From: Motiliproteus sp.
GTDB taxonomy: Bacteria; Pseudomonadota; Gammaproteobacteria; Pseudomonadales; Balneatricaceae
Length of the DNA: 61,586 bases
Direction: 5' to 3'
Assembly (NCBI GenBank): GCA_026196225.1
Contig: JAPHRD010000060.1
Span: 1-61,586 of the forward strand
Positions within the stretch are counted from its first letter, which is position 1. Every line of letters starts with the position of its first letter. The position numbers and the translations under genes were made by a program. Shown piece after piece: positions 1 to 61,586 of the stretch. Below the pieces are notes generated by a model that saw nothing but the letters and a program-made list of their open reading frames with translations, did not search any database and was not told the origin of the DNA.

Positions 1-66
1 AAGCCTGAATCCTTGTGGTTAGAGTGATTGGTCGCACTCTCATTTTACCCACTTGGATCCAGGCTT
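1..66. repeat. Interrupted inverted repeat / long stem-loop at left edge
   Basis: Seen directly: AAGCCTG at 1-7 pairs with CAGGCTT at 60-66, ATCC at 9-12 with GGAT at 55-58, and GTGG at 15-18 with CCAC at 49-52. Inside this an apical stem AGAGTG (21-26)/CACTCT (35-40) closes an 8-nt loop. It could be a terminator of a gene outside the window, an intergenic repeat or the end of a mobile element. No U-tract follows, and nothing else in the window settles which. Confidence 0.5.
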
Positions 67-140
67 CATTATTTATCCCAAACTATGGGACAGCAGTGCT
101 GCATACGCAGCCCTTTTTGCATTCCAAGTGTACGAAAATT

Positions 141-419
141 CTAGTGCAGATTCACCGGATTGTGTCGAGGATGAGTCTTGATAAACAGCGCCAGCACCTG
201 CTTCAGATCCGCCTCATGTTCGGCATCTCCTCTTTCCTGGGCATGGCGAATGTCATCGATAATCATTTTTCTGATCATCCGTTCCCCACCTTCGGTATGC
301 ACCAGATAATCTGCTTTCGCAATCGCCTGAATACGCTGTAGATGCTCGTGTTCAGCAATTGCCTCGATCTCCTCCGGAGTCAATTCGCACATCTCCAGAC
401 AGTCTTCATAAGTCAACAT
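141..419 (-). CDS. Small conserved hypothetical protein (92 aa)
   Basis: Acidic soluble protein of 92 residues beginning MLTYEDCLEMCELTPEEIEA, with a helix-rich N-terminal half and no signal peptide or membrane segment. The opening motif is one I recall from short uncharacterised proteins of Pseudomonas, Marinobacter and relatives; no function is known to me. The ATG at 419 is preceded by a GGAGG-like ribosome site about 10 nt upstream. It stands alone, with a structured inverted repeat beyond its 3' end and an AT-rich gap upstream. The opposite-strand reading frame over it is a shadow. Confidence 0.75.
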   Translation of the reverse strand: MLTYEDCLEMCELTPEEIEAIAEHEHLQRIQAIAKADYLVHTEGGERMIRKMIIDDIRHAQERGDAEHEADLKQVLALFIKTHPRHNPVNLH

Positions 420-1087
420 AGCCGCCTACCCTCCATCCTCTAAATCCACTGCTTCTAACTTAAGCATACGCTAGCACCATCAGTATAAATGTGAAAAATC
501 TGCAGCATTTTTGTCATTTATGTAAATTCGCTGCATACACATTCAACAAAACTAATATGGCTTATAAAATAATGTCTTATCTCATAAGCAGGGATTACAA
601 AGTTATAACTTTCCGGCCTATAAAAACCATACCCCGGACTCTTAGAAGGCATTTCACACTGATTCAGAATATCTCCAAAAAGAGACGGAAGATAATGCTG
701 AATAACGACAATCTATGCCTATTTCCGCTGGTCGAGCCGTAGAAATTTAGGCACCATCAGCAGCACAGATTTATCCAAATAAAGCCCAATAGCAGACAAA
801 CAATGACAACCAACGATCTAAAAACAGAATGGTGTTTGCTTCAGAACCAGTTTGACAGTTACGAAAATTTTTCTCTGATTACAGAATACGGCCAACAGGA
901 AATTCAACCTACGATCGCATTTCCCCATACCGTTGTAATTGCCACCCTATGTCTTGAATTGCTTTAGGATACTTGAGAGCCTGATAACGGATCTGCAGCA
1001 GCGCTACAATCTGTTGGAAACAATTGCTGACTATCATCTTAATATGACCCACCAAACACAGAGTAGATAGCAACCGGAACCTTCTTC
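420..1087. other. Gene-poor AT-rich gap with palindrome and possible gene remnant
   Basis: No convincing intact gene lies in these 668 bases. The stretch is visibly richer in A and T than the flanking genes. It contains a perfect 14-bp palindrome AAAGTTATAACTTT at 599-612, a nearby GCTTAT (560-565)/ATAAGC (584-589) dyad, a repeated GCACCATCAG (about 473 and 751), and a short frame at 803-967 that may be what is left of a gene. An 83-codon frame at 491-742 has no recognisable features and a poor start. The promoter of chrA should be in the last part, but I could not pick it out. Confidence 0.5.
803..967 (+). pseudogene. Possible remnant of a small conserved protein (54 codons)
   Basis: The frame from ATG 803 to TAG 967 reads MTTNDLKTEWCLLQNQFDSY at its start and ends with a hydrophobic stretch containing IQPTIAFPHTVV. 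From memory, both pieces resemble the two ends of a longer gammaproteobacterial membrane-associated protein of unknown function, which would make this an internal-deletion remnant. That similarity is recollection, not a search result. No good ribosome site precedes the ATG. It could equally be a chance frame in an AT-rich gap. Confidence 0.25.
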
Positions 1088-2293
1088 ATGTCCGAAATAA
1101 AAGTCGAGCCCAGCACCCAAGGCACGCCGATCGAAGTGTTTATCACGTTCCTTAAACTGGGACTGACCTCTTTTGGCGGACCGGTGGCGCACCTGGGATA
1201 CTACCGAAAAGAGCTGGTAGAACGACAGCGGTGGCTCAGCGATAGCCAGTACAGCCAACTCCTGGCGATCTGCCAGTTTCTCCCAGGTCCCGCCAGCAGC
1301 CAGCTGGGATTTTCCATGGGTATGCTGCGGGCAGGATGGCTTGGAGCACTGGCAGCGTTTTTAGCCTTTACCCTACCCTCTGCAATTTTGTTGATCGGTT
1401 TTGCATCGGTGCTGCCCTATCTGTCGGGAGAGATTGGGCAAGCGGCCATTCATGGATTAAAACTGGTTGCCTGCGTCATTGTCGCTGACGCGGTTTGGGG
1501 AATGTCGAATAAGCTCTGCCCTGACAATGCCAGACGTAGTATTGCTGTTTTTGCGGCAGGGATTTTATTGGTGGCCGGATCAGCTTGGCTGCAGCTTATT
1601 GTTGTTCTTGCGGGCGCTGCTGCCGGTCTGTATTTTTGCCGCGAGTCGGTTGTCGAAGGAGACTGTCAGATACAAGTCGGTTACGGTAAGCGGACCGGGC
1701 TAATTATGTTCGCACTCTTCCTACTTTTGCTAACAGTCTTACCATTGTTGGCAGGTCCATCAGGTCTGGTTGCCATGGCGGATGCCTTTTATCGCGCCGG
1801 CGCCCTGGTGTTTGGCGGCGGTCATGTGGTGCTGCCTTTACTTGAAGATTCAGTTGTCGCGTCAGGCTGGATAAACAAGGAGAGCTTTTTAGCTGGCTAC
1901 GGCGCAGCGCAAGCGATCCCCGGCCCACTATTCACCTTCTCGGCTTATCTGGGCGCTATTATTCCCACCGAACACAGCAGTTGGGTGAGCGCCTTTACCG
2001 CGCTGCTGTTTATGTTCCTCCCCGGGTTACTGCTGATCGCAGCGGCCTTACCTTTGTGGCAATCCATCTCACACAATCAAACTGCGGCTAACGCCATTGC
2101 CGGCGTCAATGCTGCAGTTGTCGGGCTATTGGGTGCCGCTTTGTACGATCCGATTTTGACATCCGGAATATCGACCGGCGCAGATTTCGCCATCGCATTG
2201 ATCGGCATGGCGATGCTGGCGGTGTGGAAACTCTCGCCCCTTTATGTGGTGCTATGGTGTGTAGTAGCCAGCAGTGTTTTGAGCTTTATTTAA
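1088..2293 (+). CDS. chrA: Chromate transporter ChrA
   Basis: Full-length 401-residue member of the CHR family, which exports chromate (and possibly sulfate-like oxyanions) across the inner membrane. Both homologous halves are present. The N-terminal half carries LTSFGGPVAHLGYY (about 26-39) and FLPGPASSQLG (about 64-74). The second half repeats the pattern with LVFGGGHVVLPLL (about 240-252) and AIPGPLFTFSAYLG. Many hydrophobic helices follow each motif. It is monocistronic in appearance, with a 38-bp gap to the next gene. No ChrB-type regulator is adjacent, so the physiological trigger is unclear. Start ATG 1088 gives the family-typical N-terminus, although its ribosome site is weak. Confidence 0.92.
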   Translation: MSEIKVEPSTQGTPIEVFITFLKLGLTSFGGPVAHLGYYRKELVERQRWLSDSQYSQLLAICQFLPGPASSQLGFSMGMLRAGWLGALAAFLAFTLPSAILLIGFASVLPYLSGEIGQAAIHGLKLVACVIVADAVWGMSNKLCPDNARRSIAVFAAGILLVAGSAWLQLIVVLAGAAAGLYFCRESVVEGDCQIQVGYGKRTGLIMFALFLLLLTVLPLLAGPSGLVAMADAFYRAGALVFGGGHVVLPLLEDSVVASGWINKESFLAGYGAAQAIPGPLFTFSAYLGAIIPTEHSSWVSAFTALLFMFLPGLLLIAAALPLWQSISHNQTAANAIAGVNAAVVGLLGAALYDPILTSGISTGADFAIALIGMAMLAVWKLSPLYVVLWCVVASSVLSFI

Positions 2294-2331
2294 GAGAATC
2301 TTTGAAAGCAAGCCTTTGAAAGCGAGCCGCC

Positions 2332-2811
2332 ATGCGTATTGATGCTGACAATCCCTACCGGGGCCATGATGCCATGGCCTCCGTCCTACTGCTTTACTAT
2401 CAAATTGTGATGTACGGCGGTATCTACAACGACGAGACCGTTTGCATACACCCGTATCGATTCAATGGTTTTGATTTTTTAGATGTGGACGTGGATGAAG
2501 GCTACGCTGACATCGATGAGAAGCTGCTACGGGAAGGAGCCTGCATCTATTTGCTCTGCGACCTGAATGACAGCATCTCGGAGTATAGCGACTGCTACCT
2601 TAGCCAAGGCACGACAGCAAAATTTATCGAGGTTTTTAAAGCCGGGAGAATGTCGGCAATCCCAGAAATTGCCGAACTGATCGAAACGATTGGTCCAACA
2701 GAAGCCGATATAGATTCAGACCGATACTGCCAGCTATTGGACCAAATCTATCAGCGCTACGTGCTCAACACCTTTCAGGAGCTGATGCAGAATTCAGAGC
2801 CCGTCGATTAG
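2332..2811 (+). CDS. Hypothetical acidic protein (159 aa)
   Basis: I do not recognise this protein. It is 159 residues, strongly acidic, soluble, without signal peptide, and contains runs such as [19 protein letters not shown] near residues 51-69. It starts 38 bp after chrA in the same direction and might share its transcript. Its stop codon (TAG, 2809-2811) overlaps the stop of the convergent rlmB gene (TAA on the other strand, 2808-2810), so the two genes end in a four-base overlap. Base composition resembles the neighbours. No function is offered. Confidence 0.7.
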
Positions 2812-3548
2812 GCAGACCGCTGCCTGACCGCCTCAAACAAACACACCCCCGCTGCTACTGACACATTCAGACTACTCACCTCCCCGGCCATGGGAATTTT
2901 GATCAGCTGATCACAGTTTTCCCGTGTCAGCCGACGCATGCCCGCCCCTTCAGCGCCCATAACTAAAGCCATGGGACCGGTGAGATTAGCTTCGGTGGTT
3001 AGCTGCTCGGCTTCGCCGGCGGTTCCGGTAATCCAGATGCCATAAGCTTGCAGATGTTTTAACGTCCGCGCCAAGTTAGTCACGGTAATATAGGGCACAC
3101 TCTCAGCCGCACCGCAGGCCACTTTAACCGCTGTGGCGTTGAGTGGAGCCGCCTTGTCCTTGGGCGCGATCACCGCATGAACGCCTGCCGCATCAGCGGT
3201 ACGCAGACAAGCCCCGAGATTGTGGGGATCAGTGACACCATCCAGCACCAACAGGAAGGCTGGTTCCTCAAGGGATTCGAGCATTTGATCGAGAAAACTC
3301 TCACCCTGTGCGCGATTGGGTTCTACTTCTGCAACAACACCCTGGTGTACACCATCCACCCGACGATCAAGCTCCGCGCGCTCAACCTGTTGCCAGTTCA
3401 AATGCTTTTGCTGGGCTAATTCCAACAACCGCTGCATCCGCTTATCGTGGCGGCCTTTCTGTATCAGCAGTTTATGAATTCGCTTTGGCTGACGCTGCAG
3501 CAATGTAGTAACGGCATGGATACCGAATAGCAGTTCTGTTTGAGCCAT
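2808..3548 (-). CDS. rlmB: 23S rRNA (guanosine-2251-2'-O)-methyltransferase RlmB
   Basis: 246-residue SpoU/TrmH-class SAM-dependent methyltransferase that methylates the ribose of G2251 in the peptidyl-transferase loop of 23S rRNA. The N-terminal L30-like substrate-binding segment begins [17 protein letters not shown]. The trefoil-knot catalytic domain shows the three SPOUT motifs: [33 protein letters not shown], and [18 protein letters not shown] near the end. Length matches the family. It lies 14 bp downstream of hemH on the same strand, so the two are likely co-transcribed, and it ends head-on against the hypothetical gene. Confidence 0.95.
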
Positions 3549-3562
3549 CGATCTATCCTAAA

Positions 3563-4570
3563 TTACCGCAACCATTGACCGGCTTGCTCTTCCACCAGCG
3601 TAGCCAACAGTTCGATGTGTGCAGATGAAGCATTGAGGGCTGGAATATATTGATAAAGCTCGCCGCCTTGCTCTTCGAACAATTCACGGTTTTGTATGGC
3701 GATCTCTTCCAGAGTCTCCAGACAATCCGCCGAGAACGCCGGGCTGATCACGTCAACAGACTTAACCCCCTGTTTTGCGTACTCTTTGAGGGTCTCATCC
3801 GTGTAGGGCTTAACCCATTCAGCCGGTCCGAAACGAGACTGAAATGCTGACTGATAATCCACATCGGCCAACCCAAGCGCTTCAGCCAGAAGCTGACCCG
3901 TACGCCGACAGTGGTCAGGATAGGGATCGCCCTGATCAGCATAGGACTTGGGAATACCATGAAAGCTCAACAGCAACTTCTCAGACTTCGGATTTTCCTT
4001 CCAGAACTCCTTCACAGACTCAGCCAACGCCTGAATATAAAGCGGGTGGTCATGATAATCGTGCAGGACTCGAATATCGCAGATATCACGACTCTCCTGC
4101 TGAAACTTGGCCACTTTGTCGTACACAGGCCCGGTAGAGGTGGCAGAAAATTGTGGATAGAGCGGCATCACCAGAATTCGACGGTAACCGCTGCGATGCA
4201 GATCCCGTAATATCTGATCAAAATTCGGCAAGCCATAGGTCATAGCAGCAAAGACTTCCGGAGCCTGCCCGGGAAAACGCTGCTGCAGCGCCAGTTGCAG
4301 TTCCGCCACCTGCTGATGAAGGATGCGACGCATGGGGGAATCCTGCTCCCAGATCGACTGATAAAGCTTTGCCACTTTGCCAGGACGGACCGTGAGAATC
4401 ACCAGATTCAGCACCAGCCACCAGAACACTCGTCTTAAACCTGAGCCTTCGATGACCCGCTTGTCCCACAAAAACTCTTTCAGGTAACTTCGCACTGCAG
4501 CCCGAGTGGGTTTGTCGGGGGTTCCGAGATTAACAAGTACGACGGCGGTTTTCGGCTTGTTTAGTGGCAC
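3563..4570 (-). CDS. hemH: Ferrochelatase HemH
   Basis: 335-residue ferrochelatase that inserts Fe2+ into protoporphyrin IX (or coproporphyrin, depending on lineage) in the last step of heme synthesis. The N-terminus VVLVNLGTPDKPT is the family signature. The catalytic metal-site residues are visible as His204 in LLLSFHGIPKSY and Glu285 or its neighbour in SPAFSADCLETLEEI. Length is normal. It is the first gene of a probable hemH-rlmB pair. The heme it makes would serve the cytochromes needed by the respiratory systems in this window, while siroheme is supplied by cysG further on. Confidence 0.95.
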   Translation of the reverse strand: MPLNKPKTAVVLVNLGTPDKPTRAAVRSYLKEFLWDKRVIEGSGLRRVFWWLVLNLVILTVRPGKVAKLYQSIWEQDSPMRRILHQQVAELQLALQQRFPGQAPEVFAAMTYGLPNFDQILRDLHRSGYRRILVMPLYPQFSATSTGPVYDKVAKFQQESRDICDIRVLHDYHDHPLYIQALAESVKEFWKENPKSEKLLLSFHGIPKSYADQGDPYPDHCRRTGQLLAEALGLADVDYQSAFQSRFGPAEWVKPYTDETLKEYAKQGVKSVDVISPAFSADCLETLEEIAIQNRELFEEQGGELYQYIPALNASSAHIELLATLVEEQAGQWLR

Positions 4571-4676
4571 AAACTATCTCGCTGATATGATTTGGAAAAT
4601 GGCGGCCATTATCGGCCAGCTTGAAGAGAAAATATAGATGTTGCGGCTAACTCCATACAATTTAATCAGCGTTCAC

Positions 4677-5138
4677 TTACTGGGGCTGCGCACTGACATA
4701 AGCTTGCTGCACATCCCGCATATCCAGCTCCAGAATAGTTGCGTAAGTATCTTCCTGAATCGGGAAGGTTTTCACCACTCGCGCACCGCGAATAACACCA
4801 CCGACTGCAGCATTAAACTGTTCGTTCTGTAGCACCATATCTTTCACCTGGGTCGTACCAAACAGGTACTGGCCATGAACAATGGCAGCCAGCTCCTTAT
4901 AGGCCTGAAGCTTGGAGGCACGCATGGCGTTGAGCACTTTCTGGTTGCGAGTCACTCCCGATTGCAGACTGATGGGGGCGTAACCGGTGGCGGTAACGGT
5001 GCGGGTCTCCACCACCATCTCTGAATTGGCGGAGTGATTGGCTTTCTGGACCTGCTGCTTGGCCTGCTGATACTGGTACTGGACGGTATCGCAACCGGCC
5101 ACAACAACCGCAAAAATCAGAACCAGCACACGCATCAT
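4677..5138 (-). CDS. flgP: Flagellar assembly lipoprotein FlgP
   Basis: 153-residue outer-membrane lipoprotein of the LPP20/FlgP family. Starting at the ATG at 5138 (preceded by AAGGA with 7-nt spacing) gives a type II signal peptide ending in the lipobox VVAGC. The rest is the family core, with MRASKLQAYKELA and VIRGARVVKT. A longer upstream frame to 5192 would bury the signal peptide and is rejected. FlgP, FlgO and FlgT build ring structures around the flagellar motor in Vibrio. The gene follows flgO by 34 bp and is probably co-transcribed. Confidence 0.85.
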   Translation of the reverse strand: MMRVLVLIFAVVVAGCDTVQYQYQQAKQQVQKANHSANSEMVVETRTVTATGYAPISLQSGVTRNQKVLNAMRASKLQAYKELAAIVHGQYLFGTTQVKDMVLQNEQFNAAVGGVIRGARVVKTFPIQEDTYATILELDMRDVQQAYVSAQPQ

Positions 5139-5172
5139 AGAGATATCCTTCACAGTCAAATTTGTAAGATGG

Positions 5173-5835
5173 TTAGTGAACAGGAACGCCACCGTTCTCG
5201 ACGATCATACCATCACGGCTGTCCAACGGATTGTAGCCGGGCAAGCTACCTTCCAGATCACCAACGGATAGCTGCGACTGACCGGTGGCCACCACCTGTT
5301 TGGTGACGGTATCCAGTACCCGGGCATTGATGATGATGCCGTCTGAATTAACGATATAGGTACCGCTCAGCACGTAGCTGATGCGGTGATTTCGGTAAAA
5401 ATCGGTCAATGGATAGGGCGCGCTGTTGTCACCCGTGTCAGCAAAGGGTAAGGCTGCAAAATCGATTAGATTGAACCCCCGCACCTGCAGCTCATGAAAG
5501 AAACCTTCGGCCAGCTCTGTGCCAAGATGACGTTGCTTTTTGGGCGCGGCCAGGTCAACAAAGGGCGTAATAGTTATGGGCAGACGCTTGATTCCACGCT
5601 GCTTCAAACTCGCTTCAATCTGAGCAGCCATCGTCCGCACCGGCACTCCGAACACTGGCACAGTACCGCCCAGTGCTTGTTTGGCGCGACGCTCTTCCGT
5701 AGGAGCCAGCGCTGTCTCATTCACCACCCGGGTACGCACTTCGTTTTCAACCACCACTCGCACCGGTTTGTCACTTTGAAATGCACAACCGACGGTAGCC
5801 AAAAGGAAGGTACTGATAAGGGCGATTTGCTTCAT
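5173..5835 (-). CDS. flgO: Flagellar outer-membrane lipoprotein FlgO
   Basis: 220-residue FlgO-family protein with a lipoprotein signal peptide (MKQIALISTFLLATVGC). The following domain includes GTELAEGFFHELQVRGFNLI and ISYVLSGTYIVNSDGI, the pattern of the FlgO domain. In Vibrio cholerae FlgO and FlgP are outer-membrane proteins needed for motility and flagellar stability. It heads the flgO-flgP pair and is divergent from flgT across a 279-bp region holding a perfect palindrome. No other flagellar genes are in this window, so the trio is a satellite locus. Confidence 0.85.
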   Translation of the reverse strand: MKQIALISTFLLATVGCAFQSDKPVRVVVENEVRTRVVNETALAPTEERRAKQALGGTVPVFGVPVRTMAAQIEASLKQRGIKRLPITITPFVDLAAPKKQRHLGTELAEGFFHELQVRGFNLIDFAALPFADTGDNSAPYPLTDFYRNHRISYVLSGTYIVNSDGIIINARVLDTVTKQVVATGQSQLSVGDLEGSLPGYNPLDSRDGMIVENGGVPVH

Positions 5836-6114
5836 GGAAGACGGGCCTGCTTACACTGATTTAGGATCACATTTGCCGTTTAAACAAGTGGTAGAATCTA
5901 CCACATTTAGCGGCACACCTATAGCGCTAGCGACCATCGTTTTTGAGTAGTGACTTTTGCGGATCGATCCGACACTTAGAGTACTGCTTCGGATTAGCGA
6001 ATCGCGGCCGATATTGATTTGCATAGCGCTACTAAATTCTCTAACTTAGATAGCGGCATTTAACCCTGAATCTTGATCACACCCTCTTTTATCAGGACAC
6101 CTTCGGACTCGGCC
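5836..6114. promoter_or_regulatory. Divergent flgO/flgT control region with 17-bp palindrome
   Basis: The space between the flgO and flgT starts must hold both promoters. At 5888-5904 there is a perfect palindrome, GTGGTAGA-A-TCTACCAC, centred on 5896, with the look of a dimeric regulator operator. I searched by eye for sigma-28 (TAAA...GCCGATAA) and sigma-54 (GG-N10-GC) promoters. I found only an isolated GCCGATAT at 6007 without a matching -35, so the promoter class is not assigned. Confidence 0.5.
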
Positions 6115-7323
6115 ATGACTCACTTGCTACGCTTTATTCTGGCTCTGATTTTCATCACTCTACCCACCCTGGTCCATGCACTCACGGTAGAAGCCGAGGG
6201 CCGCGCGCTCATCACCAATCAAGACCTTGAATCTGCTCGCCAGCAAGCGTTGCGAGACGCCTCACAGCAAGCTTTATTACAGGCTGGCGCTTTTGTCAGC
6301 AGCTCCCAAACCATTAACCAGGGTGTACTCAGCGTCGATAACCTACGGGTACGTTCCGTAGGCAATTTGACCAACGTTAAAGTGATCGATGAACGGGTAC
6401 AGGGATCGCTATTTATATTAAAAATCCGTGCCGATGTGGATACGGAAGAGAGCTGCAATAGTGGCGGCAATAACTATCTAAAATCCGCCGCGGTGGCCGC
6501 CTTCCCGCTGCTGGATCCAACTCAAGCCAATCGTGGAGCCCTCCACGATGCTCAGCAGATGGTCAGTAAGCTAATCAGCGATCAGCTATCCAAACAGGGC
6601 GATCTGCGTGCTATGAACGCCAGTCACCTATCGGTCAACAATGCCCTAACAACCGCTGCCAGCCATCAGCGCCCTAACGGTACGGTAACCGAAGCTCTGG
6701 ATAATTTTCGCGATCTGGATGTACAGTTTATTGTCTCTGGCGTTATCCGAGACATGGATATGTACGATCCCAGTCGCACCGAAGAGGGTAACTTTTTTAA
6801 ATCGATTTACGACTCCGCGGACCACCGTGGTCGCCAACATATGCGTAATTTCGGTATTGAGGTGTTTATCCACGATGGATTTACCGGTGCCCTGCTATTT
6901 AATCGCAGCTACCGCGCTGGTGGCCTCTGGGCCCTAGATGGACACGCCAAAACGGGATTCGGTTCCGCTGCATTTCTGAAAACCGATTATGGCCAGCAAG
7001 TGAACAGCCTAGTCCGGGATGTCAGCAAAGACCTTAACAAGCAGCTACGCTGCGAACCCTTCCGCGCTCGTATCGTCCAGACCCGCGGCAACAGTGTAAC
7101 TTTTAATGCCGGCGCCATCGCCGGTATCCGCCCAGGCGACAAGATGACGGTCTACCGCAAATTCACTTTCTACGATCAGCAGAACAACCCTCACGTACGA
7201 CTGGAAAACACCCGCCACACCCTGGTAGTCAACGAAGTGCACCCACTGTTTGCCGAAGGCAAACTAGCCACTGACAGCAGCCGGGAAAACATCCAACAGG
7301 ATGATGTACTGCTGGCTTGGTGA
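6115..7323 (+). CDS. flgT: Flagellar H-ring protein FlgT
   Basis: 402-residue periplasmic protein of the FlgT family. The ATG at 6115 is chosen because it starts directly with a Sec signal peptide (MTHLLRFILALIFITLP... ending VHA). A TTG 42 bp upstream would only prepend 14 residues. The mature N-terminal domain has the FlgT-N pattern (GRALITNQDLESARQQALRD). The middle domain contains VQFIVSGVIRDM, and the C-terminal SH3-like part has IAGIRPGDKMTVY. In Vibrio, FlgT forms the H ring around the basal body and helps recruit MotX/MotY of the sodium-driven motor. It is divergent from flgOP and ends before a bidirectional terminator. Confidence 0.88.
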   Translation: MTHLLRFILALIFITLPTLVHALTVEAEGRALITNQDLESARQQALRDASQQALLQAGAFVSSSQTINQGVLSVDNLRVRSVGNLTNVKVIDERVQGSLFILKIRADVDTEESCNSGGNNYLKSAAVAAFPLLDPTQANRGALHDAQQMVSKLISDQLSKQGDLRAMNASHLSVNNALTTAASHQRPNGTVTEALDNFRDLDVQFIVSGVIRDMDMYDPSRTEEGNFFKSIYDSADHRGRQHMRNFGIEVFIHDGFTGALLFNRSYRAGGLWALDGHAKTGFGSAAFLKTDYGQQVNSLVRDVSKDLNKQLRCEPFRARIVQTRGNSVTFNAGAIAGIRPGDKMTVYRKFTFYDQQNNPHVRLENTRHTLVVNEVHPLFAEGKLATDSSRENIQQDDVLLAW

Positions 7324-7496
7324 GGTAAATATTCCGGTTAGACTAACTCGCCTATAAACATCTTTGTGTTGCGGTGATTTGAACTTATTCGCCTATGGCT
7401 CTCAGCTTCAGAGGTGTACCTTTTACTTCGATAAAGAAGCCCTATGGGCGACTTCCGAGCAACGATTTAGGTAGCCCAAAACCACCCCAGCCGTAT

Positions 7497-7534
7497 AAAA
7501 AAACGGCGCCATCCTATAGGAATAGCGCCTTTTT
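7497..7534. terminator. Bidirectional terminator between flgT and cysG
   Basis: A-tract, then GGCGC at 7505-7509, a loop containing the palindrome CCTATAGG, GCGCC at 7525-7529 and five Ts at 7530-7534. The A-tract upstream gives the same structure on the other strand. It lies between the convergent flgT and cysG genes and can end both transcripts. Confidence 0.75.
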
Positions 7535-7570
7535 CGGTGATTCTTAACTTAAATTTGGGGTACTGAATAC

Positions 7571-9007
7571 TCAGTCTTCCTGGTTGTTATGACTAACCAG
7601 GACGTGATTGTCCGCCTCAGCTGCTTCATTAAACCAAGACAGTTTTTCGTGTAACTCAACCACTTCACCGACAATAGTTAGTGTCGGCGGAACCAGCGGA
7701 GTCTCTTTAAGCTTTTCATTGATATTGGCCAGAGTACCGGTCAGAACCACCTGCTCGGGAGTAGAGCCGGCCTGCACCAGAGCAACAGGCGTATCGCCAG
7801 ACTTGCCGTGGGCAATCATCTGAGTGCAGATGGTTTCCAGGCGATGCAGCCCCATGTAAAATACGATAGTTTGGTTGGGATGAATCAGTTCTGGCCAATT
7901 TAGATCTGTTGTCCGGTTCTTAAGCTGTCCGGTAATAAACTTCACCGACTGAGCATAGTTGCGGTGAGTCAGAGGAATACCGGAATAGCTAGAACAGGCC
8001 GAAGCCGCGGTAATACCCGGTACCACTTGAAAAGGAATACCCTGCTCCGCCAAAGTTTCCAGCTCTTCACCACCACGGCCAAAGATAAAGGGATCGCCTC
8101 CTTTCAGCCGCAACACGCGCTTACCCTCCAGCGCCAGACGGGCCAGCAACTGATTAATATCTTCTTGAGGGACCGCGTGATTACCCTGCTCTTTACCCAC
8201 GTAGATACGGTCTGCATCACGGCGGCATAGATCAACAATTTTGTCAGACACCAGGCGATCATAGAGCACAACGTCAGCCTGCTGCATCAACCGCAACGCC
8301 TTAAACGTCAACAATTCTGGATCGCCGGGTCCAGCACCGACCAGATACACTTCACCAACGCTGCTTTCGCTGGTGTCGGCCTCTTCCAGCATATTCTGGA
8401 GCAGACTCTCGGCACTGCGAGTTTGACCCGCGACCATCTTCTCCGCCACTTTGCCCTGGAATACTTCCTCCCAGAACATCCGACGCTGACGAATGGTAGA
8501 GAATTTGGCTTTTACCTTATCGCGAAAACGACCGGCTAAATCGCTCAATTCACCGTAATAGGCAGGAATTAGAGTTTCCAAACGCGCACGCAATAAACGC
8601 GCTAGCACAGGAGACTTACCCCCACTGGAAACCGCTACAACAATGGGAGAGCGGTCAACGATGGCTGGGAAAACAAAGGAACAAAGAGACGGGTTGTCGA
8701 CCACATTGACCGGCAACTGACGAGCTGTTGCATCCGCATGAACCTGGCGATTAACCTGATCCTCATCGGTTGCCGCAATAACCAGCACCTGACCATCCAG
8801 CAAATCAGCTTGGTATAAAGAAGTGACTGCGATTCCGCCCTGCTTCTCCAGCAACGCGCTCAGATCATCACAAATTTCGGGAGATACAACGGTAATTTTT
8901 GCACCGGCCCGATCCAACATCAGCGCCTTACGCAAAGCGACATCTCCGCCGCCAACCACCAGACAGGACTGACCCTTAAGGTCAAAATAGAGTGGTAAAT
9001 AATCCAC
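7571..9007 (-). CDS. cysG: Siroheme synthase CysG (trifunctional)
   Basis: 478 residues, the usual length for the fused enzyme that makes siroheme, the cofactor of sulfite and nitrite reductases. The N-terminal precorrin-2 dehydrogenase/sirohydrochlorin ferrochelatase has the NAD loop VVGGGDVA (17-24), Asp104 and Ser128 (positions that match the catalytic residues of the Salmonella enzyme). The C-terminal uroporphyrinogen-III methyltransferase has [15 protein letters not shown] (220-234), [13 protein letters not shown] (303-315) and VVPGITAAS (328-336). It is the last gene of the minus-strand sulfur group, 85 bp after cysH, where its product serves CysI. Confidence 0.95.
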
Positions 9008-9092
9008 GAATACTCCTCAACCAGGAACCCCTATAAAGTAGGGCATAACAACGGGGGCCTCACCTAAACTCCAGGCCGCCCCCCGGGAAGTA

Positions 9093-9809
9093 TCAGGAGG
9101 GCTTTTTCAGAGGAGTTGCTGGGTGCAAACCGCATTCTTTGCTATCAGGGTTCTCCCACCACCAGCGTCCGGCGCGAACGTCTTCACCGACAGAGATGGA
9201 ACGGGTACAGGGCGCACAACCGATGCTCGGATAGTGCATATCATGCAGTTCATTATAGGGAACTTCTTCGGCTTTGATGTAGGCCCAAACCTCTTTCTCG
9301 GACCAGTCTGCCAAAGGGTTGAGCTTCTGTAATTGATTTCCCTCATCCCACTCGCTAAAGGCGATGGTATCGCGGGTCACAGCCTGTTCACGACGAATTC
9401 CGGTGATCCAGGCCTTCTTGTCAGAAAGAGCACGCTTGAGTGGCTCAACCTTGCGCACATAGCAGCAAGACTTACGCATCTCCTGACTTTCATAGAAAGC
9501 GTTGATACCGTTCTCACGCACATAGCTTTCTACCGCAGAGGCATCGGGGTAGTAAACAGTAACCTTGCGATCGTAACGCTCTTCAAGCTTTGCCAGCAGC
9601 GTCAGCGTTTCTTCGGGCAGACGACCGGTATCCAAGCTGAATATTTCGATCTCGGGGGCATACCGGCAGATCAGGTCAGAGATTACGACATCCTCTGCAC
9701 CCAGACTGTTGGCAAAGGTAATTTCGCCATACTGTTGATACGCATCTTTTAGCAGTTGTACTGCATGATCCACTTTGGCCTGCAGTTCGTTGTCCAGTGA
9801 TTGTGACAC
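9093..9809 (-). CDS. cysH: Assimilatory APS reductase (CysH family, Fe-S type)
   Basis: 238 residues. Besides the thioredoxin-linked catalytic Cys226 in ECGLH, it has the paired cysteines Cys115-Cys116 in KSCCYVRKVEPL and Cys198-x2-Cys201 in SIGCAPC. These four bind a [4Fe-4S] cluster in adenosine-phosphosulfate reductases and are absent from PAPS reductases such as that of E. coli. The reaction inferred is APS plus reduced thioredoxin to sulfite plus AMP. The PP-loop region SLGAEDVV (35-42) is present. It follows the DUF934 gene by 53 bp in the cysI operon. Confidence 0.92.
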   Translation of the reverse strand: MSQSLDNELQAKVDHAVQLLKDAYQQYGEITFANSLGAEDVVISDLICRYAPEIEIFSLDTGRLPEETLTLLAKLEERYDRKVTVYYPDASAVESYVRENGINAFYESQEMRKSCCYVRKVEPLKRALSDKKAWITGIRREQAVTRDTIAFSEWDEGNQLQKLNPLADWSEKEVWAYIKAEEVPYNELHDMHYPSIGCAPCTRSISVGEDVRAGRWWWENPDSKECGLHPATPLKKPS

Positions 9810-9862
9810 GGGGTCACCCTCCCTATCTTTTCTTTGTTTTAAGTCGTTCTTTTTTGCTCTAA

Positions 9863-10366
9863 TTACTGGCGGTAGATGGGGCGCGGATCATCCGCTGCAC
9901 CCTGCAGGCGAACTTCAATCTCACCAAACGCCTTCAACATATCTTCGCTGTAGCGGTCTTCTGAAACTTCCATAGCATCAAAACCACAGCGATGCATAAA
10001 GCGCAGCCGATCCCAGGTCACATCGCCGACAGCACGAATCTGACCGGCAAAACCTAAGCTATCACGGAGTAAACGCGCCTGACTGAAACCCCGACCATCT
10101 GCAAAGCTAGGGAATTCAATCGCCACCAGGGATAATTGGTCTAGATCACAGGACAGCTCATCCAGATTGGCAAAACCGTCGATACGAACACCCAGACCAC
10201 CACTGCGACCCAGCAATTGCTCTTTACATTGCTGAAAGCAGCTCCAATCAACGAGCAAATCACTACTGTCCGCAACACTGCTCAAATCTGGTGCCACACC
10301 CTCTTCGCTGGCCAGGTAGGTCCAGCTATCCTGCTGTACAGGCTGCTGATCAATGATTAGTGGCAT
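9863..10366 (-). CDS. DUF934-family protein linked to sulfite reduction
   Basis: 167 residues of the DUF934 family, a small protein almost always encoded next to this type of CysI in Pseudomonas and relatives; its biochemical role is not established. Visible features are RVDG-like turns (GVRIDGFANLDEL), GRGFSQARLLRD and the C-terminal FDAMEVSEDRYSEDMLKAF. The ATG at 10366 (MPLIIDQQ) is preferred over frames further upstream. It still overlaps the 3' end of cysI by 17 bp, which implies translational coupling. Confidence 0.85.
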   Translation of the reverse strand: MPLIIDQQPVQQDSWTYLASEEGVAPDLSSVADSSDLLVDWSCFQQCKEQLLGRSGGLGVRIDGFANLDELSCDLDQLSLVAIEFPSFADGRGFSQARLLRDSLGFAGQIRAVGDVTWDRLRFMHRCGFDAMEVSEDRYSEDMLKAFGEIEVRLQGAADDPRPIYRQ

Positions 10367-12008
10367 AGACTCTCTCCTTAAAAGGAACATTGCCGACTCG
10401 GCGAACGGTATCGATAAAGCGCTCACCTTCTTCACGCTGCTCTACAAACACGGAAAGAATCTTTTCCAGCATCTCTGCAACTTGCTCTTTGGGAATAGAT
10501 TTACCCAGTACCTTACCCAGGGACGCGTCTTCCGCCGCGGAACCACCAAGAGTGAATTGATAGTAGGATTCGCCATTCTTATCGACGCCCAGAATACCGA
10601 TATGCCCCACATGGTGGTGGGCACAGGCATTTATACAGCCGGACATCTTCAGCTTCATCTCGCCCAGGTCGTAAAGATAATCCAGGTCGTCAAAACGATT
10701 CTGAATCTGCTCAGCAACACCCAACGTTTCGGCGTTGGCCAGGCTGCAGAAATCTAGACCGGGGCAGCAGATCATATCGTTTAGCGTGCCCACAACAGGG
10801 CGTGCCAGCTCCAGTTCGCTTAATGCTTTCCAGAGACTGTAAAGGTCAGACTGTTTGACGTGAGCAAGTACCAGATTCTGTTCGTGAGTACTACGCACTT
10901 CACCGAAGCTGTACTTGTCGGCTAGATCAGCAACCGCATCCATCTGCACATCGGTGATATCACCAGGCGCTTTCAGCAGGGCTTTCAGCGCCAGCGTCAC
11001 AGCACGGTAGCCAGGAACCTTATGAGCGAAGGAATTACGTTCTACCCAGATGGCAAAATCTTTATCCTGTTCCAGCTCACTCAGGTAACTGGCATCATCG
11101 CCATCAAACTGTTCGTAATCCGGGGCTTTAAAGAACGCCTTAACGCGCTCAATCTCTGCTTCAGGAAGACGAAGCTCACCGCCGCGGGTGCGCTCAAACT
11201 CAGCCTCAACCAGCTCACGGAATTTATCGATTCCCATGGCGTTAACAGTGATTTTGATCCGCGACTTGTACTTGTTGTCGCGACGACCGTGGAGGTTGTA
11301 TACCCGCAGGATCGCTTCCAGGTAGGAGAGAAGCTCTTGCTGCTCCAGGAATGGACGGATCTGTTTGCCGATTACAGGAGTACGACCCAAGCCACCACCC
11401 ACCAGCACTTCAAATCCAACCTCACCTTGGTCATTACGTACGATGTGAACACCGATATCATGAACCTGAGTGGCAGCACGATCTTCCTCAGCCGCACTGA
11501 CAGCGATCTTAAACTTACGAGGCAGGTAAGCAAATTCAGGATGCAGCGCCGCCCATTGACGGATAATCTCACTCCAAGGGCGAGGATCCTCAACTTCACC
11601 TGCCACGATTCCGGCAAAGTGATCGGAGGTTACACTGCGGATACAGCTACCGCTGGTCTGAATCGCGTGCATCTGTACCTTAGCCAGGTCCGCCAGAATA
11701 TCCGGCACTTTCTCCAGCTCGGGCCAATTCAACTGCACATTCTGGCGAGTGGTAAAGTGTGCGTAATTCTTGTCGTAATCACGAGACACTTGCGCCAAAG
11801 CTCGCATCTGCCTGGAGGAAAGCAGTCCATAGTTGATGGCGATGCGTAGCATCGGTGCCTGACGTTGAATATAGAGCCCGTTCTGCAAACGCAGAATTCG
11901 AAACTCCTCATCGGGAATTTCACCGGCGAGATAGCGCCGGGTTTGATCCCGGTACTGCTCAACGCGCTGTTCGATGAGCTGCTGCTCACGCTCGTTGTAC
12001 AAATACAT
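10350..12008 (-). CDS. cysI: Sulfite reductase hemoprotein CysI (nitrite/sulfite reductase family)
   Basis: 552-residue assimilatory siroheme/[4Fe-4S] enzyme reducing sulfite to sulfide. The N-terminal ferredoxin-like half contains HFTTRQNVQLNW and the siroheme-contacting SCIRSVTSDHFAG. Cluster ligands are visible as Cys415 and Cys421 in CCPGLDFCSLA and Cys458-x3-Cys462 in SGCINAC, followed by AHHHVGHIGI. Length and architecture match Pseudomonas-type CysI rather than the E. coli CysIJ hemoprotein, and no CysJ flavoprotein is encoded here, so the electron donor is elsewhere. It is the first gene of the cysI-DUF934-cysH-cysG run and is preceded by GGTAGGT as ribosome site. Confidence 0.93.
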   Translation of the reverse strand: MYLYNEREQQLIEQRVEQYRDQTRRYLAGEIPDEEFRILRLQNGLYIQRQAPMLRIAINYGLLSSRQMRALAQVSRDYDKNYAHFTTRQNVQLNWPELEKVPDILADLAKVQMHAIQTSGSCIRSVTSDHFAGIVAGEVEDPRPWSEIIRQWAALHPEFAYLPRKFKIAVSAAEEDRAATQVHDIGVHIVRNDQGEVGFEVLVGGGLGRTPVIGKQIRPFLEQQELLSYLEAILRVYNLHGRRDNKYKSRIKITVNAMGIDKFRELVEAEFERTRGGELRLPEAEIERVKAFFKAPDYEQFDGDDASYLSELEQDKDFAIWVERNSFAHKVPGYRAVTLALKALLKAPGDITDVQMDAVADLADKYSFGEVRSTHEQNLVLAHVKQSDLYSLWKALSELELARPVVGTLNDMICCPGLDFCSLANAETLGVAEQIQNRFDDLDYLYDLGEMKLKMSGCINACAHHHVGHIGILGVDKNGESYYQFTLGGSAAEDASLGKVLGKSIPKEQVAEMLEKILSVFVEQREEGERFIDTVRRVGNVPFKERVYATNH

Positions 12009-12035
12009 CGATACCTACCTTTGTTTACCGCTTAG

Positions 12036-12060
12036 GTTACGTGGCCCACGGGCACATAAC
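12036..12060 (-). promoter_or_regulatory. Dyad upstream of cysI
   Basis: GTTACGTG at 12036-12043 and CACATAAC at 12053-12060 form an 8-9-8 dyad with one mismatch, about 30 bp upstream of the cysI start. It could be an operator or a leader hairpin. There is no direct evidence of a binding protein. Confidence 0.3.
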
Positions 12061-12120
12061 GCCACCCAAATAAAAACCAGACAGCCTCATTAAGGCCGCC
12101 CATTCGAGTATTCGCTTGGC

Positions 12121-12906
12121 TTATCCTGCCAATACGAATTTTAATCCAATGGCCAGCAACAGGCTGCCCATAATCGGTTGCATGATATTGGCGGACAAAC
12201 GCGTACCCAGATGCCCACCGATATAAACCCCCGGCAATGATCCAATCAGCAGATAGACCAATAGCATCACATCAACATTGCCCATCTGCCAATGACCTAT
12301 ACCTGCCACACTGGTCAACACAACCGCGTGTACCAGATCGGTGGCAACAATCATCGGCATAGTCATATGAGGGAAAAGTACGATCAATAGCGCCGTACCC
12401 AAGGCTCCGGCGCCAACCGAAGACAGTGTCACCAAGCCACCCAACACCAACCCGGCAACCGTCGTAAAGACCATACGCCAACGTTTAACTAGCGCTTTTA
12501 GGCCTACCGCCTCAGTGTTAATAACCATCTCACGAATTCGGGAGCGCAAGAATACAGCAATTGAGGTCAGGACCAAACTGATTCCCAGGGTGATATTAAT
12601 CAGCTGCTCGATCTGATCGAGGCCGTCCATCCCTTTCAAGATGGACAGAGTAATAAGCGATCCAGGTACGCTACCTAATAGCAGGGCGAATACAATCTTC
12701 CAATGCACCAGCTTTTTCTTAGCGTAGGGCCATATGCCACCAGCTTTGGTAAAGGCGGCGTACATCAGGTCGGTGCTGACGGCAACAACAGGATTGATGC
12801 CAAATCCGACAATCAGTATCGGTGTCATCAACGCGCCGCCACCGATCCCCGTCAAACCGACGATGAATCCGACAACTAAGCCAGCAAAACTGTATGCGAG
12901 TTCCAT
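12121..12906 (-). CDS. TauE/SafE-family sulfite/anion permease
   Basis: 261-residue polytopic membrane protein of the TauE/SafE (formerly DUF81) family, whose members move sulfite, sulfoacetate or other sulfur-containing organic anions. Two internally related halves are seen. One has FIVGLTGIGGGALMTPIL (residues about 14-31) followed by VVAVSTDLMYAAF. The second has GLVTLSSVGAGALGTALL followed by MPMIVATDLVHAV. It lies between the cysI operon and divergent cysDN, so a role in sulfate uptake, or in sulfite export when assimilation overshoots, is a reasonable inference from context. The substrate is not provable from sequence. Confidence 0.85.
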   Translation of the reverse strand: MELAYSFAGLVVGFIVGLTGIGGGALMTPILIVGFGINPVVAVSTDLMYAAFTKAGGIWPYAKKKLVHWKIVFALLLGSVPGSLITLSILKGMDGLDQIEQLINITLGISLVLTSIAVFLRSRIREMVINTEAVGLKALVKRWRMVFTTVAGLVLGGLVTLSSVGAGALGTALLIVLFPHMTMPMIVATDLVHAVVLTSVAGIGHWQMGNVDVMLLVYLLIGSLPGVYIGGHLGTRLSANIMQPIMGSLLLAIGLKFVLAG

Positions 12907-13184
12907 CTAACCCTCGAAATTGATCAAAGCAAGGCGCTATAATAGGCAACCGGCCATATAACACAAAAGAATAATTAGAAATTTGGCTATAGCTTTTTGT
13001 TATTTAGATTCATAGAAACAACTCAAGCACATGATTTTAAAAGATTAATTTATTTTAATTCCATAATGGTATAAAAAGATTCTAATTTATTCTTTTTTCT
13101 TTTAACCAAAAATACCTAAGATAGCACCTCATAACTGATCAGAGGTGCGTCCCTAGGTGCACCTGCAACTTTTAGAGCGATACC
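12907..13184 (+). promoter_or_regulatory. AT-rich cysDN promoter and leader with alternative hairpins
   Basis: A 278-bp very AT-rich stretch between the TauE gene and cysD, the sort of region CysB-type activators bind. In the downstream half GCACCTC (13124-13130) can pair with GAGGTGC (13142-13148). That same AGGTGC (13143-13148) can instead pair with GCACCT (13159-13164), which itself lies in the palindrome AGGTGCACCT (13155-13164). The two hairpins exclude each other and sit 20-60 nt before the cysD start codon. I recognise no known riboswitch class. Confidence 0.45.
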
Positions 13185-14132
13185 ATGAGCGCACAGCCGG
13201 ATAAGAAGACCCCCGACCTGCAGCTGTCAGAGCAACGCCTGACACATCTCAAACAATTGGAAGCAGAAAGCATCCATATCATTCGTGAAGTAGCTGCGGA
13301 GTTTGATCGCCCCGTCATGCTTTACTCAGTAGGTAAAGATTCAGCAGTGATGCTGCATTTAACCCGCAAAGCTTTCTATCCAGGCAAACCCCCTTTCCCG
13401 CTCATGCACGTGGACACCACCTGGAAGTTCCGCGAGATGATCGAGTTTCGTGACAAAATGGCTAAAGAAGCCGGTATGGACCTGATCGTCCATATCAACC
13501 AGGATGGTGTAGACATGGGCATCGGCCCTTTCACCCACGGTTCTAAAAAACATACCGATGTGATGAAAACCCAGGGCCTGAAGCAGGCGCTGAACAAATA
13601 TCAGTTTGATGCTGCCTTTGGAGGTGCCCGTCGTGATGAAGAAAAATCTCGCGCAAAAGAGCGAGTATTCTCCTTCCGAGACAAAAACCACCGCTGGGAT
13701 CCGAAAAACCAGCGCCCTGAACTCTGGAATCTGTTTAACGCCAAGGTCGATAAAGGTGAGAGCATCCGCGTATTCCCACTATCCAACTGGACTGAGCTAG
13801 ATATCTGGCAATACATCCACCTGGAGAGCATCCCAATTGTGCCTCTTTATCTATCTAAAGAGCGTCCAGTGGTTGAACGCGATGGCACTTTGATCATGGT
13901 TGATGACGACCGGATGCCTATGGAGCCCGGCGAAAAACCGATGATGAAGAGCGTCCGCTTCCGTACTCTGGGTTGCTACCCACTCACCGGCGCAGTGGAA
14001 TCAGAAGCGGCCTCGCTGCCAGAAATTATTCAGGAAATGTTGCTGACTACCACCTCCGAGCGTCAAGGCCGAGTGATCGATCATGACCAGGCCGGCTCGA
14101 TGGAAGAGAAGAAGAAAGAAGGCTACTTCTAG
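13185..14132 (+). CDS. cysD: Sulfate adenylyltransferase subunit 2 CysD
   Basis: 315-residue small subunit of ATP sulfurylase, which forms APS from sulfate and ATP in the cytoplasm. The PP-loop ATP-binding motif SVGKDS is at residues 48-53. Family motifs [20 protein letters not shown] and [16 protein letters not shown] follow, and the C-terminal half contains [14 protein letters not shown]. Length is normal. cysN follows after 60 bp in the same direction, so the two form the cysDN operon. APS produced here would feed the APS-type CysH encoded across the divergent region. Confidence 0.96.
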
Positions 14133-14192
14133 ACTGCTTCTAGACCAATAGACAGCAACCAGACAACCGAATTGAAAACGAGCTGAATAACG

Positions 14193-15917
14193 ATGAGTCA
14201 CCAATCCGACCTAATCAGTGAAGATATCCACGCCTATCTGGCGCAACACGAACAGAAAGAACTGCTGCGGCTTTTAACCTGCGGCAACGTCGACGACGGT
14301 AAGAGTACCCTTATCGGACGTTTGCTACACGACTCCAAAATGATCTATGAAGATCAGCTGGAAGCGATCAAATCCGATAGTGTTAAGTCCGGAACAACTG
14401 GCGAAGAGATTGACCTGGCATTGCTGGTGGACGGCCTGCAGGCCGAGCGGGAACAAGGCATCACCATTGATGTTGCCTACCGCTACTTTTCCACCGCCAA
14501 GCGTAAGTTCATCATTGCCGACACCCCTGGGCATGAGCAGTACACCCGCAACATGGCCACCGGTGCTTCTACCTGTGACCTGGCAGTGATCCTGATCGAC
14601 GCCCGTCACGGCGTCCAGACTCAAACCAAGCGTCACAGCTTTATCACCTCATTGCTGGGTATCAAACACACCATCATCGCCGTCAACAAGATGGACCTGA
14701 TGGACTACAGCGAAGAGGTATTCAACAATATCAAGGCTGATTTTGAAGCCTTTTCCGAGAACCTCAATCTCCACGATGTTCGCTTCGTGCCACTGTCTGC
14801 CCTTAAAGGCGACAACGTGGTTAATCTCAGCGACCAGATGCCTTGGTATCAAGGTGAGCCACTGATGAAGCTGCTGGAAAATGTCGAAATTGCCGCAGAC
14901 CGCAATATGGATGACCTGCGCTTCCCGGTTCAGTACGTCAACCGTCCCAACCTAGACTTCCGCGGCTACTGCGGCACCCTCGCCTCTGGCGTCGTTCATC
15001 CTGGTGATGCAGTTACTGTGCTGCCTTCAGGCAAAAGCAGTAAGGTTGAGTCGATCGTTACTTTCGATGGAAATCTGGAACAAGCCTTTGCTCCCATGTC
15101 AATCACTCTGACACTGGAAGACGAAATCGATGTCAGCCGTGGCGATATGATCGTTCACTCTGACAAGGTCCCGACCGTCATGGATCGTTTCGATGCCAAC
15201 CTGGTATGGATGAGCGAAGCTCCCTTGCTGCCCGGCAAGGAATACCTGATCAAGATCGGTACGACCACGGTCAGCGGTCACGCTTCTACCTTGCGTCACA
15301 AAATAGACGTCAACACCATGGAACACCATCCTGGTAGCGAGCTCGAACTCAATGAGATCGCCCTTTGCGAGATGAGCCTGGACCGAGCTGTAGTTGCAGA
15401 CAACTATTCGGACCACCAGGGTACCGGCGCCTTTATCATTGTTGATCGCCTCACCAACCTGACTGTTGGCGCAGGCATGATCCAGAGTGGCACCGCTTCT
15501 GCCAATGATTCCGATGACAACGTTGAGCTGATCAATCAATCTGTTATCAACGGTGCTGACCGAGCACGCAGATTTGGTCAAAAAGCGGCCAAACTCTTTA
15601 TTACCGAAGGTAGTGAAGAGCAGCGTAACGCTGTTGCCTACTCCCTGGAAAACCAGCTATTCAAGCAGGGCCGGGCGGTCAAGGTCATTACCGATGCCGA
15701 ACTGAGTCAAACCATTAATAATGGTTTGGACGATGACCGCGCACTGGCCAACCTGGACGCTATTGCTGATCTGATGTCCGCAGCGGGCTTAATCGTCATC
15801 TGTACAACAGCCATCGCACCTTCAGGGACCTCCAACGTAGTCGTCCTTCAAGATCAGGATCTTCAGTCTGCAGCCGCGACTGGACTGAATCTGCTGAAAG
15901 AGTCTGGCATTATTTAA
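14193..15917 (+). CDS. cysN: Sulfate adenylyltransferase subunit 1 CysN with vestigial APS-kinase-like tail
   Basis: 574 residues. Residues 1 to about 440 are a normal CysN GTPase that drives ATP sulfurylase: G1 motif GNVDDGKS (31-38), [15 protein letters not shown], and the domain end [19 protein letters not shown]. The remaining 130 residues follow the outline of the APS kinase (CysC) domain found in CysNC fusions: [51 protein letters not shown] and [11 protein letters not shown]. However, the P-loop position reads [10 protein letters not shown] (469-478) instead of GLSGSGKST, the DGD motif is lost and the C-terminal third is missing. It is inferred to be kinase-dead. No frameshift would restore it. 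Confidence 0.92.
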
Positions 15918-15942
15918 GAAATCGCTTATATTGTTCGATATT

Positions 15943-15971
15943 GGTTGGCAGCAGCTTGTCTGTTGCCAACC
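15943..15971. terminator. Stem-loop downstream of cysN
   Basis: GGTTGGCAGCAG at 15943-15954 pairs with CTGTTGCCAACC at 15960-15971, a 12-bp stem with one G-U pair and a five-base loop. No T-tract follows, so it may be a weak terminator or an mRNA-stabilising hairpin at the end of cysDN. Confidence 0.45.
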
Positions 15972-16123
15972 ATGACGCAAGGCACAATTACCGGTACAAT
16001 ATGCCGCTTTATTCTTGTGTGACAGACGGATAGTCCGATTCAGGAGCAATTTCCAAGCGACCTGTTGTCACTGTAAAACGGTATAAATCGGCCTATTAAT
16101 CGGCTAAAGATAGCGACCCATCA

Positions 16124-16705
16124 ATGATTGATTACCTGCTGATCCTAGTAAGTACAGTGCTGGTTAACAATTTTGTGCTGGCCCAGTTTCTGGGCTTGTG
16201 CCCGTTTATGGGTGTTTCCAACAAGCTGGAAACCGCGATCGGCATGTCCCTGGCCACTACCTTTGTACTGACTCTGTCATCGGTATGCGCCTATCTTGTC
16301 TACGAATATCTGCTGCTCCCTCTCGATCTGGCCTACCTCCGCACCATCAGCTTTATCCTGGTGATCGCCGTTGTGGTTCAGTTCACCGAGATGGTGGTAC
16401 ACAAAACCAGTCCTCTGCTATATCGGGTGCTGGGTATATTCCTCCCCCTGATCACCACCAACTGTGCAGTACTGGGTGTAGCACTACTGAATATCAAAAA
16501 ACAAAACGGCTTTCTGGAATCGATCTTCTACGGTTTTGGTGCCGCGGTTGGTTTCTCTCTGGCGCTGATTCTGTTCTCCGCCATGCGTGAGCGTTTAGCT
16601 GTGGCCGATGTCCCCGAACCCTTTAAAGGTTCCGCCATCGGCATGGTTACCGCTGGTCTGATGTCCCTCGCGTTCCTAGGCTTTACCGGCCTAGTGCAGT
16701 TCTAA
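16124..16705 (+). CDS. rsxA: Electron transport complex subunit RsxA/RnfA
   Basis: 193-residue integral membrane subunit with six predicted helices. The family motif [20 protein letters not shown] lies near residues 26-45 and LLIT-like repeats include [17 protein letters not shown]. With RsxE it forms the membrane [2Fe-2S]-binding core of the Rnf complex, which couples ferredoxin:NAD electron transfer to ion translocation; in E. coli the homologous complex reduces SoxR. It is the first gene of rsxABCDGE, and the upstream 206-bp gap should hold the promoter. Confidence 0.95.
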
Positions 16706-16714
16706 GGGAGTCAG

Positions 16715-17311
16715 ATGGACGCTATCTTAATTGCAATTCTGGTTCTGTTTGGACTGGCACTGGTTTTCGGTGCCCTGCTGGGCTTTGCTTCCATCAAGTT
16801 CAAGGTGGATGGTAACCCGATTGTTGACCAGATCGACTCGCTGTTACCACAAACTCAATGTGGTCAGTGCAGTTATCCCGGCTGCCGCCCCTATGCCGAA
16901 GCGATTGCCAATGGCGAAACCATCAACAAGTGCCCTCCAGGTGGCGAAAGCACCATTCAGGCATTGGCTGATCTACTGGATGTGGAAGCAATTCCACTGG
17001 ATGCTGAACACGGCGAAGAGCAGCCTAAATCGATCGCCTATATCCGCGAAGAAGAGTGTATCGGCTGCACCAAATGCATCCAGGCTTGCCCTGTTGATGC
17101 CATTCTCGGTGCGGCTAAACAGATGCACACCGTTATCGTTTCTGAATGTACTGGTTGCGACCTCTGCGTAGAGCCCTGCCCCGTTGACTGTATCGATATG
17201 ATTCCCATCGAAACCACTCTCTCTACCTGGGGCTGGACCGCTCCTAAATCCGGCGTCGAAGTGATCGCCACCGATCGGGGCCGTGGTGAACTGTTCGAGG
17301 GAACCAACTGA
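16715..17311 (+). CDS. rsxB: Electron transport complex subunit RsxB/RnfB
   Basis: 198-residue ferredoxin-like subunit. An N-terminal membrane helix (about 2-26) is followed by a four-cysteine cluster domain (Cys49, Cys52, Cys57, Cys73). Two classic [4Fe-4S] motifs come next: Cys115-x2-Cys118-x2-Cys121-x3-Cys125 and Cys145-x2-Cys148-x2-Cys151-x3-Cys155. It is the electron-entry subunit on the cytoplasmic face. It starts 9 bp after rsxA, and its stop codon shares bases with the start of rsxC (ATGA), indicating tight coupling. Confidence 0.95.
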
Positions 17312-19869
17312 TGAGTCGTATTTGGAGTTTCCACGGCGGTATCCACCCGGCAGAAAACAAACAGCAATCGTTGGACGCCCCTTTGCGTCAGATGCCGTTA
17401 CCGAAAAAACTGGTTTTACCGTTGCAGCAACATATCGGTGCGCCAGCCACCCCCATGGTAGAAGTGGGTGACAAGGTCCTTAAAGGCCAGCGCATCGCCG
17501 AACCTACAGGGTTCGTCAGCATATTTATGCATGCACCCACCTCGGGCACTATCGTCGAGATCGGAGACTATTCGGTCCCCCATCCTTCCGGGATGAAAGC
17601 CCAATGCCTAGTACTGGAACCCGATGGCGAGGAGCAATGGATCGATCACCAGGGCGTTGAAGACTTCCGCACCCTGGAAAAACCGGAGCTGGCAGAGATC
17701 ATCCGTTGCGCCGGGATTTCCGGTATGGGTGGAGCGGGATTCCCCACCGACATCAAGCTTCATCTCAGCGACGACCATATTGTTAACACCCTGATCATCA
17801 ATGGCGTCGAGTGTGAGCCTTACATCACCGCCGACGACATGCTGATGCAGGAGCGAGCCGAGCAGATTATTGGCGGTATTGAGATCGCCGCCTATCTGAT
17901 CAAGCCCACCCATATTTTGATCGGCATTGAAGACAACAAGCCTCAAGCTGCAATCGCCATGACCGAGGCCGCACGGGCCAGTGAACTGGACATCGAGGTG
18001 GTGATTCTGCCCACCAAATATCCCTCTGGCGGTGAACGCCAGCTGATCAAGCTGGTGACCGGTGTCGAAGTCCCCCACGGTCAGCTGCCTGCAGATATCG
18101 GTATCGTGGTACAGAACGTCGGTACCATGTCCGCTGTTTACAAAGCGGTCCACGATGGCACTCCACTAATCTCTCGTTTTACCACCATTACCGGCGATGC
18201 CGTGCGCGAGCCCGGCAACATCGAAGTCCTTTTGGGCACCCCCATCGAGGACCTGTTGGAATTCTGCGACGTCGACTACGATCGCCTCAGCCGACTGATC
18301 ATGGGTGGCCCGATGATGGGATACACCCTGGACAGCGACAGTATTCCGGTGATCAAAACCAGTAACTGCGTGATCGCAGGCACTCAAGAGGAATTCCCTC
18401 CGGCGCCACCGGCACAGAACTGCATCCGCTGCGGCGCCTGCGAACAGGCCTGCCCTGCCGAGCTACTACCTCAACAGCTTCACTGGTTTGCCAAAGGTAA
18501 GGAGTTCGACAAGGCCCTCAGTCACAACCTGATGGACTGCATCGAGTGTGGCGCCTGCTCCTTTGTTTGCCCTAGCAATATCCCACTGGTGCAGTACTAC
18601 CGTTTTGCCAAATCAGAGATTCGCAAAGAGCAACAGGAACAGCGTAAAGCTGAGCAAGCTCGTATCCGCTTTGAAGCCCGCCAAGCGCGACTCGAAGCCG
18701 CTGAAGCTGAGAAGCAGGCCAAACGCAAAGCTCGCGCCGAGGCTGCCGCCAAAGCACAGAGTCAAAAGAAAGAAGCGCCTGCCAAGAAAGATCCTGCAGC
18801 AGCCAAAGAAGCCAGTGCTCCAGCCGATCCACAAGCGCAGCTAAAACAGCTGAAGACCCAGGCTGCTGTAGCCCGCACCAAACTGAAGAAAGCGGAAAAA
18901 GCACTGCAGCAAGCCAAAGATGATGGCATTGAAGATCTAAAACAGTTGCAGGATGACGTTGCCGCAGCCGAACAAAAGGTCACTGAAACCAAGCAGGTCT
19001 TTGAAGCTGCCGAGAAAGCAGCACCCGCTCCAGAAGCCCCCAGCTTAAAAGATCTGAAAGTCGCTGCGGCTGTCGCCAGGACCAAAGTTACCAAAACCGA
19101 AAAAGCACTGGCCGATGCTGAGGCCAAAGGCGCTGCCAGTGCGGATAAACTGCGAAGCTCACTGCAGATGCTACGAGACAAAGCCGATGAGGCCCAGAAG
19201 GCCTACGACGACGCTGAAAAAGCGCAGACTAGTGCGCCAAAAGGCGACGCTCCAGCTGTTGATCTAAAAGCACTGAAGAGTGCCGCAGCGATTGCCCGCA
19301 CCAAACTGAAGAAAGCCGAAAAAGCCCTAGCTGCTGCGGAAGCGGACGGCAGTGACGACCTCAAACCCCTAAAGCAAGCACTAGCAGAGCAGAAGAGTAA
19401 AACCGAAGCGGCACAGAAAGCTTTCGCCGATGCAGAGCAGCAGCAAACGCCCGCTGCAGATAGCGCTCCTGATCTGAAAGCACTCAAGAGCGCGGCAGCC
19501 ATCGCTCGCACCAAACTGAAAAAAGCTGAAAAAGCCGTGACGGCTGCAGAAGCGGAAGACAGTGACGATCTCGATGATCTAAAAAAGGTGCTTGCCGTAC
19601 AAAAAGGTAAAACCGAAGCGGCCCAAAAAGCCTTCGAAACAGCCGAGCAACAGCAAGACTCTCAGGGCAGTGTCAATGGCCCGGATATCAAAGCCCTAAA
19701 AACAGCGGCTGCAGTAGCCCGGACCAAATTGAAGAAGACGGAGAAAGCACTGCAGGACGCAAAGGAAAAAGGTTCACCTGCCGCCGACCAACTGGAAAAA
19801 GCCTTGGCTGGATTGCAGGCAAAGGCAGTTCAAGCCGAACAGGAACTGGAAAAGGCTCAACAGCCGTAA
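17311..19869 (+). CDS. rsxC: Electron transport complex subunit RsxC/RnfC with five-repeat C-terminus
   Basis: 852 residues. The N-terminal 450 residues are the conserved RnfC core, homologous to the NADH/FMN-binding part of complex I NuoF: GISGMGGAGFPTDIKLH, then [4Fe-4S] motifs beginning at Cys371 (CIRCGACEQACP) and Cys410 (CIECGACSFVCP). After a charged helix (about 430-510) come five near-identical repeats starting at residues 511, 579, 652, 722 and 793. Each opens LKxLKxAAAxARTKLKKAEKA-like and is 68-73 residues long, Ala/Lys/Glu-rich and probably coiled coil. Such extensions are known in gammaproteobacterial RsxC, with variable copy number. Confidence 0.95.
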   Translation: MSRIWSFHGGIHPAENKQQSLDAPLRQMPLPKKLVLPLQQHIGAPATPMVEVGDKVLKGQRIAEPTGFVSIFMHAPTSGTIVEIGDYSVPHPSGMKAQCLVLEPDGEEQWIDHQGVEDFRTLEKPELAEIIRCAGISGMGGAGFPTDIKLHLSDDHIVNTLIINGVECEPYITADDMLMQERAEQIIGGIEIAAYLIKPTHILIGIEDNKPQAAIAMTEAARASELDIEVVILPTKYPSGGERQLIKLVTGVEVPHGQLPADIGIVVQNVGTMSAVYKAVHDGTPLISRFTTITGDAVREPGNIEVLLGTPIEDLLEFCDVDYDRLSRLIMGGPMMGYTLDSDSIPVIKTSNCVIAGTQEEFPPAPPAQNCIRCGACEQACPAELLPQQLHWFAKGKEFDKALSHNLMDCIECGACSFVCPSNIPLVQYYRFAKSEIRKEQQEQRKAEQARIRFEARQARLEAAEAEKQAKRKARAEAAAKAQSQKKEAPAKKDPAAAKEASAPADPQAQLKQLKTQAAVARTKLKKAEKALQQAKDDGIEDLKQLQDDVAAAEQKVTETKQVFEAAEKAAPAPEAPSLKDLKVAAAVARTKVTKTEKALADAEAKGAASADKLRSSLQMLRDKADEAQKAYDDAEKAQTSAPKGDAPAVDLKALKSAAAIARTKLKKAEKALAAAEADGSDDLKPLKQALAEQKSKTEAAQKAFADAEQQQTPAADSAPDLKALKSAAAIARTKLKKAEKAVTAAEAEDSDDLDDLKKVLAVQKGKTEAAQKAFETAEQQQDSQGSVNGPDIKALKTAAAVARTKLKKTEKALQDAKEKGSPAADQLEKALAGLQAKAVQAEQELEKAQQP
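18841..19866 (+). repeat. Five intragenic repeats in rsxC
   Basis: Direct repeats of about 204-219 bp beginning at 18841, 19045, 19264, 19474 and 19687, each encoding the ARTKLKKAEKAL-type module. Copies 3 and 4 are the most alike, suggesting recent duplication by unequal recombination. Long opposite-strand frames here are by-products of the biased composition. Confidence 0.85.
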
Positions 19870-19893
19870 CAGGAACAACAGGACACTACGTTA

Positions 19894-20931
19894 ATGTCAT
19901 TAATTCGAATCACCTCACCACACACACAGAAACCGGGCGGTACCGGTGGTGTTATGTTGCAGGTGATCCTGGCCACTCTGCCTGGACTGGCTGCCCTCTG
20001 TTACTTCTTTGGCTGGGGGCCGCTGATCAATGTCATGATGGCGATCGTCTTGGCAGTTAGCCTGGAAGCGATCGTTCTGAAGCTGCGTAATCGACCCATA
20101 GGCTTCTACCTGAATGATTACAGCGCCATACTAACCGCACTACTTCTAGGTTTGGCACTGCCTCCTTTCGCCCCCTGGTGGGTGACCTTTGTGGGTGTTT
20201 TTGTTGCTATCGTTGTCGCCAAACACCTTTACGGCGGACTGGGTAACAACTCCTTCAACCCTGCCATGGTCGGTTACGCACTGCTGCTGATCTCCTTCCC
20301 GGTAGAGATGACCCGCTGGGCGCCGCCAGCAATGCTGGTAGAAAATGGCACACTTGGTCTGGTAGACACTCTTGCGGTAATCTTTGAGATGGCACAGTTG
20401 CCCGATGCTTACACCATGGCCACGCCATTGGACGAGTTCAAGCACAAAGGGGCACTGACTGCAGAAGAACTATGGCAACAGTCCGCACTTATGAGCCAGG
20501 GTCTGGAAGCCTGGTACGCTATCAGTGCAGCTTACCTGCTTGGCGGCTTGTACCTGCTGATCCGCAAAGTCTATACCTGGCATATCCCTGTATCGATGCT
20601 GGTTACCCTGTTTATGGTTTCCGGCTTCTTCTACGGATCTGACCCTAGCAACTATGCACCGCCGCTACTGCATCTAACCGCCGGCGCCACCATGCTGGGG
20701 GCATTCTTTATCGCCACCGACCCGGTGACGGCCGCCACCAGCAACAAGGGCAAGCTGATATTCGGTGCCTGTATCGGCCTACTAATCTACATTATCCGTA
20801 GCTGGGGCAACTACCCTGATGCTGTCGCCTTTGCGGTCTTGCTGATGAACCTCAGCGCGCCGTTTTTGGACTACTACACACGACCACGCACCTATGGCCA
20901 CAAAAAACCCAACCGCGGTATCAAGGGGTAA
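19894..20931 (+). CDS. rsxD: Electron transport complex subunit RsxD/RnfD
   Basis: 345-residue membrane subunit, homologous to NqrB, carrying covalently bound FMN through a threonine. The likely attachment site is Thr177 in [10 protein letters not shown]. Other family landmarks are [20 protein letters not shown] (72-91) and [18 protein letters not shown]. It starts 24 bp after rsxC, with rsxG 3 bp downstream. In Rnf it is part of the ion-translocating membrane domain. Ordinary length and composition. Confidence 0.95.
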
Positions 20932-20934
20932 ACC

Positions 20935-21600
20935 ATGGCTCTGTTAACAGCGATTCGAAATAACAGTATCGGCCTGTCTATTTTTGCGGTCATCACCGCT
21001 GGTGCTATTGCCCTGACTCAGGCCGCTACCAAAGAGCGTATCCTCAAGAACCGTGAGGAAGCTCAAGCCAAAGCCCTGTACGAGGTCGTACCCAAGTCGA
21101 CCATCGATAATGATCTGCTGCGCGACACGATCACCATCAAAGAAGCTCATTCCATTGGTTATTCCGAAGCGGTCGAAGCCTATATTGCCCGTCGCCAAGG
21201 TGAAGTAGTCGCGGTTATCCTACCGGTCATCGCCCCCGATGGTTACACCGGCAATATCGAGATGATTGTCGGAATCAAAGCCGACGGTAGCCTGGCTGGA
21301 TTGCGAGTGCTATCGCACCAGGAAACACCCGGACTCGGAGATAAAGTCGATCTCAAGAAGACTGACTGGGTGCTTGGTTTTAATGATCAACATCTGCAAG
21401 GTGCCGACGACAGCGACTGGGCCGTGCAGAAAGACGGTGGCCGATTCGATCAGTTTACCGGCGCAACCATCACCCCTCGTGCGGTAGTTAACGCCAGCAA
21501 ACGAGCCATTCTGCTATTCGAAGAATTAAAAGCGCAGTTGCTGATCAGCACACCCGCTGACCGAGCCACGAAGCCATCTGAGGTATCTAACCATGGCTAA
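20935..21600 (+). CDS. rsxG: Electron transport complex subunit RsxG/RnfG
   Basis: 221-residue subunit with an N-terminal membrane anchor (about 11-30) and a periplasmic FMN-binding domain. The flavinylation motif TGATIT lies at 175-180, with Thr178 as the expected FMN-linked residue. [12 protein letters not shown] precedes it, as in the family. The attachment is made by the ApbE flavin transferase, which is not encoded in this window. Its 3' end overlaps the rsxE start by 8 bp. Confidence 0.95.
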
Positions 21601-22297
21601 CAGCGATTACAGAAAGATCACTATGGACGGGCTATGGAACAATAACCCGGCATTGGTACAACTGCTTGGACTCTGTCCGCTGCTGGCTGTTACCGGATCA
21701 GTGGTCAACGCCTTAGGTCTGAGTATCGCCACCATTGTCGTTCTTGTGGGATCGAACCTCTGCGTATCGATGATCCGTAACTACGTCCCTTCCACTGTAC
21801 GTCTGCCTGCTTTCGTGATGATTATCGCCTCGCTGGTAACCTGCGTTGAACTGTTGATGCAGGCCATGACCTACGAGCTGTACCAGATCCTGGGTATCTT
21901 TATCCCGCTAATCGTTACCAACTGCGCCATTCTCGGCCGCGCTGATGCCTTTGCCAGCAAGAACCCTATCGCTCCTGCTGTGCTCGACGGCCTGATGATG
22001 GGCTTGGGTTTTTCTGCCGTTCTGGTACTGCTTGGAGCAATCCGCGAAGTATTGGGCCTCGGCACTCTGTTCAGCGATATGCAGTTACTCTTTGGTCCCG
22101 CTGCCGAAAGCTGGAAAATCACCCTGATTGGCGATTACCAAGGTTTCCTCTTTGCTATTTTGCCGCCGGGAGCCTTCGTGGGTATGGGGCTGATCATTGC
22201 GGTTAAAAACATCATCGACAAGCGCATCAAAGAGAAAGCTGACAACGCTACAACAGCCGTTGAAGCTGGATCCAAACGGGCTCGAGTGACCGGCTGA
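21593..22297 (+). CDS. rsxE: Electron transport complex subunit RsxE/RnfE
   Basis: 234-residue membrane subunit, paralogous to RsxA in inverted topology, with six predicted helices. Landmarks are [20 protein letters not shown] and [20 protein letters not shown]. It completes the six-gene Rnf/Rsx operon, and nth follows 45 bp later. The C-terminal 25 residues are polar and include a run of basic residues. Confidence 0.95.
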
Positions 22298-22341
22298 TTT
22301 ATCACCTGTGCTGAGATGAAAAATCCGGAACAATAACCCCG

Positions 22342-22977
22342 ATGAACAAAGACAAACGCCAGCAGATCTTCGCGCGTCTACGTGACGACAACCCCAATCC
22401 TCAAACTGAGCTCAACTACAGCGATCCCTTTGAGTTGTTGATCGCGGTAATTCTTTCTGCTCAAGCAACGGATGTGGGAGTCAATAAGGCTACCGATAAG
22501 CTCTACCCCGTTGCCAATACCCCGGAAACGATTATGGCTCTGGGTGTCGACGGCCTGAAGGAATACATCAAAACCATCGGCCTCTTTAACGCCAAGGCAG
22601 AGAACGTAATTAAGACCTGCCGGATGCTGATCGAGCTGCATGATTCTCAGGTACCCGACAACCGTGAAGCCCTGGAGGCATTACCGGGAGTCGGCCGCAA
22701 GACCGCCAACGTGGTGCTCAACACCGCTTTCCGTCAGCCAACGATGGCGGTGGACACCCATATTTTCAGGGTCTCCAACCGAACCAAAATCGCTCCCGGA
22801 AAAAACGTGCTTGAAGTAGAGAAGAAGCTGCTACGGTTTGTACCGAAGGAATTTTTGTTGGATGCCCATCACTGGCTGATTCTGCTAGGACGGTACATCT
22901 GCACAGCTCGCAAGCCCCGTTGCGGAGCCTGCCTGATCGAAGATCTTTGCGAATTTAAGGACAAAACATCTGACTAA
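22342..22977 (+). CDS. nth: Endonuclease III (Nth)
   Basis: 211-residue DNA glycosylase/AP lyase removing oxidised pyrimidines. The helix-hairpin-helix LPGVGRKTANVVL contains catalytic Lys120, and Asp138 lies in AVDTHIF, both at the same numbers as in E. coli. The [4Fe-4S] loop is Cys187-x6-Cys194-x2-Cys197-x5-Cys203. Nth directly after rsxABCDGE is the classical gammaproteobacterial arrangement, so it may be on the same transcript. Confidence 0.97.
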   Translation: MNKDKRQQIFARLRDDNPNPQTELNYSDPFELLIAVILSAQATDVGVNKATDKLYPVANTPETIMALGVDGLKEYIKTIGLFNAKAENVIKTCRMLIELHDSQVPDNREALEALPGVGRKTANVVLNTAFRQPTMAVDTHIFRVSNRTKIAPGKNVLEVEKKLLRFVPKEFLLDAHHWLILLGRYICTARKPRCGACLIEDLCEFKDKTSD

Positions 22978-23017
22978 ATCGGCTGTAGGTCCTGCTTCTT
23001 GTGGAAGGATATCTTGC

Positions 23018-23428
23018 CTAAAGCAATTTAACGCAGAGCTTAACAAAATCCTGAGACGTAACAATGCCAACCAGAGCGCCCTGATCAACCACCGGCAGAC
23101 AGCTGTGTTTATGTTCCAAAAAGTACTTTCCAGCTAACTTCAAATCCGCTCCTGAATGGATCACCTGAAAATCGGTCTGCATGATGTCACGGATCGAAAT
23201 ATTGCCCTCCGCTTCTTCCAGCTTAGCTACTCCAACCTGATCCACCAACTTGATAACCTCAGCCAAAATAACTCGCTGAGATAAAATACCCGCCATTCCG
23301 CCATTCCCATCAACAACCGGTAGGTGACGCACGCTGAGCTCTTTCATGACGTTACGTGCCTCCCTGAGGCTAGCGCTATCTTCAATGTAGGCCACCTTGG
23401 CGGTCATGATATCGGCTACTAATGCCAT
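23018..23428 (-). CDS. CBS-domain pair protein
   Basis: 136 residues made of two CBS motifs and little else: VADIMTAKVAYIEDSASLRE/RHLPVVDGNGGMAGILSQR and IRDIMQTDFQVIHSGADLKL/SCLPVVDQGALVGIVTSQDF. Stand-alone CBS pairs usually sense adenine nucleotides or related ligands and regulate a partner. No partner is obvious here. It is convergent with nth. A second such protein is encoded at 45332-45760 and may be a paralogue. Confidence 0.88.
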   Translation of the reverse strand: MALVADIMTAKVAYIEDSASLREARNVMKELSVRHLPVVDGNGGMAGILSQRVILAEVIKLVDQVGVAKLEEAEGNISIRDIMQTDFQVIHSGADLKLAGKYFLEHKHSCLPVVDQGALVGIVTSQDFVKLCVKLL

Positions 23429-23966
23429 CGATACTCTCCTGAAATCGGATCGGTGAAATTATTCTGATTCTTTCTTATCTCATCCTAGATCACAACTCCC
23501 TTTGTTTCTAATTTAGTGCAGATCGGCATAGGCGTAATTTTTCAATCACTTATCGGCCTGTTTATTGCTCGTCTTACTATTGGACTTAAAAAAGCTGCAA
23601 AAGCGGCAATTATTGACCGGCCGGAGCCTACCGCCAGGGAGATGCCTATGCACCAATCCAGAATCTTATAAGCAACATCAAAATACCTAAATACGCCTTT
23701 ACACGGGCATGGTCGCCGCAACCCTGAGGTTTTGACGATCGATTTGTCTGTGGGGATTTTTTTGCGCCAGCGATTCCATTTCAGATCACTGGTCAGGGAG
23801 TTGTATGGCCCGAAATTTTAGCCAAGGCTCCTGCCCCATAGCCAATTAAACCCATGCCGCCAAAGGCAGGAATTTGCCGCTCTATATCTTCGATTTAGCG
23901 GCACGGGATTGTTGTGCCCAGAGCTTAGGGTCACAACCCGCATATTTAACTTCAGAGGAAGTTTTT
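23429..23966 (+). promoter_or_regulatory. Long non-coding region and structured leader
   Basis: This 538-bp gap shows no gene on either strand. The last 100 bases can fold: GCCGCT (23876-23881) with AGCGGC (23897-23902), GGCAC (23900-23904) with GTGCC (23914-23918), and GTTGTG (23911-23916) with CACAAC (23932-23937), some of these being mutually exclusive. An earlier segment around 23590-23650 contains GCAAAAGC, CCGGCCGG and CTACCGCC, which loosely recalls a c-di-GMP-I riboswitch 3' half, but the conserved 5' half is not visible, so no riboswitch is called. The ribosome site GAGGAAG precedes the ATG at 23967. Confidence 0.4.
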
Positions 23967-25133
23967 ATGATTATTGAAAGCAGTAACATCAGCTTTAGTG
24001 TCGAACATGAAAAATACCAATTCAGTGAACGCAGCAGCTCTTTGGACGCCTTCAAAATGGAACTCAACAGCGCCCAGCTTCGACTCTCTGACGGTGTAGT
24101 CAGCGAACCTGGAGCACCCCTTTGGGCTCAGCTTTTACCAACGGATGGTGCCGAGATAATGGACGGCATTCCGTCTCTATTCTCAAATGGGGAAACTCAA
24201 AATGTTAATCCGGTTGAGCGCCAACGCGACGCTTTAGGGTCTTCTTTGTTGGAAACCCATGATCGCCTGTTCCAGGCACTACTGGCAGCACTGACCGAAC
24301 GCTTGGAAATGCTCAGAGCAGGAACCGATCAATCACCAACCTCGGAGGATTCTACAACTGCTGACGCAGCTTCTGCAGGTGCGGGGTCTACAGATACGCC
24401 TTCTACCAGCATAACTGCCGCAGCAACTCGCCCCTCCACTGACCAACCACTATTCAGCGCAGAAATTCGGACTTTTAGTCTCAATGTTCAGATCACCGAA
24501 TTCGTTCAGGAATCTGAAGTCACCGATGTGCAATCCAACGGTGTTATCAACACCCTGGACGGGCGTGCCTTTGACTTCAACATGAACCTAGTGATGAGCA
24601 GAAGCTACGAAGCCACTCGAGAGTATCAGCAAACCCAGGAAATTCTGTTTAAAGATCCCTTAATCGTCAATTTCGATGGCAATTCCGCTGAGCTGACAGA
24701 GCAGCAGTATGAATTCGATATCGATGCTGACGGCGAAATGGATTGGATCAGTCTAGCCACTGGTAGCAGCGGCTTGTTGGCCCTAGATCAGAACGGTGAT
24801 GGCATTATTAACGATGGCAGCGAACTGTTCGGAGCTATCAGCGGCGACGGCTTTTCAGATCTATCCATCTACGATGAAGATAACAATGGCTTTATCGACG
24901 AGGCCGATAGCATCTTCGAAGACCTGATGCTGTGGAATAAAAACGGCGAGGAGGATCAGCTGGCATCCCTATCTGATCAGAACGTAGGCGCTATCTACTT
25001 GGGGTCAATCGAAAGCCCTTTCGATCTGAAAGATGATTCCAACAACATCCAGGGACAGGTCCGGGAGACCGGTATCTATCTATCCGAGGAGGGAGAGGTA
25101 GGATCCGTTCAGCAGATCGACTTAGCGGTATAA
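23967..25133 (+). CDS. Calcium-binding RTX-tail-like protein (388 aa)
   Basis: The ATG at 23967 follows a good ribosome site, and the longer upstream frame is not used. The first 180 residues are unrecognised, with a Ser/Thr/Ala-rich linker around 125-160. The C-terminal 150 residues match the module usually found near the end of very large RTX/VCBS exoproteins: DIDADGEMDWI, LLALDQNGDGIINDGSELFG, DEDNNGFIDEAD, with EF-hand-like DxDxDG calcium loops. There are no RTX nonapeptide repeats and no Sec signal peptide, so if secreted it would need a type I or other system not encoded here. The function is unknown and surface or matrix roles are speculative. Confidence 0.75.
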   Translation: MIIESSNISFSVEHEKYQFSERSSSLDAFKMELNSAQLRLSDGVVSEPGAPLWAQLLPTDGAEIMDGIPSLFSNGETQNVNPVERQRDALGSSLLETHDRLFQALLAALTERLEMLRAGTDQSPTSEDSTTADAASAGAGSTDTPSTSITAAATRPSTDQPLFSAEIRTFSLNVQITEFVQESEVTDVQSNGVINTLDGRAFDFNMNLVMSRSYEATREYQQTQEILFKDPLIVNFDGNSAELTEQQYEFDIDADGEMDWISLATGSSGLLALDQNGDGIINDGSELFGAISGDGFSDLSIYDEDNNGFIDEADSIFEDLMLWNKNGEEDQLASLSDQNVGAIYLGSIESPFDLKDDSNNIQGQVRETGIYLSEEGEVGSVQQIDLAV

Positions 25134-25142
25134 GCTGCTAAC

Positions 25143-25180
25143 TTCTTTGTGGCGCTAGGACAATCAGGCGCCACAAAGAA
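25143..25180. terminator. Shared 13-bp stem terminator
   Basis: TTCTTTGTGGCGC at 25143-25155 and its exact complement GCGCCACAAAGAA at 25168-25180 form a perfect 13-bp stem with a 12-base loop. It lies between the convergent calcium-binding protein gene and the luxR-type gene. The last codons of the latter (VLCGA) are encoded inside the stem. Confidence 0.7.
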
Positions 25181-25784
25181 CCAGATCATGGGTCATCATT
25201 GCAGCATGGGTGCGGTTGGTAAAACCAGCCTTACGACAAGCTCTGGCAAGGTGAACCTTGACGGTATTGAGCTGCAGATTCATCCGTTCGGCAATAGCAC
25301 GATTGCTCAACCCCTCCTGGAGGTGAGAGAGTACCACTCGCTCACTGTTGGAAAGGTCGTAAAGATCCGGTTTAAAGTCCAATTTTAGTGCATCCTCCTG
25401 CTGGCGACGCAGCACCGTAGCGCACCCATTGTGTGCAATCATCTCGGCCAAATAATTTTCCGCCACAGAACAGTGCACAGACAGAGGTAAGCAAAGATCA
25501 ACCTTGTTCTTTAGCAGCAGTCGGCGATGACGTTTGCCAAATTCCTGAGTAAACAAAACAATCTTGCAGCCACTCATTCGAGCACTGCTATCTAGACGTT
25601 TAAGTAGCTGTTGATCTCCGGGGGGAACACAGATAATTAATAGGTCAGCACCCTGCAAAAGCCCATTCTTAAAGCCTTCGATTCGTTTTTCTTCGTGAAT
25701 TTCCGGCAATTGGCTCTTTCTTAACAAGTCAGCAATAGCCAGTCGATACAAGGGTTGCTGGCCAACTATTAATGCTGTTTTCAT
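25164..25784 (-). CDS. LuxR/FixJ-family regulator with atypical receiver
   Basis: 206 residues. The C-terminal helix-turn-helix is canonical (LSNSERVVLSHLQEGLSNRA... NTVKVHLARACRKAGFTNR, about 143-190). The N-terminal domain is receiver-like in outline, beginning MKTALIVGQQPLYRLAIADLL, but where the phosphorylated Asp should stand the sequence is ADLLIICVPPG, with Cys52 in that position. No sensor kinase adjoins it. It is therefore probably phosphorylation-independent or controlled in another way. It converges on the calcium-binding protein gene, a possible but unproven target. Confidence 0.85.
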   Translation of the reverse strand: MKTALIVGQQPLYRLAIADLLRKSQLPEIHEEKRIEGFKNGLLQGADLLIICVPPGDQQLLKRLDSSARMSGCKIVLFTQEFGKRHRRLLLKNKVDLCLPLSVHCSVAENYLAEMIAHNGCATVLRRQQEDALKLDFKPDLYDLSNSERVVLSHLQEGLSNRAIAERMNLQLNTVKVHLARACRKAGFTNRTHAAMMTHDLVLCGA

Positions 25785-25906
25785 CAGTTCTTACTTACTA
25801 GCCTCATTGATAGCAATATACCCGAGTATGATACTCCGGCTTATAGGTATTGCACTGCAAAAACCCGGCCATTTGTATCTACATCAAAAAATGAAAACAG
25901 CACCGT

Positions 25907-26686
25907 TCAAAAGGTGCCTGGAAAAGCACCGCCATCGATCAGGAGATTCTGGCCACTGATAAATCCACTTTGAGATGCGCACAGAAAAGCACAGGCAGCA
26001 CCAAATTCATCGGGATCGCCAAAGCGGCCTGCAGGATTGGATTGTCGGCGTAACTCTATGATCTGATCCAGTGTTTTTCCCTGCTGTTTGGCGGCCCCCT
26101 GCAAAGTTTGCTGCAGGCGATCCGTTTCAAAAGGGCCTGGTAGCAGGTTATTGATGGTGACGTTGTGAGCCACCGTCTGTCTTGCCAATCCAGCCACAAA
26201 TCCGGTCAGACCTGAGCGGGCACCATTGGATAATCCAAGGCTTGGGATAGGCGCTTTCACGGCACCGGAGGTAATGTTAACGATACGCCCGAATTGGCGA
26301 TCCTGCATGCCATCCACCACTGCTTTAATCAGCATGATAGGAGTCAGCATATTGGCTTCAACCGCTGCGATCCAATCGTCGTGTTGCCAATCACGAAAAT
26401 CTCCGGGAGGCGGACCGCCAGCGTTGTTCACAAGGATATCTGGATCTGGACATGCGGCCAAAACTGCCTGACGCCCAGCCTCTGTGGTTATATCACAAGC
26501 AACTGCCGTTACCGGAACGCCTGTGTGAGTTCGTATTTCCTCAGCAGTCTGCTCTAGGATTTCTGGGGTGCGGGCATTAATAACCAGCTCAACCCCTTCC
26601 TGGGCCAACGCCATCGCGCAGGCCTTACCCAAGCCTTTCGACGCTGCACAAACAATTGCTTTACGACCACTAATTCCTAACTCCAC
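25907..26686 (-). CDS. SDR-family oxidoreductase lacking canonical YxxxK
   Basis: 259 residues with the short-chain dehydrogenase fold: cofactor loop CAASKGLGKA (13-22), NNAG (87-90), Ser140 in NITSGAVK, and the C-terminal GQNLLIDGG. The catalytic Tyr-x3-Lys, expected about 13 residues after Ser140, is replaced by Ser153-NGA-Arg157 (LSNGARSGLTG). A subgroup of SDRs carries this substitution and is annotated as 3-oxoacyl-ACP reductase, but activity is unproven. It is the last gene of the TRAP-lhgO minus-strand run, 93 bp after lhgO, which suggests a role on the same substrate. Confidence 0.85.
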   Translation of the reverse strand: MELGISGRKAIVCAASKGLGKACAMALAQEGVELVINARTPEILEQTAEEIRTHTGVPVTAVACDITTEAGRQAVLAACPDPDILVNNAGGPPPGDFRDWQHDDWIAAVEANMLTPIMLIKAVVDGMQDRQFGRIVNITSGAVKAPIPSLGLSNGARSGLTGFVAGLARQTVAHNVTINNLLPGPFETDRLQQTLQGAAKQQGKTLDQIIELRRQSNPAGRFGDPDEFGAACAFLCASQSGFISGQNLLIDGGAFPGTF

Positions 26687-26779
26687 AGCAACCTCCTACT
26701 CGACTGCCTGACCAGCGTATTGCCAAAACTTTTGCTTTCGTCCTTTCTTCTTAGGTTTTCTTCTACATCGTTGTTTGAA

Positions 26780-27985
26780 CTATTCGCCCGTCTTATCGAC
26801 TACCTGTTCGACAATATAGTTGCCGATCGGAATGGCAGACGTAGCGGCTGGTGATGGCGCGTTACAGACATGTAGCGAGCGAGCACTTTCTGCAAACAGA
26901 AAATCATGGACCAAAGATCCATCCTTCATCACCGCCTGAGCCCGAATACCAGCCGGATAGGGTTGCAGATCCTTGAGCTGCACACTGGGGCAATACTTCT
27001 GTACCAATTTTAGATAACCCGGCTTCCACCAGGAATTTTTAGTTTCCACCAACCCGGTCTTGATGTTGGCCCGCAAGACCTTCCAGAAACCGCTAAAGCT
27101 AATCATCTCCCAAATATCCTTCGGACTGATATTGATACGCCCGTAACCTTCTCGCTTCCAGCCCTGCACAGCATTGGGTCCTACAGTGACGGAACCATCG
27201 ATCATGCGAGTCAGATGGACCCCCAAAAATGGCAGATCAGGGTCAGGGATTGGATAGATCAGATGCTTAACGATGCCATTCATCGATTCTGGCAACTGGT
27301 AGTATTCACCGCGGAAAGGAATAATCTGGAAATCGGTCTCGATCCCCATCATCCGGGTAATACGATCCGCCATCAGCCCCGAACAGCTAATCAGAAAACG
27401 GCTACGGACCTGTCCCTGATTGGTGTCGATAAAGATCTCATCACCCTGCTCCCGGACAGCAGTAACCTCGGTGTTTAACCGCGTCTCCCCCCCCAGATCC
27501 CGGAAACACTGAGCCATTTTGATACAGACCTGCTGGTAATCAACAATGCCGGTCGTATGGACCAGTATTGCCCCAACACCCTCAATGTTGGGCTCCCGTT
27601 CACGCAGTTGGGATTGATCCAGCCACTCCACATCCAGATCATTTTCCTGACAGCGCTCAAACAGCGCTTCCATCCGTTCAAATTCCAGGTCGTTGGTTGC
27701 AACCAGAAGCTTGCCACACTGCTCAAAGGGGATGTTTTGTTGCTGGCAAAATTGAATAGTGGCCGCGACGCCCTCTTTGCAAAACTGAGCCTTCAAACTG
27801 CCTGGTTGGTAGTAAACACCTGCGTGGATGACACCACTGTTATGACCGGTCTGGTGACAGGCGAACTGATGCTCTTTTTCTATCACCAGAACAGATTTTT
27901 CTGGAAAGCGTTGCTGCAACTGCCACGCGGTGGAAAGACCAACGATACCACCACCAATAATGACAAAATCGTATAGGGTGTTCAT
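26780..27985 (-). CDS. lhgO: L-2-hydroxyglutarate oxidase LhgO
   Basis: 401-residue FAD-dependent oxidase/dehydrogenase oxidising L-2-hydroxyglutarate to 2-oxoglutarate, with electrons going to the quinone pool in E. coli. The FAD dinucleotide fold is FVIIGGGIVGLSTAWQLQ (7-24). Family motifs HQTGHNSGVIHAGVYYQPGS, GLMADRITRMMG and GPNAVQGWKREGY follow. Length matches. It is located 75 bp downstream of the TRAP permease, with a poor ribosome site. The neighbourhood (TAXI transporter, SDR, and YdiJ for the D-isomer) points to catabolism of imported 2-hydroxyglutarate or a similar acid. Confidence 0.92.
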   Translation of the reverse strand: MNTLYDFVIIGGGIVGLSTAWQLQQRFPEKSVLVIEKEHQFACHQTGHNSGVIHAGVYYQPGSLKAQFCKEGVAATIQFCQQQNIPFEQCGKLLVATNDLEFERMEALFERCQENDLDVEWLDQSQLREREPNIEGVGAILVHTTGIVDYQQVCIKMAQCFRDLGGETRLNTEVTAVREQGDEIFIDTNQGQVRSRFLISCSGLMADRITRMMGIETDFQIIPFRGEYYQLPESMNGIVKHLIYPIPDPDLPFLGVHLTRMIDGSVTVGPNAVQGWKREGYGRINISPKDIWEMISFSGFWKVLRANIKTGLVETKNSWWKPGYLKLVQKYCPSVQLKDLQPYPAGIRAQAVMKDGSLVHDFLFAESARSLHVCNAPSPAATSAIPIGNYIVEQVVDKTGE

Positions 27986-28060
27986 AAGATAAAAATTCTT
28001 AATCGATGTAAAAATGTGGGGAGGCTGGCATCCCCACGTTGTGCAAGGACCACCTGCTAC

Positions 28061-30193
28061 CTAAGCGGCAGCAGCTTGTAGGCTTAGATCCTGACGGCGA
28101 CTGTACCAGAACAATCCCACAAACAGCACGGTAGCGGCCAGATTGACGATCAACAGTTCATGGGGCCATAACAGCACGACCCCCAAAGCCAGTGCCAGGA
28201 TGCGATTGAACCAGTTCAATGGAGTCTCCAAGTACCCTTCCATGGCAGCCGCCAAGGCATAGATACCCACTAGCGAGAAACCGAAAATGGTCAACATCTC
28301 TACCAATGAACCACCGATAAACTGGGTATAGGCGAACAACAGCGGAACAATATAGAGTCCTTTGGCTACCTTCCAGGCGGTAAAGCCGGTTGCCATAGGA
28401 GGCGTTTTGGCAATAGCCGCCGCAGCAAAGGCCGTTAAGCAGACTGGAGGTGTGACGTTACTGTCCTGGGATAACCAGAAGATAATCATATGAGCAGATA
28501 GCAGCGCCATCGCCAAGGTATGAGGATCAACCGCTTGCTCCAACAGGGTCGGCTTAAAATCGGAAGGAATCATGGCCAGCAACGACGATGCATCGATCTG
28601 ACTCATGGGTGCTGCCAGAACGACCATGGCTTCTGGATCAGCCAACATAAAGATCGCTTTTGCCGCTTCAGGCAGAGTTCCGTCAACCATCAATTGAAGT
28701 AGCTGGGCTTCGCTGATGAGACTGTACAGTGCAGGAGCTGACAGGGTACCCAGGACAATATAAGAAGCCGTCACAGGTAATCCCATCCCCAATACCAGTG
28801 AAGCGATGGCCACCAGCATCACCGTGATTAACAGACTACCGCCTGCCCAGTTGTTAATCATCAAAGAGAAGGTATTGCCCACTCCAGTGGTAGAGATCAC
28901 GTTTACGATAAGACCGATAGCTACCAGCAGAATTGCAGTGGTGGCCATGTTTCTCGCGCCCTGGGCCAACGCATCAAGCACATCCTTGAAACCCATAGGT
29001 TTGCTGGATAACCAAGATGCCGCCACGACCGATATGATGCTGATACCCGCAGCGTAGGTGGGTGTAAATCCATAGATCAGCAGAGAAACCAGTACAGCGA
29101 TCGGCAACAGGAAATGCCAGCCATTCCTGAATACTTCACCGATCGGCGGCGTATCCATCTCCACCGAATCAGCATGACTACGTTTGGCTTCGATACGCAC
29201 AAACATGGCTACGGACAGAAAATAGAGCAAGGCCGGTAACGCCGCGTATCCGATAATATCCACGTAAGGTATCTGTGTGTAAGACGCCATGATAAAGGCA
29301 CCCGCACCCATTACCGGTGGCATCAACTGCCCCCCCGTGGAGGCGGCTGCTTCTACCCCTGCTGAGAATCGGGCCGGGAATCCCGCCTTACGCATCAGCG
29401 GAATGGTGATCACCCCCGTTGATACGGTATTGGCTACGGATGAACCAGACACCGATCCCATCAAGCCGGAGCCAAACACCGCCACAAAACCGGGACCACC
29501 AACAAAGCGACCGGCAGCACAGCGGGCTAATTCGACAATAAAATCACCGGCACCTGATTTCACCAGGAAGGCACCGAACAGGATAAACATAAACACATAG
29601 GTCCAGGAGATTCGGGCGATAGATCCGAACATCCCTTCACCGCTGAAGTAACTGCGAAACAGCAGAGTTTCCAGACTCAATCCAGGGAAGTTGAACACCC
29701 CTCCCAGATACTTACCCCACCAGAACACGTAGGTCAGTGCCACCAGGATCAGACAGGGAATAAACCAACCGGTAGTGCGGCGGGTCAGTTCCAACGCCAC
29801 AGCAATGGCCAAGATAGCCGCGACCCAGTCGGCGGTAATAAAATTCACGCCACGGTCATAGAGAGCGTTTTCGAATACCATTAGATAGACGGTACAGCCA
29901 ACGGCAATCAATCCAATGGCAATGTCGATAAACAGAATCCCTTTCTGATGCACAGCGCCCCGCTTCATGGGGATCATCAGTGCACAAAGGAAGGCAAATC
30001 CACCAAAATGAATTGCCGATACCCAGAGCTCCGACAGGGTTCCCAGAGTATTGAAATAGATATGAGCTATGGAAAAACAGATTCCCAGCCAGTACACCAC
30101 TCGACCAGAGAAGCTGGTTTCACCGCGTTGGCTCAACTCCATCTGTTCCAGTTTCTTTTTTGTATCTTTGTCAACGATGGTCTCAGCGGACAT
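28061..30193 (-). CDS. TRAP transporter fused permease (4TM-12TM), TAXI type
   Basis: About 710 residues, the fused small and large permease subunits typical of TAXI-TRAP systems that use an ion gradient to import organic acids. The start ATG at 30193 is chosen because GGGAGG sits 6 nt upstream. The N-terminal four-helix DctQ-like part is followed by the DctM-like part with motifs such as GSGLMGSVSGSSVANTVSTG, EAAASTGGQLMPPVMGAGAF and LGMGLPVTASYIVLG. It is separated from its receptor gene by a strong terminator, implying lower expression than the receptor. Substrate is inferred only from neighbours. Confidence 0.93.
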   Translation of the reverse strand: MSAETIVDKDTKKKLEQMELSQRGETSFSGRVVYWLGICFSIAHIYFNTLGTLSELWVSAIHFGGFAFLCALMIPMKRGAVHQKGILFIDIAIGLIAVGCTVYLMVFENALYDRGVNFITADWVAAILAIAVALELTRRTTGWFIPCLILVALTYVFWWGKYLGGVFNFPGLSLETLLFRSYFSGEGMFGSIARISWTYVFMFILFGAFLVKSGAGDFIVELARCAAGRFVGGPGFVAVFGSGLMGSVSGSSVANTVSTGVITIPLMRKAGFPARFSAGVEAAASTGGQLMPPVMGAGAFIMASYTQIPYVDIIGYAALPALLYFLSVAMFVRIEAKRSHADSVEMDTPPIGEVFRNGWHFLLPIAVLVSLLIYGFTPTYAAGISIISVVAASWLSSKPMGFKDVLDALAQGARNMATTAILLVAIGLIVNVISTTGVGNTFSLMINNWAGGSLLITVMLVAIASLVLGMGLPVTASYIVLGTLSAPALYSLISEAQLLQLMVDGTLPEAAKAIFMLADPEAMVVLAAPMSQIDASSLLAMIPSDFKPTLLEQAVDPHTLAMALLSAHMIIFWLSQDSNVTPPVCLTAFAAAAIAKTPPMATGFTAWKVAKGLYIVPLLFAYTQFIGGSLVEMLTIFGFSLVGIYALAAAMEGYLETPLNWFNRILALALGVVLLWPHELLIVNLAATVLFVGLFWYSRRQDLSLQAAAA

Positions 30194-30388
30194 GACCAAC
30201 CTCCCAACCTGCATCAAAGCCCTGTAACTCAGACAAATTCAGGGACATGACTATTTCGATTTTGCAAACGCTGACTATGTCATCAGCACAACTGAAGAAA
30301 AAGGAGTGCTTACTAGAAGCACTCAAACCACCACATGCGACGCGGTTGAGGAGTAGAGACACAGAGCCTCTTCACCAAATCACGAACT

Positions 30389-30414
30389 AAAAAAGAGGGT
30401 GCCCTTAGGCACCC
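30389..30414 (-). terminator. Intercistronic terminator between TAXI receptor and permease genes
   Basis: On the minus strand GGGTGCC-TAAG-GGCACCC is followed by TC and six Ts. It begins 11 bases after the stop codon of the receptor gene. It is a textbook factor-independent terminator within the operon, so partial read-through would set the ratio of periplasmic receptor to permease. Confidence 0.85.
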
Positions 30415-30425
30415 GAGGATAGCTA

Positions 30426-31457
30426 TTAATTAGCAACCAGGTGAGCGGGAATTGTCAGACCTTTCTCGCGGTAGAACTTAGCCGCACCAGGGTGAAGAGG
30501 TACCGGCAGACCAGCAATCGCCTTTTCAAGCGCCATCGCCTTGGTTGCCTTGTGGATGCCGTTCAGGAAGGGTAGGTTTTCGTAGATGGTCTTGGTGATC
30601 ATGTACACATCTTCTTCCGGCAAATCGCTACGGGCCGCCAGGAAGTTTGGCTGAGCGATAGTATTAATATCCTTGCTCTGACCAGGATAGGTGTTGGCAG
30701 GGATCACATAACGGGTCCACAGATTGTATCCGCCATTCGCCTTTTTCATCTGCTCATCGCTGAAATCCAGCACCGTCATATCGCTACCCAGGGCAGCAAA
30801 AGCACGAGTAATCGCACTGACCGGAACACCAGCAGGAATATTCATACCCTCAACCGCGCCATTCTGCATGGCATCGGCGCTAGGACCATATCCCATGTAG
30901 GCCAAATCGAAACTATCTGGATCCACACCCAGTCCGCCCATGATCTGACGACCAGAACCTTCCGTTCCAGAGTTACGCTTACCGATAGAGAATTTCTTGC
31001 CCTTCAACGCTGCCAAATCACTTACCGTTCCGGACTTAGCGTGCTTGGAAAGAACTGAAAAATGCTCAACGTTTTGCCACAACATACTGACCGAACGCAG
31101 GTTCTTCTGAGGGCCGCTGTTCTTAACTTTACCTTCACCGTTCCATGCCCAGGCGCCATAAAGACCCTGCATGATGGCAAACTGCGCTTCATTTTCACGA
31201 AGCAATTTAACGTTCTCACCGGATCCGGCAGAGCTGATCGCTGACATGGAGATCTTATGCTTTGGCTCTAGCTTCACCTTCGACAGGGTCGCCAGGGCTA
31301 CACCTACCGGATAGTAAGTCCCTCCGGTTGAAGCGGTGGCCAGAATATAGGAGCGGGGTTCAGCAGCCTGTGCGGGCAGGCTTGCCATGGTTAGGGACGC
31401 ACCTAAAGTCAGTGCAATACCCAAGCCCTTAATAAAATTACGCTTAGTCGTAGGCAT
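30426..31457 (-). CDS. TAXI-family TRAP solute-binding protein
   Basis: 343 residues from the ATG at 31457, which has AGGAAAG five bases upstream; ATGs a few codons further up are less well placed. The signal peptide runs to PAQAAE. Its n-region TKRNFIKGLG resembles a twin-arginine motif with Lys-Arg in place of Arg-Arg, so export route (Sec or Tat) is uncertain. The mature protein has the TAXI pattern: ILATASTGGTYYPVGVALAT, ATGSGENVKLL-like SSAGSGENVKLL, and KRNSGTEGSGRQIM. The gene is first after the sigma-54 promoter and captures the substrate for the downstream permease. Confidence 0.92.
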   Translation of the reverse strand: MPTTKRNFIKGLGIALTLGASLTMASLPAQAAEPRSYILATASTGGTYYPVGVALATLSKVKLEPKHKISMSAISSAGSGENVKLLRENEAQFAIMQGLYGAWAWNGEGKVKNSGPQKNLRSVSMLWQNVEHFSVLSKHAKSGTVSDLAALKGKKFSIGKRNSGTEGSGRQIMGGLGVDPDSFDLAYMGYGPSADAMQNGAVEGMNIPAGVPVSAITRAFAALGSDMTVLDFSDEQMKKANGGYNLWTRYVIPANTYPGQSKDINTIAQPNFLAARSDLPEEDVYMITKTIYENLPFLNGIHKATKAMALEKAIAGLPVPLHPGAAKFYREKGLTIPAHLVAN

Positions 31458-31578
31458 TATCGCTTTCCTCATCATCAAATTATCTTTTTGTATTTCTTTT
31501 GCTTTTTATCTGGGGCGGCGCCCTGTGCTAGCGACCGCAACTCGTTGGCTTTTATTCAAAGAGTTTCCCAATAGTTAG

Positions 31579-31594
31579 AGCAACAGTCGTACCA
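31579..31594 (-). promoter_or_regulatory. Sigma-54 (-24/-12) promoter
   Basis: Minus strand reads TGGTACGACTGTTGCT, differing from consensus TGGCACG-N4-TTGCW at one position. GG and GC are separated by exactly 10 bases. The predicted transcription start is near 31568, upstream of the TAXI receptor gene. The adjacent regulator carries an intact GAFTGA sigma-54 contact motif, which makes the assignment coherent. Confidence 0.75.
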
Positions 31595-31665
31595 ATCAGA
31601 TAAAAAGATAACAACCATCTGTTTTTAAAAGATATTTTTTAACATGAAGATATTACGAACAACCA

Positions 31666-31719
31666 ATAAGCAAAAATTGGCCGATTGATTTTGACCACTA
31701 TCGGCAATTTTTTGCTTAT
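31666..31719. promoter_or_regulatory. Candidate enhancer site 1 (inverted repeat)
   Basis: ATAAGCAAAAATTGGCCGAT at 31666-31685 and ATCGGCAATTTTTTGCTTAT at 31700-31719 are inverted copies, 18 of 20 positions identical, separated by 14 bases. The site lies about 70-125 bp upstream of the sigma-54 promoter, a normal distance for an NtrC/DctD-type upstream activating sequence. Confidence 0.6.
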
Positions 31720-31773
31720 CGAGAATTCTTAGCCACTCAACGTTACGCTACTTCCCAACCGGTTTGAGTGGCA

Positions 31774-31873
31774 ACTAAAAATTGCCGGCAGAACAAGCAA
31801 AAAGACAATTCTGATCGGGAGAATTGGAGGGAAAAGCCTGCCGGTCCAAAAGCATCGGCAATTTTTTGCCTAA
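31774..31873. promoter_or_regulatory. Candidate enhancer site 2 (two further half-sites)
   Basis: A minus-strand copy at 31774-31790 (core CGGCAATTTTT on the minus strand with one changed flank) and a plus-strand copy ATCGGCAATTTTTTGC at 31854-31869. The latter is identical over 16 bases to the plus-strand arm of site 1. Their wider spacing (about 80 bp between centres) suggests they are either separate half-sites or part of a looped array. Confidence 0.5.
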
Positions 31874-31940
31874 ATCGGCTAATCGACGGGAAGAATACGG
31901 CAGCTGGCCCTGGACTGCCAAATCGTTTACTGCCAGATAA

Positions 31941-33302
31941 TTAATGAGTAAAGTCAGAGCGGTTGATACCAAACTTCTGCATCTTTTGATTCAGAGTTCG
32001 TCGGGGTAGCTCCAGCTCATCCATCACCGCCTGAATATTGCCCTGATGTTTCTGCAAACAGCGGCGAATAACCTGTGCTTCAAAGTTCTGCACCTGAAGG
32101 CTGAGAGGGATTCCAGAATCGCTGGCAGTAGAGATCTGCGGCACATTGCTGGGAGACAACAATTCGGTCAGATTACAATGGGGATCGAGACCAAAGCGCA
32201 TAGCGATATTGCGCAGCTCCCGGACATTACCAGGCCAACGGTATTGTTTGAGAGTACGGACCTCCTGGCCCGAGCAAGAGGTGTAGTCGATATCCTGGCG
32301 ATTAGCTTCCTGGCGAGCAAAATGCTCAAACAGCAGAGGAATATCCTCCTGCCGCTCCCGCAGTGGCGGAATATATAGTTGGCCAACATTGAGGCGGTAA
32401 AACAGATCCTGGCGAAAACCATCATCTCCCTTCAGTTCAACTTTAGTGGCGGCAACCACCCGAACATCTACTTCAACAATCTTGTTGTCACCCAGCCGCT
32501 CTACCGCCCCCTCTTGAATCGACCGCAGCACTTTTACCTGCAAATTGAGCGGCATGCTCTCGATCTCATCCATAAACAGAGTGCCGCCATCGGCATACTC
32601 AAACTTACCCACCCGACGCTTGCTAGCCCCGGTAAAGGCACCCGCCTCGTGGCCAAACAGCTCGCTTTCAAACAGACTTTCCGGAATCGCACCACAGTTC
32701 AAGGGCACGAATTTACGGCGTTTGCGGGGACTGAAATCGTGCAGGCACTGGGCCACCAGTTCCTTACCACAGCCAGTCTCTCCATAGATAATCAGATTGG
32801 TGTCGATCTGTGCCATCCGTAGCAGCTCTTCCCGCAGTTGGACGATAGCTGGAGAAACGCCGATGATCCGGGTTTCGATCCCCTCTCCTTCAGCAATTTG
32901 TTGCTGCAGACGCTGATTTTCCATAGTCAGGTGACGCTTCTCGCAGGCTCGATGCACCGATTCCACCAAACGCTCGGGGTCGTAGGGTTTCTCGATAAAA
33001 TCGTAGGCGCCTTCCCGCAGCGACTCGATCGCCATCTGCACATCACCGTGCCCGGTAACCAGGATCACAGGCAGTTCCGGCACCTTCTTTAGGGCTTCCC
33101 GCAACAGCTCCTGGCCATCCATCTGCGGCATTTTTACATCAGTTACCAATACCCCCTGGAAATCCTTGGAAAGCGCGGCTAAGGCTGACTTGGCCTCGGA
33201 AAAACCACGCACTTCAAATCCGGCCAGCTGCAGCCATTGCTCGGTGGCTTGACGCACCAACTCTTCATCATCAACCAAAAACACCTGCCCACGAATATCC
33301 AT
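31941..33302 (-). CDS. Sigma-54-dependent response regulator, DctD-like
   Basis: 453 residues in the NtrC/DctD layout. The receiver domain (1-120) has phospho-acceptor Asp55 in VTDVKMPQMDG. The AAA+ domain has Walker A GETGCGKE (174-181) and the sigma-54 contact loop GAFTGA (221-226), then GTLFMDEIESM. A Fis-type helix-turn-helix ends the protein (NIQAVMDELELPRRTLNQKM). It starts 3 bp after the dctB-like kinase stop, so the pair is one operon. It lies immediately upstream of a sigma-54 promoter and inverted-repeat sites. Target assignment to the TAXI operon is inference from this layout. Confidence 0.93.
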   Translation of the reverse strand: MDIRGQVFLVDDEELVRQATEQWLQLAGFEVRGFSEAKSALAALSKDFQGVLVTDVKMPQMDGQELLREALKKVPELPVILVTGHGDVQMAIESLREGAYDFIEKPYDPERLVESVHRACEKRHLTMENQRLQQQIAEGEGIETRIIGVSPAIVQLREELLRMAQIDTNLIIYGETGCGKELVAQCLHDFSPRKRRKFVPLNCGAIPESLFESELFGHEAGAFTGASKRRVGKFEYADGGTLFMDEIESMPLNLQVKVLRSIQEGAVERLGDNKIVEVDVRVVAATKVELKGDDGFRQDLFYRLNVGQLYIPPLRERQEDIPLLFEHFARQEANRQDIDYTSCSGQEVRTLKQYRWPGNVRELRNIAMRFGLDPHCNLTELLSPSNVPQISTASDSGIPLSLQVQNFEAQVIRRCLQKHQGNIQAVMDELELPRRTLNQKMQKFGINRSDFTH

Positions 33303-33305
33303 CGA

Positions 33306-35480
33306 TCAATGCTCTCCTCGCAGCGATTGTTCGCTGGAGTTGGTGTTGATATCTAATCCATCCTGGCTGCCAAATAGTGGCAACGAGACAATAAAACAGG
33401 CACCACCTTCAGGCCGATTCTCTACCCGTATACTGCCTTCCAAGTCACGAATAATACCATAGGAGATCGACAGCCCCAGACCCAATCCATCCCCCACCTC
33501 TTTGGTGGTAAAAAACGGATCGAACAGATGGGACAAAGCCTGTTCCGTCAGCCCACAGCCACTATCACTGATCCGTAGACAGGCCTGTTGCGATTCCTGT
33601 TGCAACTGAATATGCAGGGATCGTACCGAACTGTCATTCATAGCATCGAGCGCGTTACGGATCAGATTGATCAACACCTGCTCAAGACGCGGCTTATCAC
33701 CATACACTTGGATACCTTCAGACAACCGGGTGCTGAGCTGAACCTGCTGCTCATCGATACGATCGCTGAACATCGACAGGGTGTCCTGAATAACCGTACC
33801 GATATCCACCGAGCCCAGCTTTTCCGGCCGTTTATGGGCAAAGGTTTTCAGCTGCGAGGTAATCAGCGCCATCCGTTGGGTCATATCGGCCATGCGCTGC
33901 AGATTCTGTTCCACCGATTCATACTGCTGACGCTCCAGAAACAACCGAGTGCTGGAGGCCATGGTGCGTATCGCTGTCAGCGGCTGATTGAGTTCATGGG
34001 CGATAGCCGCCGACATGGTGCCCAGCGCTGCCAATTTGCTGCTTTGTATAAGTTCGGCCTGAGCCTCCCGTAGTTCTTGGGTGCGCTCAGAAACTCGATG
34101 CTCCAACTCTTCGTTAGCCTGTTGTAGCGCTTTTTCGGCCTGTTTACGGAGGGTGATATCCACCAACGTAACCAGGTAGCCATCACGATCTCCCCAGGCG
34201 ATAGGATTCACCGATATCAGCATCGGGAACTGTTCTCCCCCCAGACGTTTAGCAGTTCCTTCTACGGCGTTGATGGGTGAGATCGACTGCCCCTGCACCA
34301 GATCCTGGAGAACCTGTTTCAGTAGCGGCGGACTGTTTTCGATATCGATCAGGCTATCGATCCGCCGACCCAATACCGCATCCTGTTCGCCACCAAATTG
34401 TTGCAAGGCTCGGGGGTTAATAAACATCACGTCACCGTGGCTATCCACCGTCAACAGGCCCGATTGGGTATTACTGATGATCGCCCGTTGCTGAGCCTCA
34501 TTGTGCAGTCGTAGCTCTCGGGTTTCACGTCGAGACAGATTACGTAGCAGTCGCTCACGGTAGAAGAGCGCCAACAGCGCCACAGCCAATCCCGCCCCCA
34601 GACAAAATAGCGTGATGGTCTGCTGCTGTTGCTCCACCGGCGCCAGATCGGAAAGAAAATGTACCTGCCATTTCAAATCATCCAAATCCACCGATTGCAC
34701 CAGATAGGATTGGCCGTTCTGCCCCTGTAAAACATTGACAGTGGTGCCATCCAACAGCTGTTGCCGCAGCCACTGATAGGGCAACAGCTGCTTGCTTTCC
34801 AAGTAGCCAAAACCCGGTAGCCGTCGATCGTGCCACCCCGGCAGACTGGAGAGGAAGATCAGTCCCTCATCATCACTAACCAGCAGCCGCTCCTGTGCCA
34901 CTGCCCACAGTTCCTGGAACTCCCGCAAATCGATCATCACCACGGCCACACCGATCAATTTGAGATCATCATAAATCGGCGCCGACAGGTAATAGCCCGG
35001 CACATCGGTAACATCCGGAAGCTGAACGTAATGTCCCAGCTCCCCCTCCCTGGCCTTAAAGAAGAAAGGCCGGTCGCCGTAGTAGCGTCCAAGCTCCGCA
35101 TCTCGGCTGCGCCACTCGCTGGTAGCCATCAGGTGGCCACCATTGTCGAGAACAAACCAGCGGGCAGTAGAAACAATTTGGTTGGTCTGCTCCAGGTATA
35201 AATTAACCTCTGGGAGCAAGGACTCATCGCCGATCAGCAGATTACGCACATCGATATTCTGCGACAGTACGTAGGGAAGATGATTGGAGCGATTGAGGGT
35301 CTGGCGAATACCGGTGATGTAACCAAGCAACCGTTCTTCACCATCCCGATGGATGCTTTCCACAGCCAGACTGTGGGAGTAATTACGTACCTGCCAGGTC
35401 ACTAGCAGGGTAATTAAAATCAGGAAGACCAGGGCACTGGTACTGCTCAGTCGTCGCATCCTGGTCAAAATAAAGTTCAT
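33306..35480 (-). CDS. Membrane sensor histidine kinase, DctB-like
   Basis: 724 residues. A first membrane helix (about 14-31) and a second (about 295-315, TITLFCLGAGLAVALLALFY) flank a periplasmic double-Cache-type ligand domain, which includes YYLSAPIYDDLKLIGVAVVM. A cytoplasmic PAS domain follows (GLLTVDSHGDVMFINPRALQ), then a coiled coil, the HisKA box with phospho-His495 in AAIAHELNQPLTAIR, and an HATPase with NLIRNALDAM and GLGLSISYGI. It is expected to sense an extracellular organic acid and phosphorylate the adjacent regulator. The extra PAS domain is more than the classical DctB has. Confidence 0.92.
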   Translation of the reverse strand: MNFILTRMRRLSSTSALVFLILITLLVTWQVRNYSHSLAVESIHRDGEERLLGYITGIRQTLNRSNHLPYVLSQNIDVRNLLIGDESLLPEVNLYLEQTNQIVSTARWFVLDNGGHLMATSEWRSRDAELGRYYGDRPFFFKAREGELGHYVQLPDVTDVPGYYLSAPIYDDLKLIGVAVVMIDLREFQELWAVAQERLLVSDDEGLIFLSSLPGWHDRRLPGFGYLESKQLLPYQWLRQQLLDGTTVNVLQGQNGQSYLVQSVDLDDLKWQVHFLSDLAPVEQQQQTITLFCLGAGLAVALLALFYRERLLRNLSRRETRELRLHNEAQQRAIISNTQSGLLTVDSHGDVMFINPRALQQFGGEQDAVLGRRIDSLIDIENSPPLLKQVLQDLVQGQSISPINAVEGTAKRLGGEQFPMLISVNPIAWGDRDGYLVTLVDITLRKQAEKALQQANEELEHRVSERTQELREAQAELIQSSKLAALGTMSAAIAHELNQPLTAIRTMASSTRLFLERQQYESVEQNLQRMADMTQRMALITSQLKTFAHKRPEKLGSVDIGTVIQDTLSMFSDRIDEQQVQLSTRLSEGIQVYGDKPRLEQVLINLIRNALDAMNDSSVRSLHIQLQQESQQACLRISDSGCGLTEQALSHLFDPFFTTKEVGDGLGLGLSISYGIIRDLEGSIRVENRPEGGACFIVSLPLFGSQDGLDINTNSSEQSLRGEH

Positions 35481-35602
35481 CGGGCATCCCGGATCACAAA
35501 TGGTGTTTTTAGATTACACCAGTTTTCTGTTCGCCGTCATTCTGACATTTTGACCGGATATCAAATGCTTGCTAATACCTGAGTTTACTTTCCCTGTCTC
35601 AA

Positions 35603-36526
35603 TCAAATTTTCCTGACGTGAGCTGGCAACAATAGTTTGCCAATACCTTCGATCACCAACTGCCTCATCGCCTCCGCTGCTGGAGACAAGGCCCGGCCTC
35701 GACGGGTCAGAATATGTATTTCACGAAAGCAAGGCGGATCTTCGATCGGCCTGAACAGCAACTGCCTGAAAGAGTCGGTAGCTGCAGCCAAGGCCGGCAG
35801 AACCGACACCCCCAGCCCCTGCTCAACCAGCGCTGCCAACACAGCGGGATTGCTGACTTCGATAAGTGACTGCTGAGGAACATTGGCATCGTTCATTGCA
35901 GAAAGCTGGGCACGAATCCCTGTATCAGAAGAAAGAGAAAGCTGTTCGATATCTTTCAATTGTTGCCAGCAGATCTGGTCCCTTGCTGCCAAGATATGCT
36001 CAGCCGGAAACACAACTCCGTAGCGATCCTGTAACAATGGCTGATAATCAAGATCGGGATGGTTGGAATGGTTACCGGCAATGCCGAAGTCCACTTCGTT
36101 GTTCAGCACCCGTTGCTCAATAGCGCCAGCACTGTCATCGCGCAGATAAACAGCGATATTGTCGTACTGGCGATGATAATCACGGACCAGCGGAGGAAGA
36201 ATACAGGTCAGCACAGACGGTGATCCGGCAATACTAAGCTCACCGGCCTGCTGCTCTGCCCGAGCCTGAAGGTCGGTCAGTGCAGTATCAAAATCAGACA
36301 ACAAACGTTCCGCTACCGGTAGGAAACGCTCTCCCTCCGAAGTCAACAGCACTCGTCGGGTGGTACGATCCAACAGGGTCAGCCCCACCTGACCTTCCAG
36401 CTGCTTAATGGTCGCTGTCAGGGTCGATTGGGTCACGTGCAAGCTGTCTGCTGCTCGGGTAAAACTGCCGCAATCGGCTACTTGCCGAAAAGCTCGCAGA
36501 TGTCGGATCGATATATTATTCGGCAT
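35603..36526 (-). CDS. LysR-family transcriptional regulator
   Basis: 307 residues: winged helix-turn-helix at the N-terminus (RHLRAFRQVADCGSFTRAAD, QSTLTATIKQLEGQVGLTLL) and a LysR substrate-binding domain. It is divergent from the ydiJ-type gene across 118 bp that contain dyads suited to a LysR protein, so autoregulation and control of that gene are likely. It also lies just upstream of the dctB-like kinase on the same strand (122-bp gap), linking the two halves of the putative hydroxy-acid locus. The effector is unknown. Confidence 0.9.
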   Translation of the reverse strand: MPNNISIRHLRAFRQVADCGSFTRAADSLHVTQSTLTATIKQLEGQVGLTLLDRTTRRVLLTSEGERFLPVAERLLSDFDTALTDLQARAEQQAGELSIAGSPSVLTCILPPLVRDYHRQYDNIAVYLRDDSAGAIEQRVLNNEVDFGIAGNHSNHPDLDYQPLLQDRYGVVFPAEHILAARDQICWQQLKDIEQLSLSSDTGIRAQLSAMNDANVPQQSLIEVSNPAVLAALVEQGLGVSVLPALAAATDSFRQLLFRPIEDPPCFREIHILTRRGRALSPAAEAMRQLVIEGIGKLLLPAHVRKI

Positions 36527-36644
36527 TTTCGATTAATTGATAGAATTTAATCATTTGAATGATAAATAGGATTTTTGCATCATAGCCTCTTCGTTGCAAT
36601 GCCGCCTGCCGGTATAGGCCTTACTGTTATCGAGATCCAAAACC
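36527..36644. promoter_or_regulatory. Divergent lysR/ydiJ control region
   Basis: A 118-bp divergent intergenic region. ATCATT-TG-AATGAT at 36550-36563 is a perfect dyad. Just before it TGAT-N8-ATCA (about 36538-36553) is a second, imperfect one of the kind LysR proteins bind. Promoter elements were not resolved. Confidence 0.45.
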
Positions 36645-39600
36645 ATGATCCCACGCCTGTCTGAAGTCGAAACCACTGAACAGATCTACCTGCAATACCT
36701 CGAAAAACTGAAATCCAGTGGTTTTCAGGGGGATATCAATAACGATTACGGCAACCGCATCGTTCAGTCCACCGACAACAGTATCTATCAGCTGCTACCT
36801 CAGGGTGTGCTCTATCCAAAAACCATTGAGGATCTGCAGCTGATTGCCCGAGTCAGCAACGAGCCACGCTTTCATGAGGTCGCCTTAAGCCCTCGCGGTG
36901 GCGGCACCGGCACCAACGGCCAATCCCTGAGCGATGGTTTGATTGTCGATGTCTCTAAACACATGAATACGATTCTCGAGATCAATCCTGAAGAACGCTG
37001 GGTGCGAGTCCAGGGTGGTGTCGTCAAAGACCAACTCAATGCCGCCCTTAAACCTTACGGACTGTTCTTTGCGCCAGAGCTGTCCACCAGTAACCGCGCC
37101 ACCATCGGCGGCATGATCAACACCGATGCCAGCGGCCAAGGATCGGTGCTGTACGGTAAGACTCGGGATCATGTACTGGAACTCAACACCGTCTTGCTGG
37201 ATGGCAGTCTCTGGAACGCAGGGCCGATCAGCGATACGGAGCTGAACGAGATCCAACAACGGGATGATCGAATCGGCGAAGTCCACCGTTTGGTGGATCA
37301 GATCTTTAACGACAACCAAGCGCTGATCGATGCAAAATTCCCCAAACTAAACCGCTGTCTGACCGGTTACGATCTCGCCCATATCCGGGATGACCAGGGC
37401 CAGTTCAACCTCAATTCCATCCTCTGTGGCGCAGAAGGCTCCCTGGGGCTAATCGCCGAAGCGAAACTCAATGTACTGCCGATTCCCAAATTCGCCGCCC
37501 TGGTCAATATCAAATACGACAGCTTCGAAACCTCTTTAAGAGACGCCAAAGCGCTGATGGATTGGGACCCGACCTCCATCGAAACCATCGATTCGAAAGT
37601 TCTGAATCTAGCCATGGGCGATATCATCTGGGACACAGTGCGGGATTACTTCCCCAATGAAGCCGGTGAACCTGAGATTCAAGGCATCAACCTGGTGGAA
37701 TATACCGCCGATGATGAGAATGAGTTGAAGCGCAAAGTCGACGCACTCTGCCAGAACCTAGAATCGGTACAAGGCGATCAAGGGAAAAGCTTTGGATTCA
37801 GCGTCGTTTACGGCGCAGCGGAGATCGCTAAAATCTGGGCCATGCGCAAAAAAGCGGTGGGGCTACTGGGTAACGCCAAAGGCCAGGAACGCCCGATTCC
37901 TTTTGTAGAAGACACCGCCGTACCCCCTGAAAACCTGGCGGATTTTATTATGGAATTCCGCAGCGTGCTGGACAGCCATGACCTGGCTTACGGCATGTTT
38001 GGTCATGTGGATGCCGGGGTTCTGCACGTGCGGCCCGCCATCGATATGAAGGATATCCCCCAAGAGGGACTGATCCGGGAGATTACCGACCAGGTGGTGG
38101 CGCTCACCAAAAAATATAACGGCCTGCTGTGGGGGGAACACGGTAAGGGCGTTCGTTCTGAATATGCACCGGAATTCTTCGGTGAGCTCTATCCGCAGCT
38201 GCAACGCATAAAAGGAGCTTTCGACCCTCGCAATCAACTCAACCCCGGCAAAATCGCTACACCACGGGTGGATGATCAGACCCCAGAAGGGGCCGAACTG
38301 CTGAAAATTGATGGTGTCCCTACCCGTGGCCAGTTCGACCGACAGATCCAATCCCATGTGCGGGAAGAGTACGACTCGGCAATGTTCTGCAACGGCAACG
38401 GTGCCTGCTTCAACTACGACCCCAAGGACGCTATGTGTCCCAGTTGGAAGGGTACCCGCCAACGCGTACATTCTCCCAAAGGCCGTTCTTCGCTGATTCG
38501 GGAATGGTTACGTTTGATGACTCAGCAAGGGGTTGACCTGGTCGGTGCGAGCAACGGTGCCAAGCGCCAATCCTTTATTGGTTCGCTGCCAGACCGAATC
38601 AAAAACACCCTGGCTAAAAAGCGTGGCGAGTACGATTTTTCCCACGAAGTGAATGAATCGATGCAAGCCTGTCTTGCCTGTAAATCCTGCGTCGGCCAGT
38701 GCCCCATCAAGGTCAATGTGCCAGATTTTCGTGCCCGCTTCCTGGAAGTCTATTACAGCCGTTACCTGCGCCCAGCCAAGGACTACCTGGTGGGTAGCCT
38801 GGAATTTATGATGCCATGGGTCGCCCGCTGGCCTGCCCCCTACAACTGGGCCATGTCCAACTCGGTGATTAAATCGCTGCTGGAACGCTACGCCGGGATG
38901 GTCGACAGCCCAACCGTCTGTAAGCTGCCACTGATGTCCAGCCTGCAGCAACGGGGAGTCGAGTTAGCCACCCCTGAATGGATCGACCAACTCAGCCAAT
39001 CTCAAAAAGAGCGTACTCTGGTCATCGTCCAGGACGCCTTCACCAGCTACTTCGAAACCCAGCTGGTACTGGACCTGGCAGAACTGTTGAAAGCCTTGGA
39101 CTTCAACGTGTTGGTTGCCCCCTACCTCCCCAATGGCAAGCCACTGCATGTCCATGGATTTATGCAATCTTTTGAGAAGGCAGCCCTACGCAATACCGAT
39201 ATGCTACGACGCCTGGATCAATGTGGCGTATCGCTGATTGGCATCGATCCATCAATGACCCTGACCTACCGTCAGGAGTATGGCTATGTGATCCCGGAAA
39301 AGGATCTACCTCAGGTGCAACTGATCCAAGAGTGGCTACAAACTCAGCTGGATAAGGTCCAAGCACTAAATCTTCAGCTGCCGGCAAATCAATTCAAACT
39401 ACTTGCCCACTGCACCGAAAAAACCTCAGCAGCCCCCAGCATTCGCAGCTGGCAGGCTCTGTTCGAAACCCTGGGCCAAGAGCTTGAAGTGATCAGTGTC
39501 GGCTGTTGCGGGATGTCTGGAACCTACGGCCACGAAACCGCCAACCGGGAAACGTCAGAACGCATCTATCAACTAAGCTGGTCTGAAGTGGTTAACGCTG

Positions 39601-39722
39601 AAGACAATCAAGGCAAGTTGGTTGCCACCGGTTATTCCTGTCGAAGCCAAGTTAAGCGTCTGGATCACAAGCAGATCCCCCATCCGGTACAGGCGTTGCT
39701 GAAAGTACTCCAAAACCGGTAA
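36645..39722 (+). CDS. ydiJ: YdiJ-type FAD/Fe-S D-2-hydroxyglutarate dehydrogenase
   Basis: 1025 residues, the length of E. coli YdiJ (about 1018), shown to be a D-2-hydroxyglutarate dehydrogenase. An N-terminal FAD-binding-4 domain has SPRGGGTGTNGQSLSDGLIV and STSNRATIGGMINTDASGQG, followed by the FAD-oxidase C-terminal domain with HGKGVRSEYAPEFFG. The Fe-S part has a cysteine cluster beginning at Cys582 (CNGNGACF) and a [4Fe-4S] motif from Cys676 (CLACKSCVGQCP). A CCG domain has Cys954-Cys955 (GCCGMSGTYGHE). It is divergent from lysR and followed by a terminator. It would handle the D-enantiomer while LhgO handles the L-form. Confidence 0.9.
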   Translation: MIPRLSEVETTEQIYLQYLEKLKSSGFQGDINNDYGNRIVQSTDNSIYQLLPQGVLYPKTIEDLQLIARVSNEPRFHEVALSPRGGGTGTNGQSLSDGLIVDVSKHMNTILEINPEERWVRVQGGVVKDQLNAALKPYGLFFAPELSTSNRATIGGMINTDASGQGSVLYGKTRDHVLELNTVLLDGSLWNAGPISDTELNEIQQRDDRIGEVHRLVDQIFNDNQALIDAKFPKLNRCLTGYDLAHIRDDQGQFNLNSILCGAEGSLGLIAEAKLNVLPIPKFAALVNIKYDSFETSLRDAKALMDWDPTSIETIDSKVLNLAMGDIIWDTVRDYFPNEAGEPEIQGINLVEYTADDENELKRKVDALCQNLESVQGDQGKSFGFSVVYGAAEIAKIWAMRKKAVGLLGNAKGQERPIPFVEDTAVPPENLADFIMEFRSVLDSHDLAYGMFGHVDAGVLHVRPAIDMKDIPQEGLIREITDQVVALTKKYNGLLWGEHGKGVRSEYAPEFFGELYPQLQRIKGAFDPRNQLNPGKIATPRVDDQTPEGAELLKIDGVPTRGQFDRQIQSHVREEYDSAMFCNGNGACFNYDPKDAMCPSWKGTRQRVHSPKGRSSLIREWLRLMTQQGVDLVGASNGAKRQSFIGSLPDRIKNTLAKKRGEYDFSHEVNESMQACLACKSCVGQCPIKVNVPDFRARFLEVYYSRYLRPAKDYLVGSLEFMMPWVARWPAPYNWAMSNSVIKSLLERYAGMVDSPTVCKLPLMSSLQQRGVELATPEWIDQLSQSQKERTLVIVQDAFTSYFETQLVLDLAELLKALDFNVLVAPYLPNGKPLHVHGFMQSFEKAALRNTDMLRRLDQCGVSLIGIDPSMTLTYRQEYGYVIPEKDLPQVQLIQEWLQTQLDKVQALNLQLPANQFKLLAHCTEKTSAAPSIRSWQALFETLGQELEVISVGCCGMSGTYGHETANRETSERIYQLSWSEVVNAEDNQGKLVATGYSCRSQVKRLDHKQIPHPVQALLKVLQNR

Positions 39723-39733
39723 ACCTCCACATC

Positions 39734-39776
39734 AGGAGCCCCCCTATTTAGCAACGGGGCTCCTCTTCCTTTTTGG
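39734..39776 (+). terminator. Terminator after ydiJ
   Basis: AGGAGCCCC at 39734-39742 pairs with GGGGCTCCT at 39756-39764, followed by CTTCCTTTTT. A nine-base-pair GC-rich stem plus T-rich tail, 12 bases after the ydiJ stop. Confidence 0.85.
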
Positions 39777-39854
39777 CAGCCATCTCCTTTTTTGACAACC
39801 ATCGTCGCTGGCCGCATTATATTCACCAAACCTAATGCACGGACTAGTACTCTT

Positions 39855-40619
39855 ATGACCAAGCAGCTTCTAACTCTGTTATTTATCTTCGGTTTCTCTG
39901 TGACCAGTATCGCTGAAGAGGTCGACGTTTTTGTTCATGGAACCTCCACTGCCGCATACAAAAGCAGTAGTGGCGAACTGCGGGGAAAACACCACCTGGG
40001 CCGACAAGCCTTGCTGGTGGAAATTGTCCGAGAATTGATGATTAGTAGCGACCAAGCACCGGTTATGGAAGAACTCGAATTGAAGCAGGGGCTGAAACAA
40101 CTGCAGCAATCAGGAGCTGCCGCGTTGGTGGATATTGGCAAAGCAGAGCCACTGGCAGAGCTACGTCGGGTGGGGCCCCTGCAAAGTGATTCCATCCTGT
40201 TCTTTGCCCGCAAAGATAAGCTTGGAACATTCAAAACACTCGATGACACTAAACAAGCCCGAATTTGCAGCCGTGGTAGCACCAAGCATGGTGATCGGCT
40301 GCGGGCACAGGGGTTCGATAAGGTAGTTGAGGTAAGCACATACAAGGTCTGCTGGGATCAACTGATCAATGGCGAAGCGGATCTCACCACTTTAGGAGAG
40401 AATTTGATTCCAACCATCACCTACGTCGCCCGTGATATCGCTGATCAGATCGACAACACCGGAATCTACCTACACCGCTACGACAGCTATCTGGCGTTTT
40501 CAAAAGGAACGGCTGATAAAACCGTCAAGGAGTGGTCCTCCACACTGGAAAAACTAAAAGCATCGGATGACTACGAAAGCCTGATTCACCACTTCTACTG
40601 CCAGCAAGATTGTTTCTGA
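39855..40619 (+). CDS. Periplasmic substrate-binding-like protein
   Basis: 254 residues from the ATG at 39855, which begins a Sec signal peptide (MTKQLLTLLFIFGFSVTSIA). The mature part resembles family-3 extracellular solute-binding domains: LRRVGPLQSDSILFFARKD, TFKTLDDTKQARICSRGSTK and LINGEADLTTLGEN. No ABC or TRAP permease is adjacent, so it is an orphan receptor, a sensor accessory or a non-transport protein. Ligand residues cannot be assigned. Two Cys near the C-terminus (CQQDC) could form a disulfide. Confidence 0.7.
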   Translation: MTKQLLTLLFIFGFSVTSIAEEVDVFVHGTSTAAYKSSSGELRGKHHLGRQALLVEIVRELMISSDQAPVMEELELKQGLKQLQQSGAAALVDIGKAEPLAELRRVGPLQSDSILFFARKDKLGTFKTLDDTKQARICSRGSTKHGDRLRAQGFDKVVEVSTYKVCWDQLINGEADLTTLGENLIPTITYVARDIADQIDNTGIYLHRYDSYLAFSKGTADKTVKEWSSTLEKLKASDDYESLIHHFYCQQDCF

Positions 40620-40679
40620 CCCACTGATAACTGCAATGCTACAGTTACTGAATAGAAAACCGTTCACAAGGAGCACTTA

Positions 40680-41249
40680 ATGGTAAATCCAACCATCCCT
40701 TTGGCCGTAGTCATCGCCCTAACCTTTTCCAGTCCCAGCCTGATGGCGGGAAAACCGGAATGGGCGGGTAACAAGGGCGGTAAAGAAAAAGCCTCCTCTT
40801 CCTACCAGATGAAACAGTCCGTCGACAAAGTAAAAAAGGACAAGAAGGCAAAGAGTTCCAAAGCAGATAAAGATCGAAAAAATAATCTATTCAGTGATGG
40901 AGAGCGTGCGGCAATTGATGACTATTATGATCGTCAAGCAGCCTCTGATACCGGAAAATACAAAGGAAAGAAAAAAGCCCTACCAAAAGGTCTGCAGAAA
41001 AAGCTGGAGCGCGGTGGAGAACTTCCTCCCGGTTGGCAGAAAAAGCTGGAACGGGGTGAAGTTCTGGATCCAACTCTAAAAGCCGCCTCAGAGCCGCTGC
41101 CGGAAGAGTTATTGTCCCGCCTGCCCATGCAGGATCAAGCCACTGAAATTCTCAAAATTAGAGACAAGATTGTTCGGGTAGTAAAAGGACAAGGAACGGT
41201 GGTGGATATAATCGATCTGGCAGAGATCGCCATGGGCGGAAAACGCTAA
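40680..41249 (+). CDS. CigR/RcnB-like small secreted protein
   Basis: 189 residues with a signal peptide (cleavage near LMAG) and a good AAGGAG ribosome site. The mature protein is Lys-rich, then carries the tandem motif LPKGLQKKLERGGELPPGWQ and QKKLERGEVLD (about 101-125). This is characteristic of proteins annotated as anti-virulence regulator CigR or RcnB-like. The ending IRDKIVRVVKGQGTVVDIID is also family-typical. The biochemical role is not known; periplasmic or inner-membrane-associated location is expected. The gene stands alone between the binding protein and the convergent Sel1 gene. Confidence 0.7.
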   Translation: MVNPTIPLAVVIALTFSSPSLMAGKPEWAGNKGGKEKASSSYQMKQSVDKVKKDKKAKSSKADKDRKNNLFSDGERAAIDDYYDRQAASDTGKYKGKKKALPKGLQKKLERGGELPPGWQKKLERGEVLDPTLKAASEPLPEELLSRLPMQDQATEILKIRDKIVRVVKGQGTVVDIIDLAEIAMGGKR

Positions 41250-41272
41250 GTTAAAAATACTGGCGCACTACA

Positions 41273-41320
41273 GAGCCGTGTAAGGAACCGTCTAAAGAGC
41301 CGCCTAAGGATCGCTCTTAA
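41273..41320. repeat. Tandem 12-bp repeats at the 3' end of the Sel1 gene
   Basis: GAGCCGTGTAAG (41273-41284), GAACCGTCTAAA (41285-41296) and GAGCCGCCTAAG (41297-41308), then a decayed fourth unit. They lie between the convergent cigR-like and Sel1 genes, and the Sel1 stop codon (TAG, minus strand, 41304-41306) falls inside the third unit. Confidence 0.65.
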
Positions 41321-41714
41321 CAGCCAGTTCATCGTCATCGGATAAACGATTGATGGCCAGGACATGATCCTGTTTTGCAGCCAACCGATAGTAGTACAGG
41401 GCCTTCTCCTGGTTGGGTTGGAAGTAATGCTCAAATCCCTGTTCAAAGATCTTTCCCATCTGGAATTGCGCTTTCATATCCCCCATGTCCGCCGCCCTTT
41501 GCAGGTAGATTGCACCCTGAATTTTGCTGGCGACGCCATCTCCGTGAAGATGAAGAATGTGGCCGTAGGTAGACAGTGCTCCCCGATGGCCCGTATCGGC
41601 GGCTAAGCGATAGCTACTCATCACCCACTTTTTGGTTCTGAAGGTTTTGGTTTTAAAGGCAGTTTGGGCAATCCAGAACAGCAGCGGAGCGAGGCAGGTT
41701 AAAATCCAGCGCAT
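41304..41714 (-). CDS. Small Sel1-repeat (TPR-like) protein
   Basis: 136 residues: an N-terminal hydrophobic segment (MRWILTCLAPLLFWIAQTAF) that may anchor or export it, then Sel1-like repeats SYRLAADTGHRGALSTYGHI, AIYLQRAADMGDMKAQFQMG and ALYYYRLAAKQDHVLAINRL. These usually mediate protein contacts. It is 23 bp downstream of the GGDEF-EAL gene on the same strand and could be co-transcribed, which makes it a candidate partner of that enzyme. The 3' end lies in short tandem repeats. Confidence 0.75.
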   Translation of the reverse strand: MRWILTCLAPLLFWIAQTAFKTKTFRTKKWVMSSYRLAADTGHRGALSTYGHILHLHGDGVASKIQGAIYLQRAADMGDMKAQFQMGKIFEQGFEHYFQPNQEKALYYYRLAAKQDHVLAINRLSDDDELAVKSDP

Positions 41715-41737
41715 TAATAAAGTCCATCTAAGGCAGT

Positions 41738-44041
41738 TTAAACAGGCTGCCCAATTTTCCGGACTTCAAATAACTCTTCAAATTGGCGAGCAGCAACCGG
41801 TGGAGAGAATAGATAACCCTGGCCAAAGTCGCAACCGGCTTCACGCAGTAACTGCAGCTGCTGTTCGGTTTCGATCCCTTCGGCGATCACCTTGATTCCC
41901 AACTTATGGGCCATCACGATGATCGCTTCGCATAAAGCCAGATCCTCAGAATCAGGAGCCAAATTGCTAACAAAAGCGCGATCAATCTTCAGATAATCGA
42001 TATCAAACCGTTTCAAGTAGGAGAGTGACGAGTATCCGGTACCAAAGTCATCCAATGCCACCTGGATGTTTGCCTCTGCAAAGGCGGCAAGTTTGTCGCT
42101 GACATAATCACTGGCATCCATCAGCAGTCCTTCGGTGATTTCCACCACTATCGCGTCACCGGGCAACTTTAACTTGCGCAGCTGTTCATTCCAGCGATCT
42201 TGGCTGCCGGAATCATCCCGAAACTGAACCGGCGAACAGTTGACGCTAACCTGAAAATGTTCGCCAAATCGCTGCCGCCACTGGCTCACCTGTTCTGCCG
42301 ATTGATGGAAGATCCAGTTGCCCATGGGTACGATCATCCCTGTTTCTTCAGCAATGGAAATAAACTCTAAAGGGCTGACCAAACCGCGCTTAGGATGCTG
42401 CCAGCGAATCAGCGCTTCTGCTTTATGCACCGTGCCGCTGCTCAGTTCCATAATGGGTTGGTAAAGCACCTTAAACTGATGGTCGATGACAGCATCGCGC
42501 AGGTCGTTGGTTAAGATTAACCGCGCCATGGCTGCTTCCTGCATGGAACGGGTAAAGTACTGGAAACGTCCCCGCCCACGTTTTTTAGCTTCGTACATCG
42601 CTTGGTCAGCGTTACGTTGAAGCAATTCAACGTTATCAGCATCCTGTGGGTACAGAGTGATGCCAATACTGGCGGTGACGTATACTACATCCCCCTCCAG
42701 TTGGAAGGGCTCAGCCACCGCCCGCAAAATACCGTTCGCAACCCGCTCGATACTATCCGGGTCGGTCAATTCACTGAGAATAACGGTAAACTCGTCGCCT
42801 CCTTGGCGTGCAACCGTATCGGCTTTGCGTACGCAACCACTGAGCCTTTTAGCGCAGGCCTTGAGCAGGGTGTCCCCTTTATCGTGCCCTAGGGTATCGT
42901 TTACATCTTTGAAATCATCCAGATCAAGAAACATCACGACCATCGATGTTTCACTACGATCCGCTTTTTTCATCTCCTGAACCATACGGTCATGGAGCAT
43001 ATTTCGATTGGGCATGCCGGTCAGGGAGTCGAAATTAGCCTGACGCCAGATCAGCTCCTCAGCCTTGCGCTTGGCGGTGATATCACGACTGATTCCCACG
43101 ACCCCTTGGATATTTCCGCTCTGGTCAGAATAGGTTGTCTTAATGGTATCCAAAAATACTTTACGACCATCGGGATACTCGACCCACTCTTCATTATTAA
43201 GTGACTTTCCTGTGGCAAACATTTCTCGATCCTTTTGCCTAAAAAACTCCGCCGTGTCCCGGTCAAAGAGGTCAAAATCACTTTTTCTCTTTAGCTCTTC
43301 TTCCGATCTACCCACAAAATTCTCAAAAGCTTTATTACAGCCAAGATAGATACTCTCGCGATCCTTAAAGAATATAAGGTCAGGGATAGCGTTAACGAGA
43401 CTGCGAAGCAAGCCCCGCTCCCGCCCCAACATCTCTCGGTTATGCTTTAACTCTTTTTCCGCCTGACGACGTTCTCGTTGTCGTCTGAGGATCATTCCCA
43501 GCAACATGGTACCGATGGGGAAAATGGTTAGAACCGTAGGACCGACTGCAAAGATAATTTTCCAACGGACATTCTCTGGCATTAACAGCATGCAGCTCAG
43601 AAAGGTCAACTCTACCGCCAATCCAAATAGATAGAGTCGCCACCAGTTGTGGTGCAACTGGTATTTGGCGCTCAAATATCGCCAGCTAAGCCCAACACCC
43701 GCAGTCGCCACGATAACCACCGAGCCGACAACCTGCCCCCCGCCGCCCTGAAACAGGCGGTAACTGACGGTCATTGCCACAGCAATAAGGGTAGGTACTA
43801 CACCAAAGAAAAGACCACAGAGGCTCAGTAGAATCCAACGGGTGTCAAAGAATATACCGGGGGTCAGCTCCCAGGGCGTAGACATTACCGCAATGCCGAT
43901 CAAGCCGATTAAAAAACCTGAACAGCTATCACGTAAATTACGATTTTGGATGGCGTGCAAACCCAAGGAGTCATACACCACCCCCAGCGCCAACAACAGC
44001 ACCGCATTATTTAGCAAGCCACTAAAGCTACTTGTATCCAT
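41738..44041 (-). CDS. Membrane 5TMR-LYT/PAS/GGDEF/EAL c-di-GMP enzyme
   Basis: 767 residues. The N-terminus (about 1-185) has the 5TMR-LYT pattern of LytS/YhcK-type sensors. A PAS domain (about 205-325) contains IPDLIFFKDRESIYLGCNKA. The GGDEF domain has an intact active-site GGDEF at 414-418, and the EAL domain an intact EAL at 542-544, followed by DDFGTGYSSLSYLKRF. Both activities could therefore be functional, making and degrading the second messenger c-di-GMP, although many hybrids use only one. Signals sensed are unknown. It is divergent from the PHA depolymerase gene. Confidence 0.93.
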   Translation of the reverse strand: MDTSSFSGLLNNAVLLLALGVVYDSLGLHAIQNRNLRDSCSGFLIGLIGIAVMSTPWELTPGIFFDTRWILLSLCGLFFGVVPTLIAVAMTVSYRLFQGGGGQVVGSVVIVATAGVGLSWRYLSAKYQLHHNWWRLYLFGLAVELTFLSCMLLMPENVRWKIIFAVGPTVLTIFPIGTMLLGMILRRQRERRQAEKELKHNREMLGRERGLLRSLVNAIPDLIFFKDRESIYLGCNKAFENFVGRSEEELKRKSDFDLFDRDTAEFFRQKDREMFATGKSLNNEEWVEYPDGRKVFLDTIKTTYSDQSGNIQGVVGISRDITAKRKAEELIWRQANFDSLTGMPNRNMLHDRMVQEMKKADRSETSMVVMFLDLDDFKDVNDTLGHDKGDTLLKACAKRLSGCVRKADTVARQGGDEFTVILSELTDPDSIERVANGILRAVAEPFQLEGDVVYVTASIGITLYPQDADNVELLQRNADQAMYEAKKRGRGRFQYFTRSMQEAAMARLILTNDLRDAVIDHQFKVLYQPIMELSSGTVHKAEALIRWQHPKRGLVSPLEFISIAEETGMIVPMGNWIFHQSAEQVSQWRQRFGEHFQVSVNCSPVQFRDDSGSQDRWNEQLRKLKLPGDAIVVEITEGLLMDASDYVSDKLAAFAEANIQVALDDFGTGYSSLSYLKRFDIDYLKIDRAFVSNLAPDSEDLALCEAIIVMAHKLGIKVIAEGIETEQQLQLLREAGCDFGQGYLFSPPVAARQFEELFEVRKIGQPV

Positions 44042-44231
44042 CCGAAAAAGACATCACCGTAAAACCCATTCCTGGCATCGAGGAAACTCTGGGGGAATTA
44101 TACACACATTGTGAAGGGCTATTATAGCCGCAAAGCCTATAGCTAGCTGGCTCAGAGTTAAATTGCATATTAGTCGATAATTGATAACTATAACGGCTGA
44201 AATTCTGATTCATTCAAGGAAGAGGTTACCC

Positions 44232-45320
44232 ATGCGAAACTGGATCAAACTGTTCTTCATCAGCAGTTTACTCAGCGTTACAGCTCACGCCGAGCAACAA
44301 TTACCAAAACTGCATGCTGAACAGGTCTCGCTGTCAGGGCTATCTTCCGGTGGTTTTATGGCCGCCCAACTTCATGTTATCTACTCAAGTCAGTTTGTCG
44401 GTGTCGGTGTCATCGCCGGCGGCCCCTACCACTGTGCCGGCATGGATGCTCTGGTGGCAGACGTCATTACCGCCCAAAGCCGTTGCATGAATCCCTGTGG
44501 ACTCTGGCTGTGGCCCTTCTCACTGGCCTGCGAGCGAATATTCCTTCCCGATGGAGAGTCACTGGCCGAAGAAGCGCAAGAATTTAGCCAGGAACAGCTT
44601 ATTGATGACGTTGACCAGTTGCAGAACCAACAGGTGTATCTGTTCAGTGGTGGGGAAGATGAAACCGTAGTCAGCGGCGTCACCGAATCAATTGAGCACT
44701 TCTACCAGGCGTTGGGTCTCCCTGACGACCAGATCCATTTTCGACAGTTAGAAAACGCCGCCCATGCCTTTATATCTAACGCCAGTGATCGCTCCTGCGG
44801 TAGCGAGGGCGCGCCCTTTATCAACAACTGCGACTACAACCAGGCTTTTGATCTGTTGCAGACGCTGTACGGACCTCTCCAATCTGAAGGTTCCACTGGC
44901 ACCGGCAGTTTGCTCGAGTTTAATCAGACAGAATTTCTAGGAAGTGAGGAATTTGCCGCCTCAGGCTTGGCAGATAGCGGTTGGATTTTCATCCCTCAAG
45001 CGTGCCAGCAAAAGCGCTGTAAATTACATCTAGCCTTTCACGGCTGTCGGCAGTCTGCTGCGGAACAGGATCAGAACAGCTTGCTGTTCTACCAGGCCAG
45101 CGGCTACAACACCGTCGCCGAAAACAACGACATTATTATCATTTATCCCCAGATCAGGGCAATGGATACCATGGATAGTCTCAGCGACACCCCCTACAAT
45201 CCGCGCGGCTGCTGGGACTTCTGGGGCTACAGCGATGACAATTATTACAACCGGGATTCGATACAGGGTCGGGCCATTATGGCAATGGTCCGACGCCTGA
45301 TATCAACAAGAGAGAATTGA
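44232..45320 (+). CDS. Secreted short-chain PHA depolymerase (catalytic domain type 2)
   Basis: 362 residues from the ATG at 44232, beginning with a signal peptide ending AHA (20). The lipase-box nucleophile is Ser38 in GLSSGG (36-41), preceded by the oxyanion context and followed by YSSQFVGVGVIAGGPYHCAG, which marks the type 2 extracellular catalytic domain. The charge-relay Asp is probably in SGGEDETVVSG, with the His in NAAHAFI. Several cysteine pairs suit a periplasmic or secreted enzyme. It hydrolyses poly(3-hydroxybutyrate)-like polyesters. No linker or substrate-binding domain follows, so it may act on small or amorphous material. Confidence 0.88.
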   Translation: MRNWIKLFFISSLLSVTAHAEQQLPKLHAEQVSLSGLSSGGFMAAQLHVIYSSQFVGVGVIAGGPYHCAGMDALVADVITAQSRCMNPCGLWLWPFSLACERIFLPDGESLAEEAQEFSQEQLIDDVDQLQNQQVYLFSGGEDETVVSGVTESIEHFYQALGLPDDQIHFRQLENAAHAFISNASDRSCGSEGAPFINNCDYNQAFDLLQTLYGPLQSEGSTGTGSLLEFNQTEFLGSEEFAASGLADSGWIFIPQACQQKRCKLHLAFHGCRQSAAEQDQNSLLFYQASGYNTVAENNDIIIIYPQIRAMDTMDSLSDTPYNPRGCWDFWGYSDDNYYNRDSIQGRAIMAMVRRLISTREN

Positions 45321-45331
45321 GCGATTGGCTG

Positions 45332-45760
45332 CTAGGCGCGACCGTGAGCACCTTCGGCGGTGTGAACATCAAAGTCGTAGATCACCTTGAGAATATCGGG
45401 GCAACTGAGAATCCCCACCAGCTTGCCGTTTTCCAGTACCGGTATGGACCGGTGCCAGTTTTTTGTGGTCATACTCTCAGCCACATCGACAATATCATCG
45501 TTCGGGCCGATGGACAGAAATTCGGTCTTCATATAGTCGCCGACTTTGCCACCCACCTCTTCATAGTAACTCCCGTGTAGAATTCGCTGCAGGCAATCCC
45601 ACTCTGACAATGTCCCTACAACCTCTCCTTCACTATTCACAACAGGCGCACCGGAGATCTTCCGGTCTAGCATGGTACCAATCGCTTTAAACAGATCGGT
45701 ATCCGGTGTAAACGTCAACACATAATCAGTCATGTAATCACTGACTTTAACGGATCTCAT
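45332..45760 (-). CDS. CBS-domain pair protein
   Basis: 142 residues with two CBS motifs: VSDYMTDYVLTFTPDTDLFK/SGAPVVNSEGEVVGTLSEWD and VGDYMKTEFLSIGPNDDIVD/RSIPVLENGKLVGILSCPDI. It is convergent with the PHA depolymerase gene (11 bp apart) and divergent from the nuo operon. Its ligand and partner are unknown. It is similar in design to the CBS protein at 23018-23428 but not obviously a recent copy. Confidence 0.88.
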   Translation of the reverse strand: MRSVKVSDYMTDYVLTFTPDTDLFKAIGTMLDRKISGAPVVNSEGEVVGTLSEWDCLQRILHGSYYEEVGGKVGDYMKTEFLSIGPNDDIVDVAESMTTKNWHRSIPVLENGKLVGILSCPDILKVIYDFDVHTAEGAHGRA

Positions 45761-46053
45761 GGGCTCTTCCCCTTTCCTGCACAGGTCGTTTTTCTAGTCA
45801 TTGTGATGACTATTGCCACCACCTTTTAAGCGTAGACCAGAAATCAGTAAGCACGTGTTTTAAAGGCGGAAAAAAATCTAATCCTGGAGATTACTTTCTA
45901 TTTCAAAATCTTCACCTAGACTTTGTTGAAGTGAGCAGCAAATGATCAATCGAATCGTTTTGTCAGCCTATAACAATAAAGATTGCAGTTTGAATCTTCG
46001 CACGAAACCAGACCGCCCCTTGCACACGCACTCATGGGAAGGAGGAATCGGCA
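45761..46053 (+). promoter_or_regulatory. Upstream region of the nuo operon
   Basis: A 293-bp non-coding region that must hold the nuo promoter and that of the divergent CBS gene. AGTCAT-TGTG-ATGACT at 45796-45811 is a perfect 6-bp hairpin/dyad, closer to the CBS gene. AATGATCAATCG near 45940 includes a TGATCA core but does not make a full FNR site. GGAGGA at 46041-46046 is the nuoA ribosome site. Confidence 0.4.
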
Positions 46054-46548
46054 GTGGATCAGCTTTACCAGCAACTCAGCCAACTCTGGCCACTGGCAGC
46101 CTACTTTGTCATCGTTGTGCTATTGATCCTGTTTATTCTTCTACTCTCTCATTTTCTAGGCCAGCGCCATAAAGAACCCGCCACCGGTGAGCCGTTCGAA
46201 TCCGGCGTAGTTCATGTGGGCGGCGCCCAGATTCGCTTCTCTGCCCCCTATTTTGTCATCGCCATGCTGTTTGTAATCTTCGATCTGGAAGCGGCCTTTA
46301 TTTATGCCTGGGCCGTGGCCTATCGCGAAACCGGCTGGCCCGGTTATATCGAGATTGTGATCTTCATTGCGATTCTGGGATTGGCTTTAGCTTATCTATG
46401 GAGGCTAGGTGTATTGGACTGGGGGCCACAGGGCAGATCCAACAAACGGCAAGCCCCCTTGCAGGGTGAAAGCGCTGTGCTTCAGGGCAAGCCCGCCCCT
46501 ATTCGGCCACCAGCAGACGCTGCGCTCAGCAGCGATCAATCGGAGTAA
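46054..46548 (+). CDS. nuoA: NADH-quinone oxidoreductase subunit A
   Basis: 164 residues starting at GTG 46054, 7 bases after a strong GGAGGA site. Three membrane helices, with the conserved loop [20 protein letters not shown] and [16 protein letters not shown], are family-typical. The protein is longer than usual (NuoA is often 120-150 residues) because of a polar Pro/Ala/Gln-rich C-terminal tail after [10 protein letters not shown]. It belongs to the membrane arm of complex I next to the quinone site. nuoB follows 14 bp later. Confidence 0.95.
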
Positions 46549-46562
46549 CTATCGGAGTAAAC

Positions 46563-47210
46563 ATGGACTGGAAACTAGAATCTCCCCAAGACTCCGTTAT
46601 CGCCCGAGGAGGCTCCGCTGGAGCAAACAGCGCCGAAGAGGAAGTTCGCAGGAACACACTGCTCACCAACCTTGAAGATATGGTGGCCTGGGGCCGTAAG
46701 AATTCAGTCTGGCCCTTCAATTTCGGCCTCTCTTGCTGCTACGTGGAGATGGCCACCGCCTTTACCAGTCGCCACGATATCGCCCGTTTCGGTTCTGAGG
46801 TAATCCGCGGAACACCGCGGGAAGCCGACCTGATTGTGATTTCAGGCACCGTATTTCGCAAGATGGCCCCAGTGGTGCAGCGCCTTTACGAACAACTGAT
46901 GGAACCCCGCTGGGTGATCTCCATGGGCTCCTGCGCCAACTCCGGCGGTATGTACGATATTTACTCGGTGGTTCAGGGGGTCGATAAGTTTCTACCGGTG
47001 GATGTCTATGTGCCCGGCTGCCCGCCGAGACCGGAAGCGCTGCTGCAGGGGCTGACTTTGCTGCAGGAATCGATCGCTACGGAGCGTCGCCCTCTCAGCT
47101 GGGTGGTCGGCCCCCAGGGCGTTTACAAAGCTGATAAAGACGCACTGCGGGATATGAAGCAGGCAGAGCGTGGCCAAGCCACGGTGCTGAAAACACCGGA
47201 CAGCGTATAA
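46563..47210 (+). CDS. nuoB: NADH-quinone oxidoreductase subunit B
   Basis: 215 residues. The N2 [4Fe-4S] cluster ligands are visible: the tandem cysteines in [14 protein letters not shown], the cysteine in [13 protein letters not shown], and that in [13 protein letters not shown]2 hands electrons to ubiquinone. The N-terminal 35 residues are a variable acidic lead-in. Uniquely in this operon it is followed by a 170-bp gap packed with hairpins before nuoCD. Confidence 0.96.
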
Positions 47211-47221
47211 GAACTATAAAC

Positions 47222-47364
47222 ATTAACCCAACGGGTTAATTACAACACAGCGATGTGTTGCCATGGCTGAAAGCCAATGCGAGCCCCATTAAATCAAGTA
47301 AGTTCGCATACTTACGTCAGATTTCATGGGGCGATGGATAAATAGATTTATTTCCTATTTATCC
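47222..47364 (+). repeat. Row of stem-loops between nuoB and nuoCD
   Basis: Successive perfect or near-perfect hairpins: ATTAACCC-AAC-GGGTTAAT (47222-47240); CAACACA-GCGA-TGTGTTG (47243-47260, GNRA-type loop); GGCT-GAA-AGCC (47265-47275). Next is a long composite stem at 47283-47332 joining GCCCCAT/ATGGGGC, AAATC/GATTT and GTAAGT/ACTTAC. The last is GGATAAATAG/CTATTTATCC (47336-47364), next to the nuoCD ribosome site. No T-tract follows the stems, so they are not ordinary terminators. Confidence 0.75.
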
Positions 47365-47380
47365 ACTAGGTAAAGAGCAA

Positions 47381-49156
47381 TTGGGACCCAACACCAAGAT
47401 GGATCAGATTGTCGCGGATCAAGGGATAGAAGCAGAGCTGCTGAATCGATTCGGCAGTAGCTGCCTGCAATCCCAGCGTACTGCCGATGAGATCACTACC
47501 TTCTGGATCGACCGCACCCGCCTGCTACAGGTACTGCGATATCTGAAGCTGGAAATTGAGGGCCCCTTCCTCTGCCTCTACGATCTTACCGCCATCGACG
47601 AGCGGGTACGGGCTCACCGGGAAGGGCAGCCAAACGCTGACTACACCGTGGTCTACCACCTTATCTCCTACGATCGTAACGATGATCTGCGCCTGAAGGT
47701 CCCGCTGCGTAAAGACGATCTCGATCTCAGTTCCATCACCTCGCTGTGGCCCGCGGCCAATTGGTACGAGTGCGAAGTCTGGGATATGTTCGGCATCAAT
47801 TTCCACGGCCACCCCCGACTGCGTCGTATCCTGACGCCACCCACCTGGGAGGGCCACCCGCTCTGCAAAGACCATCCTGCCCGTGCCACCGAGATGGAAC
47901 CCTTTACCCTGCCGGACGAGAAGCAACAGAAAGAGCAGGAAGCCCTTAAATTCAATCCGGAATACTGGGGCATGAAGCGCCATGCCGAAGACAGCGACTT
48001 TATGTTCCTCAATCTGGGTCCCAACCATCCCAGCGTTCACGGCGTTTTTCGTATTGTGTTGCAGCTAGATGGTGAAGAGATCATCGACGCGGTGCCGGAG
48101 ATCGGCTACCACCATCGCGCCGCCGAGAAGATGGGCGAGCGCCAGTCCTGGCACAGTTATATCCCCTACACCGACCGTATCGACTATCTCGGCGGGGTGA
48201 TGAACAACCTGCCCTACGTGCTAGCTGTGGAGAAACTGGCAGGCATTCGTGTCCCCGACCGGGTCAAAACCATCCGGGTGATGATGGCGGAATTTTTCCG
48301 TATCGCCAGCCATCTGGTGTTCTACGGCACCTTCGCCCAAGACGTCGGCCAACTGTCGCCGGTGTTCTACATGTTTATCGATCGGGAGAAGCTGTTCGGC
48401 ATTATAGAAGCCTTTACCGGCGCCCGAATGCACCCCAGTTGGTTCCGTATCGGCGGTGTTGCCCACGACCTGCCCCAGGGTTGGGACACCATGGTGCGGG
48501 ACTTTATCGACTACCTACCCGCCCGTCTCGACGAATACGAAAAGATGGTGATGGAGAACAGCCTGCTCAAGCGCCGAACCGTCGGCGTCGGTGATTACAC
48601 CAGTGCCGAAGCGGTGGAATGGGGAGTCACCGGCCCCGGCCTGCGCGCCACTGGTCTGGAATGGGATTGGCGCAAGCACCGCCCCTACTCCGGTTATGAG
48701 AACTTCGATTTCGAAATACCCACCGGCAATCGCGGCGACTGCTACGATCGCTGCCGGGTTCGTGTGGAAGAGATGCGCCAGAGTCTGCGGATTATCCGCC
48801 AGTGTCTGGACAATATGCCCGAAGGCGACTACAAAGCCGACCACCCCCTGACCACACCTCCCCCCAAACACCGTACCATGAAAGATATCGAAACCCTCAT
48901 CGATCACTTTTTAGGTGTTAGTTGGGGACCAGTCATTCCCCCCGGCGAAGCCAGCATCGGCGTGGAGGCCACTAAGGGCAACAACAGTTATTACCTGGTC
49001 AGCGATGGCAGCACCATGTCCTATCGCACCCGTATCCGTACACCGTCGTTTCCCCATTTGCAGATGATTCCATTGATCAGTCGCGGGCTGATGGTGGCCG
49101 ACCTGATCGCCATCATCGCCAGTATTGATTTTGTTATGGCCGACGTGGACCGCTAG
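47381..49156 (+). CDS. nuoC: NADH-quinone oxidoreductase fused subunit C/D
   Basis: 591 residues, the NuoC-NuoD fusion typical of gammaproteobacteria (nuoCD). The NuoC part includes [20 protein letters not shown]. The NuoD part has [20 protein letters not shown] and [20 protein letters not shown], forming the quinone-reduction site with NuoB. The start is uncertain between TTG 47381 and ATG 47399; both have weak ribosome sites, and the last hairpin of the preceding gap ends 16 bases before the TTG. Translation of this gene may therefore be structure-sensitive. Confidence 0.94.
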
Positions 49157-49163
49157 GAGCTTA

Positions 49164-49703
49164 ATGACGATGGCTAATCACAGGCTTCCGAACCACGACA
49201 TCATCAGCCTTAGCGCTGTGGAACGTCGTGAGATTGAAGCGGAGTGCCGCCACTACCCCAAACGTCAGGCCGCCGCTATCGAAGGGCTGAAAGTGGTGCA
49301 AAAACACCGAGGCTGGGTCTCCGACGGCAGTATCCAGGCCCTGGCCAAGTTCCTGGAAATGCCGGTGGGCGAACTGGAAGGGGTCGCCACCTTTTATAAC
49401 CTAATTTTCCGCCAACCGGTGGGCAAGCATGTGATCATGGTGTGCGACAGTGTCTGCTGTTGGGTTAAGGGTAGCGACCCCCTCACTCAACATATCGGCA
49501 ATCGCCTGGGCATCAAACCGGGACAAACCAGCGAGGACGGTCTATTTACCCTTCTGCCCATCGTCTGTCTGGGTGATTGCGACCGGGCCCCCACACTGAT
49601 GATCGACGGCCAACAGCATGGTCACGTCGATGCCGACAAACTTGATCAGCTGCTACTTGAGTTGGAACCAGAGATTCAACTGATGGAGGTGAGCGATGGC
49701 TGA
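49164..49703 (+). CDS. nuoE: NADH-quinone oxidoreductase subunit E
   Basis: About 179 residues. ATG 49164 lies 4 bases after AGGAG, and a second ATG at 49170 is equally possible. The thioredoxin-like [2Fe-2S] (N1a) ligands appear as cysteines in VCDSVCCWVKG and IVCLGDCDRAPTLM. It belongs to the NADH dehydrogenase module with NuoF and NuoG. Its end overlaps the start of nuoF by 8 bp, indicating translational coupling. Confidence 0.95.
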   Translation: MTMANHRLPNHDIISLSAVERREIEAECRHYPKRQAAAIEGLKVVQKHRGWVSDGSIQALAKFLEMPVGELEGVATFYNLIFRQPVGKHVIMVCDSVCCWVKGSDPLTQHIGNRLGIKPGQTSEDGLFTLLPIVCLGDCDRAPTLMIDGQQHGHVDADKLDQLLLELEPEIQLMEVSDG

Positions 49704-50994
49704 TAACGCCGATATCACCTTCAGCAAACCGCTGACCGGACTGATCCGCGAGGATCGTTCGCCCCTGACCTTAAAAGAGTACCGAGCAGGTGGTGGCTAC
49801 CGGGGCCTGGAAAAAGCCGCTAAGAAGATGTCTCCGGACGAAGTACTGGAAGAGGTTAAAGCCTCCAACCTCCGCGGGCGCGGCGGCGCCGGTTTCCCCG
49901 CTGGCCTGAAGTGGAGCTTTATGCCCCGGGATGACAAGGCCCCACGCCCCCGTTATCTGGTGTGCAACAGTGACGAGATGGAGCCCGGCACCTTTAAAGA
50001 CCGACTACTGATGGAAGGTAATCCCCACCAACTGATAGAGGGTATGGCCTGCACCGCCTATGCATTGGGGGCCGAGATCGCCTTTATCTTCCTGCGGGCC
50101 GAATACAGCGTTGCCGCCGCCAATATCAGCGCTGCTCTGAAAGAGGCCTACGATGCCGGCTATCTGGGCAGCAATATTCTTGGCTCCGATTTCAGCCTGG
50201 AGCTGCACCTTCACACCAGCGCCGGGCGCTATATCTGTGGTGAGGAAACTGCGCTGATCAATTCCCTGGAAGGCAAGCGCGCCAATCCCCGCGCCAAACC
50301 CCCCTTCCCCCAAGTATCAGGACTATTTGGCCAACCCACGGTGGTCAACAACTGTGAAACCCTGTGCAACGTCGGCCATATCATCGACAAGGGCGCGGAC
50401 TGGTTTAAGTCCCTGGGGCTAGGCAGCGACAGCGGCACCAAGATCATGGGGGTTACAGGCAACGTCAAGCGTACCGGACTCTGGGAACTGCCCATGGGCA
50501 CCCCTATTCGCGAACTCTTTGAAGGTTGCGCCGGTGGTATGGCTGACGGCTACAGTCTGCGAGGCTTCCTCCCCGGTGGTGCCTCCACTGATTTTCTGCT
50601 GCCCGAACACCTGGATCTGGCCTTCGAGTACGATGTGATCGGCAAGGCTGGCAGCCGGATGGGTACAGCCTCTTTGATCCTCCTCGACGATAAGACCTGC
50701 CCGGTAGCGATGGTACGAAATCTCACCCATTTCTTTGCCCAGGAGTCCTGCGGCTGGTGCACTCCCTGCCGCGACGGACTGCCCTGGTCAGAACAGATAC
50801 TGGATCGCATCGAGCGGGGTCAAGGCTCCATGGAGGATCTCGACACTCTGGCCTGGCACACCCAATTTATGGCACCGGGCAATACCTTCTGCGCCCTGGC
50901 ACCGGGGGCGGCTGAACCGATCCAGAGTGCATTGAAATATTTTCGTGAAGACTTTGAACGCCATATAAAAGAGGGCACATGCCCATGGCATTAA
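49696..50994 (+). CDS. nuoF: NADH-quinone oxidoreductase subunit F
   Basis: 432-residue NADH-oxidising, FMN-binding subunit. The NADH/FMN motif is GRGGAGFPAGLKWSF (about 57-71), followed by CNSDEMEPGTFKDR and YICGEETALINSLEG. The N3 [4Fe-4S] ligands lie in ESCGWCTPCRDG and the cysteine of TFCALAPGA. Length is normal. It lies between nuoE (overlap) and nuoG (12-bp gap). Confidence 0.96.
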   Translation: MADNADITFSKPLTGLIREDRSPLTLKEYRAGGGYRGLEKAAKKMSPDEVLEEVKASNLRGRGGAGFPAGLKWSFMPRDDKAPRPRYLVCNSDEMEPGTFKDRLLMEGNPHQLIEGMACTAYALGAEIAFIFLRAEYSVAAANISAALKEAYDAGYLGSNILGSDFSLELHLHTSAGRYICGEETALINSLEGKRANPRAKPPFPQVSGLFGQPTVVNNCETLCNVGHIIDKGADWFKSLGLGSDSGTKIMGVTGNVKRTGLWELPMGTPIRELFEGCAGGMADGYSLRGFLPGGASTDFLLPEHLDLAFEYDVIGKAGSRMGTASLILLDDKTCPVAMVRNLTHFFAQESCGWCTPCRDGLPWSEQILDRIERGQGSMEDLDTLAWHTQFMAPGNTFCALAPGAAEPIQSALKYFREDFERHIKEGTCPWH

Positions 50995-51006
50995 CAGGTA
51001 GCAGTG

Positions 51007-53805
51007 ATGGCTAAGATCACCATCGACGGTCAGACATACGAGGTAGAGGATGGACAGAACCTGCTCCAGGCCTGTCTCAGCCTGGGTCTTGATCTGCCCT
51101 ACTTCTGCTGGCACCCGGCATTGGGTTCGGTGGGTGCTTGTCGTCAGTGCGCGTTGATTCAGTATCAGGATGAAAACGACCAGCGCGGCCGCCTGATCAT
51201 GGGCTGTATGACCCCGGTGGGTGACGGCCAGATCCTTTCCATCGACGCTGAAAACGCCGTTAACTTCCGTGCCGGTATTATCGAAGCCCTGATGACCAAC
51301 CACCCCCACGATTGCCCGGTGTGCGAAGAGGGGGGCGAGTGCCATCTGCAGGATATGACGGTAATGAGCGGCCATCACAGCCGCCGCTATCAGGGACTGA
51401 AACGCACCTTCAGCAATCAGGATCTCGGGCCCTTTATCGGCCATGAGATGAACCGCTGCATCACCTGTTACCGCTGCGTCCGTTACTACCGTGATTACGC
51501 CGGTGGTACCGATCTCCACGCCATGGCCTCGCGCAACCGCACCTACTTTGGCCGTTTCGAAGAGGGGCCACTGGAGAGCGAGTTCAGCGGTAATCTGGTA
51601 GAGGTCTGTCCTACCGGCGTCTTTACCGACAAAACCCTGAGCCAGGACTACAGCCGCAAATGGGATCTGCAATGTGCCCCTTCTGTCTGCGTTCATTGCA
51701 GTCTGGGGTGCAACACCAGTCCCGGGGAACGTTACGGGCGTCTGAAGCGAATTCAAAACCGATTTAATTCCGACGTAAACGGCTATTTTCTCTGTGACCG
51801 GGGCCGCTTCGGCTATGACTTTGTCAATCATCCCCAACGCCCCCGCACACCGCTACAACAGCAGGACGGCGAACAGAGTTCTCTAACTTCTGAACAGGCA
51901 ATCAATCAACTGAAACAGAAGCTGAAAGATCCAGAGATCTGCTGGATCGGTATCGGTTCCCCCCGCGCCACTTTAGAGTCCAACCTGGCCCTGCAACGAC
52001 TGGTGGGCAGCGATCATTTCTTCTCGGGCCTCAGCCATCAGCAGGAACAGGTCCACCAGGCATTGCTAAAACTGCAACGCAGCGGTCACGGCCAATTACT
52101 GTCGATGCAGGAGGCGGAAGAGGCCGATGCAATTGTGATTCTGGGTGAAGATATCAGCCAAACTGCACCTCGCCTCGCTTTAAGTGTTCGTCAGGCGGTA
52201 CGCAGCATTGGCCGCAGCAAAGCGCAAGCTATCGGTGTGCCTCCCTGGCAGGACCAGGCGGTGCAGATCGCCAATCAGGAAGCGGGACATCCACTCTATA
52301 CTCTCGGAACCCAGCCCTGTAGGCTGCAGCCGATCTGCAAGCAACACTTCCCCGCCACAACTTCCGAGCAAGCCCGATTAGCCTTTGCCATTGCCCACCA
52401 GATCGACAACAAGGCGCCCGCCGTTAGCGGTCTCACCAAAGCCCAACAACAACTGGCTGAGGAGATCGCTGCGGATCTGACCAACGCCTCCCGGCCACTA
52501 CTGATTACCGGGGCGGGACACGGCAGTACCGATCTTGTTCAGGCCACCGAGCAGATCCTGGCTGCGCTCAGCCGTCGCTCTAAAGGTGAGCAACCCGGGC
52601 TGGTGGTCAGCTTCGATGAATGCAACAGTCTGGGCCTAACCCTACTCAATCATCGGGGTCAGGAAAACTGTCTGGATGATGCCTTCGATATTGTCCACCA
52701 GAGTCATGACCAGGGCGGTAAGCAGATCGGGGTGATTATTGTTGAAAACGACCTCTACCAACGGGCATCGAAAGCTACGGTGGATCAGTTCTTCAATGAT
52801 CTCAGTGACTCGGTGGTGATCGATTATCTGCCCAGCGATACCCTGGCAAAGGCCAACTTGATCCTACCAGCCGCCAGTTTTGCCGAAACTCAGGGCGTAC
52901 TAATCAACAACGAAGCGCGCGGCCAGATGCTGTTCCCGGTCTATGCTGCCGGCGATAATATTCAAATGAGTTGGCAGTGGCTGCATGCCAGCGCCGCCGA
53001 TATCAACGACGCCATGGCCGATTTCTCCAACCAGGCACAAGCGCTGCGTGCATGCCTGGAAACAGAACCACTTTTAGGTGCGCTGGAACCGCTGCTGGAA
53101 GTCAGTCAGTTGCAGCACCAAGGCTTGAAGCTAGCCCGCATGTTACCCCGTGCCAGCGGTCGCACCGCAATGCGCGCCCATATCAGCGTCCATGAACCCA
53201 AACAGCCGGTGGACGAGCAATCCGGTCTTGCCTACACCATGGAAGGAGTGCCCTATACCGCCATGGCGGCGGAACATTCCGGCGGTGGCATGATGCCCGC
53301 CAGTTGGTACCCAGGCTGGAACTCCAACCAGTCCATCCATAAGTTTCAGCAGGAGATTGGCGACAATATCGAAGGGCCAGTGACGGGTATCAAACTGTCC
53401 CTGCACAGCCTCCCCGACCCCTCCATTGAATGGTCCGAACCAACGAAGAAAGCCCGTGCCAAGGCCGATCATCTGCTGCTGATTTCCCACCCCCAAATTT
53501 TCGGTAGTGATGAACTGAGTGCTCTATCCACTGCCATTGCCGAGCGTACGCCAGTAGCCACCGCCTCGCTGCACCCGGATGATGCCAAGGCGATGCAGAT
53601 CAGCGACAATGATCTGGTGCAGATCCATCTGCAGGATCAACATATCCAATTGCCGGTGACCATCAACCCGCAGCAAGCCAAACGGGTGGTGCTGGTTCCC
53701 GACTACCTCGACGAGATCCGGGGGCTAGAAAACATCTGGGTAACCGTTCGCTCACTGGGCCCCAACCCGGTAATTACCAGCGATAGGAGGGCCGGCCATG
53801 TTTGA
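51007..53805 (+). CDS. nuoG: NADH-quinone oxidoreductase subunit G
   Basis: 932 residues from ATG 51007 (a GTG one codon earlier is possible). The N-terminal ferredoxin domain has [2Fe-2S] ligands in CWHPALGSVGACRQC. Next come the His-ligated [4Fe-4S] (HDCPVCEEGGECHLQ) and further cluster ligands (CITCYRCVRYYRDYAG, VEVCPTGVF). The extra N7 site is present as CVHCSLGC plus the later FLCDRGRFGY cysteine, as in E. coli. The long molybdopterin-oxidoreductase-like remainder is weakly conserved. It overlaps nuoH by 8 bp. Confidence 0.95.
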   Translation: MAKITIDGQTYEVEDGQNLLQACLSLGLDLPYFCWHPALGSVGACRQCALIQYQDENDQRGRLIMGCMTPVGDGQILSIDAENAVNFRAGIIEALMTNHPHDCPVCEEGGECHLQDMTVMSGHHSRRYQGLKRTFSNQDLGPFIGHEMNRCITCYRCVRYYRDYAGGTDLHAMASRNRTYFGRFEEGPLESEFSGNLVEVCPTGVFTDKTLSQDYSRKWDLQCAPSVCVHCSLGCNTSPGERYGRLKRIQNRFNSDVNGYFLCDRGRFGYDFVNHPQRPRTPLQQQDGEQSSLTSEQAINQLKQKLKDPEICWIGIGSPRATLESNLALQRLVGSDHFFSGLSHQQEQVHQALLKLQRSGHGQLLSMQEAEEADAIVILGEDISQTAPRLALSVRQAVRSIGRSKAQAIGVPPWQDQAVQIANQEAGHPLYTLGTQPCRLQPICKQHFPATTSEQARLAFAIAHQIDNKAPAVSGLTKAQQQLAEEIAADLTNASRPLLITGAGHGSTDLVQATEQILAALSRRSKGEQPGLVVSFDECNSLGLTLLNHRGQENCLDDAFDIVHQSHDQGGKQIGVIIVENDLYQRASKATVDQFFNDLSDSVVIDYLPSDTLAKANLILPAASFAETQGVLINNEARGQMLFPVYAAGDNIQMSWQWLHASAADINDAMADFSNQAQALRACLETEPLLGALEPLLEVSQLQHQGLKLARMLPRASGRTAMRAHISVHEPKQPVDEQSGLAYTMEGVPYTAMAAEHSGGGMMPASWYPGWNSNQSIHKFQQEIGDNIEGPVTGIKLSLHSLPDPSIEWSEPTKKARAKADHLLLISHPQIFGSDELSALSTAIAERTPVATASLHPDDAKAMQISDNDLVQIHLQDQHIQLPVTINPQQAKRVVLVPDYLDEIRGLENIWVTVRSLGPNPVITSDRRAGHV

Positions 53806-54751
53806 CGTCATCGTCACCCTCATCAACATCGTCTTTACCATCCTGATTTTGATGGTACTGGCAGCCGTGCTGGTATGGGCCGAGCGCCGCATATTGGGCA
53901 TCTGGCAGGACCGGCTGGGGCCCAACCGTGTCGGCCCCGGAGGCATCCTGCAGGCAGCTGCTGACATGATCAAGATCTTCTTTAAGGAGGACTGGATTCC
54001 TCCATTCGCCGAGAAGTTTGTGTTTGTCTTCGCCCCCTGCGTGGTGGTGATCACCATGTTGGGGGCCTTTGCCATTGTGCCCTTCAGTCCCGGAACCGGC
54101 GTGGTGGATCTCAATGTCGGCGTGCTCTTCTTCCTGGCCATGAGTGCTCTGGCCGGTTACAGCACTATCCTTGCCGGTTGGTCCTCCAACAACAAATACG
54201 CCCTGCTGGGGGGCATGCGTTCAGCAGCACAGATGATCAGCTACGACGTCTTTATGGGATTGTCGCTAATGGGTGTGGTGATGCTGGCGGGCTCTTTCAA
54301 CCTACGGGAGATTGTCGAGTCACAAAGCGATATGTGGAACATCTTTCCGCAGTTCATCGGCTTCTGCATCTTTATGGTGGCCGGGGTGGCCGAGAGTCAT
54401 CGCCTACCCTTTGACCTACCGGAAGCGGAGCATGAAATCATCGCCGGTTTCCATACCGAGTATTCCGGTATGAAGTTCGGGCTGTTCTTTGTCGGTGAGT
54501 ACCTGGGAGTCCTGCTGATCTCGGCGCTGGCGGTAGTGCTGTTCCTGGGAGGTTGGATGGGCCCCTTGCTACCGCCCTTTATCTGGTTCTGCCTGAAAAC
54601 CCTGGTAGTGGTGCTGTTTATTATTTTGCTGCGGGCGGCCATACCCCGTCCGCGTTTTGACCAGCTGATGGCGTTCGGCTGGAAAATCTGTTTGCCAGTA
54701 GCGCTGTTAAATCTGGTGATAACCGGGGCGGTAGGATTGGCAATAGGCTAG
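53798..54751 (+). CDS. nuoH: NADH-quinone oxidoreductase subunit H
   Basis: 317-residue polytopic subunit linking the peripheral and membrane arms at the quinone chamber. Family landmarks: AERRILGIWQDRLGPNRVGP near the N-terminus, LADMIK-like AADMIKIFFKEDW, and the acidic loop AESHRLPFDLPEAEHEIIAG, followed by FHTEYSGMKFGLFF. About eight membrane helices. Length and position are standard. Confidence 0.96.
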   Translation: MFDVIVTLINIVFTILILMVLAAVLVWAERRILGIWQDRLGPNRVGPGGILQAAADMIKIFFKEDWIPPFAEKFVFVFAPCVVVITMLGAFAIVPFSPGTGVVDLNVGVLFFLAMSALAGYSTILAGWSSNNKYALLGGMRSAAQMISYDVFMGLSLMGVVMLAGSFNLREIVESQSDMWNIFPQFIGFCIFMVAGVAESHRLPFDLPEAEHEIIAGFHTEYSGMKFGLFFVGEYLGVLLISALAVVLFLGGWMGPLLPPFIWFCLKTLVVVLFIILLRAAIPRPRFDQLMAFGWKICLPVALLNLVITGAVGLAIG

Positions 54752-54804
54752 CGCCCTTAAACCAAATCTAACCGTCTTTAAAACTAGCAGAGGAGGCATC
54801 AAAA

Positions 54805-55320
54805 ATGCTGACTCAATTAAATACCCTGTGGCAGGTGCTGAAACACACCACCACCAAGATCGATACCGTGGAGTATCCGGACGAGATGCCCTACTTGGCT
54901 CCCCGATACCGCGGTCGTATCGTCTTGACCCGAGACCCCGACGGCGAAGAACGCTGCGTCGCCTGCAACCTATGCGCGGCAGTCTGTCCGGTAGATTGCA
55001 TCGCCCTGCAGAAAACCCAGGACGATAATGGACGCTGGCAGGCGGAATTCTTCCGCATCAACTTCTCTCGCTGCATCTTCTGCGGCCTTTGCGAAGAAGC
55101 CTGCCCCACCTACGCCATCCAGTTGACCCCAGACTTTGAGATCTGCGAATACGAACGCCCCAATCTGGTGTACGAGAAGGAACACCTGCTGATCAGCGGT
55201 ACCGGCAAGTATCCCGATTACAACTTCTATCGTGAGGCAGGTAAGGATGTGGGGGTTAAAGGCAAAGGCGCTGGCGACCACGAGAAAGAGCCTGTGGATA
55301 TTAAGAGCCTTCTGCCGTGA
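54805..55320 (+). CDS. nuoI: NADH-quinone oxidoreductase subunit I
   Basis: 171-residue ferredoxin-like subunit with two [4Fe-4S] motifs, N6a and N6b: [15 protein letters not shown] and [15 protein letters not shown]. It is preceded by an AGAGGAGG ribosome site and separated from nuoH by 53 bp. Its stop codon lies inside the first copy of a 36-bp tandem repeat that continues into the gap before nuoJ, so the last few residues (KSLLP) are repeat-encoded. Confidence 0.96.
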
Positions 55321-55396
55321 GCAAAGCGAGCACGAGTAAAGAGCCTTCTGCCGTGAGCGCAGCAAACTCGTATAAAAAACCTGTTGCCATAAGTGC
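55303..55396 (+). repeat. Tandem repeat at nuoI-nuoJ junction
   Basis: AAGAGCCTTCTGCCGTGAGC occurs at 55303-55322 and again exactly at 55339-55358 (period 36). A decayed third copy (AAAACCTGTTGCCATAAGTGC-like) covers about 55375-55396. The first copy includes the nuoI stop codon. Probable origin is replication slippage. Confidence 0.75.
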
Positions 55397-55422
55397 ATAC
55401 AGAAATTAGGAGAGAGGAAAGG

Positions 55423-55974
55423 ATGATCACTACGCTGTTCTATATCGCGTCTGCAATCGCCCTGTTCTGCACGGTGATGGTGGTAACCCGTCACCATGCT
55501 GTTCACGCCCTACTCTACCTGATCGTGGCACAGTTAGCGGTGGCGTTAATCTTCTTTCTGTTGGGTGCCCCCTTTGCGGCAGCGCTGGAGATCCTGGTCT
55601 ACGCCGGAGCCATTATGGTGATGTTTATCTTTGTGATCATGATGCTGAATCTGGGTCGTGACACTATCGAACGTGAGCAGCAATGGCTGCCAGCCAGTGC
55701 CTGGCCTTTACCTACTCTACTCTGCGCCACTCTATTAGTGCTGCTGTTGTTTGCTCTGGACAGCGCTGGCAATTTGGAAGCCCACTGGGTCAGCCCGAAA
55801 ACCTTGGGAATCACCCTGTTTGGCCCCTATCTGCTGGCTGTAGAGCTGGCCTCCATGCTGCTGCTGGCAGGCCTGATCGGCGCCTATCATCTGGCTCGCC
55901 CCTACCTGCGTCGACCTGACCGCGAAGCAGATCAGGACCCTCAGGGGCAACCTCTGGAGGTGCCCCATGACTGA
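55423..55974 (+). CDS. nuoJ: NADH-quinone oxidoreductase subunit J
   Basis: 183 residues from ATG 55423, which has a strong AGGAAAGG site; the frame extends 10 codons further up but without a better start. Five membrane helices, with the conserved [20 protein letters not shown] and [20 protein letters not shown]. The C-terminus is polar. It overlaps nuoK by 8 bp. Confidence 0.95.
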
Positions 55975-56272
55975 GTTACTCAATCCTGGATTGGTGCTGG
56001 CCTCGATGCTGTTCTGTGTCGGTCTGTTAGGGGTACTGGTGCGACGAAATCTTGTATTTATGCTGATGTCCCTGGAGATCATGCTGAATGCTGCCGCTCT
56101 GGCTTTTGTCATTGCCGGTTCCGCCTGGCAGCAGGCCGATGGCCAGATTATGTTCCTGCTGATTCTGGCACTGGCCGGCGCAGAAGTGGCGATCGGTTTA
56201 GCCTTGGTGGTACAGCTGCAGCGACGCACCAAAACAGTGGATCTGGATTCGCTTAACCGGATGAAGGGATAA
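55967..56272 (+). CDS. nuoK: NADH-quinone oxidoreductase subunit K
   Basis: 101 residues, three membrane helices. The conserved membrane glutamates for proton transfer are in [16 protein letters not shown] and [18 protein letters not shown]. It is of normal size, coupled to nuoJ by overlap and followed 16 bp later by nuoL after a GGAGGA site. Confidence 0.96.
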
Positions 56273-56288
56273 GAGGAGGAATGAGAGA

Positions 56289-58130
56289 ATGCTTAAACTA
56301 CTCTGGCTAGTCCCCCTACTCCCACTGCTAAGCAGCGTGATCCTGATCCTCACCAAAGGCAAACTGGATAACACCCGAGTATCTTATTTGGGTGTGGGAT
56401 CGGTGGGTTTGTCGGCATTGATCGCTATCTCCTGTGCCATCAATTTCAATATGGCTCCTCCCGGCAGTGCCTACACCCAAACCCTGTGGCAGTGGATCGA
56501 TGTCGGCACCCTGCAACCCTCCATCAGTTTCTATCTCGACGGTCTGTCGCTGGTGATGATGCTGGTGGTCACCTGCGTCGGATTTCTGATCCATCTCTAT
56601 GCCTCCGGCTATATGTATCCAGATACCGATTACAGCCGCTTTTTTGCCTGCATGAATCTGTTCCTGGCGGCGATGTTGATTCTGGTGCTGGCAGATAATC
56701 TGCTGCTGCTCTACTTGGGCTGGGAAGGCGTTGGCCTCTGCAGTTACCTGCTGATCGGTTTTTGGTACAAGGATCCTGAGAACGGCCGGGCGGCTCGAAA
56801 GGCCTTTATTATTACTCGGGTGGGCGACACCGCCATGGCTATTGGTCTGTTCCTGCTGGTGCGTGAACTAGGGACTTTGGATATTCAACAGGTAATGGAT
56901 CAGGCTAATCACATCTGGAAACAGGACTCCGGCTACGCGGCGATAATCGCTCTGCTGTTGCTGGGCGGTGCCGTGGGCAAATCAGCACAACTACCTCTGC
57001 AGAGCTGGTTACCCGATGCCATGGCCGGCCCCACCCCCGTCAGCGCACTGATCCATGCCGCCACCATGGTAACAGCCGGCGTCTACCTCATTGCCCGCAG
57101 CCACGAACTCTTCCTGCTGGCACCGGATATCCAGATGCTGGTAGCAGTAGTAGGCACTCTGACCCTACTGTTGGCGGGATTCAGCGCCTTGACTCAAACC
57201 GATATCAAACGAATCCTGGCCTACTCCACTATCAGCCAGATCGGCTATATGTTCCTGGCCCTGGGTGTCGGAGCCTGGTCTGCGGGTATCTTCCACCTGG
57301 TCACCCACGCCTTCTTCAAGGCCCTGCTGTTCCTGTCTGCCGGCTCGGTCATACTGGCGCTGCACCACCAGCAGGATATTCGGAAAATGGGTGGCCTCTA
57401 TAAAAGAATCCCCTTTATCTTTATCGCCTTCCTGATCGGTTCTGCCTGCTTGGCAGCGTTGCCGATGACTTCCGGTTTCTTCAGCAAGGAGCCGATTCTG
57501 GCCCAGGCCTGGAGTCAAAGCCCAATACTCTGGCTGGGGGGATTGCTGGGGGCATTTCTAACGGCGCTCTACAGTTTCCGGCTAATCTTCGTGGTGTTCT
57601 TTGGTGAGGTCAAAACCGAAACGCATCCGCTGGAAGTGCCGGAGAAAGAACAGTGGCGGATGAGCAGTTCGCTCATCGCATTATCGTTGCTGGCGTTATT
57701 TGGTGGAGCCCTAACCTTACCGCTAGACCGAGTACTGCCGGCCTCCGATCCTCATGCACCGATCGGCATCGAAGCCCTCAATACTGTGCTACCCATTATC
57801 GGCATTTACCTGGCTTACCAGCTTTTCATGAAAAATCCACAATGGTTAGACAAGGTGATGACCTCTCCCGGGGCTGAAAAGATCAAAGCATTCTGGTTTG
57901 CAGGCTGGGGCTTTGATGATCTTTACGACCGTCTTTTTCGCTTCCCTTACCTGAGACTGGCGGCAGCCTTAGGGGACGATTTTGCCGATCAGATAAGTCG
58001 CATCACCGAGAAAGTCAGTAGCTATGGTCATTGGTTGATGGGCCAGACTCAAACCGGCAGTGTCCGAGGATACGCCACCGTTATGACGGCAGGTGCAATT
58101 GTAGTTTTAGCAATAGGAGCGCTGAGCTGA
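56289..58130 (+). CDS. nuoL: NADH-quinone oxidoreductase subunit L
   Basis: 613-residue antiporter-like proton-pumping subunit. Conserved stretches include LLYLGWEGVGLCSYLLIGFW (with the key glutamate), KSAQLPLQSWLPDAMAGPTP and the following VSALIHAATMVTAGVYLIAR, then TQTDIKRILAYSTISQIGYM. The C-terminal helix HL region is present. Standard length. Confidence 0.96.
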   Translation: MLKLLWLVPLLPLLSSVILILTKGKLDNTRVSYLGVGSVGLSALIAISCAINFNMAPPGSAYTQTLWQWIDVGTLQPSISFYLDGLSLVMMLVVTCVGFLIHLYASGYMYPDTDYSRFFACMNLFLAAMLILVLADNLLLLYLGWEGVGLCSYLLIGFWYKDPENGRAARKAFIITRVGDTAMAIGLFLLVRELGTLDIQQVMDQANHIWKQDSGYAAIIALLLLGGAVGKSAQLPLQSWLPDAMAGPTPVSALIHAATMVTAGVYLIARSHELFLLAPDIQMLVAVVGTLTLLLAGFSALTQTDIKRILAYSTISQIGYMFLALGVGAWSAGIFHLVTHAFFKALLFLSAGSVILALHHQQDIRKMGGLYKRIPFIFIAFLIGSACLAALPMTSGFFSKEPILAQAWSQSPILWLGGLLGAFLTALYSFRLIFVVFFGEVKTETHPLEVPEKEQWRMSSSLIALSLLALFGGALTLPLDRVLPASDPHAPIGIEALNTVLPIIGIYLAYQLFMKNPQWLDKVMTSPGAEKIKAFWFAGWGFDDLYDRLFRFPYLRLAAALGDDFADQISRITEKVSSYGHWLMGQTQTGSVRGYATVMTAGAIVVLAIGALS

Positions 58131-58155
58131 TGGGACTTTTGATGGAGAACAGCCC

Positions 58156-59691
58156 ATGTTAAGCGCACTGATCCTGATACTGTTGATCGCCGGCGGGCTG
58201 GCTTGGTATTTCGGCAATCGCAATGCCGACATCGCCCGCTGGATCGCTCTGGGATCCTTGGGTGGAATGCTGATGTTTATGATTCCGCTGATGCCTCAGG
58301 CCCTCAACGCACCAATCCATCATGGCGTTGAGATCAGCTGGCTGGTTTATCAGCAGAACAGCTGGATTCCCCGTTTCGGTATAAATCTGATTTTGGCCCT
58401 GGATGGTCTCAGCCTGCTGCTGGTTTTGCTGACCTTGCTGCTGGGTGTTATCGCTGTCGCTGCTTCCTGGCACGAGATCACTGAGCGGGTAGGTTTTTTC
58501 TACTTCAATTTGCTGTGGAGTCTGGCCGGGGTTCTGGGTGTCTTTATGGCACTAGATCTGTTCCTGTTTTTCTTCTTCTGGGAGATGATGCTGATCCCCA
58601 TGTATTTCCTGATCGGTATCTGGGGCCACGAAAACCGACATTACGCAGCCATCAAATTCTTTATCTTTACCCAGGTCAGCAGCCTGCTCATGCTGATCTC
58701 GATGTTGGCACTAGCCTATCTGCACTACCTGAATAACGGCCATTACAGTTTCAGCTATTTCGATTTAGTAGGCACCGGCGATCAATCGCCCTACGGGTTC
58801 TGGCTGATGCTTGGATTCTTTATCGCCTTTGTGGTCAAGTTGCCGGCATTCCCTTTTCATACCTGGTTACCCGATGCCCATACCCAGGCACCCACCGGCG
58901 GCAGTATTATCCTTGCCGGGGTATTGCTGAAGACTGGGGCCTATGGATTGATTCGTTTTCTGATCCCGCTGTTCCCCGATAGTCTCAACTATTTTGGCCC
59001 CTATGCCATGGCAATCGGTGTCACAGGAGTGCTCTATACCGCGGTTGTCGCCTTTGCCCAAACCGACCTCAAGCGCCTGATCGCCTACACCAGTATCAGC
59101 CATATGGGCTTTGTATTGTTGGGTGTCTACGCCTGGAATATTCTTTCCCTGCAAGGCGCCGCTATGCAGATGCTGACCCACGGCCTTAGCGCAGCCGCGC
59201 TGTTTATGATCGCTGGTGCCATCCAACATAGAATCCATACCCGCAATTTGGAAGAGATGGGAGGATTCTGGGCCAGCGTACCCAAGATCGGCTGCATCAC
59301 CCTGTTCTTTGCCATGGCCTCACTGGGCATGCCAGGACTGGGGAATTTCGTCGCTGAATTCCTGGTACTGGTGGGTAGTTTCCAGGTCAATGTGCCTATG
59401 ACGCTGATCGCCACCCTGGGATTAGTCACAGCTGCGGTCTACTCGCTGATAATTATCCAAAAGGCATTTCACGGCCCTCAAACTGATCACCAGCAAATGC
59501 CCGATTTTGACCAACGAGAGATGGGCGCAATGACGGTGATGATTATCGGCCTGTTATGGATGGGGCTTTATCCACAAACCTTCCTGGATACCTTAGCTCC
59601 GGTGTTTGCACAGCTTGATGGTGCGGTAATCATCGTTGAAAATCAGGTCAATCTGCCCACATTGGTGTCTCATCTGGAGGCTGCACAATGA
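58156..59691 (+). CDS. nuoM: NADH-quinone oxidoreductase subunit M
   Basis: 511-residue antiporter-like membrane subunit. Landmarks: FFFWEMMLIPMYFLIGIWGH (functional glutamate), KLPAFPFHTWLPDAHTQAPT, and TDLKRLIAYTSISHMGFVLL. It begins 25 bp after nuoL, and its stop codon overlaps the nuoN start (4 bp). Confidence 0.96.
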   Translation: MLSALILILLIAGGLAWYFGNRNADIARWIALGSLGGMLMFMIPLMPQALNAPIHHGVEISWLVYQQNSWIPRFGINLILALDGLSLLLVLLTLLLGVIAVAASWHEITERVGFFYFNLLWSLAGVLGVFMALDLFLFFFFWEMMLIPMYFLIGIWGHENRHYAAIKFFIFTQVSSLLMLISMLALAYLHYLNNGHYSFSYFDLVGTGDQSPYGFWLMLGFFIAFVVKLPAFPFHTWLPDAHTQAPTGGSIILAGVLLKTGAYGLIRFLIPLFPDSLNYFGPYAMAIGVTGVLYTAVVAFAQTDLKRLIAYTSISHMGFVLLGVYAWNILSLQGAAMQMLTHGLSAAALFMIAGAIQHRIHTRNLEEMGGFWASVPKIGCITLFFAMASLGMPGLGNFVAEFLVLVGSFQVNVPMTLIATLGLVTAAVYSLIIIQKAFHGPQTDHQQMPDFDQREMGAMTVMIIGLLWMGLYPQTFLDTLAPVFAQLDGAVIIVENQVNLPTLVSHLEAAQ

Positions 59692-61154
59692 CCATCCAAG
59701 CGCTGTTCAGCTTACTGCCAATCATCCTGATCAGTATTGGTCTGCTAGTGCTGATGATGGTAATCGCTTTTCATCGACATCCTGTACTCAGTTACCAGAT
59801 TACGCTGACCACCCTGTCGGTAACCTTTATCAGTCTCTTCATCATTGCTGATCTATTACCGCAACAAGCAACACCATTGATACTGATGGACAGCTACAGT
59901 CAGTTTTTTATTGGCATAGTGCTTCTGACCGCCATGCTGTTGATGCCCCTTTGCCACGACTACTGGGCTCACCACCAACAGATTCGCGAGGAGTTCTATC
60001 TGCTCTATCTGCTATCTGTGCTTGGGGCTATGGTTTTAATCGCCAGCAACCACTTTGCCAGTTTCTTCCTGGGGCTGGAATTGATGACACTACCTCTGAT
60101 TGTAATGGTGGGCTATCCATTCTTCAGTCGCTACAGTGCCGCATTGGAATCCGCGATAAAATATCTGATCCTGTCGGCAGCAGCATCAGCCACGCTGCTA
60201 TTCGGCATGGCCCTGATCTATTCACAAGTAGCCACTCTTGAGTTTATCGCCATAGGTGAGGCGATCGCCGAAGGACATCCCGGACAGCACTTCAGCGTGA
60301 AAGCAGGCATCGTTTTGGTGCTGATCGGTGTGGGCTTTAAGCTATCTTTGGTGCCATTCCATCAATGGACTCCCGATGTCTACCAAGGGGCTCCGTTACC
60401 GGCTACCGCATTCTTGGCAACGATCTCCAAAGGTGCTGTCTTTGCGCTATTACTACGTTTCTATTTAAGCAGTGAGGTCTTCCTCTCTGAATCAGTGGTT
60501 TGGGTGATACTGTTGCTGGCGGTCGCTTCTATGCTCGTGGGTAATTTACTGGCGCTTTTTCAGGCCAGTGTTAAGCGGCTGCTGGCCTACTCATCCATTG
60601 CCCATTTTGGATATCTGCTGGTGGCATTATTAGCGATCAGCCAGTCAGTAGGGGCCGATGTCGCCATCGAAGCAGTCTCTTACTACTTGGTGGCTTATCT
60701 ACTATCAACGCTGGCTGCATTTGCGGTACTGATGCGAATTCCAGGACTCCAGGAGTCTTCGGATGCCCCTCGTCTCGACAACCTTAACGGCCTGTTTTGG
60801 AGCCACCCGGTGTTGGCTGCAGTATTGACCATTTCCATGCTCTCATTGGCTGGGATTCCGTTGACGGTGGGCTTTATCGGAAAATTCTACATCTTCGCCG
60901 CTGCAGTAGAAGAATCATTGTGGGGCGTGTTGTTGGTGGCCGTTATCGGCAGTGGCATAGGGCTTTTCTACTACCTGCGGGTCATTTTGGTTATGACCTA
61001 TAGCGCAGTACACAAAAACCCAGAAGAACCAATAGATCAACCACGAGGCAGCCAATTTGTAATAGCGGCTCTGGCGCTTTTAACTTTGTGGCTGGGGATA
61101 TTCCCAGCTCCCCTGATCGATCTCATTAGGGATATGACATTGGAATTCTTTTAG
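59688..61154 (+). CDS. nuoN: NADH-quinone oxidoreductase subunit N
   Basis: 488-residue antiporter-like subunit closing the operon. Conserved parts are FFLGLELMTLPLIVMVGYPF, GVGFKLSLVPFHQWTPDVYQ, and SVKRLLAYSSIAHFGYLLVA. With it all 13 gene products of a standard bacterial complex I (NuoCD fused) are present and intact. No strong terminator was seen between its stop and the tRNA promoter about 30 bases downstream. Confidence 0.96.
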   Translation: MTIQALFSLLPIILISIGLLVLMMVIAFHRHPVLSYQITLTTLSVTFISLFIIADLLPQQATPLILMDSYSQFFIGIVLLTAMLLMPLCHDYWAHHQQIREEFYLLYLLSVLGAMVLIASNHFASFFLGLELMTLPLIVMVGYPFFSRYSAALESAIKYLILSAAASATLLFGMALIYSQVATLEFIAIGEAIAEGHPGQHFSVKAGIVLVLIGVGFKLSLVPFHQWTPDVYQGAPLPATAFLATISKGAVFALLLRFYLSSEVFLSESVVWVILLLAVASMLVGNLLALFQASVKRLLAYSSIAHFGYLLVALLAISQSVGADVAIEAVSYYLVAYLLSTLAAFAVLMRIPGLQESSDAPRLDNLNGLFWSHPVLAAVLTISMLSLAGIPLTVGFIGKFYIFAAAVEESLWGVLLVAVIGSGIGLFYYLRVILVMTYSAVHKNPEEPIDQPRGSQFVIAALALLTLWLGIFPAPLIDLIRDMTLEFF

Positions 61155-61184
61155 CTCAATTCCAATATTCTTCATCAACTAATC

Positions 61185-61213
61185 TTTACAATACCGGTAT
61201 TTATCCCTAAGAT
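61185..61213 (+). promoter_or_regulatory. Sigma-70 promoter of tRNA-Tyr
   Basis: -35 TTTACA (61185-61190), 17-bp spacer, -10 TAAGAT (61208-61213), followed by a GC-rich discriminator ACGCGCC as in stringently controlled stable-RNA promoters. The spacer begins with the palindrome ATACCGGTAT. The start of transcription is predicted near 61220, about 36 bases before the mature tRNA. Confidence 0.75.
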
Positions 61214-61255
61214 ACGCGCCACTCGTTTTCTGGCAGCCGCAGAAAACGCTGGTTT

Positions 61256-61339
61256 GGTGAGGTTCCCGAGTGGCCAAAGGGATCAGACTGTAAATCTGAC
61301 GCGCGAGCTTCGGTGGTTCGAATCCACCCCTCACCACCA
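61256..61339 (+). tRNA. tRNA-Tyr (anticodon GTA)
   Basis: 84 nt including encoded CCA. Acceptor stem GGTGAGG/CCTCACC, D arm with TGGCCAAAGGGA, anticodon stem CAGA/TCTG around loop CTGTAAA (anticodon GTA), a long class II variable arm (about 61299-61312), and T arm GGTGG-TTCGAAT-CCACC. A recognisable tyrosine tRNA. Confidence 0.96.
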
Positions 61340-61586
61340 TTTAATATCTCCTGCATCCTCCTACGACCATCCCCTGTATTGGTGTTATGTCTTAGTGGAT
61401 AAGAACCGCCGCAGGTGGTTTGAGCCGAGCGTTTATGCGAGACGACGTTTCGTTGCCTGCAACGCAACGGCCCGAAGTGGGAACAATCGTAACCGGCCGG
61501 TAAACCCATCTTCCGCGCCAGGCTCAAGCGGATAATGTAGGTGTCCACCCAGATTCAAGTGGACACCTGTTATGACCCTGATAATC
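61340..61586. other. Non-coding right end with inverted repeat
   Basis: No further tRNA or convincing gene is seen after tRNA-Tyr. A short hairpin CGTTG-CCTG-CAACG occurs near 61452. At 61539-61568 AGGTGTCCAC and GTGGACACCT form a perfect 10-bp inverted repeat around a 10-base loop. The latter could be a terminator (no T-tract) or the edge of an insertion element beyond the window. Confidence 0.5.

Follow-up and report, generated by a model that had tools for sequence, protein, structure and literature searches.

A putative sigma-54-controlled TAXI-TRAP and lhgO gene set in Motiliproteus, and its probable role in the uptake of C5 dicarboxylates

A two-component system resembling DctB/DctD lies together with a TAXI-type TRAP transporter and a gene for L-2-hydroxyglutarate oxidase in the marine bacterium Motiliproteus sp. 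(assembly GCA_026196225.1, contig JAPHRD010000060.1, positions 1 to 61,586; the whole stretch of 61,586 nucleotides is called the window here), which raises the question of what such a transporter imports and what switches it on. The first-pass annotation of this DNA had placed six genes on one strand, and all six were present on the minus strand in profile searches:

33306..35480, minus strand: DctB/MifS-like sensor histidine kinase (Pfam dCache_1, periplasmic, with PAS, HisKA and HATPase_c)
31941..33302, minus strand: DctD/MifR-like sigma-54 activator (Pfam receiver, sigma-54 AAA+ and Fis-type HTH; GAFTGA; tree)
30426..31457, minus strand: TAXI-family TRAP solute receptor, 343 aa (TIGR02122, 330 bits against a cutoff of 84)
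28061..30193, minus strand: fused TRAP permease, a single gene (TIGR02123, 665 bits against a cutoff of 321)
26780..27985, minus strand: lhgO, L-2-hydroxyglutarate oxidase (NF008726 equivalog, 629 bits against a cutoff of 299)
25907..26686, minus strand: SDR with a GTG start (profile and solved-structure matches)

The receptor also exceeded the PF16868 cutoff (378 versus 27), and its start was taken at the ATG at 31457 in preference to the TTG at 31478. A structure model was used solely to obtain the names of solved entries. Our preferred reading is that the gene set constitutes an inducible scavenging operon for C5 2-hydroxy and 2-oxo dicarboxylates, with a probability of roughly 0.66.

Regarding the enzyme, LhgO would, judged by its family, oxidise L-2-hydroxyglutarate to 2-oxoglutarate, which could then enter the TCA cycle; its top solved-structure match was 8w75. 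In the csiD/glaH-lhgO glutarate pathway, controlled by CsiR or LhgR, LhgO is described as yielding 2-oxoglutarate from L-2-hydroxyglutarate (PMC8206213, in the part available), whereas CsiD had 0 matches in the window genome (98.9% complete), so that glutarate hydroxylation by csiD-lhgO was rejected there and the substrate would come from outside. CsiD passed its cutoff in 10/44 genomes with TAXI-linked LhgO (44 of the 47 LhgO-linked loci were used, leaving out L117, L249 and L250) and in 6/35 other LhgO genomes; its absence is thus a fact of the window genome and not a rule. Out of 108 loci, the SDR recurred only at those of two Motiliproteus relatives and of a single Rhodospirillales (alphaproteobacterial) MAG, its solved relatives beyond E 1e-35 were SDRs or reductases, none with a fitting substrate, and its plasmid homologues stood in varied gene contexts, the Azospirillum record having no annotation there.

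As for control, a near-consensus -24/-12 promoter with inverted repeats upstream of it had been proposed, and both proved real:

31579..31595, minus strand: -24/-12 sigma-54 promoter TTGGTACGACTGTTGCT, predicted start near 31568 (sequence; scoring against controls)
31666..31685, no strand: enhancer dyad 1, ATAAGCAAAAATTGGCCGAT, exact (dyad search)
31700..31719, no strand: enhancer dyad 2, ATCGGCAATTTTTTGCTTAT, exact (dyad search)
31854..31873, no strand: enhancer dyad 3, ATCGGCAATTTTTTGCCTAA, one mismatch (dyad search)

The promoter TTGGTACGACTGTTGCT differs from the consensus by one base, and counting 12 bases beyond the -12 GC returned the same start, 31568. On our own scoring scale it reached 0.98 of the maximum, and a score of at least 0.84 was found at 35/36 loci with activator and LhgO and at 11/12 with the activator only, against 42/1085 control upstream regions. 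Upstream, two exact dyads and one with a single mismatch share the 20-bp putative enhancer pattern ATMRGC-N8-GCYKAT. We counted as dyad-like any site that matched a 17-base seed taken from the window with 4 or fewer mismatches and lay in the 600 bp preceding the receptor gene. By this measure all 36 distinct loci that have both activator and LhgO carry a site, as do 11/12 that have the activator only (38/38 and 11/12 before repeats were dropped); the background in the rest of those loci was 0.03-0.045 sites per 600 bp. Moreover, two dyad columns lying outside the seed were 96% A and 76% T. Dyad-like sites were also present at 20/43 loci without activator or LhgO nearby, and some of those genomes carry the activator elsewhere.

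These counts bear on two alternatives, a two-component system that controls something else and neighbours the TAXI genes by accident, or dyads that are bound by a different regulator. Kinase and activator genes are indeed not always placed the same way with respect to the TAXI genes, in Motiliproteus MSK22-1 the pair lies about 17 kb away from them, and the activator-linked receptor L109 had neither a dyad-like site nor a good promoter. However, wherever a dyad-bearing TAXI gene without an adjacent activator was examined, an activator of the same branch was found elsewhere in the genome (10/10), G054 and G257, whose TAXI genes have no dyad-like site, gave no activator match at E 1e-100, and the region upstream of dctP in the window genome had no dyad-like site. 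We regard these two alternatives, even taken together, as very unlikely. The dyad and promoter are conserved across genera, and sigma-54-dependent two-component control of the TAXI promoter, as first annotated, is supported by sequence comparison. Under such control the periplasmic Cache domain of the kinase would detect a C5 dicarboxylate outside the cell and the kinase would phosphorylate the activator; the activator would bind the dyads and switch on the receptor gene through sigma-54, with presumed read-through into the permease, lhgO and SDR genes. The window genome gave one match to sigma-54.

None of nine unlinked lhgO genes examined in a Marinomonas-type genus had a site within 4 mismatches, and trans control of lhgO was rejected on this ground; on the receptor tree there was no association between activator and LhgO (no trend over 6 independent pairs, taken on starred branches), so we make no claim that the two-component system follows lhgO. 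Taken together, these two results suggest, with due qualification, that it accompanies the transporter rather than lhgO. In eight genomes, one strand each, between 17 and 51 sites of the bare dyad pattern occurred per genome among the matches listed, against 8 to 21 for a reversed-pattern control, which stayed below the real pattern in all 8. A genome-wide regulon drawn from the bare pattern was nonetheless rejected.

The regulators resemble DctB and DctD without being them. The nearest solved sensor domains to the kinase were 3by9 and DctB (2zbb, 3e4o), the DctD entries 1qkk/1l5y were the top matches to the activator receiver among receiver-only chains, and the intact GAFTGA motif noted earlier was seen at residue 221; 11 TAXI-linked activators read GAFTHA or GAFTSA, and their best promoters are off-consensus. 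A second DctB/DctD-like pair exists in the window genome, at most a few kb from a DctP gene, and the tree branch holding 51/52 TAXI-linked activators excludes that dctP-near activator (L214/L221, C33; SH-aLRT 96), so that identity of the window system with DctBD proper was rejected. Of the earlier idea that DctB/DctD-sigma-54 logic is applied here to a TAXI transporter, the mode of control is supported by the conserved dyad and promoter, while the regulators are better described as a DctBD paralogue.

Few TAXI receptors have known ligands, L-glutamate being described as a common one (PMC12344293, in the part available). The window receptor is 71% identical to the solved entry 9ibp (VCA0144), a structure on which our literature search found no paper, and it has the TAXI fold in common with VCA0144 and with the glutamate-specific VcGluP (V. 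cholerae VC0430). A VcGluP-like system for glutamate (or glutamine), in which the proximity of lhgO has some other cause, would fit the frequency of glutamate in the family and the retention of the VcGluP amino-group contacts Y45, Q93 and E125 as Y48, Q97 and E131, which keep glutamate among the possible ligands. Nevertheless, the window receptor is only about 27% identical to VcGluP in the structure match, and at four pocket positions where it departs from VcGluP (T47, N129, T165, P208) it agrees with the P. mirabilis TAXI receptor; furthermore, three other TAXI-family matches occur in the window genome, of which the two aligned carry VcGluP-like pocket motifs, and the lhgO linkage is conserved. 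We regard a glutamate system as very unlikely. The P. mirabilis TAXI is reported to be specific for 2-oxoglutarate and 2-hydroxyglutarate (PMC12344293, in the part available; also known through PMC11574862), and the alignment and gene neighbourhood give the window receptor both its pocket positions and its lhgO linkage. The window receptor thus probably binds C5 acids including L-2-hydroxyglutarate, and with the fused permease it would import this compound and probably 2-oxoglutarate too.

Linkage between lhgO and the TAXI genes in relatives, a check proposed with the first-pass annotation, was found to be conserved. LhgO lay within 6 kb of the receptor at 47/105 receptor loci, a count whose complement may overstate absence, since at 6/58 LhgO-negative loci the sequence past the receptor is shorter than 4.5 kb; the activator lay within 6 kb at 52/105. 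The layout is conserved in Oceanospirillaceae, Vibrionaceae, Moritella and Psychromonas. Linked loci showed the gene orders TAXI-permease-LhgO, LhgO-TAXI-permease and TAXI-permease-GntR-LhgO. Of 369 genomes sampled evenly across the class, 3 had both genes, adjacent in all three (the window genome being one), and in the order sample they were unlinked in 10/17 genomes with both. A D-2-hydroxyglutarate dehydrogenase gene adjoins the locus in the window genome; it neighboured 0/108 relatives' loci, was rejected as a conserved neighbour and is treated as local to the window genome. Chance estimates for such neighbourhoods count genomes as independent, which relatives are not, and were given no weight.

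The transporter could instead serve 2-oxoglutarate or C5 dicarboxylates generally, LhgO being a co-expressed repair enzyme for L-2-hydroxyglutarate formed by side reduction of imported 2-oxoglutarate. The uptake of 2-oxoglutarate reported for P. mirabilis agrees with this, as do the reported alpha-ketoglutarate specificity of MifSR, the nearest studied regulator of such logic, the lack of LhgO in 36/53 TAXI genomes of the order sample at the threshold used, and the acyl-CoA dehydrogenase and CoA-transferase genes that precede the receptor gene in MSK22-1 (best model for the latter, succinate-glutarate CoA-transferase, under its cutoff at 551 of 750 bits). A repair enzyme need not adjoin an importer, yet LhgO repeatedly does so in several orders, and the P. 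mirabilis transporter is reported for 2-hydroxyglutarate as well; we therefore hold this explanation to be unlikely. The scavenging operon for both classes of acid could also be narrowed to a dedicated regulon for environmental L-2-hydroxyglutarate, whose kinase would respond directly to 2-hydroxyglutarate outside the cell. Such a regulon would be spread among Oceanospirillaceae and Vibrionaceae of the sea with an enhancer dyad of its own, and in this species the neighbouring D-2-hydroxyglutarate dehydrogenase gene would widen it to both enantiomers. This is a tentative and somewhat doubtful proposal which, if true, would make 2-hydroxyglutarate a regular marine nutrient.

Within the gene set, two hairpins absent from the earlier reading of the sequence were observed (hairpin search):

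30397..30414, minus strand: canonical terminator-like hairpin GGGTGCC-TAAG-GGCACCC followed by TCTTTTTT, between receptor and permease
28016..28037, minus strand: second terminator-like hairpin, between permease and lhgO

Terminator-like sites in the whole 11-kb stretch numbered 16 against 11.0 (sd 3.5) in shuffles, no clear excess; the receptor-permease hairpin is distinguished by its stem and T-run. Given these hairpins after the receptor and permease genes, a single polycistronic message cannot be taken for granted, and the first one probably holds receptor output above that of permease and enzyme.

2-Hydroxyglutarate is known mainly as an internal or disease metabolite; if the scavenging reading is right, it would also be an external carbon source. 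Dozens of marine bacteria have the receptor next to lhgO and a regulator of its own, which turns this into a concrete, testable ligand prediction.

Among known systems, the P. mirabilis TAXI-TRAP is the closest characterised one. The TAXI that adjoins lhgO is the sole one found in the P. mirabilis record, from which we infer that it is the transporter studied (Roden et al. 2023), and the pairing of transporter and LhgO therefore has a studied precedent. As in the window, a TAXI receptor, a fused permease and an LhgO-family gene form one cluster, and the receptors share 41% identity across their alignment (the tblastn match gave 44%). In contrast to the window, the order is TAXI-permease-GntR-LhgO, with a GntR-type regulator gene in place of the two-component system, no dyad-like site lies upstream of the TAXI gene, no SDR match was found in the 16.9-kb stretch, and the receptor is membrane-anchored, according to the title of Roden et al. 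(2023), where the window receptor likely has a cleaved signal peptide.

For the regulation, the Pseudomonas aeruginosa MifS-MifR pair is described as a DctBD-like two-component system that, with RpoN, specifically drives alpha-ketoglutarate uptake, and the available part of that paper holds no link to LhgO (PMC4482717). The likeness to the window, a DctBD-like system with sigma-54 for a C5 dicarboxylate, is one of description, and the reported MifSR target is PA5530, as opposed to a TAXI TRAP system. If our reading is right, the window would add another sigma-54 path for taking up C5 dicarboxylates to that of MifSR, whose target PA5530 is, to our knowledge, not a TRAP system. With DctB-DctD and its DctP-type TRAP the window shares the kinase and activator domain layout and the sigma-54 logic; that system serves C4 dicarboxylates through a DctP-type receptor, whereas a TAXI receptor and C5 acids are proposed here.

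The first-pass annotation knew of no description of this combination. Its halves have precedents, TAXI with LhgO in P. mirabilis and sigma-54-controlled C5 uptake in MifSR, and our literature search, outside which lay Roden et al. (2023), a study that perhaps covers the P. mirabilis order, found no paper joining TAXI, LhgO and a sigma-54 two-component system. What seems new, in brief, is the union of TAXI-LhgO with sigma-54 control, together with the enhancer, from parts that are individually known.

The gene set under study is real, conserved and functionally coherent. It lies on contig C40, part of a 3.96 Mb genome with a single match for sigma-54, and the six genes from kinase to SDR, which the first-pass annotation had read as lying on one strand, were all present on the minus strand (35480-25907), as follows in transcription order, with two neighbours directly upstream of the kinase.

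35480-33306, minus, DctB/MifS-like kinase (first)
33302-31941, minus, DctD/MifR-like activator (second; an intergenic region is next)
31457-30426, minus, TAXI receptor (third)
30193-28061, minus, fused permease (fourth)
27985-26780, minus, lhgO, L-2-hydroxyglutarate oxidase (fifth)
26686-25907, minus, SDR (sixth, last)
35603-36526, minus, LysR gene (neighbour)
36645-39722, plus, D-2-hydroxyglutarate dehydrogenase of the YdiJ type (neighbour; NF049975, 1647 bits against a cutoff of 1350)

Since the YdiJ-type dehydrogenase and the LysR gene adjoin the kinase, both 2-hydroxyglutarate enantiomers have neighbouring enzymes in the window; the YdiJ-type dehydrogenase was found in 0/108 relatives' loci. 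Next after the SDR, on the same strand, is a LuxR-type gene (25164-25784, minus), and Motiliproteus sp. MSK22-1 carries a 60% identical gene likewise after its SDR. The 419-residue open frame at 23874-25133 (plus) matched nothing in Pfam or NCBIfam at E 0.001.

The proposed -24/-12 promoter was confirmed as TTGGTACGACTGTTGCT (31595-31579, minus strand), one base off the sigma-54 consensus. A start at 31568 would give a leader of about 111 bases up to the receptor ATG at 31457, which is preceded by the Shine-Dalgarno-like GAGGAAAG, as read from the sequence. The inverted repeats claimed upstream also held, with exact copies of the dyad ATNRGC-N8-GCYNAT at 31666 and 31700 and a one-mismatch copy at 31854, centred about 83, 117 and 271 bases ahead of the -24 GG. 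Dyad-like sites were similarly placed in relatives, clustering at about -57 to -118 and around -194 relative to the -24 element. For the counts below, a site had no more than four mismatches to a 17-base window-derived seed and fell in the 600 bp ahead of the receptor. Elsewhere in the same loci the background was 0.03-0.045 such sites per 600 bp, and two columns outside the seed, 96% A and 76% T in 90 sites with at most three mismatches, complete the dyad.

Dyad-like sites (excluding the twice-fetched loci L091, L092 and L094; counts including repeats in brackets) and promoter scores of at least 0.84, a threshold on our own scale, by locus class.
Activator and LhgO: dyad 36/36 (38/38); promoter 35/36
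Activator only: dyad 11/12 (11/12); promoter 11/12
LhgO only: dyad 5/6 (6/7); promoter 2/6
Neither: dyad 20/43 (20/43); promoter 14/43
Control upstream regions: promoter 42/1085

In sequence comparisons, the activator and the dyad travel together across genomes. In a tree of 74 activators, built by a quick method with SH-aLRT as its sole support, a branch with SH-aLRT 96 separated 51/52 TAXI-linked activators, L108 being the single exception, and nine others from the window genome's other close activator (contig C33, within a few kb of a dctP gene). These nine came from genomes with a dyad-bearing TAXI gene lacking an adjoining activator, namely MSK22-1 (about 17 kb off), Balneatrix, Oceanospirillum sediminis, five Marinomonas-type genomes and genome G051. 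With G006 added, a same-branch activator was present in 10/10 such genomes examined, and in G006 and G051 it adjoins a second TAXI copy. Grimontia and Enterovibrio (one genome each) carry a TAXI copy with neither activator nor convincing dyad and a second copy with both, and genomes G054 and G257, whose TAXI gene lacks a dyad-like site, gave no activator match at E 1e-100. A counter-example is locus L109, where the activator is present but a dyad-like site and a good promoter are not.

The GAFTGA loop of the window activator is intact, as annotated, and is altered in 11 TAXI-linked activators, to GAFTHA in seven (L120, L124, L130, L131, L136, L142, L093) and GAFTSA in four (L112, L113, L114, L090). 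At the best promoter, 0/7 GAFTHA loci and 27/29 GAFTGA loci classed by script retained the leading T of the -12 TTGC. The -24 element reads TTGGCC, not TTGGCA or TTGGTA, in 10/11 variant-loop loci, and 26/29 of the script-classed GAFTGA loci have GGCA or GGTA there. A joint change of loop and promoter is possible, in close relatives only, and because these rows are close relatives the changes may be one event.

The reading of the genes as one sigma-54 operon stood for the promoter, dyads and gene order, but two hairpins interrupt the presumed operon: the one that separates receptor from permease is strong and has a T-run, and the one that separates permease from lhgO is weaker, so that sigma-54 control of lhgO would depend on read-through. 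A terminator-like hairpin occupied the receptor-permease gap in 21/101 relatives, Vibrio near-copies being counted several times, against 0.7 expected from simple gap shuffles; a hairpin after the receptor gene agrees with the receptor being made in excess.

The expected synteny of lhgO with the TAXI genes was found to be conserved. Among 105 receptor loci, a count that covers the window and leaves out repeats, LhgO lay within 6 kb of the receptor in 47, 6 of the 58 LhgO-negative loci possibly being cut short with less than 4.5 kb after the receptor, and the activator in 52. LhgO has been gained and lost repeatedly, since it requires 14 changes on the receptor tree. In an even sample of 244 genomes from the order, TAXI was present in 53 and LhgO in 36 (both E 1e-60); of the 17 with both, they were adjacent in six, plus G193, and unlinked in 10. 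In a likewise even sample of 369 genomes from the class, TAXI occurred in 14 (E 1e-60), LhgO in nine (E 1e-100) and both in three, adjacent in all three, one being the window genome. Gene orders vary: TAXI-permease-LhgO, LhgO-TAXI-permease (genome G406) and TAXI-permease-GntR-LhgO (P. mirabilis). The 1.6 Mb genome G193 (L258:4501-9824) has another oxidase-SDR-TAXI set, in which TAXI and permease come after a gene distantly related to lhgO (31% identity) and one for an SDR (38%).

Besides the window, an SDR of at least 55% identity was found in 3/108 loci, from two Motiliproteus and a Rhodospirillales MAG in which TAXI-permease-SDR occurs without LhgO (L168:1804-5844). The receptor of this MAG has Met at the Gln97 position, where the other 23 in the alignment all have Gln. 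The window SDR has a 68% homologue on a Burkholderia anthina plasmid (L252:5774-7789), located after a gene for an alpha-hydroxy acid oxidase, a neighbour that hints at an SDR working on hydroxy acids. The window genome gave no CsiD match; elsewhere CsiD exceeded the cutoff in 10/44 genomes with linked and 6/35 with unlinked LhgO, adjoining lhgO by coordinates in all six of the latter. In MSK22-1 (L110:7064-9456), where the kinase as well as the activator is about 17 kb from the receptor, the receptor comes after an acyl-CoA dehydrogenase and a CoA-transferase that most resembles succinate-glutarate CoA-transferase, and glutarate-type catabolism would thus adjoin the transporter. Another type of TRAP transporter, in whose annotation the small permease is separate, is found beside lhgO on Vibrio cortegadensis plasmid p1 (L254:5908-14682), where glaH-lhgO is accompanied by succinate-semialdehyde dehydrogenase and gabT.

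Among solved chains, the window receptor came closest to 9ibp (71% identical), which is the Vibrio cholerae protein VCA0144; our literature search found no publication on that structure, and VCA0144 is listed in the accessible part of a biofilm proteome. A Proteus mirabilis record holds a single TAXI gene at E 1e-5 (tblastn match, 44% identical to the window receptor), presumably the one studied; its neighbours are a fused permease, a regulator of the GntR type and an LhgO that clears its cutoff (580 against 299 bits). In the accessible text of a 2024 paper, the studied P. mirabilis TAXI-TRAP is described as alpha-ketoglutarate specific and proton-gradient driven, and the membrane part of VcGluP, the glutamate-specific V. 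cholerae system, is compared with PMI1055 (PMC11574862); the discussion of a 2025 paper gives it as specific for 2-oxoglutarate and 2-hydroxyglutarate (PMC12344293, as accessible). With alignments matched by eye and VcGluP contacts taken from the accessible part of PMC11574862, its contacts to the alpha-carboxylate and the amino group (S75, Y45, Q93 and E125) are kept in the window as S79, Y48, Q97 and E131, whereas V44, H123, D157, Y200 and M201 are replaced by T47, N129, T165, I207 and P208. P. mirabilis has T, N, T, L and P at these positions and thus shares four of the five changes, so the pocket is of the P. mirabilis kind; glutamate, though less likely, may still be a ligand of the window receptor. 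Receptor ligand and inducer are readily testable.

Our literature searches found nothing joining a TAXI TRAP transporter with DctD, or L-2-hydroxyglutarate with a TRAP transporter. The accessible text of PMC8206213 describes LhgO clusters with csiD, gabD, gabT, gabP or the GntR repressor LhgR. The claim that the combination is undescribed needs dividing, as each half has a known precedent: transporter with LhgO in P. mirabilis, and sigma-54 control of C5 uptake in P. aeruginosa, where MifS-MifR and RpoN control alpha-ketoglutarate uptake via PA5530 (PMC4482717, accessible part). What seems new, relative to these sources as accessible, is the union of both halves under a shared enhancer.
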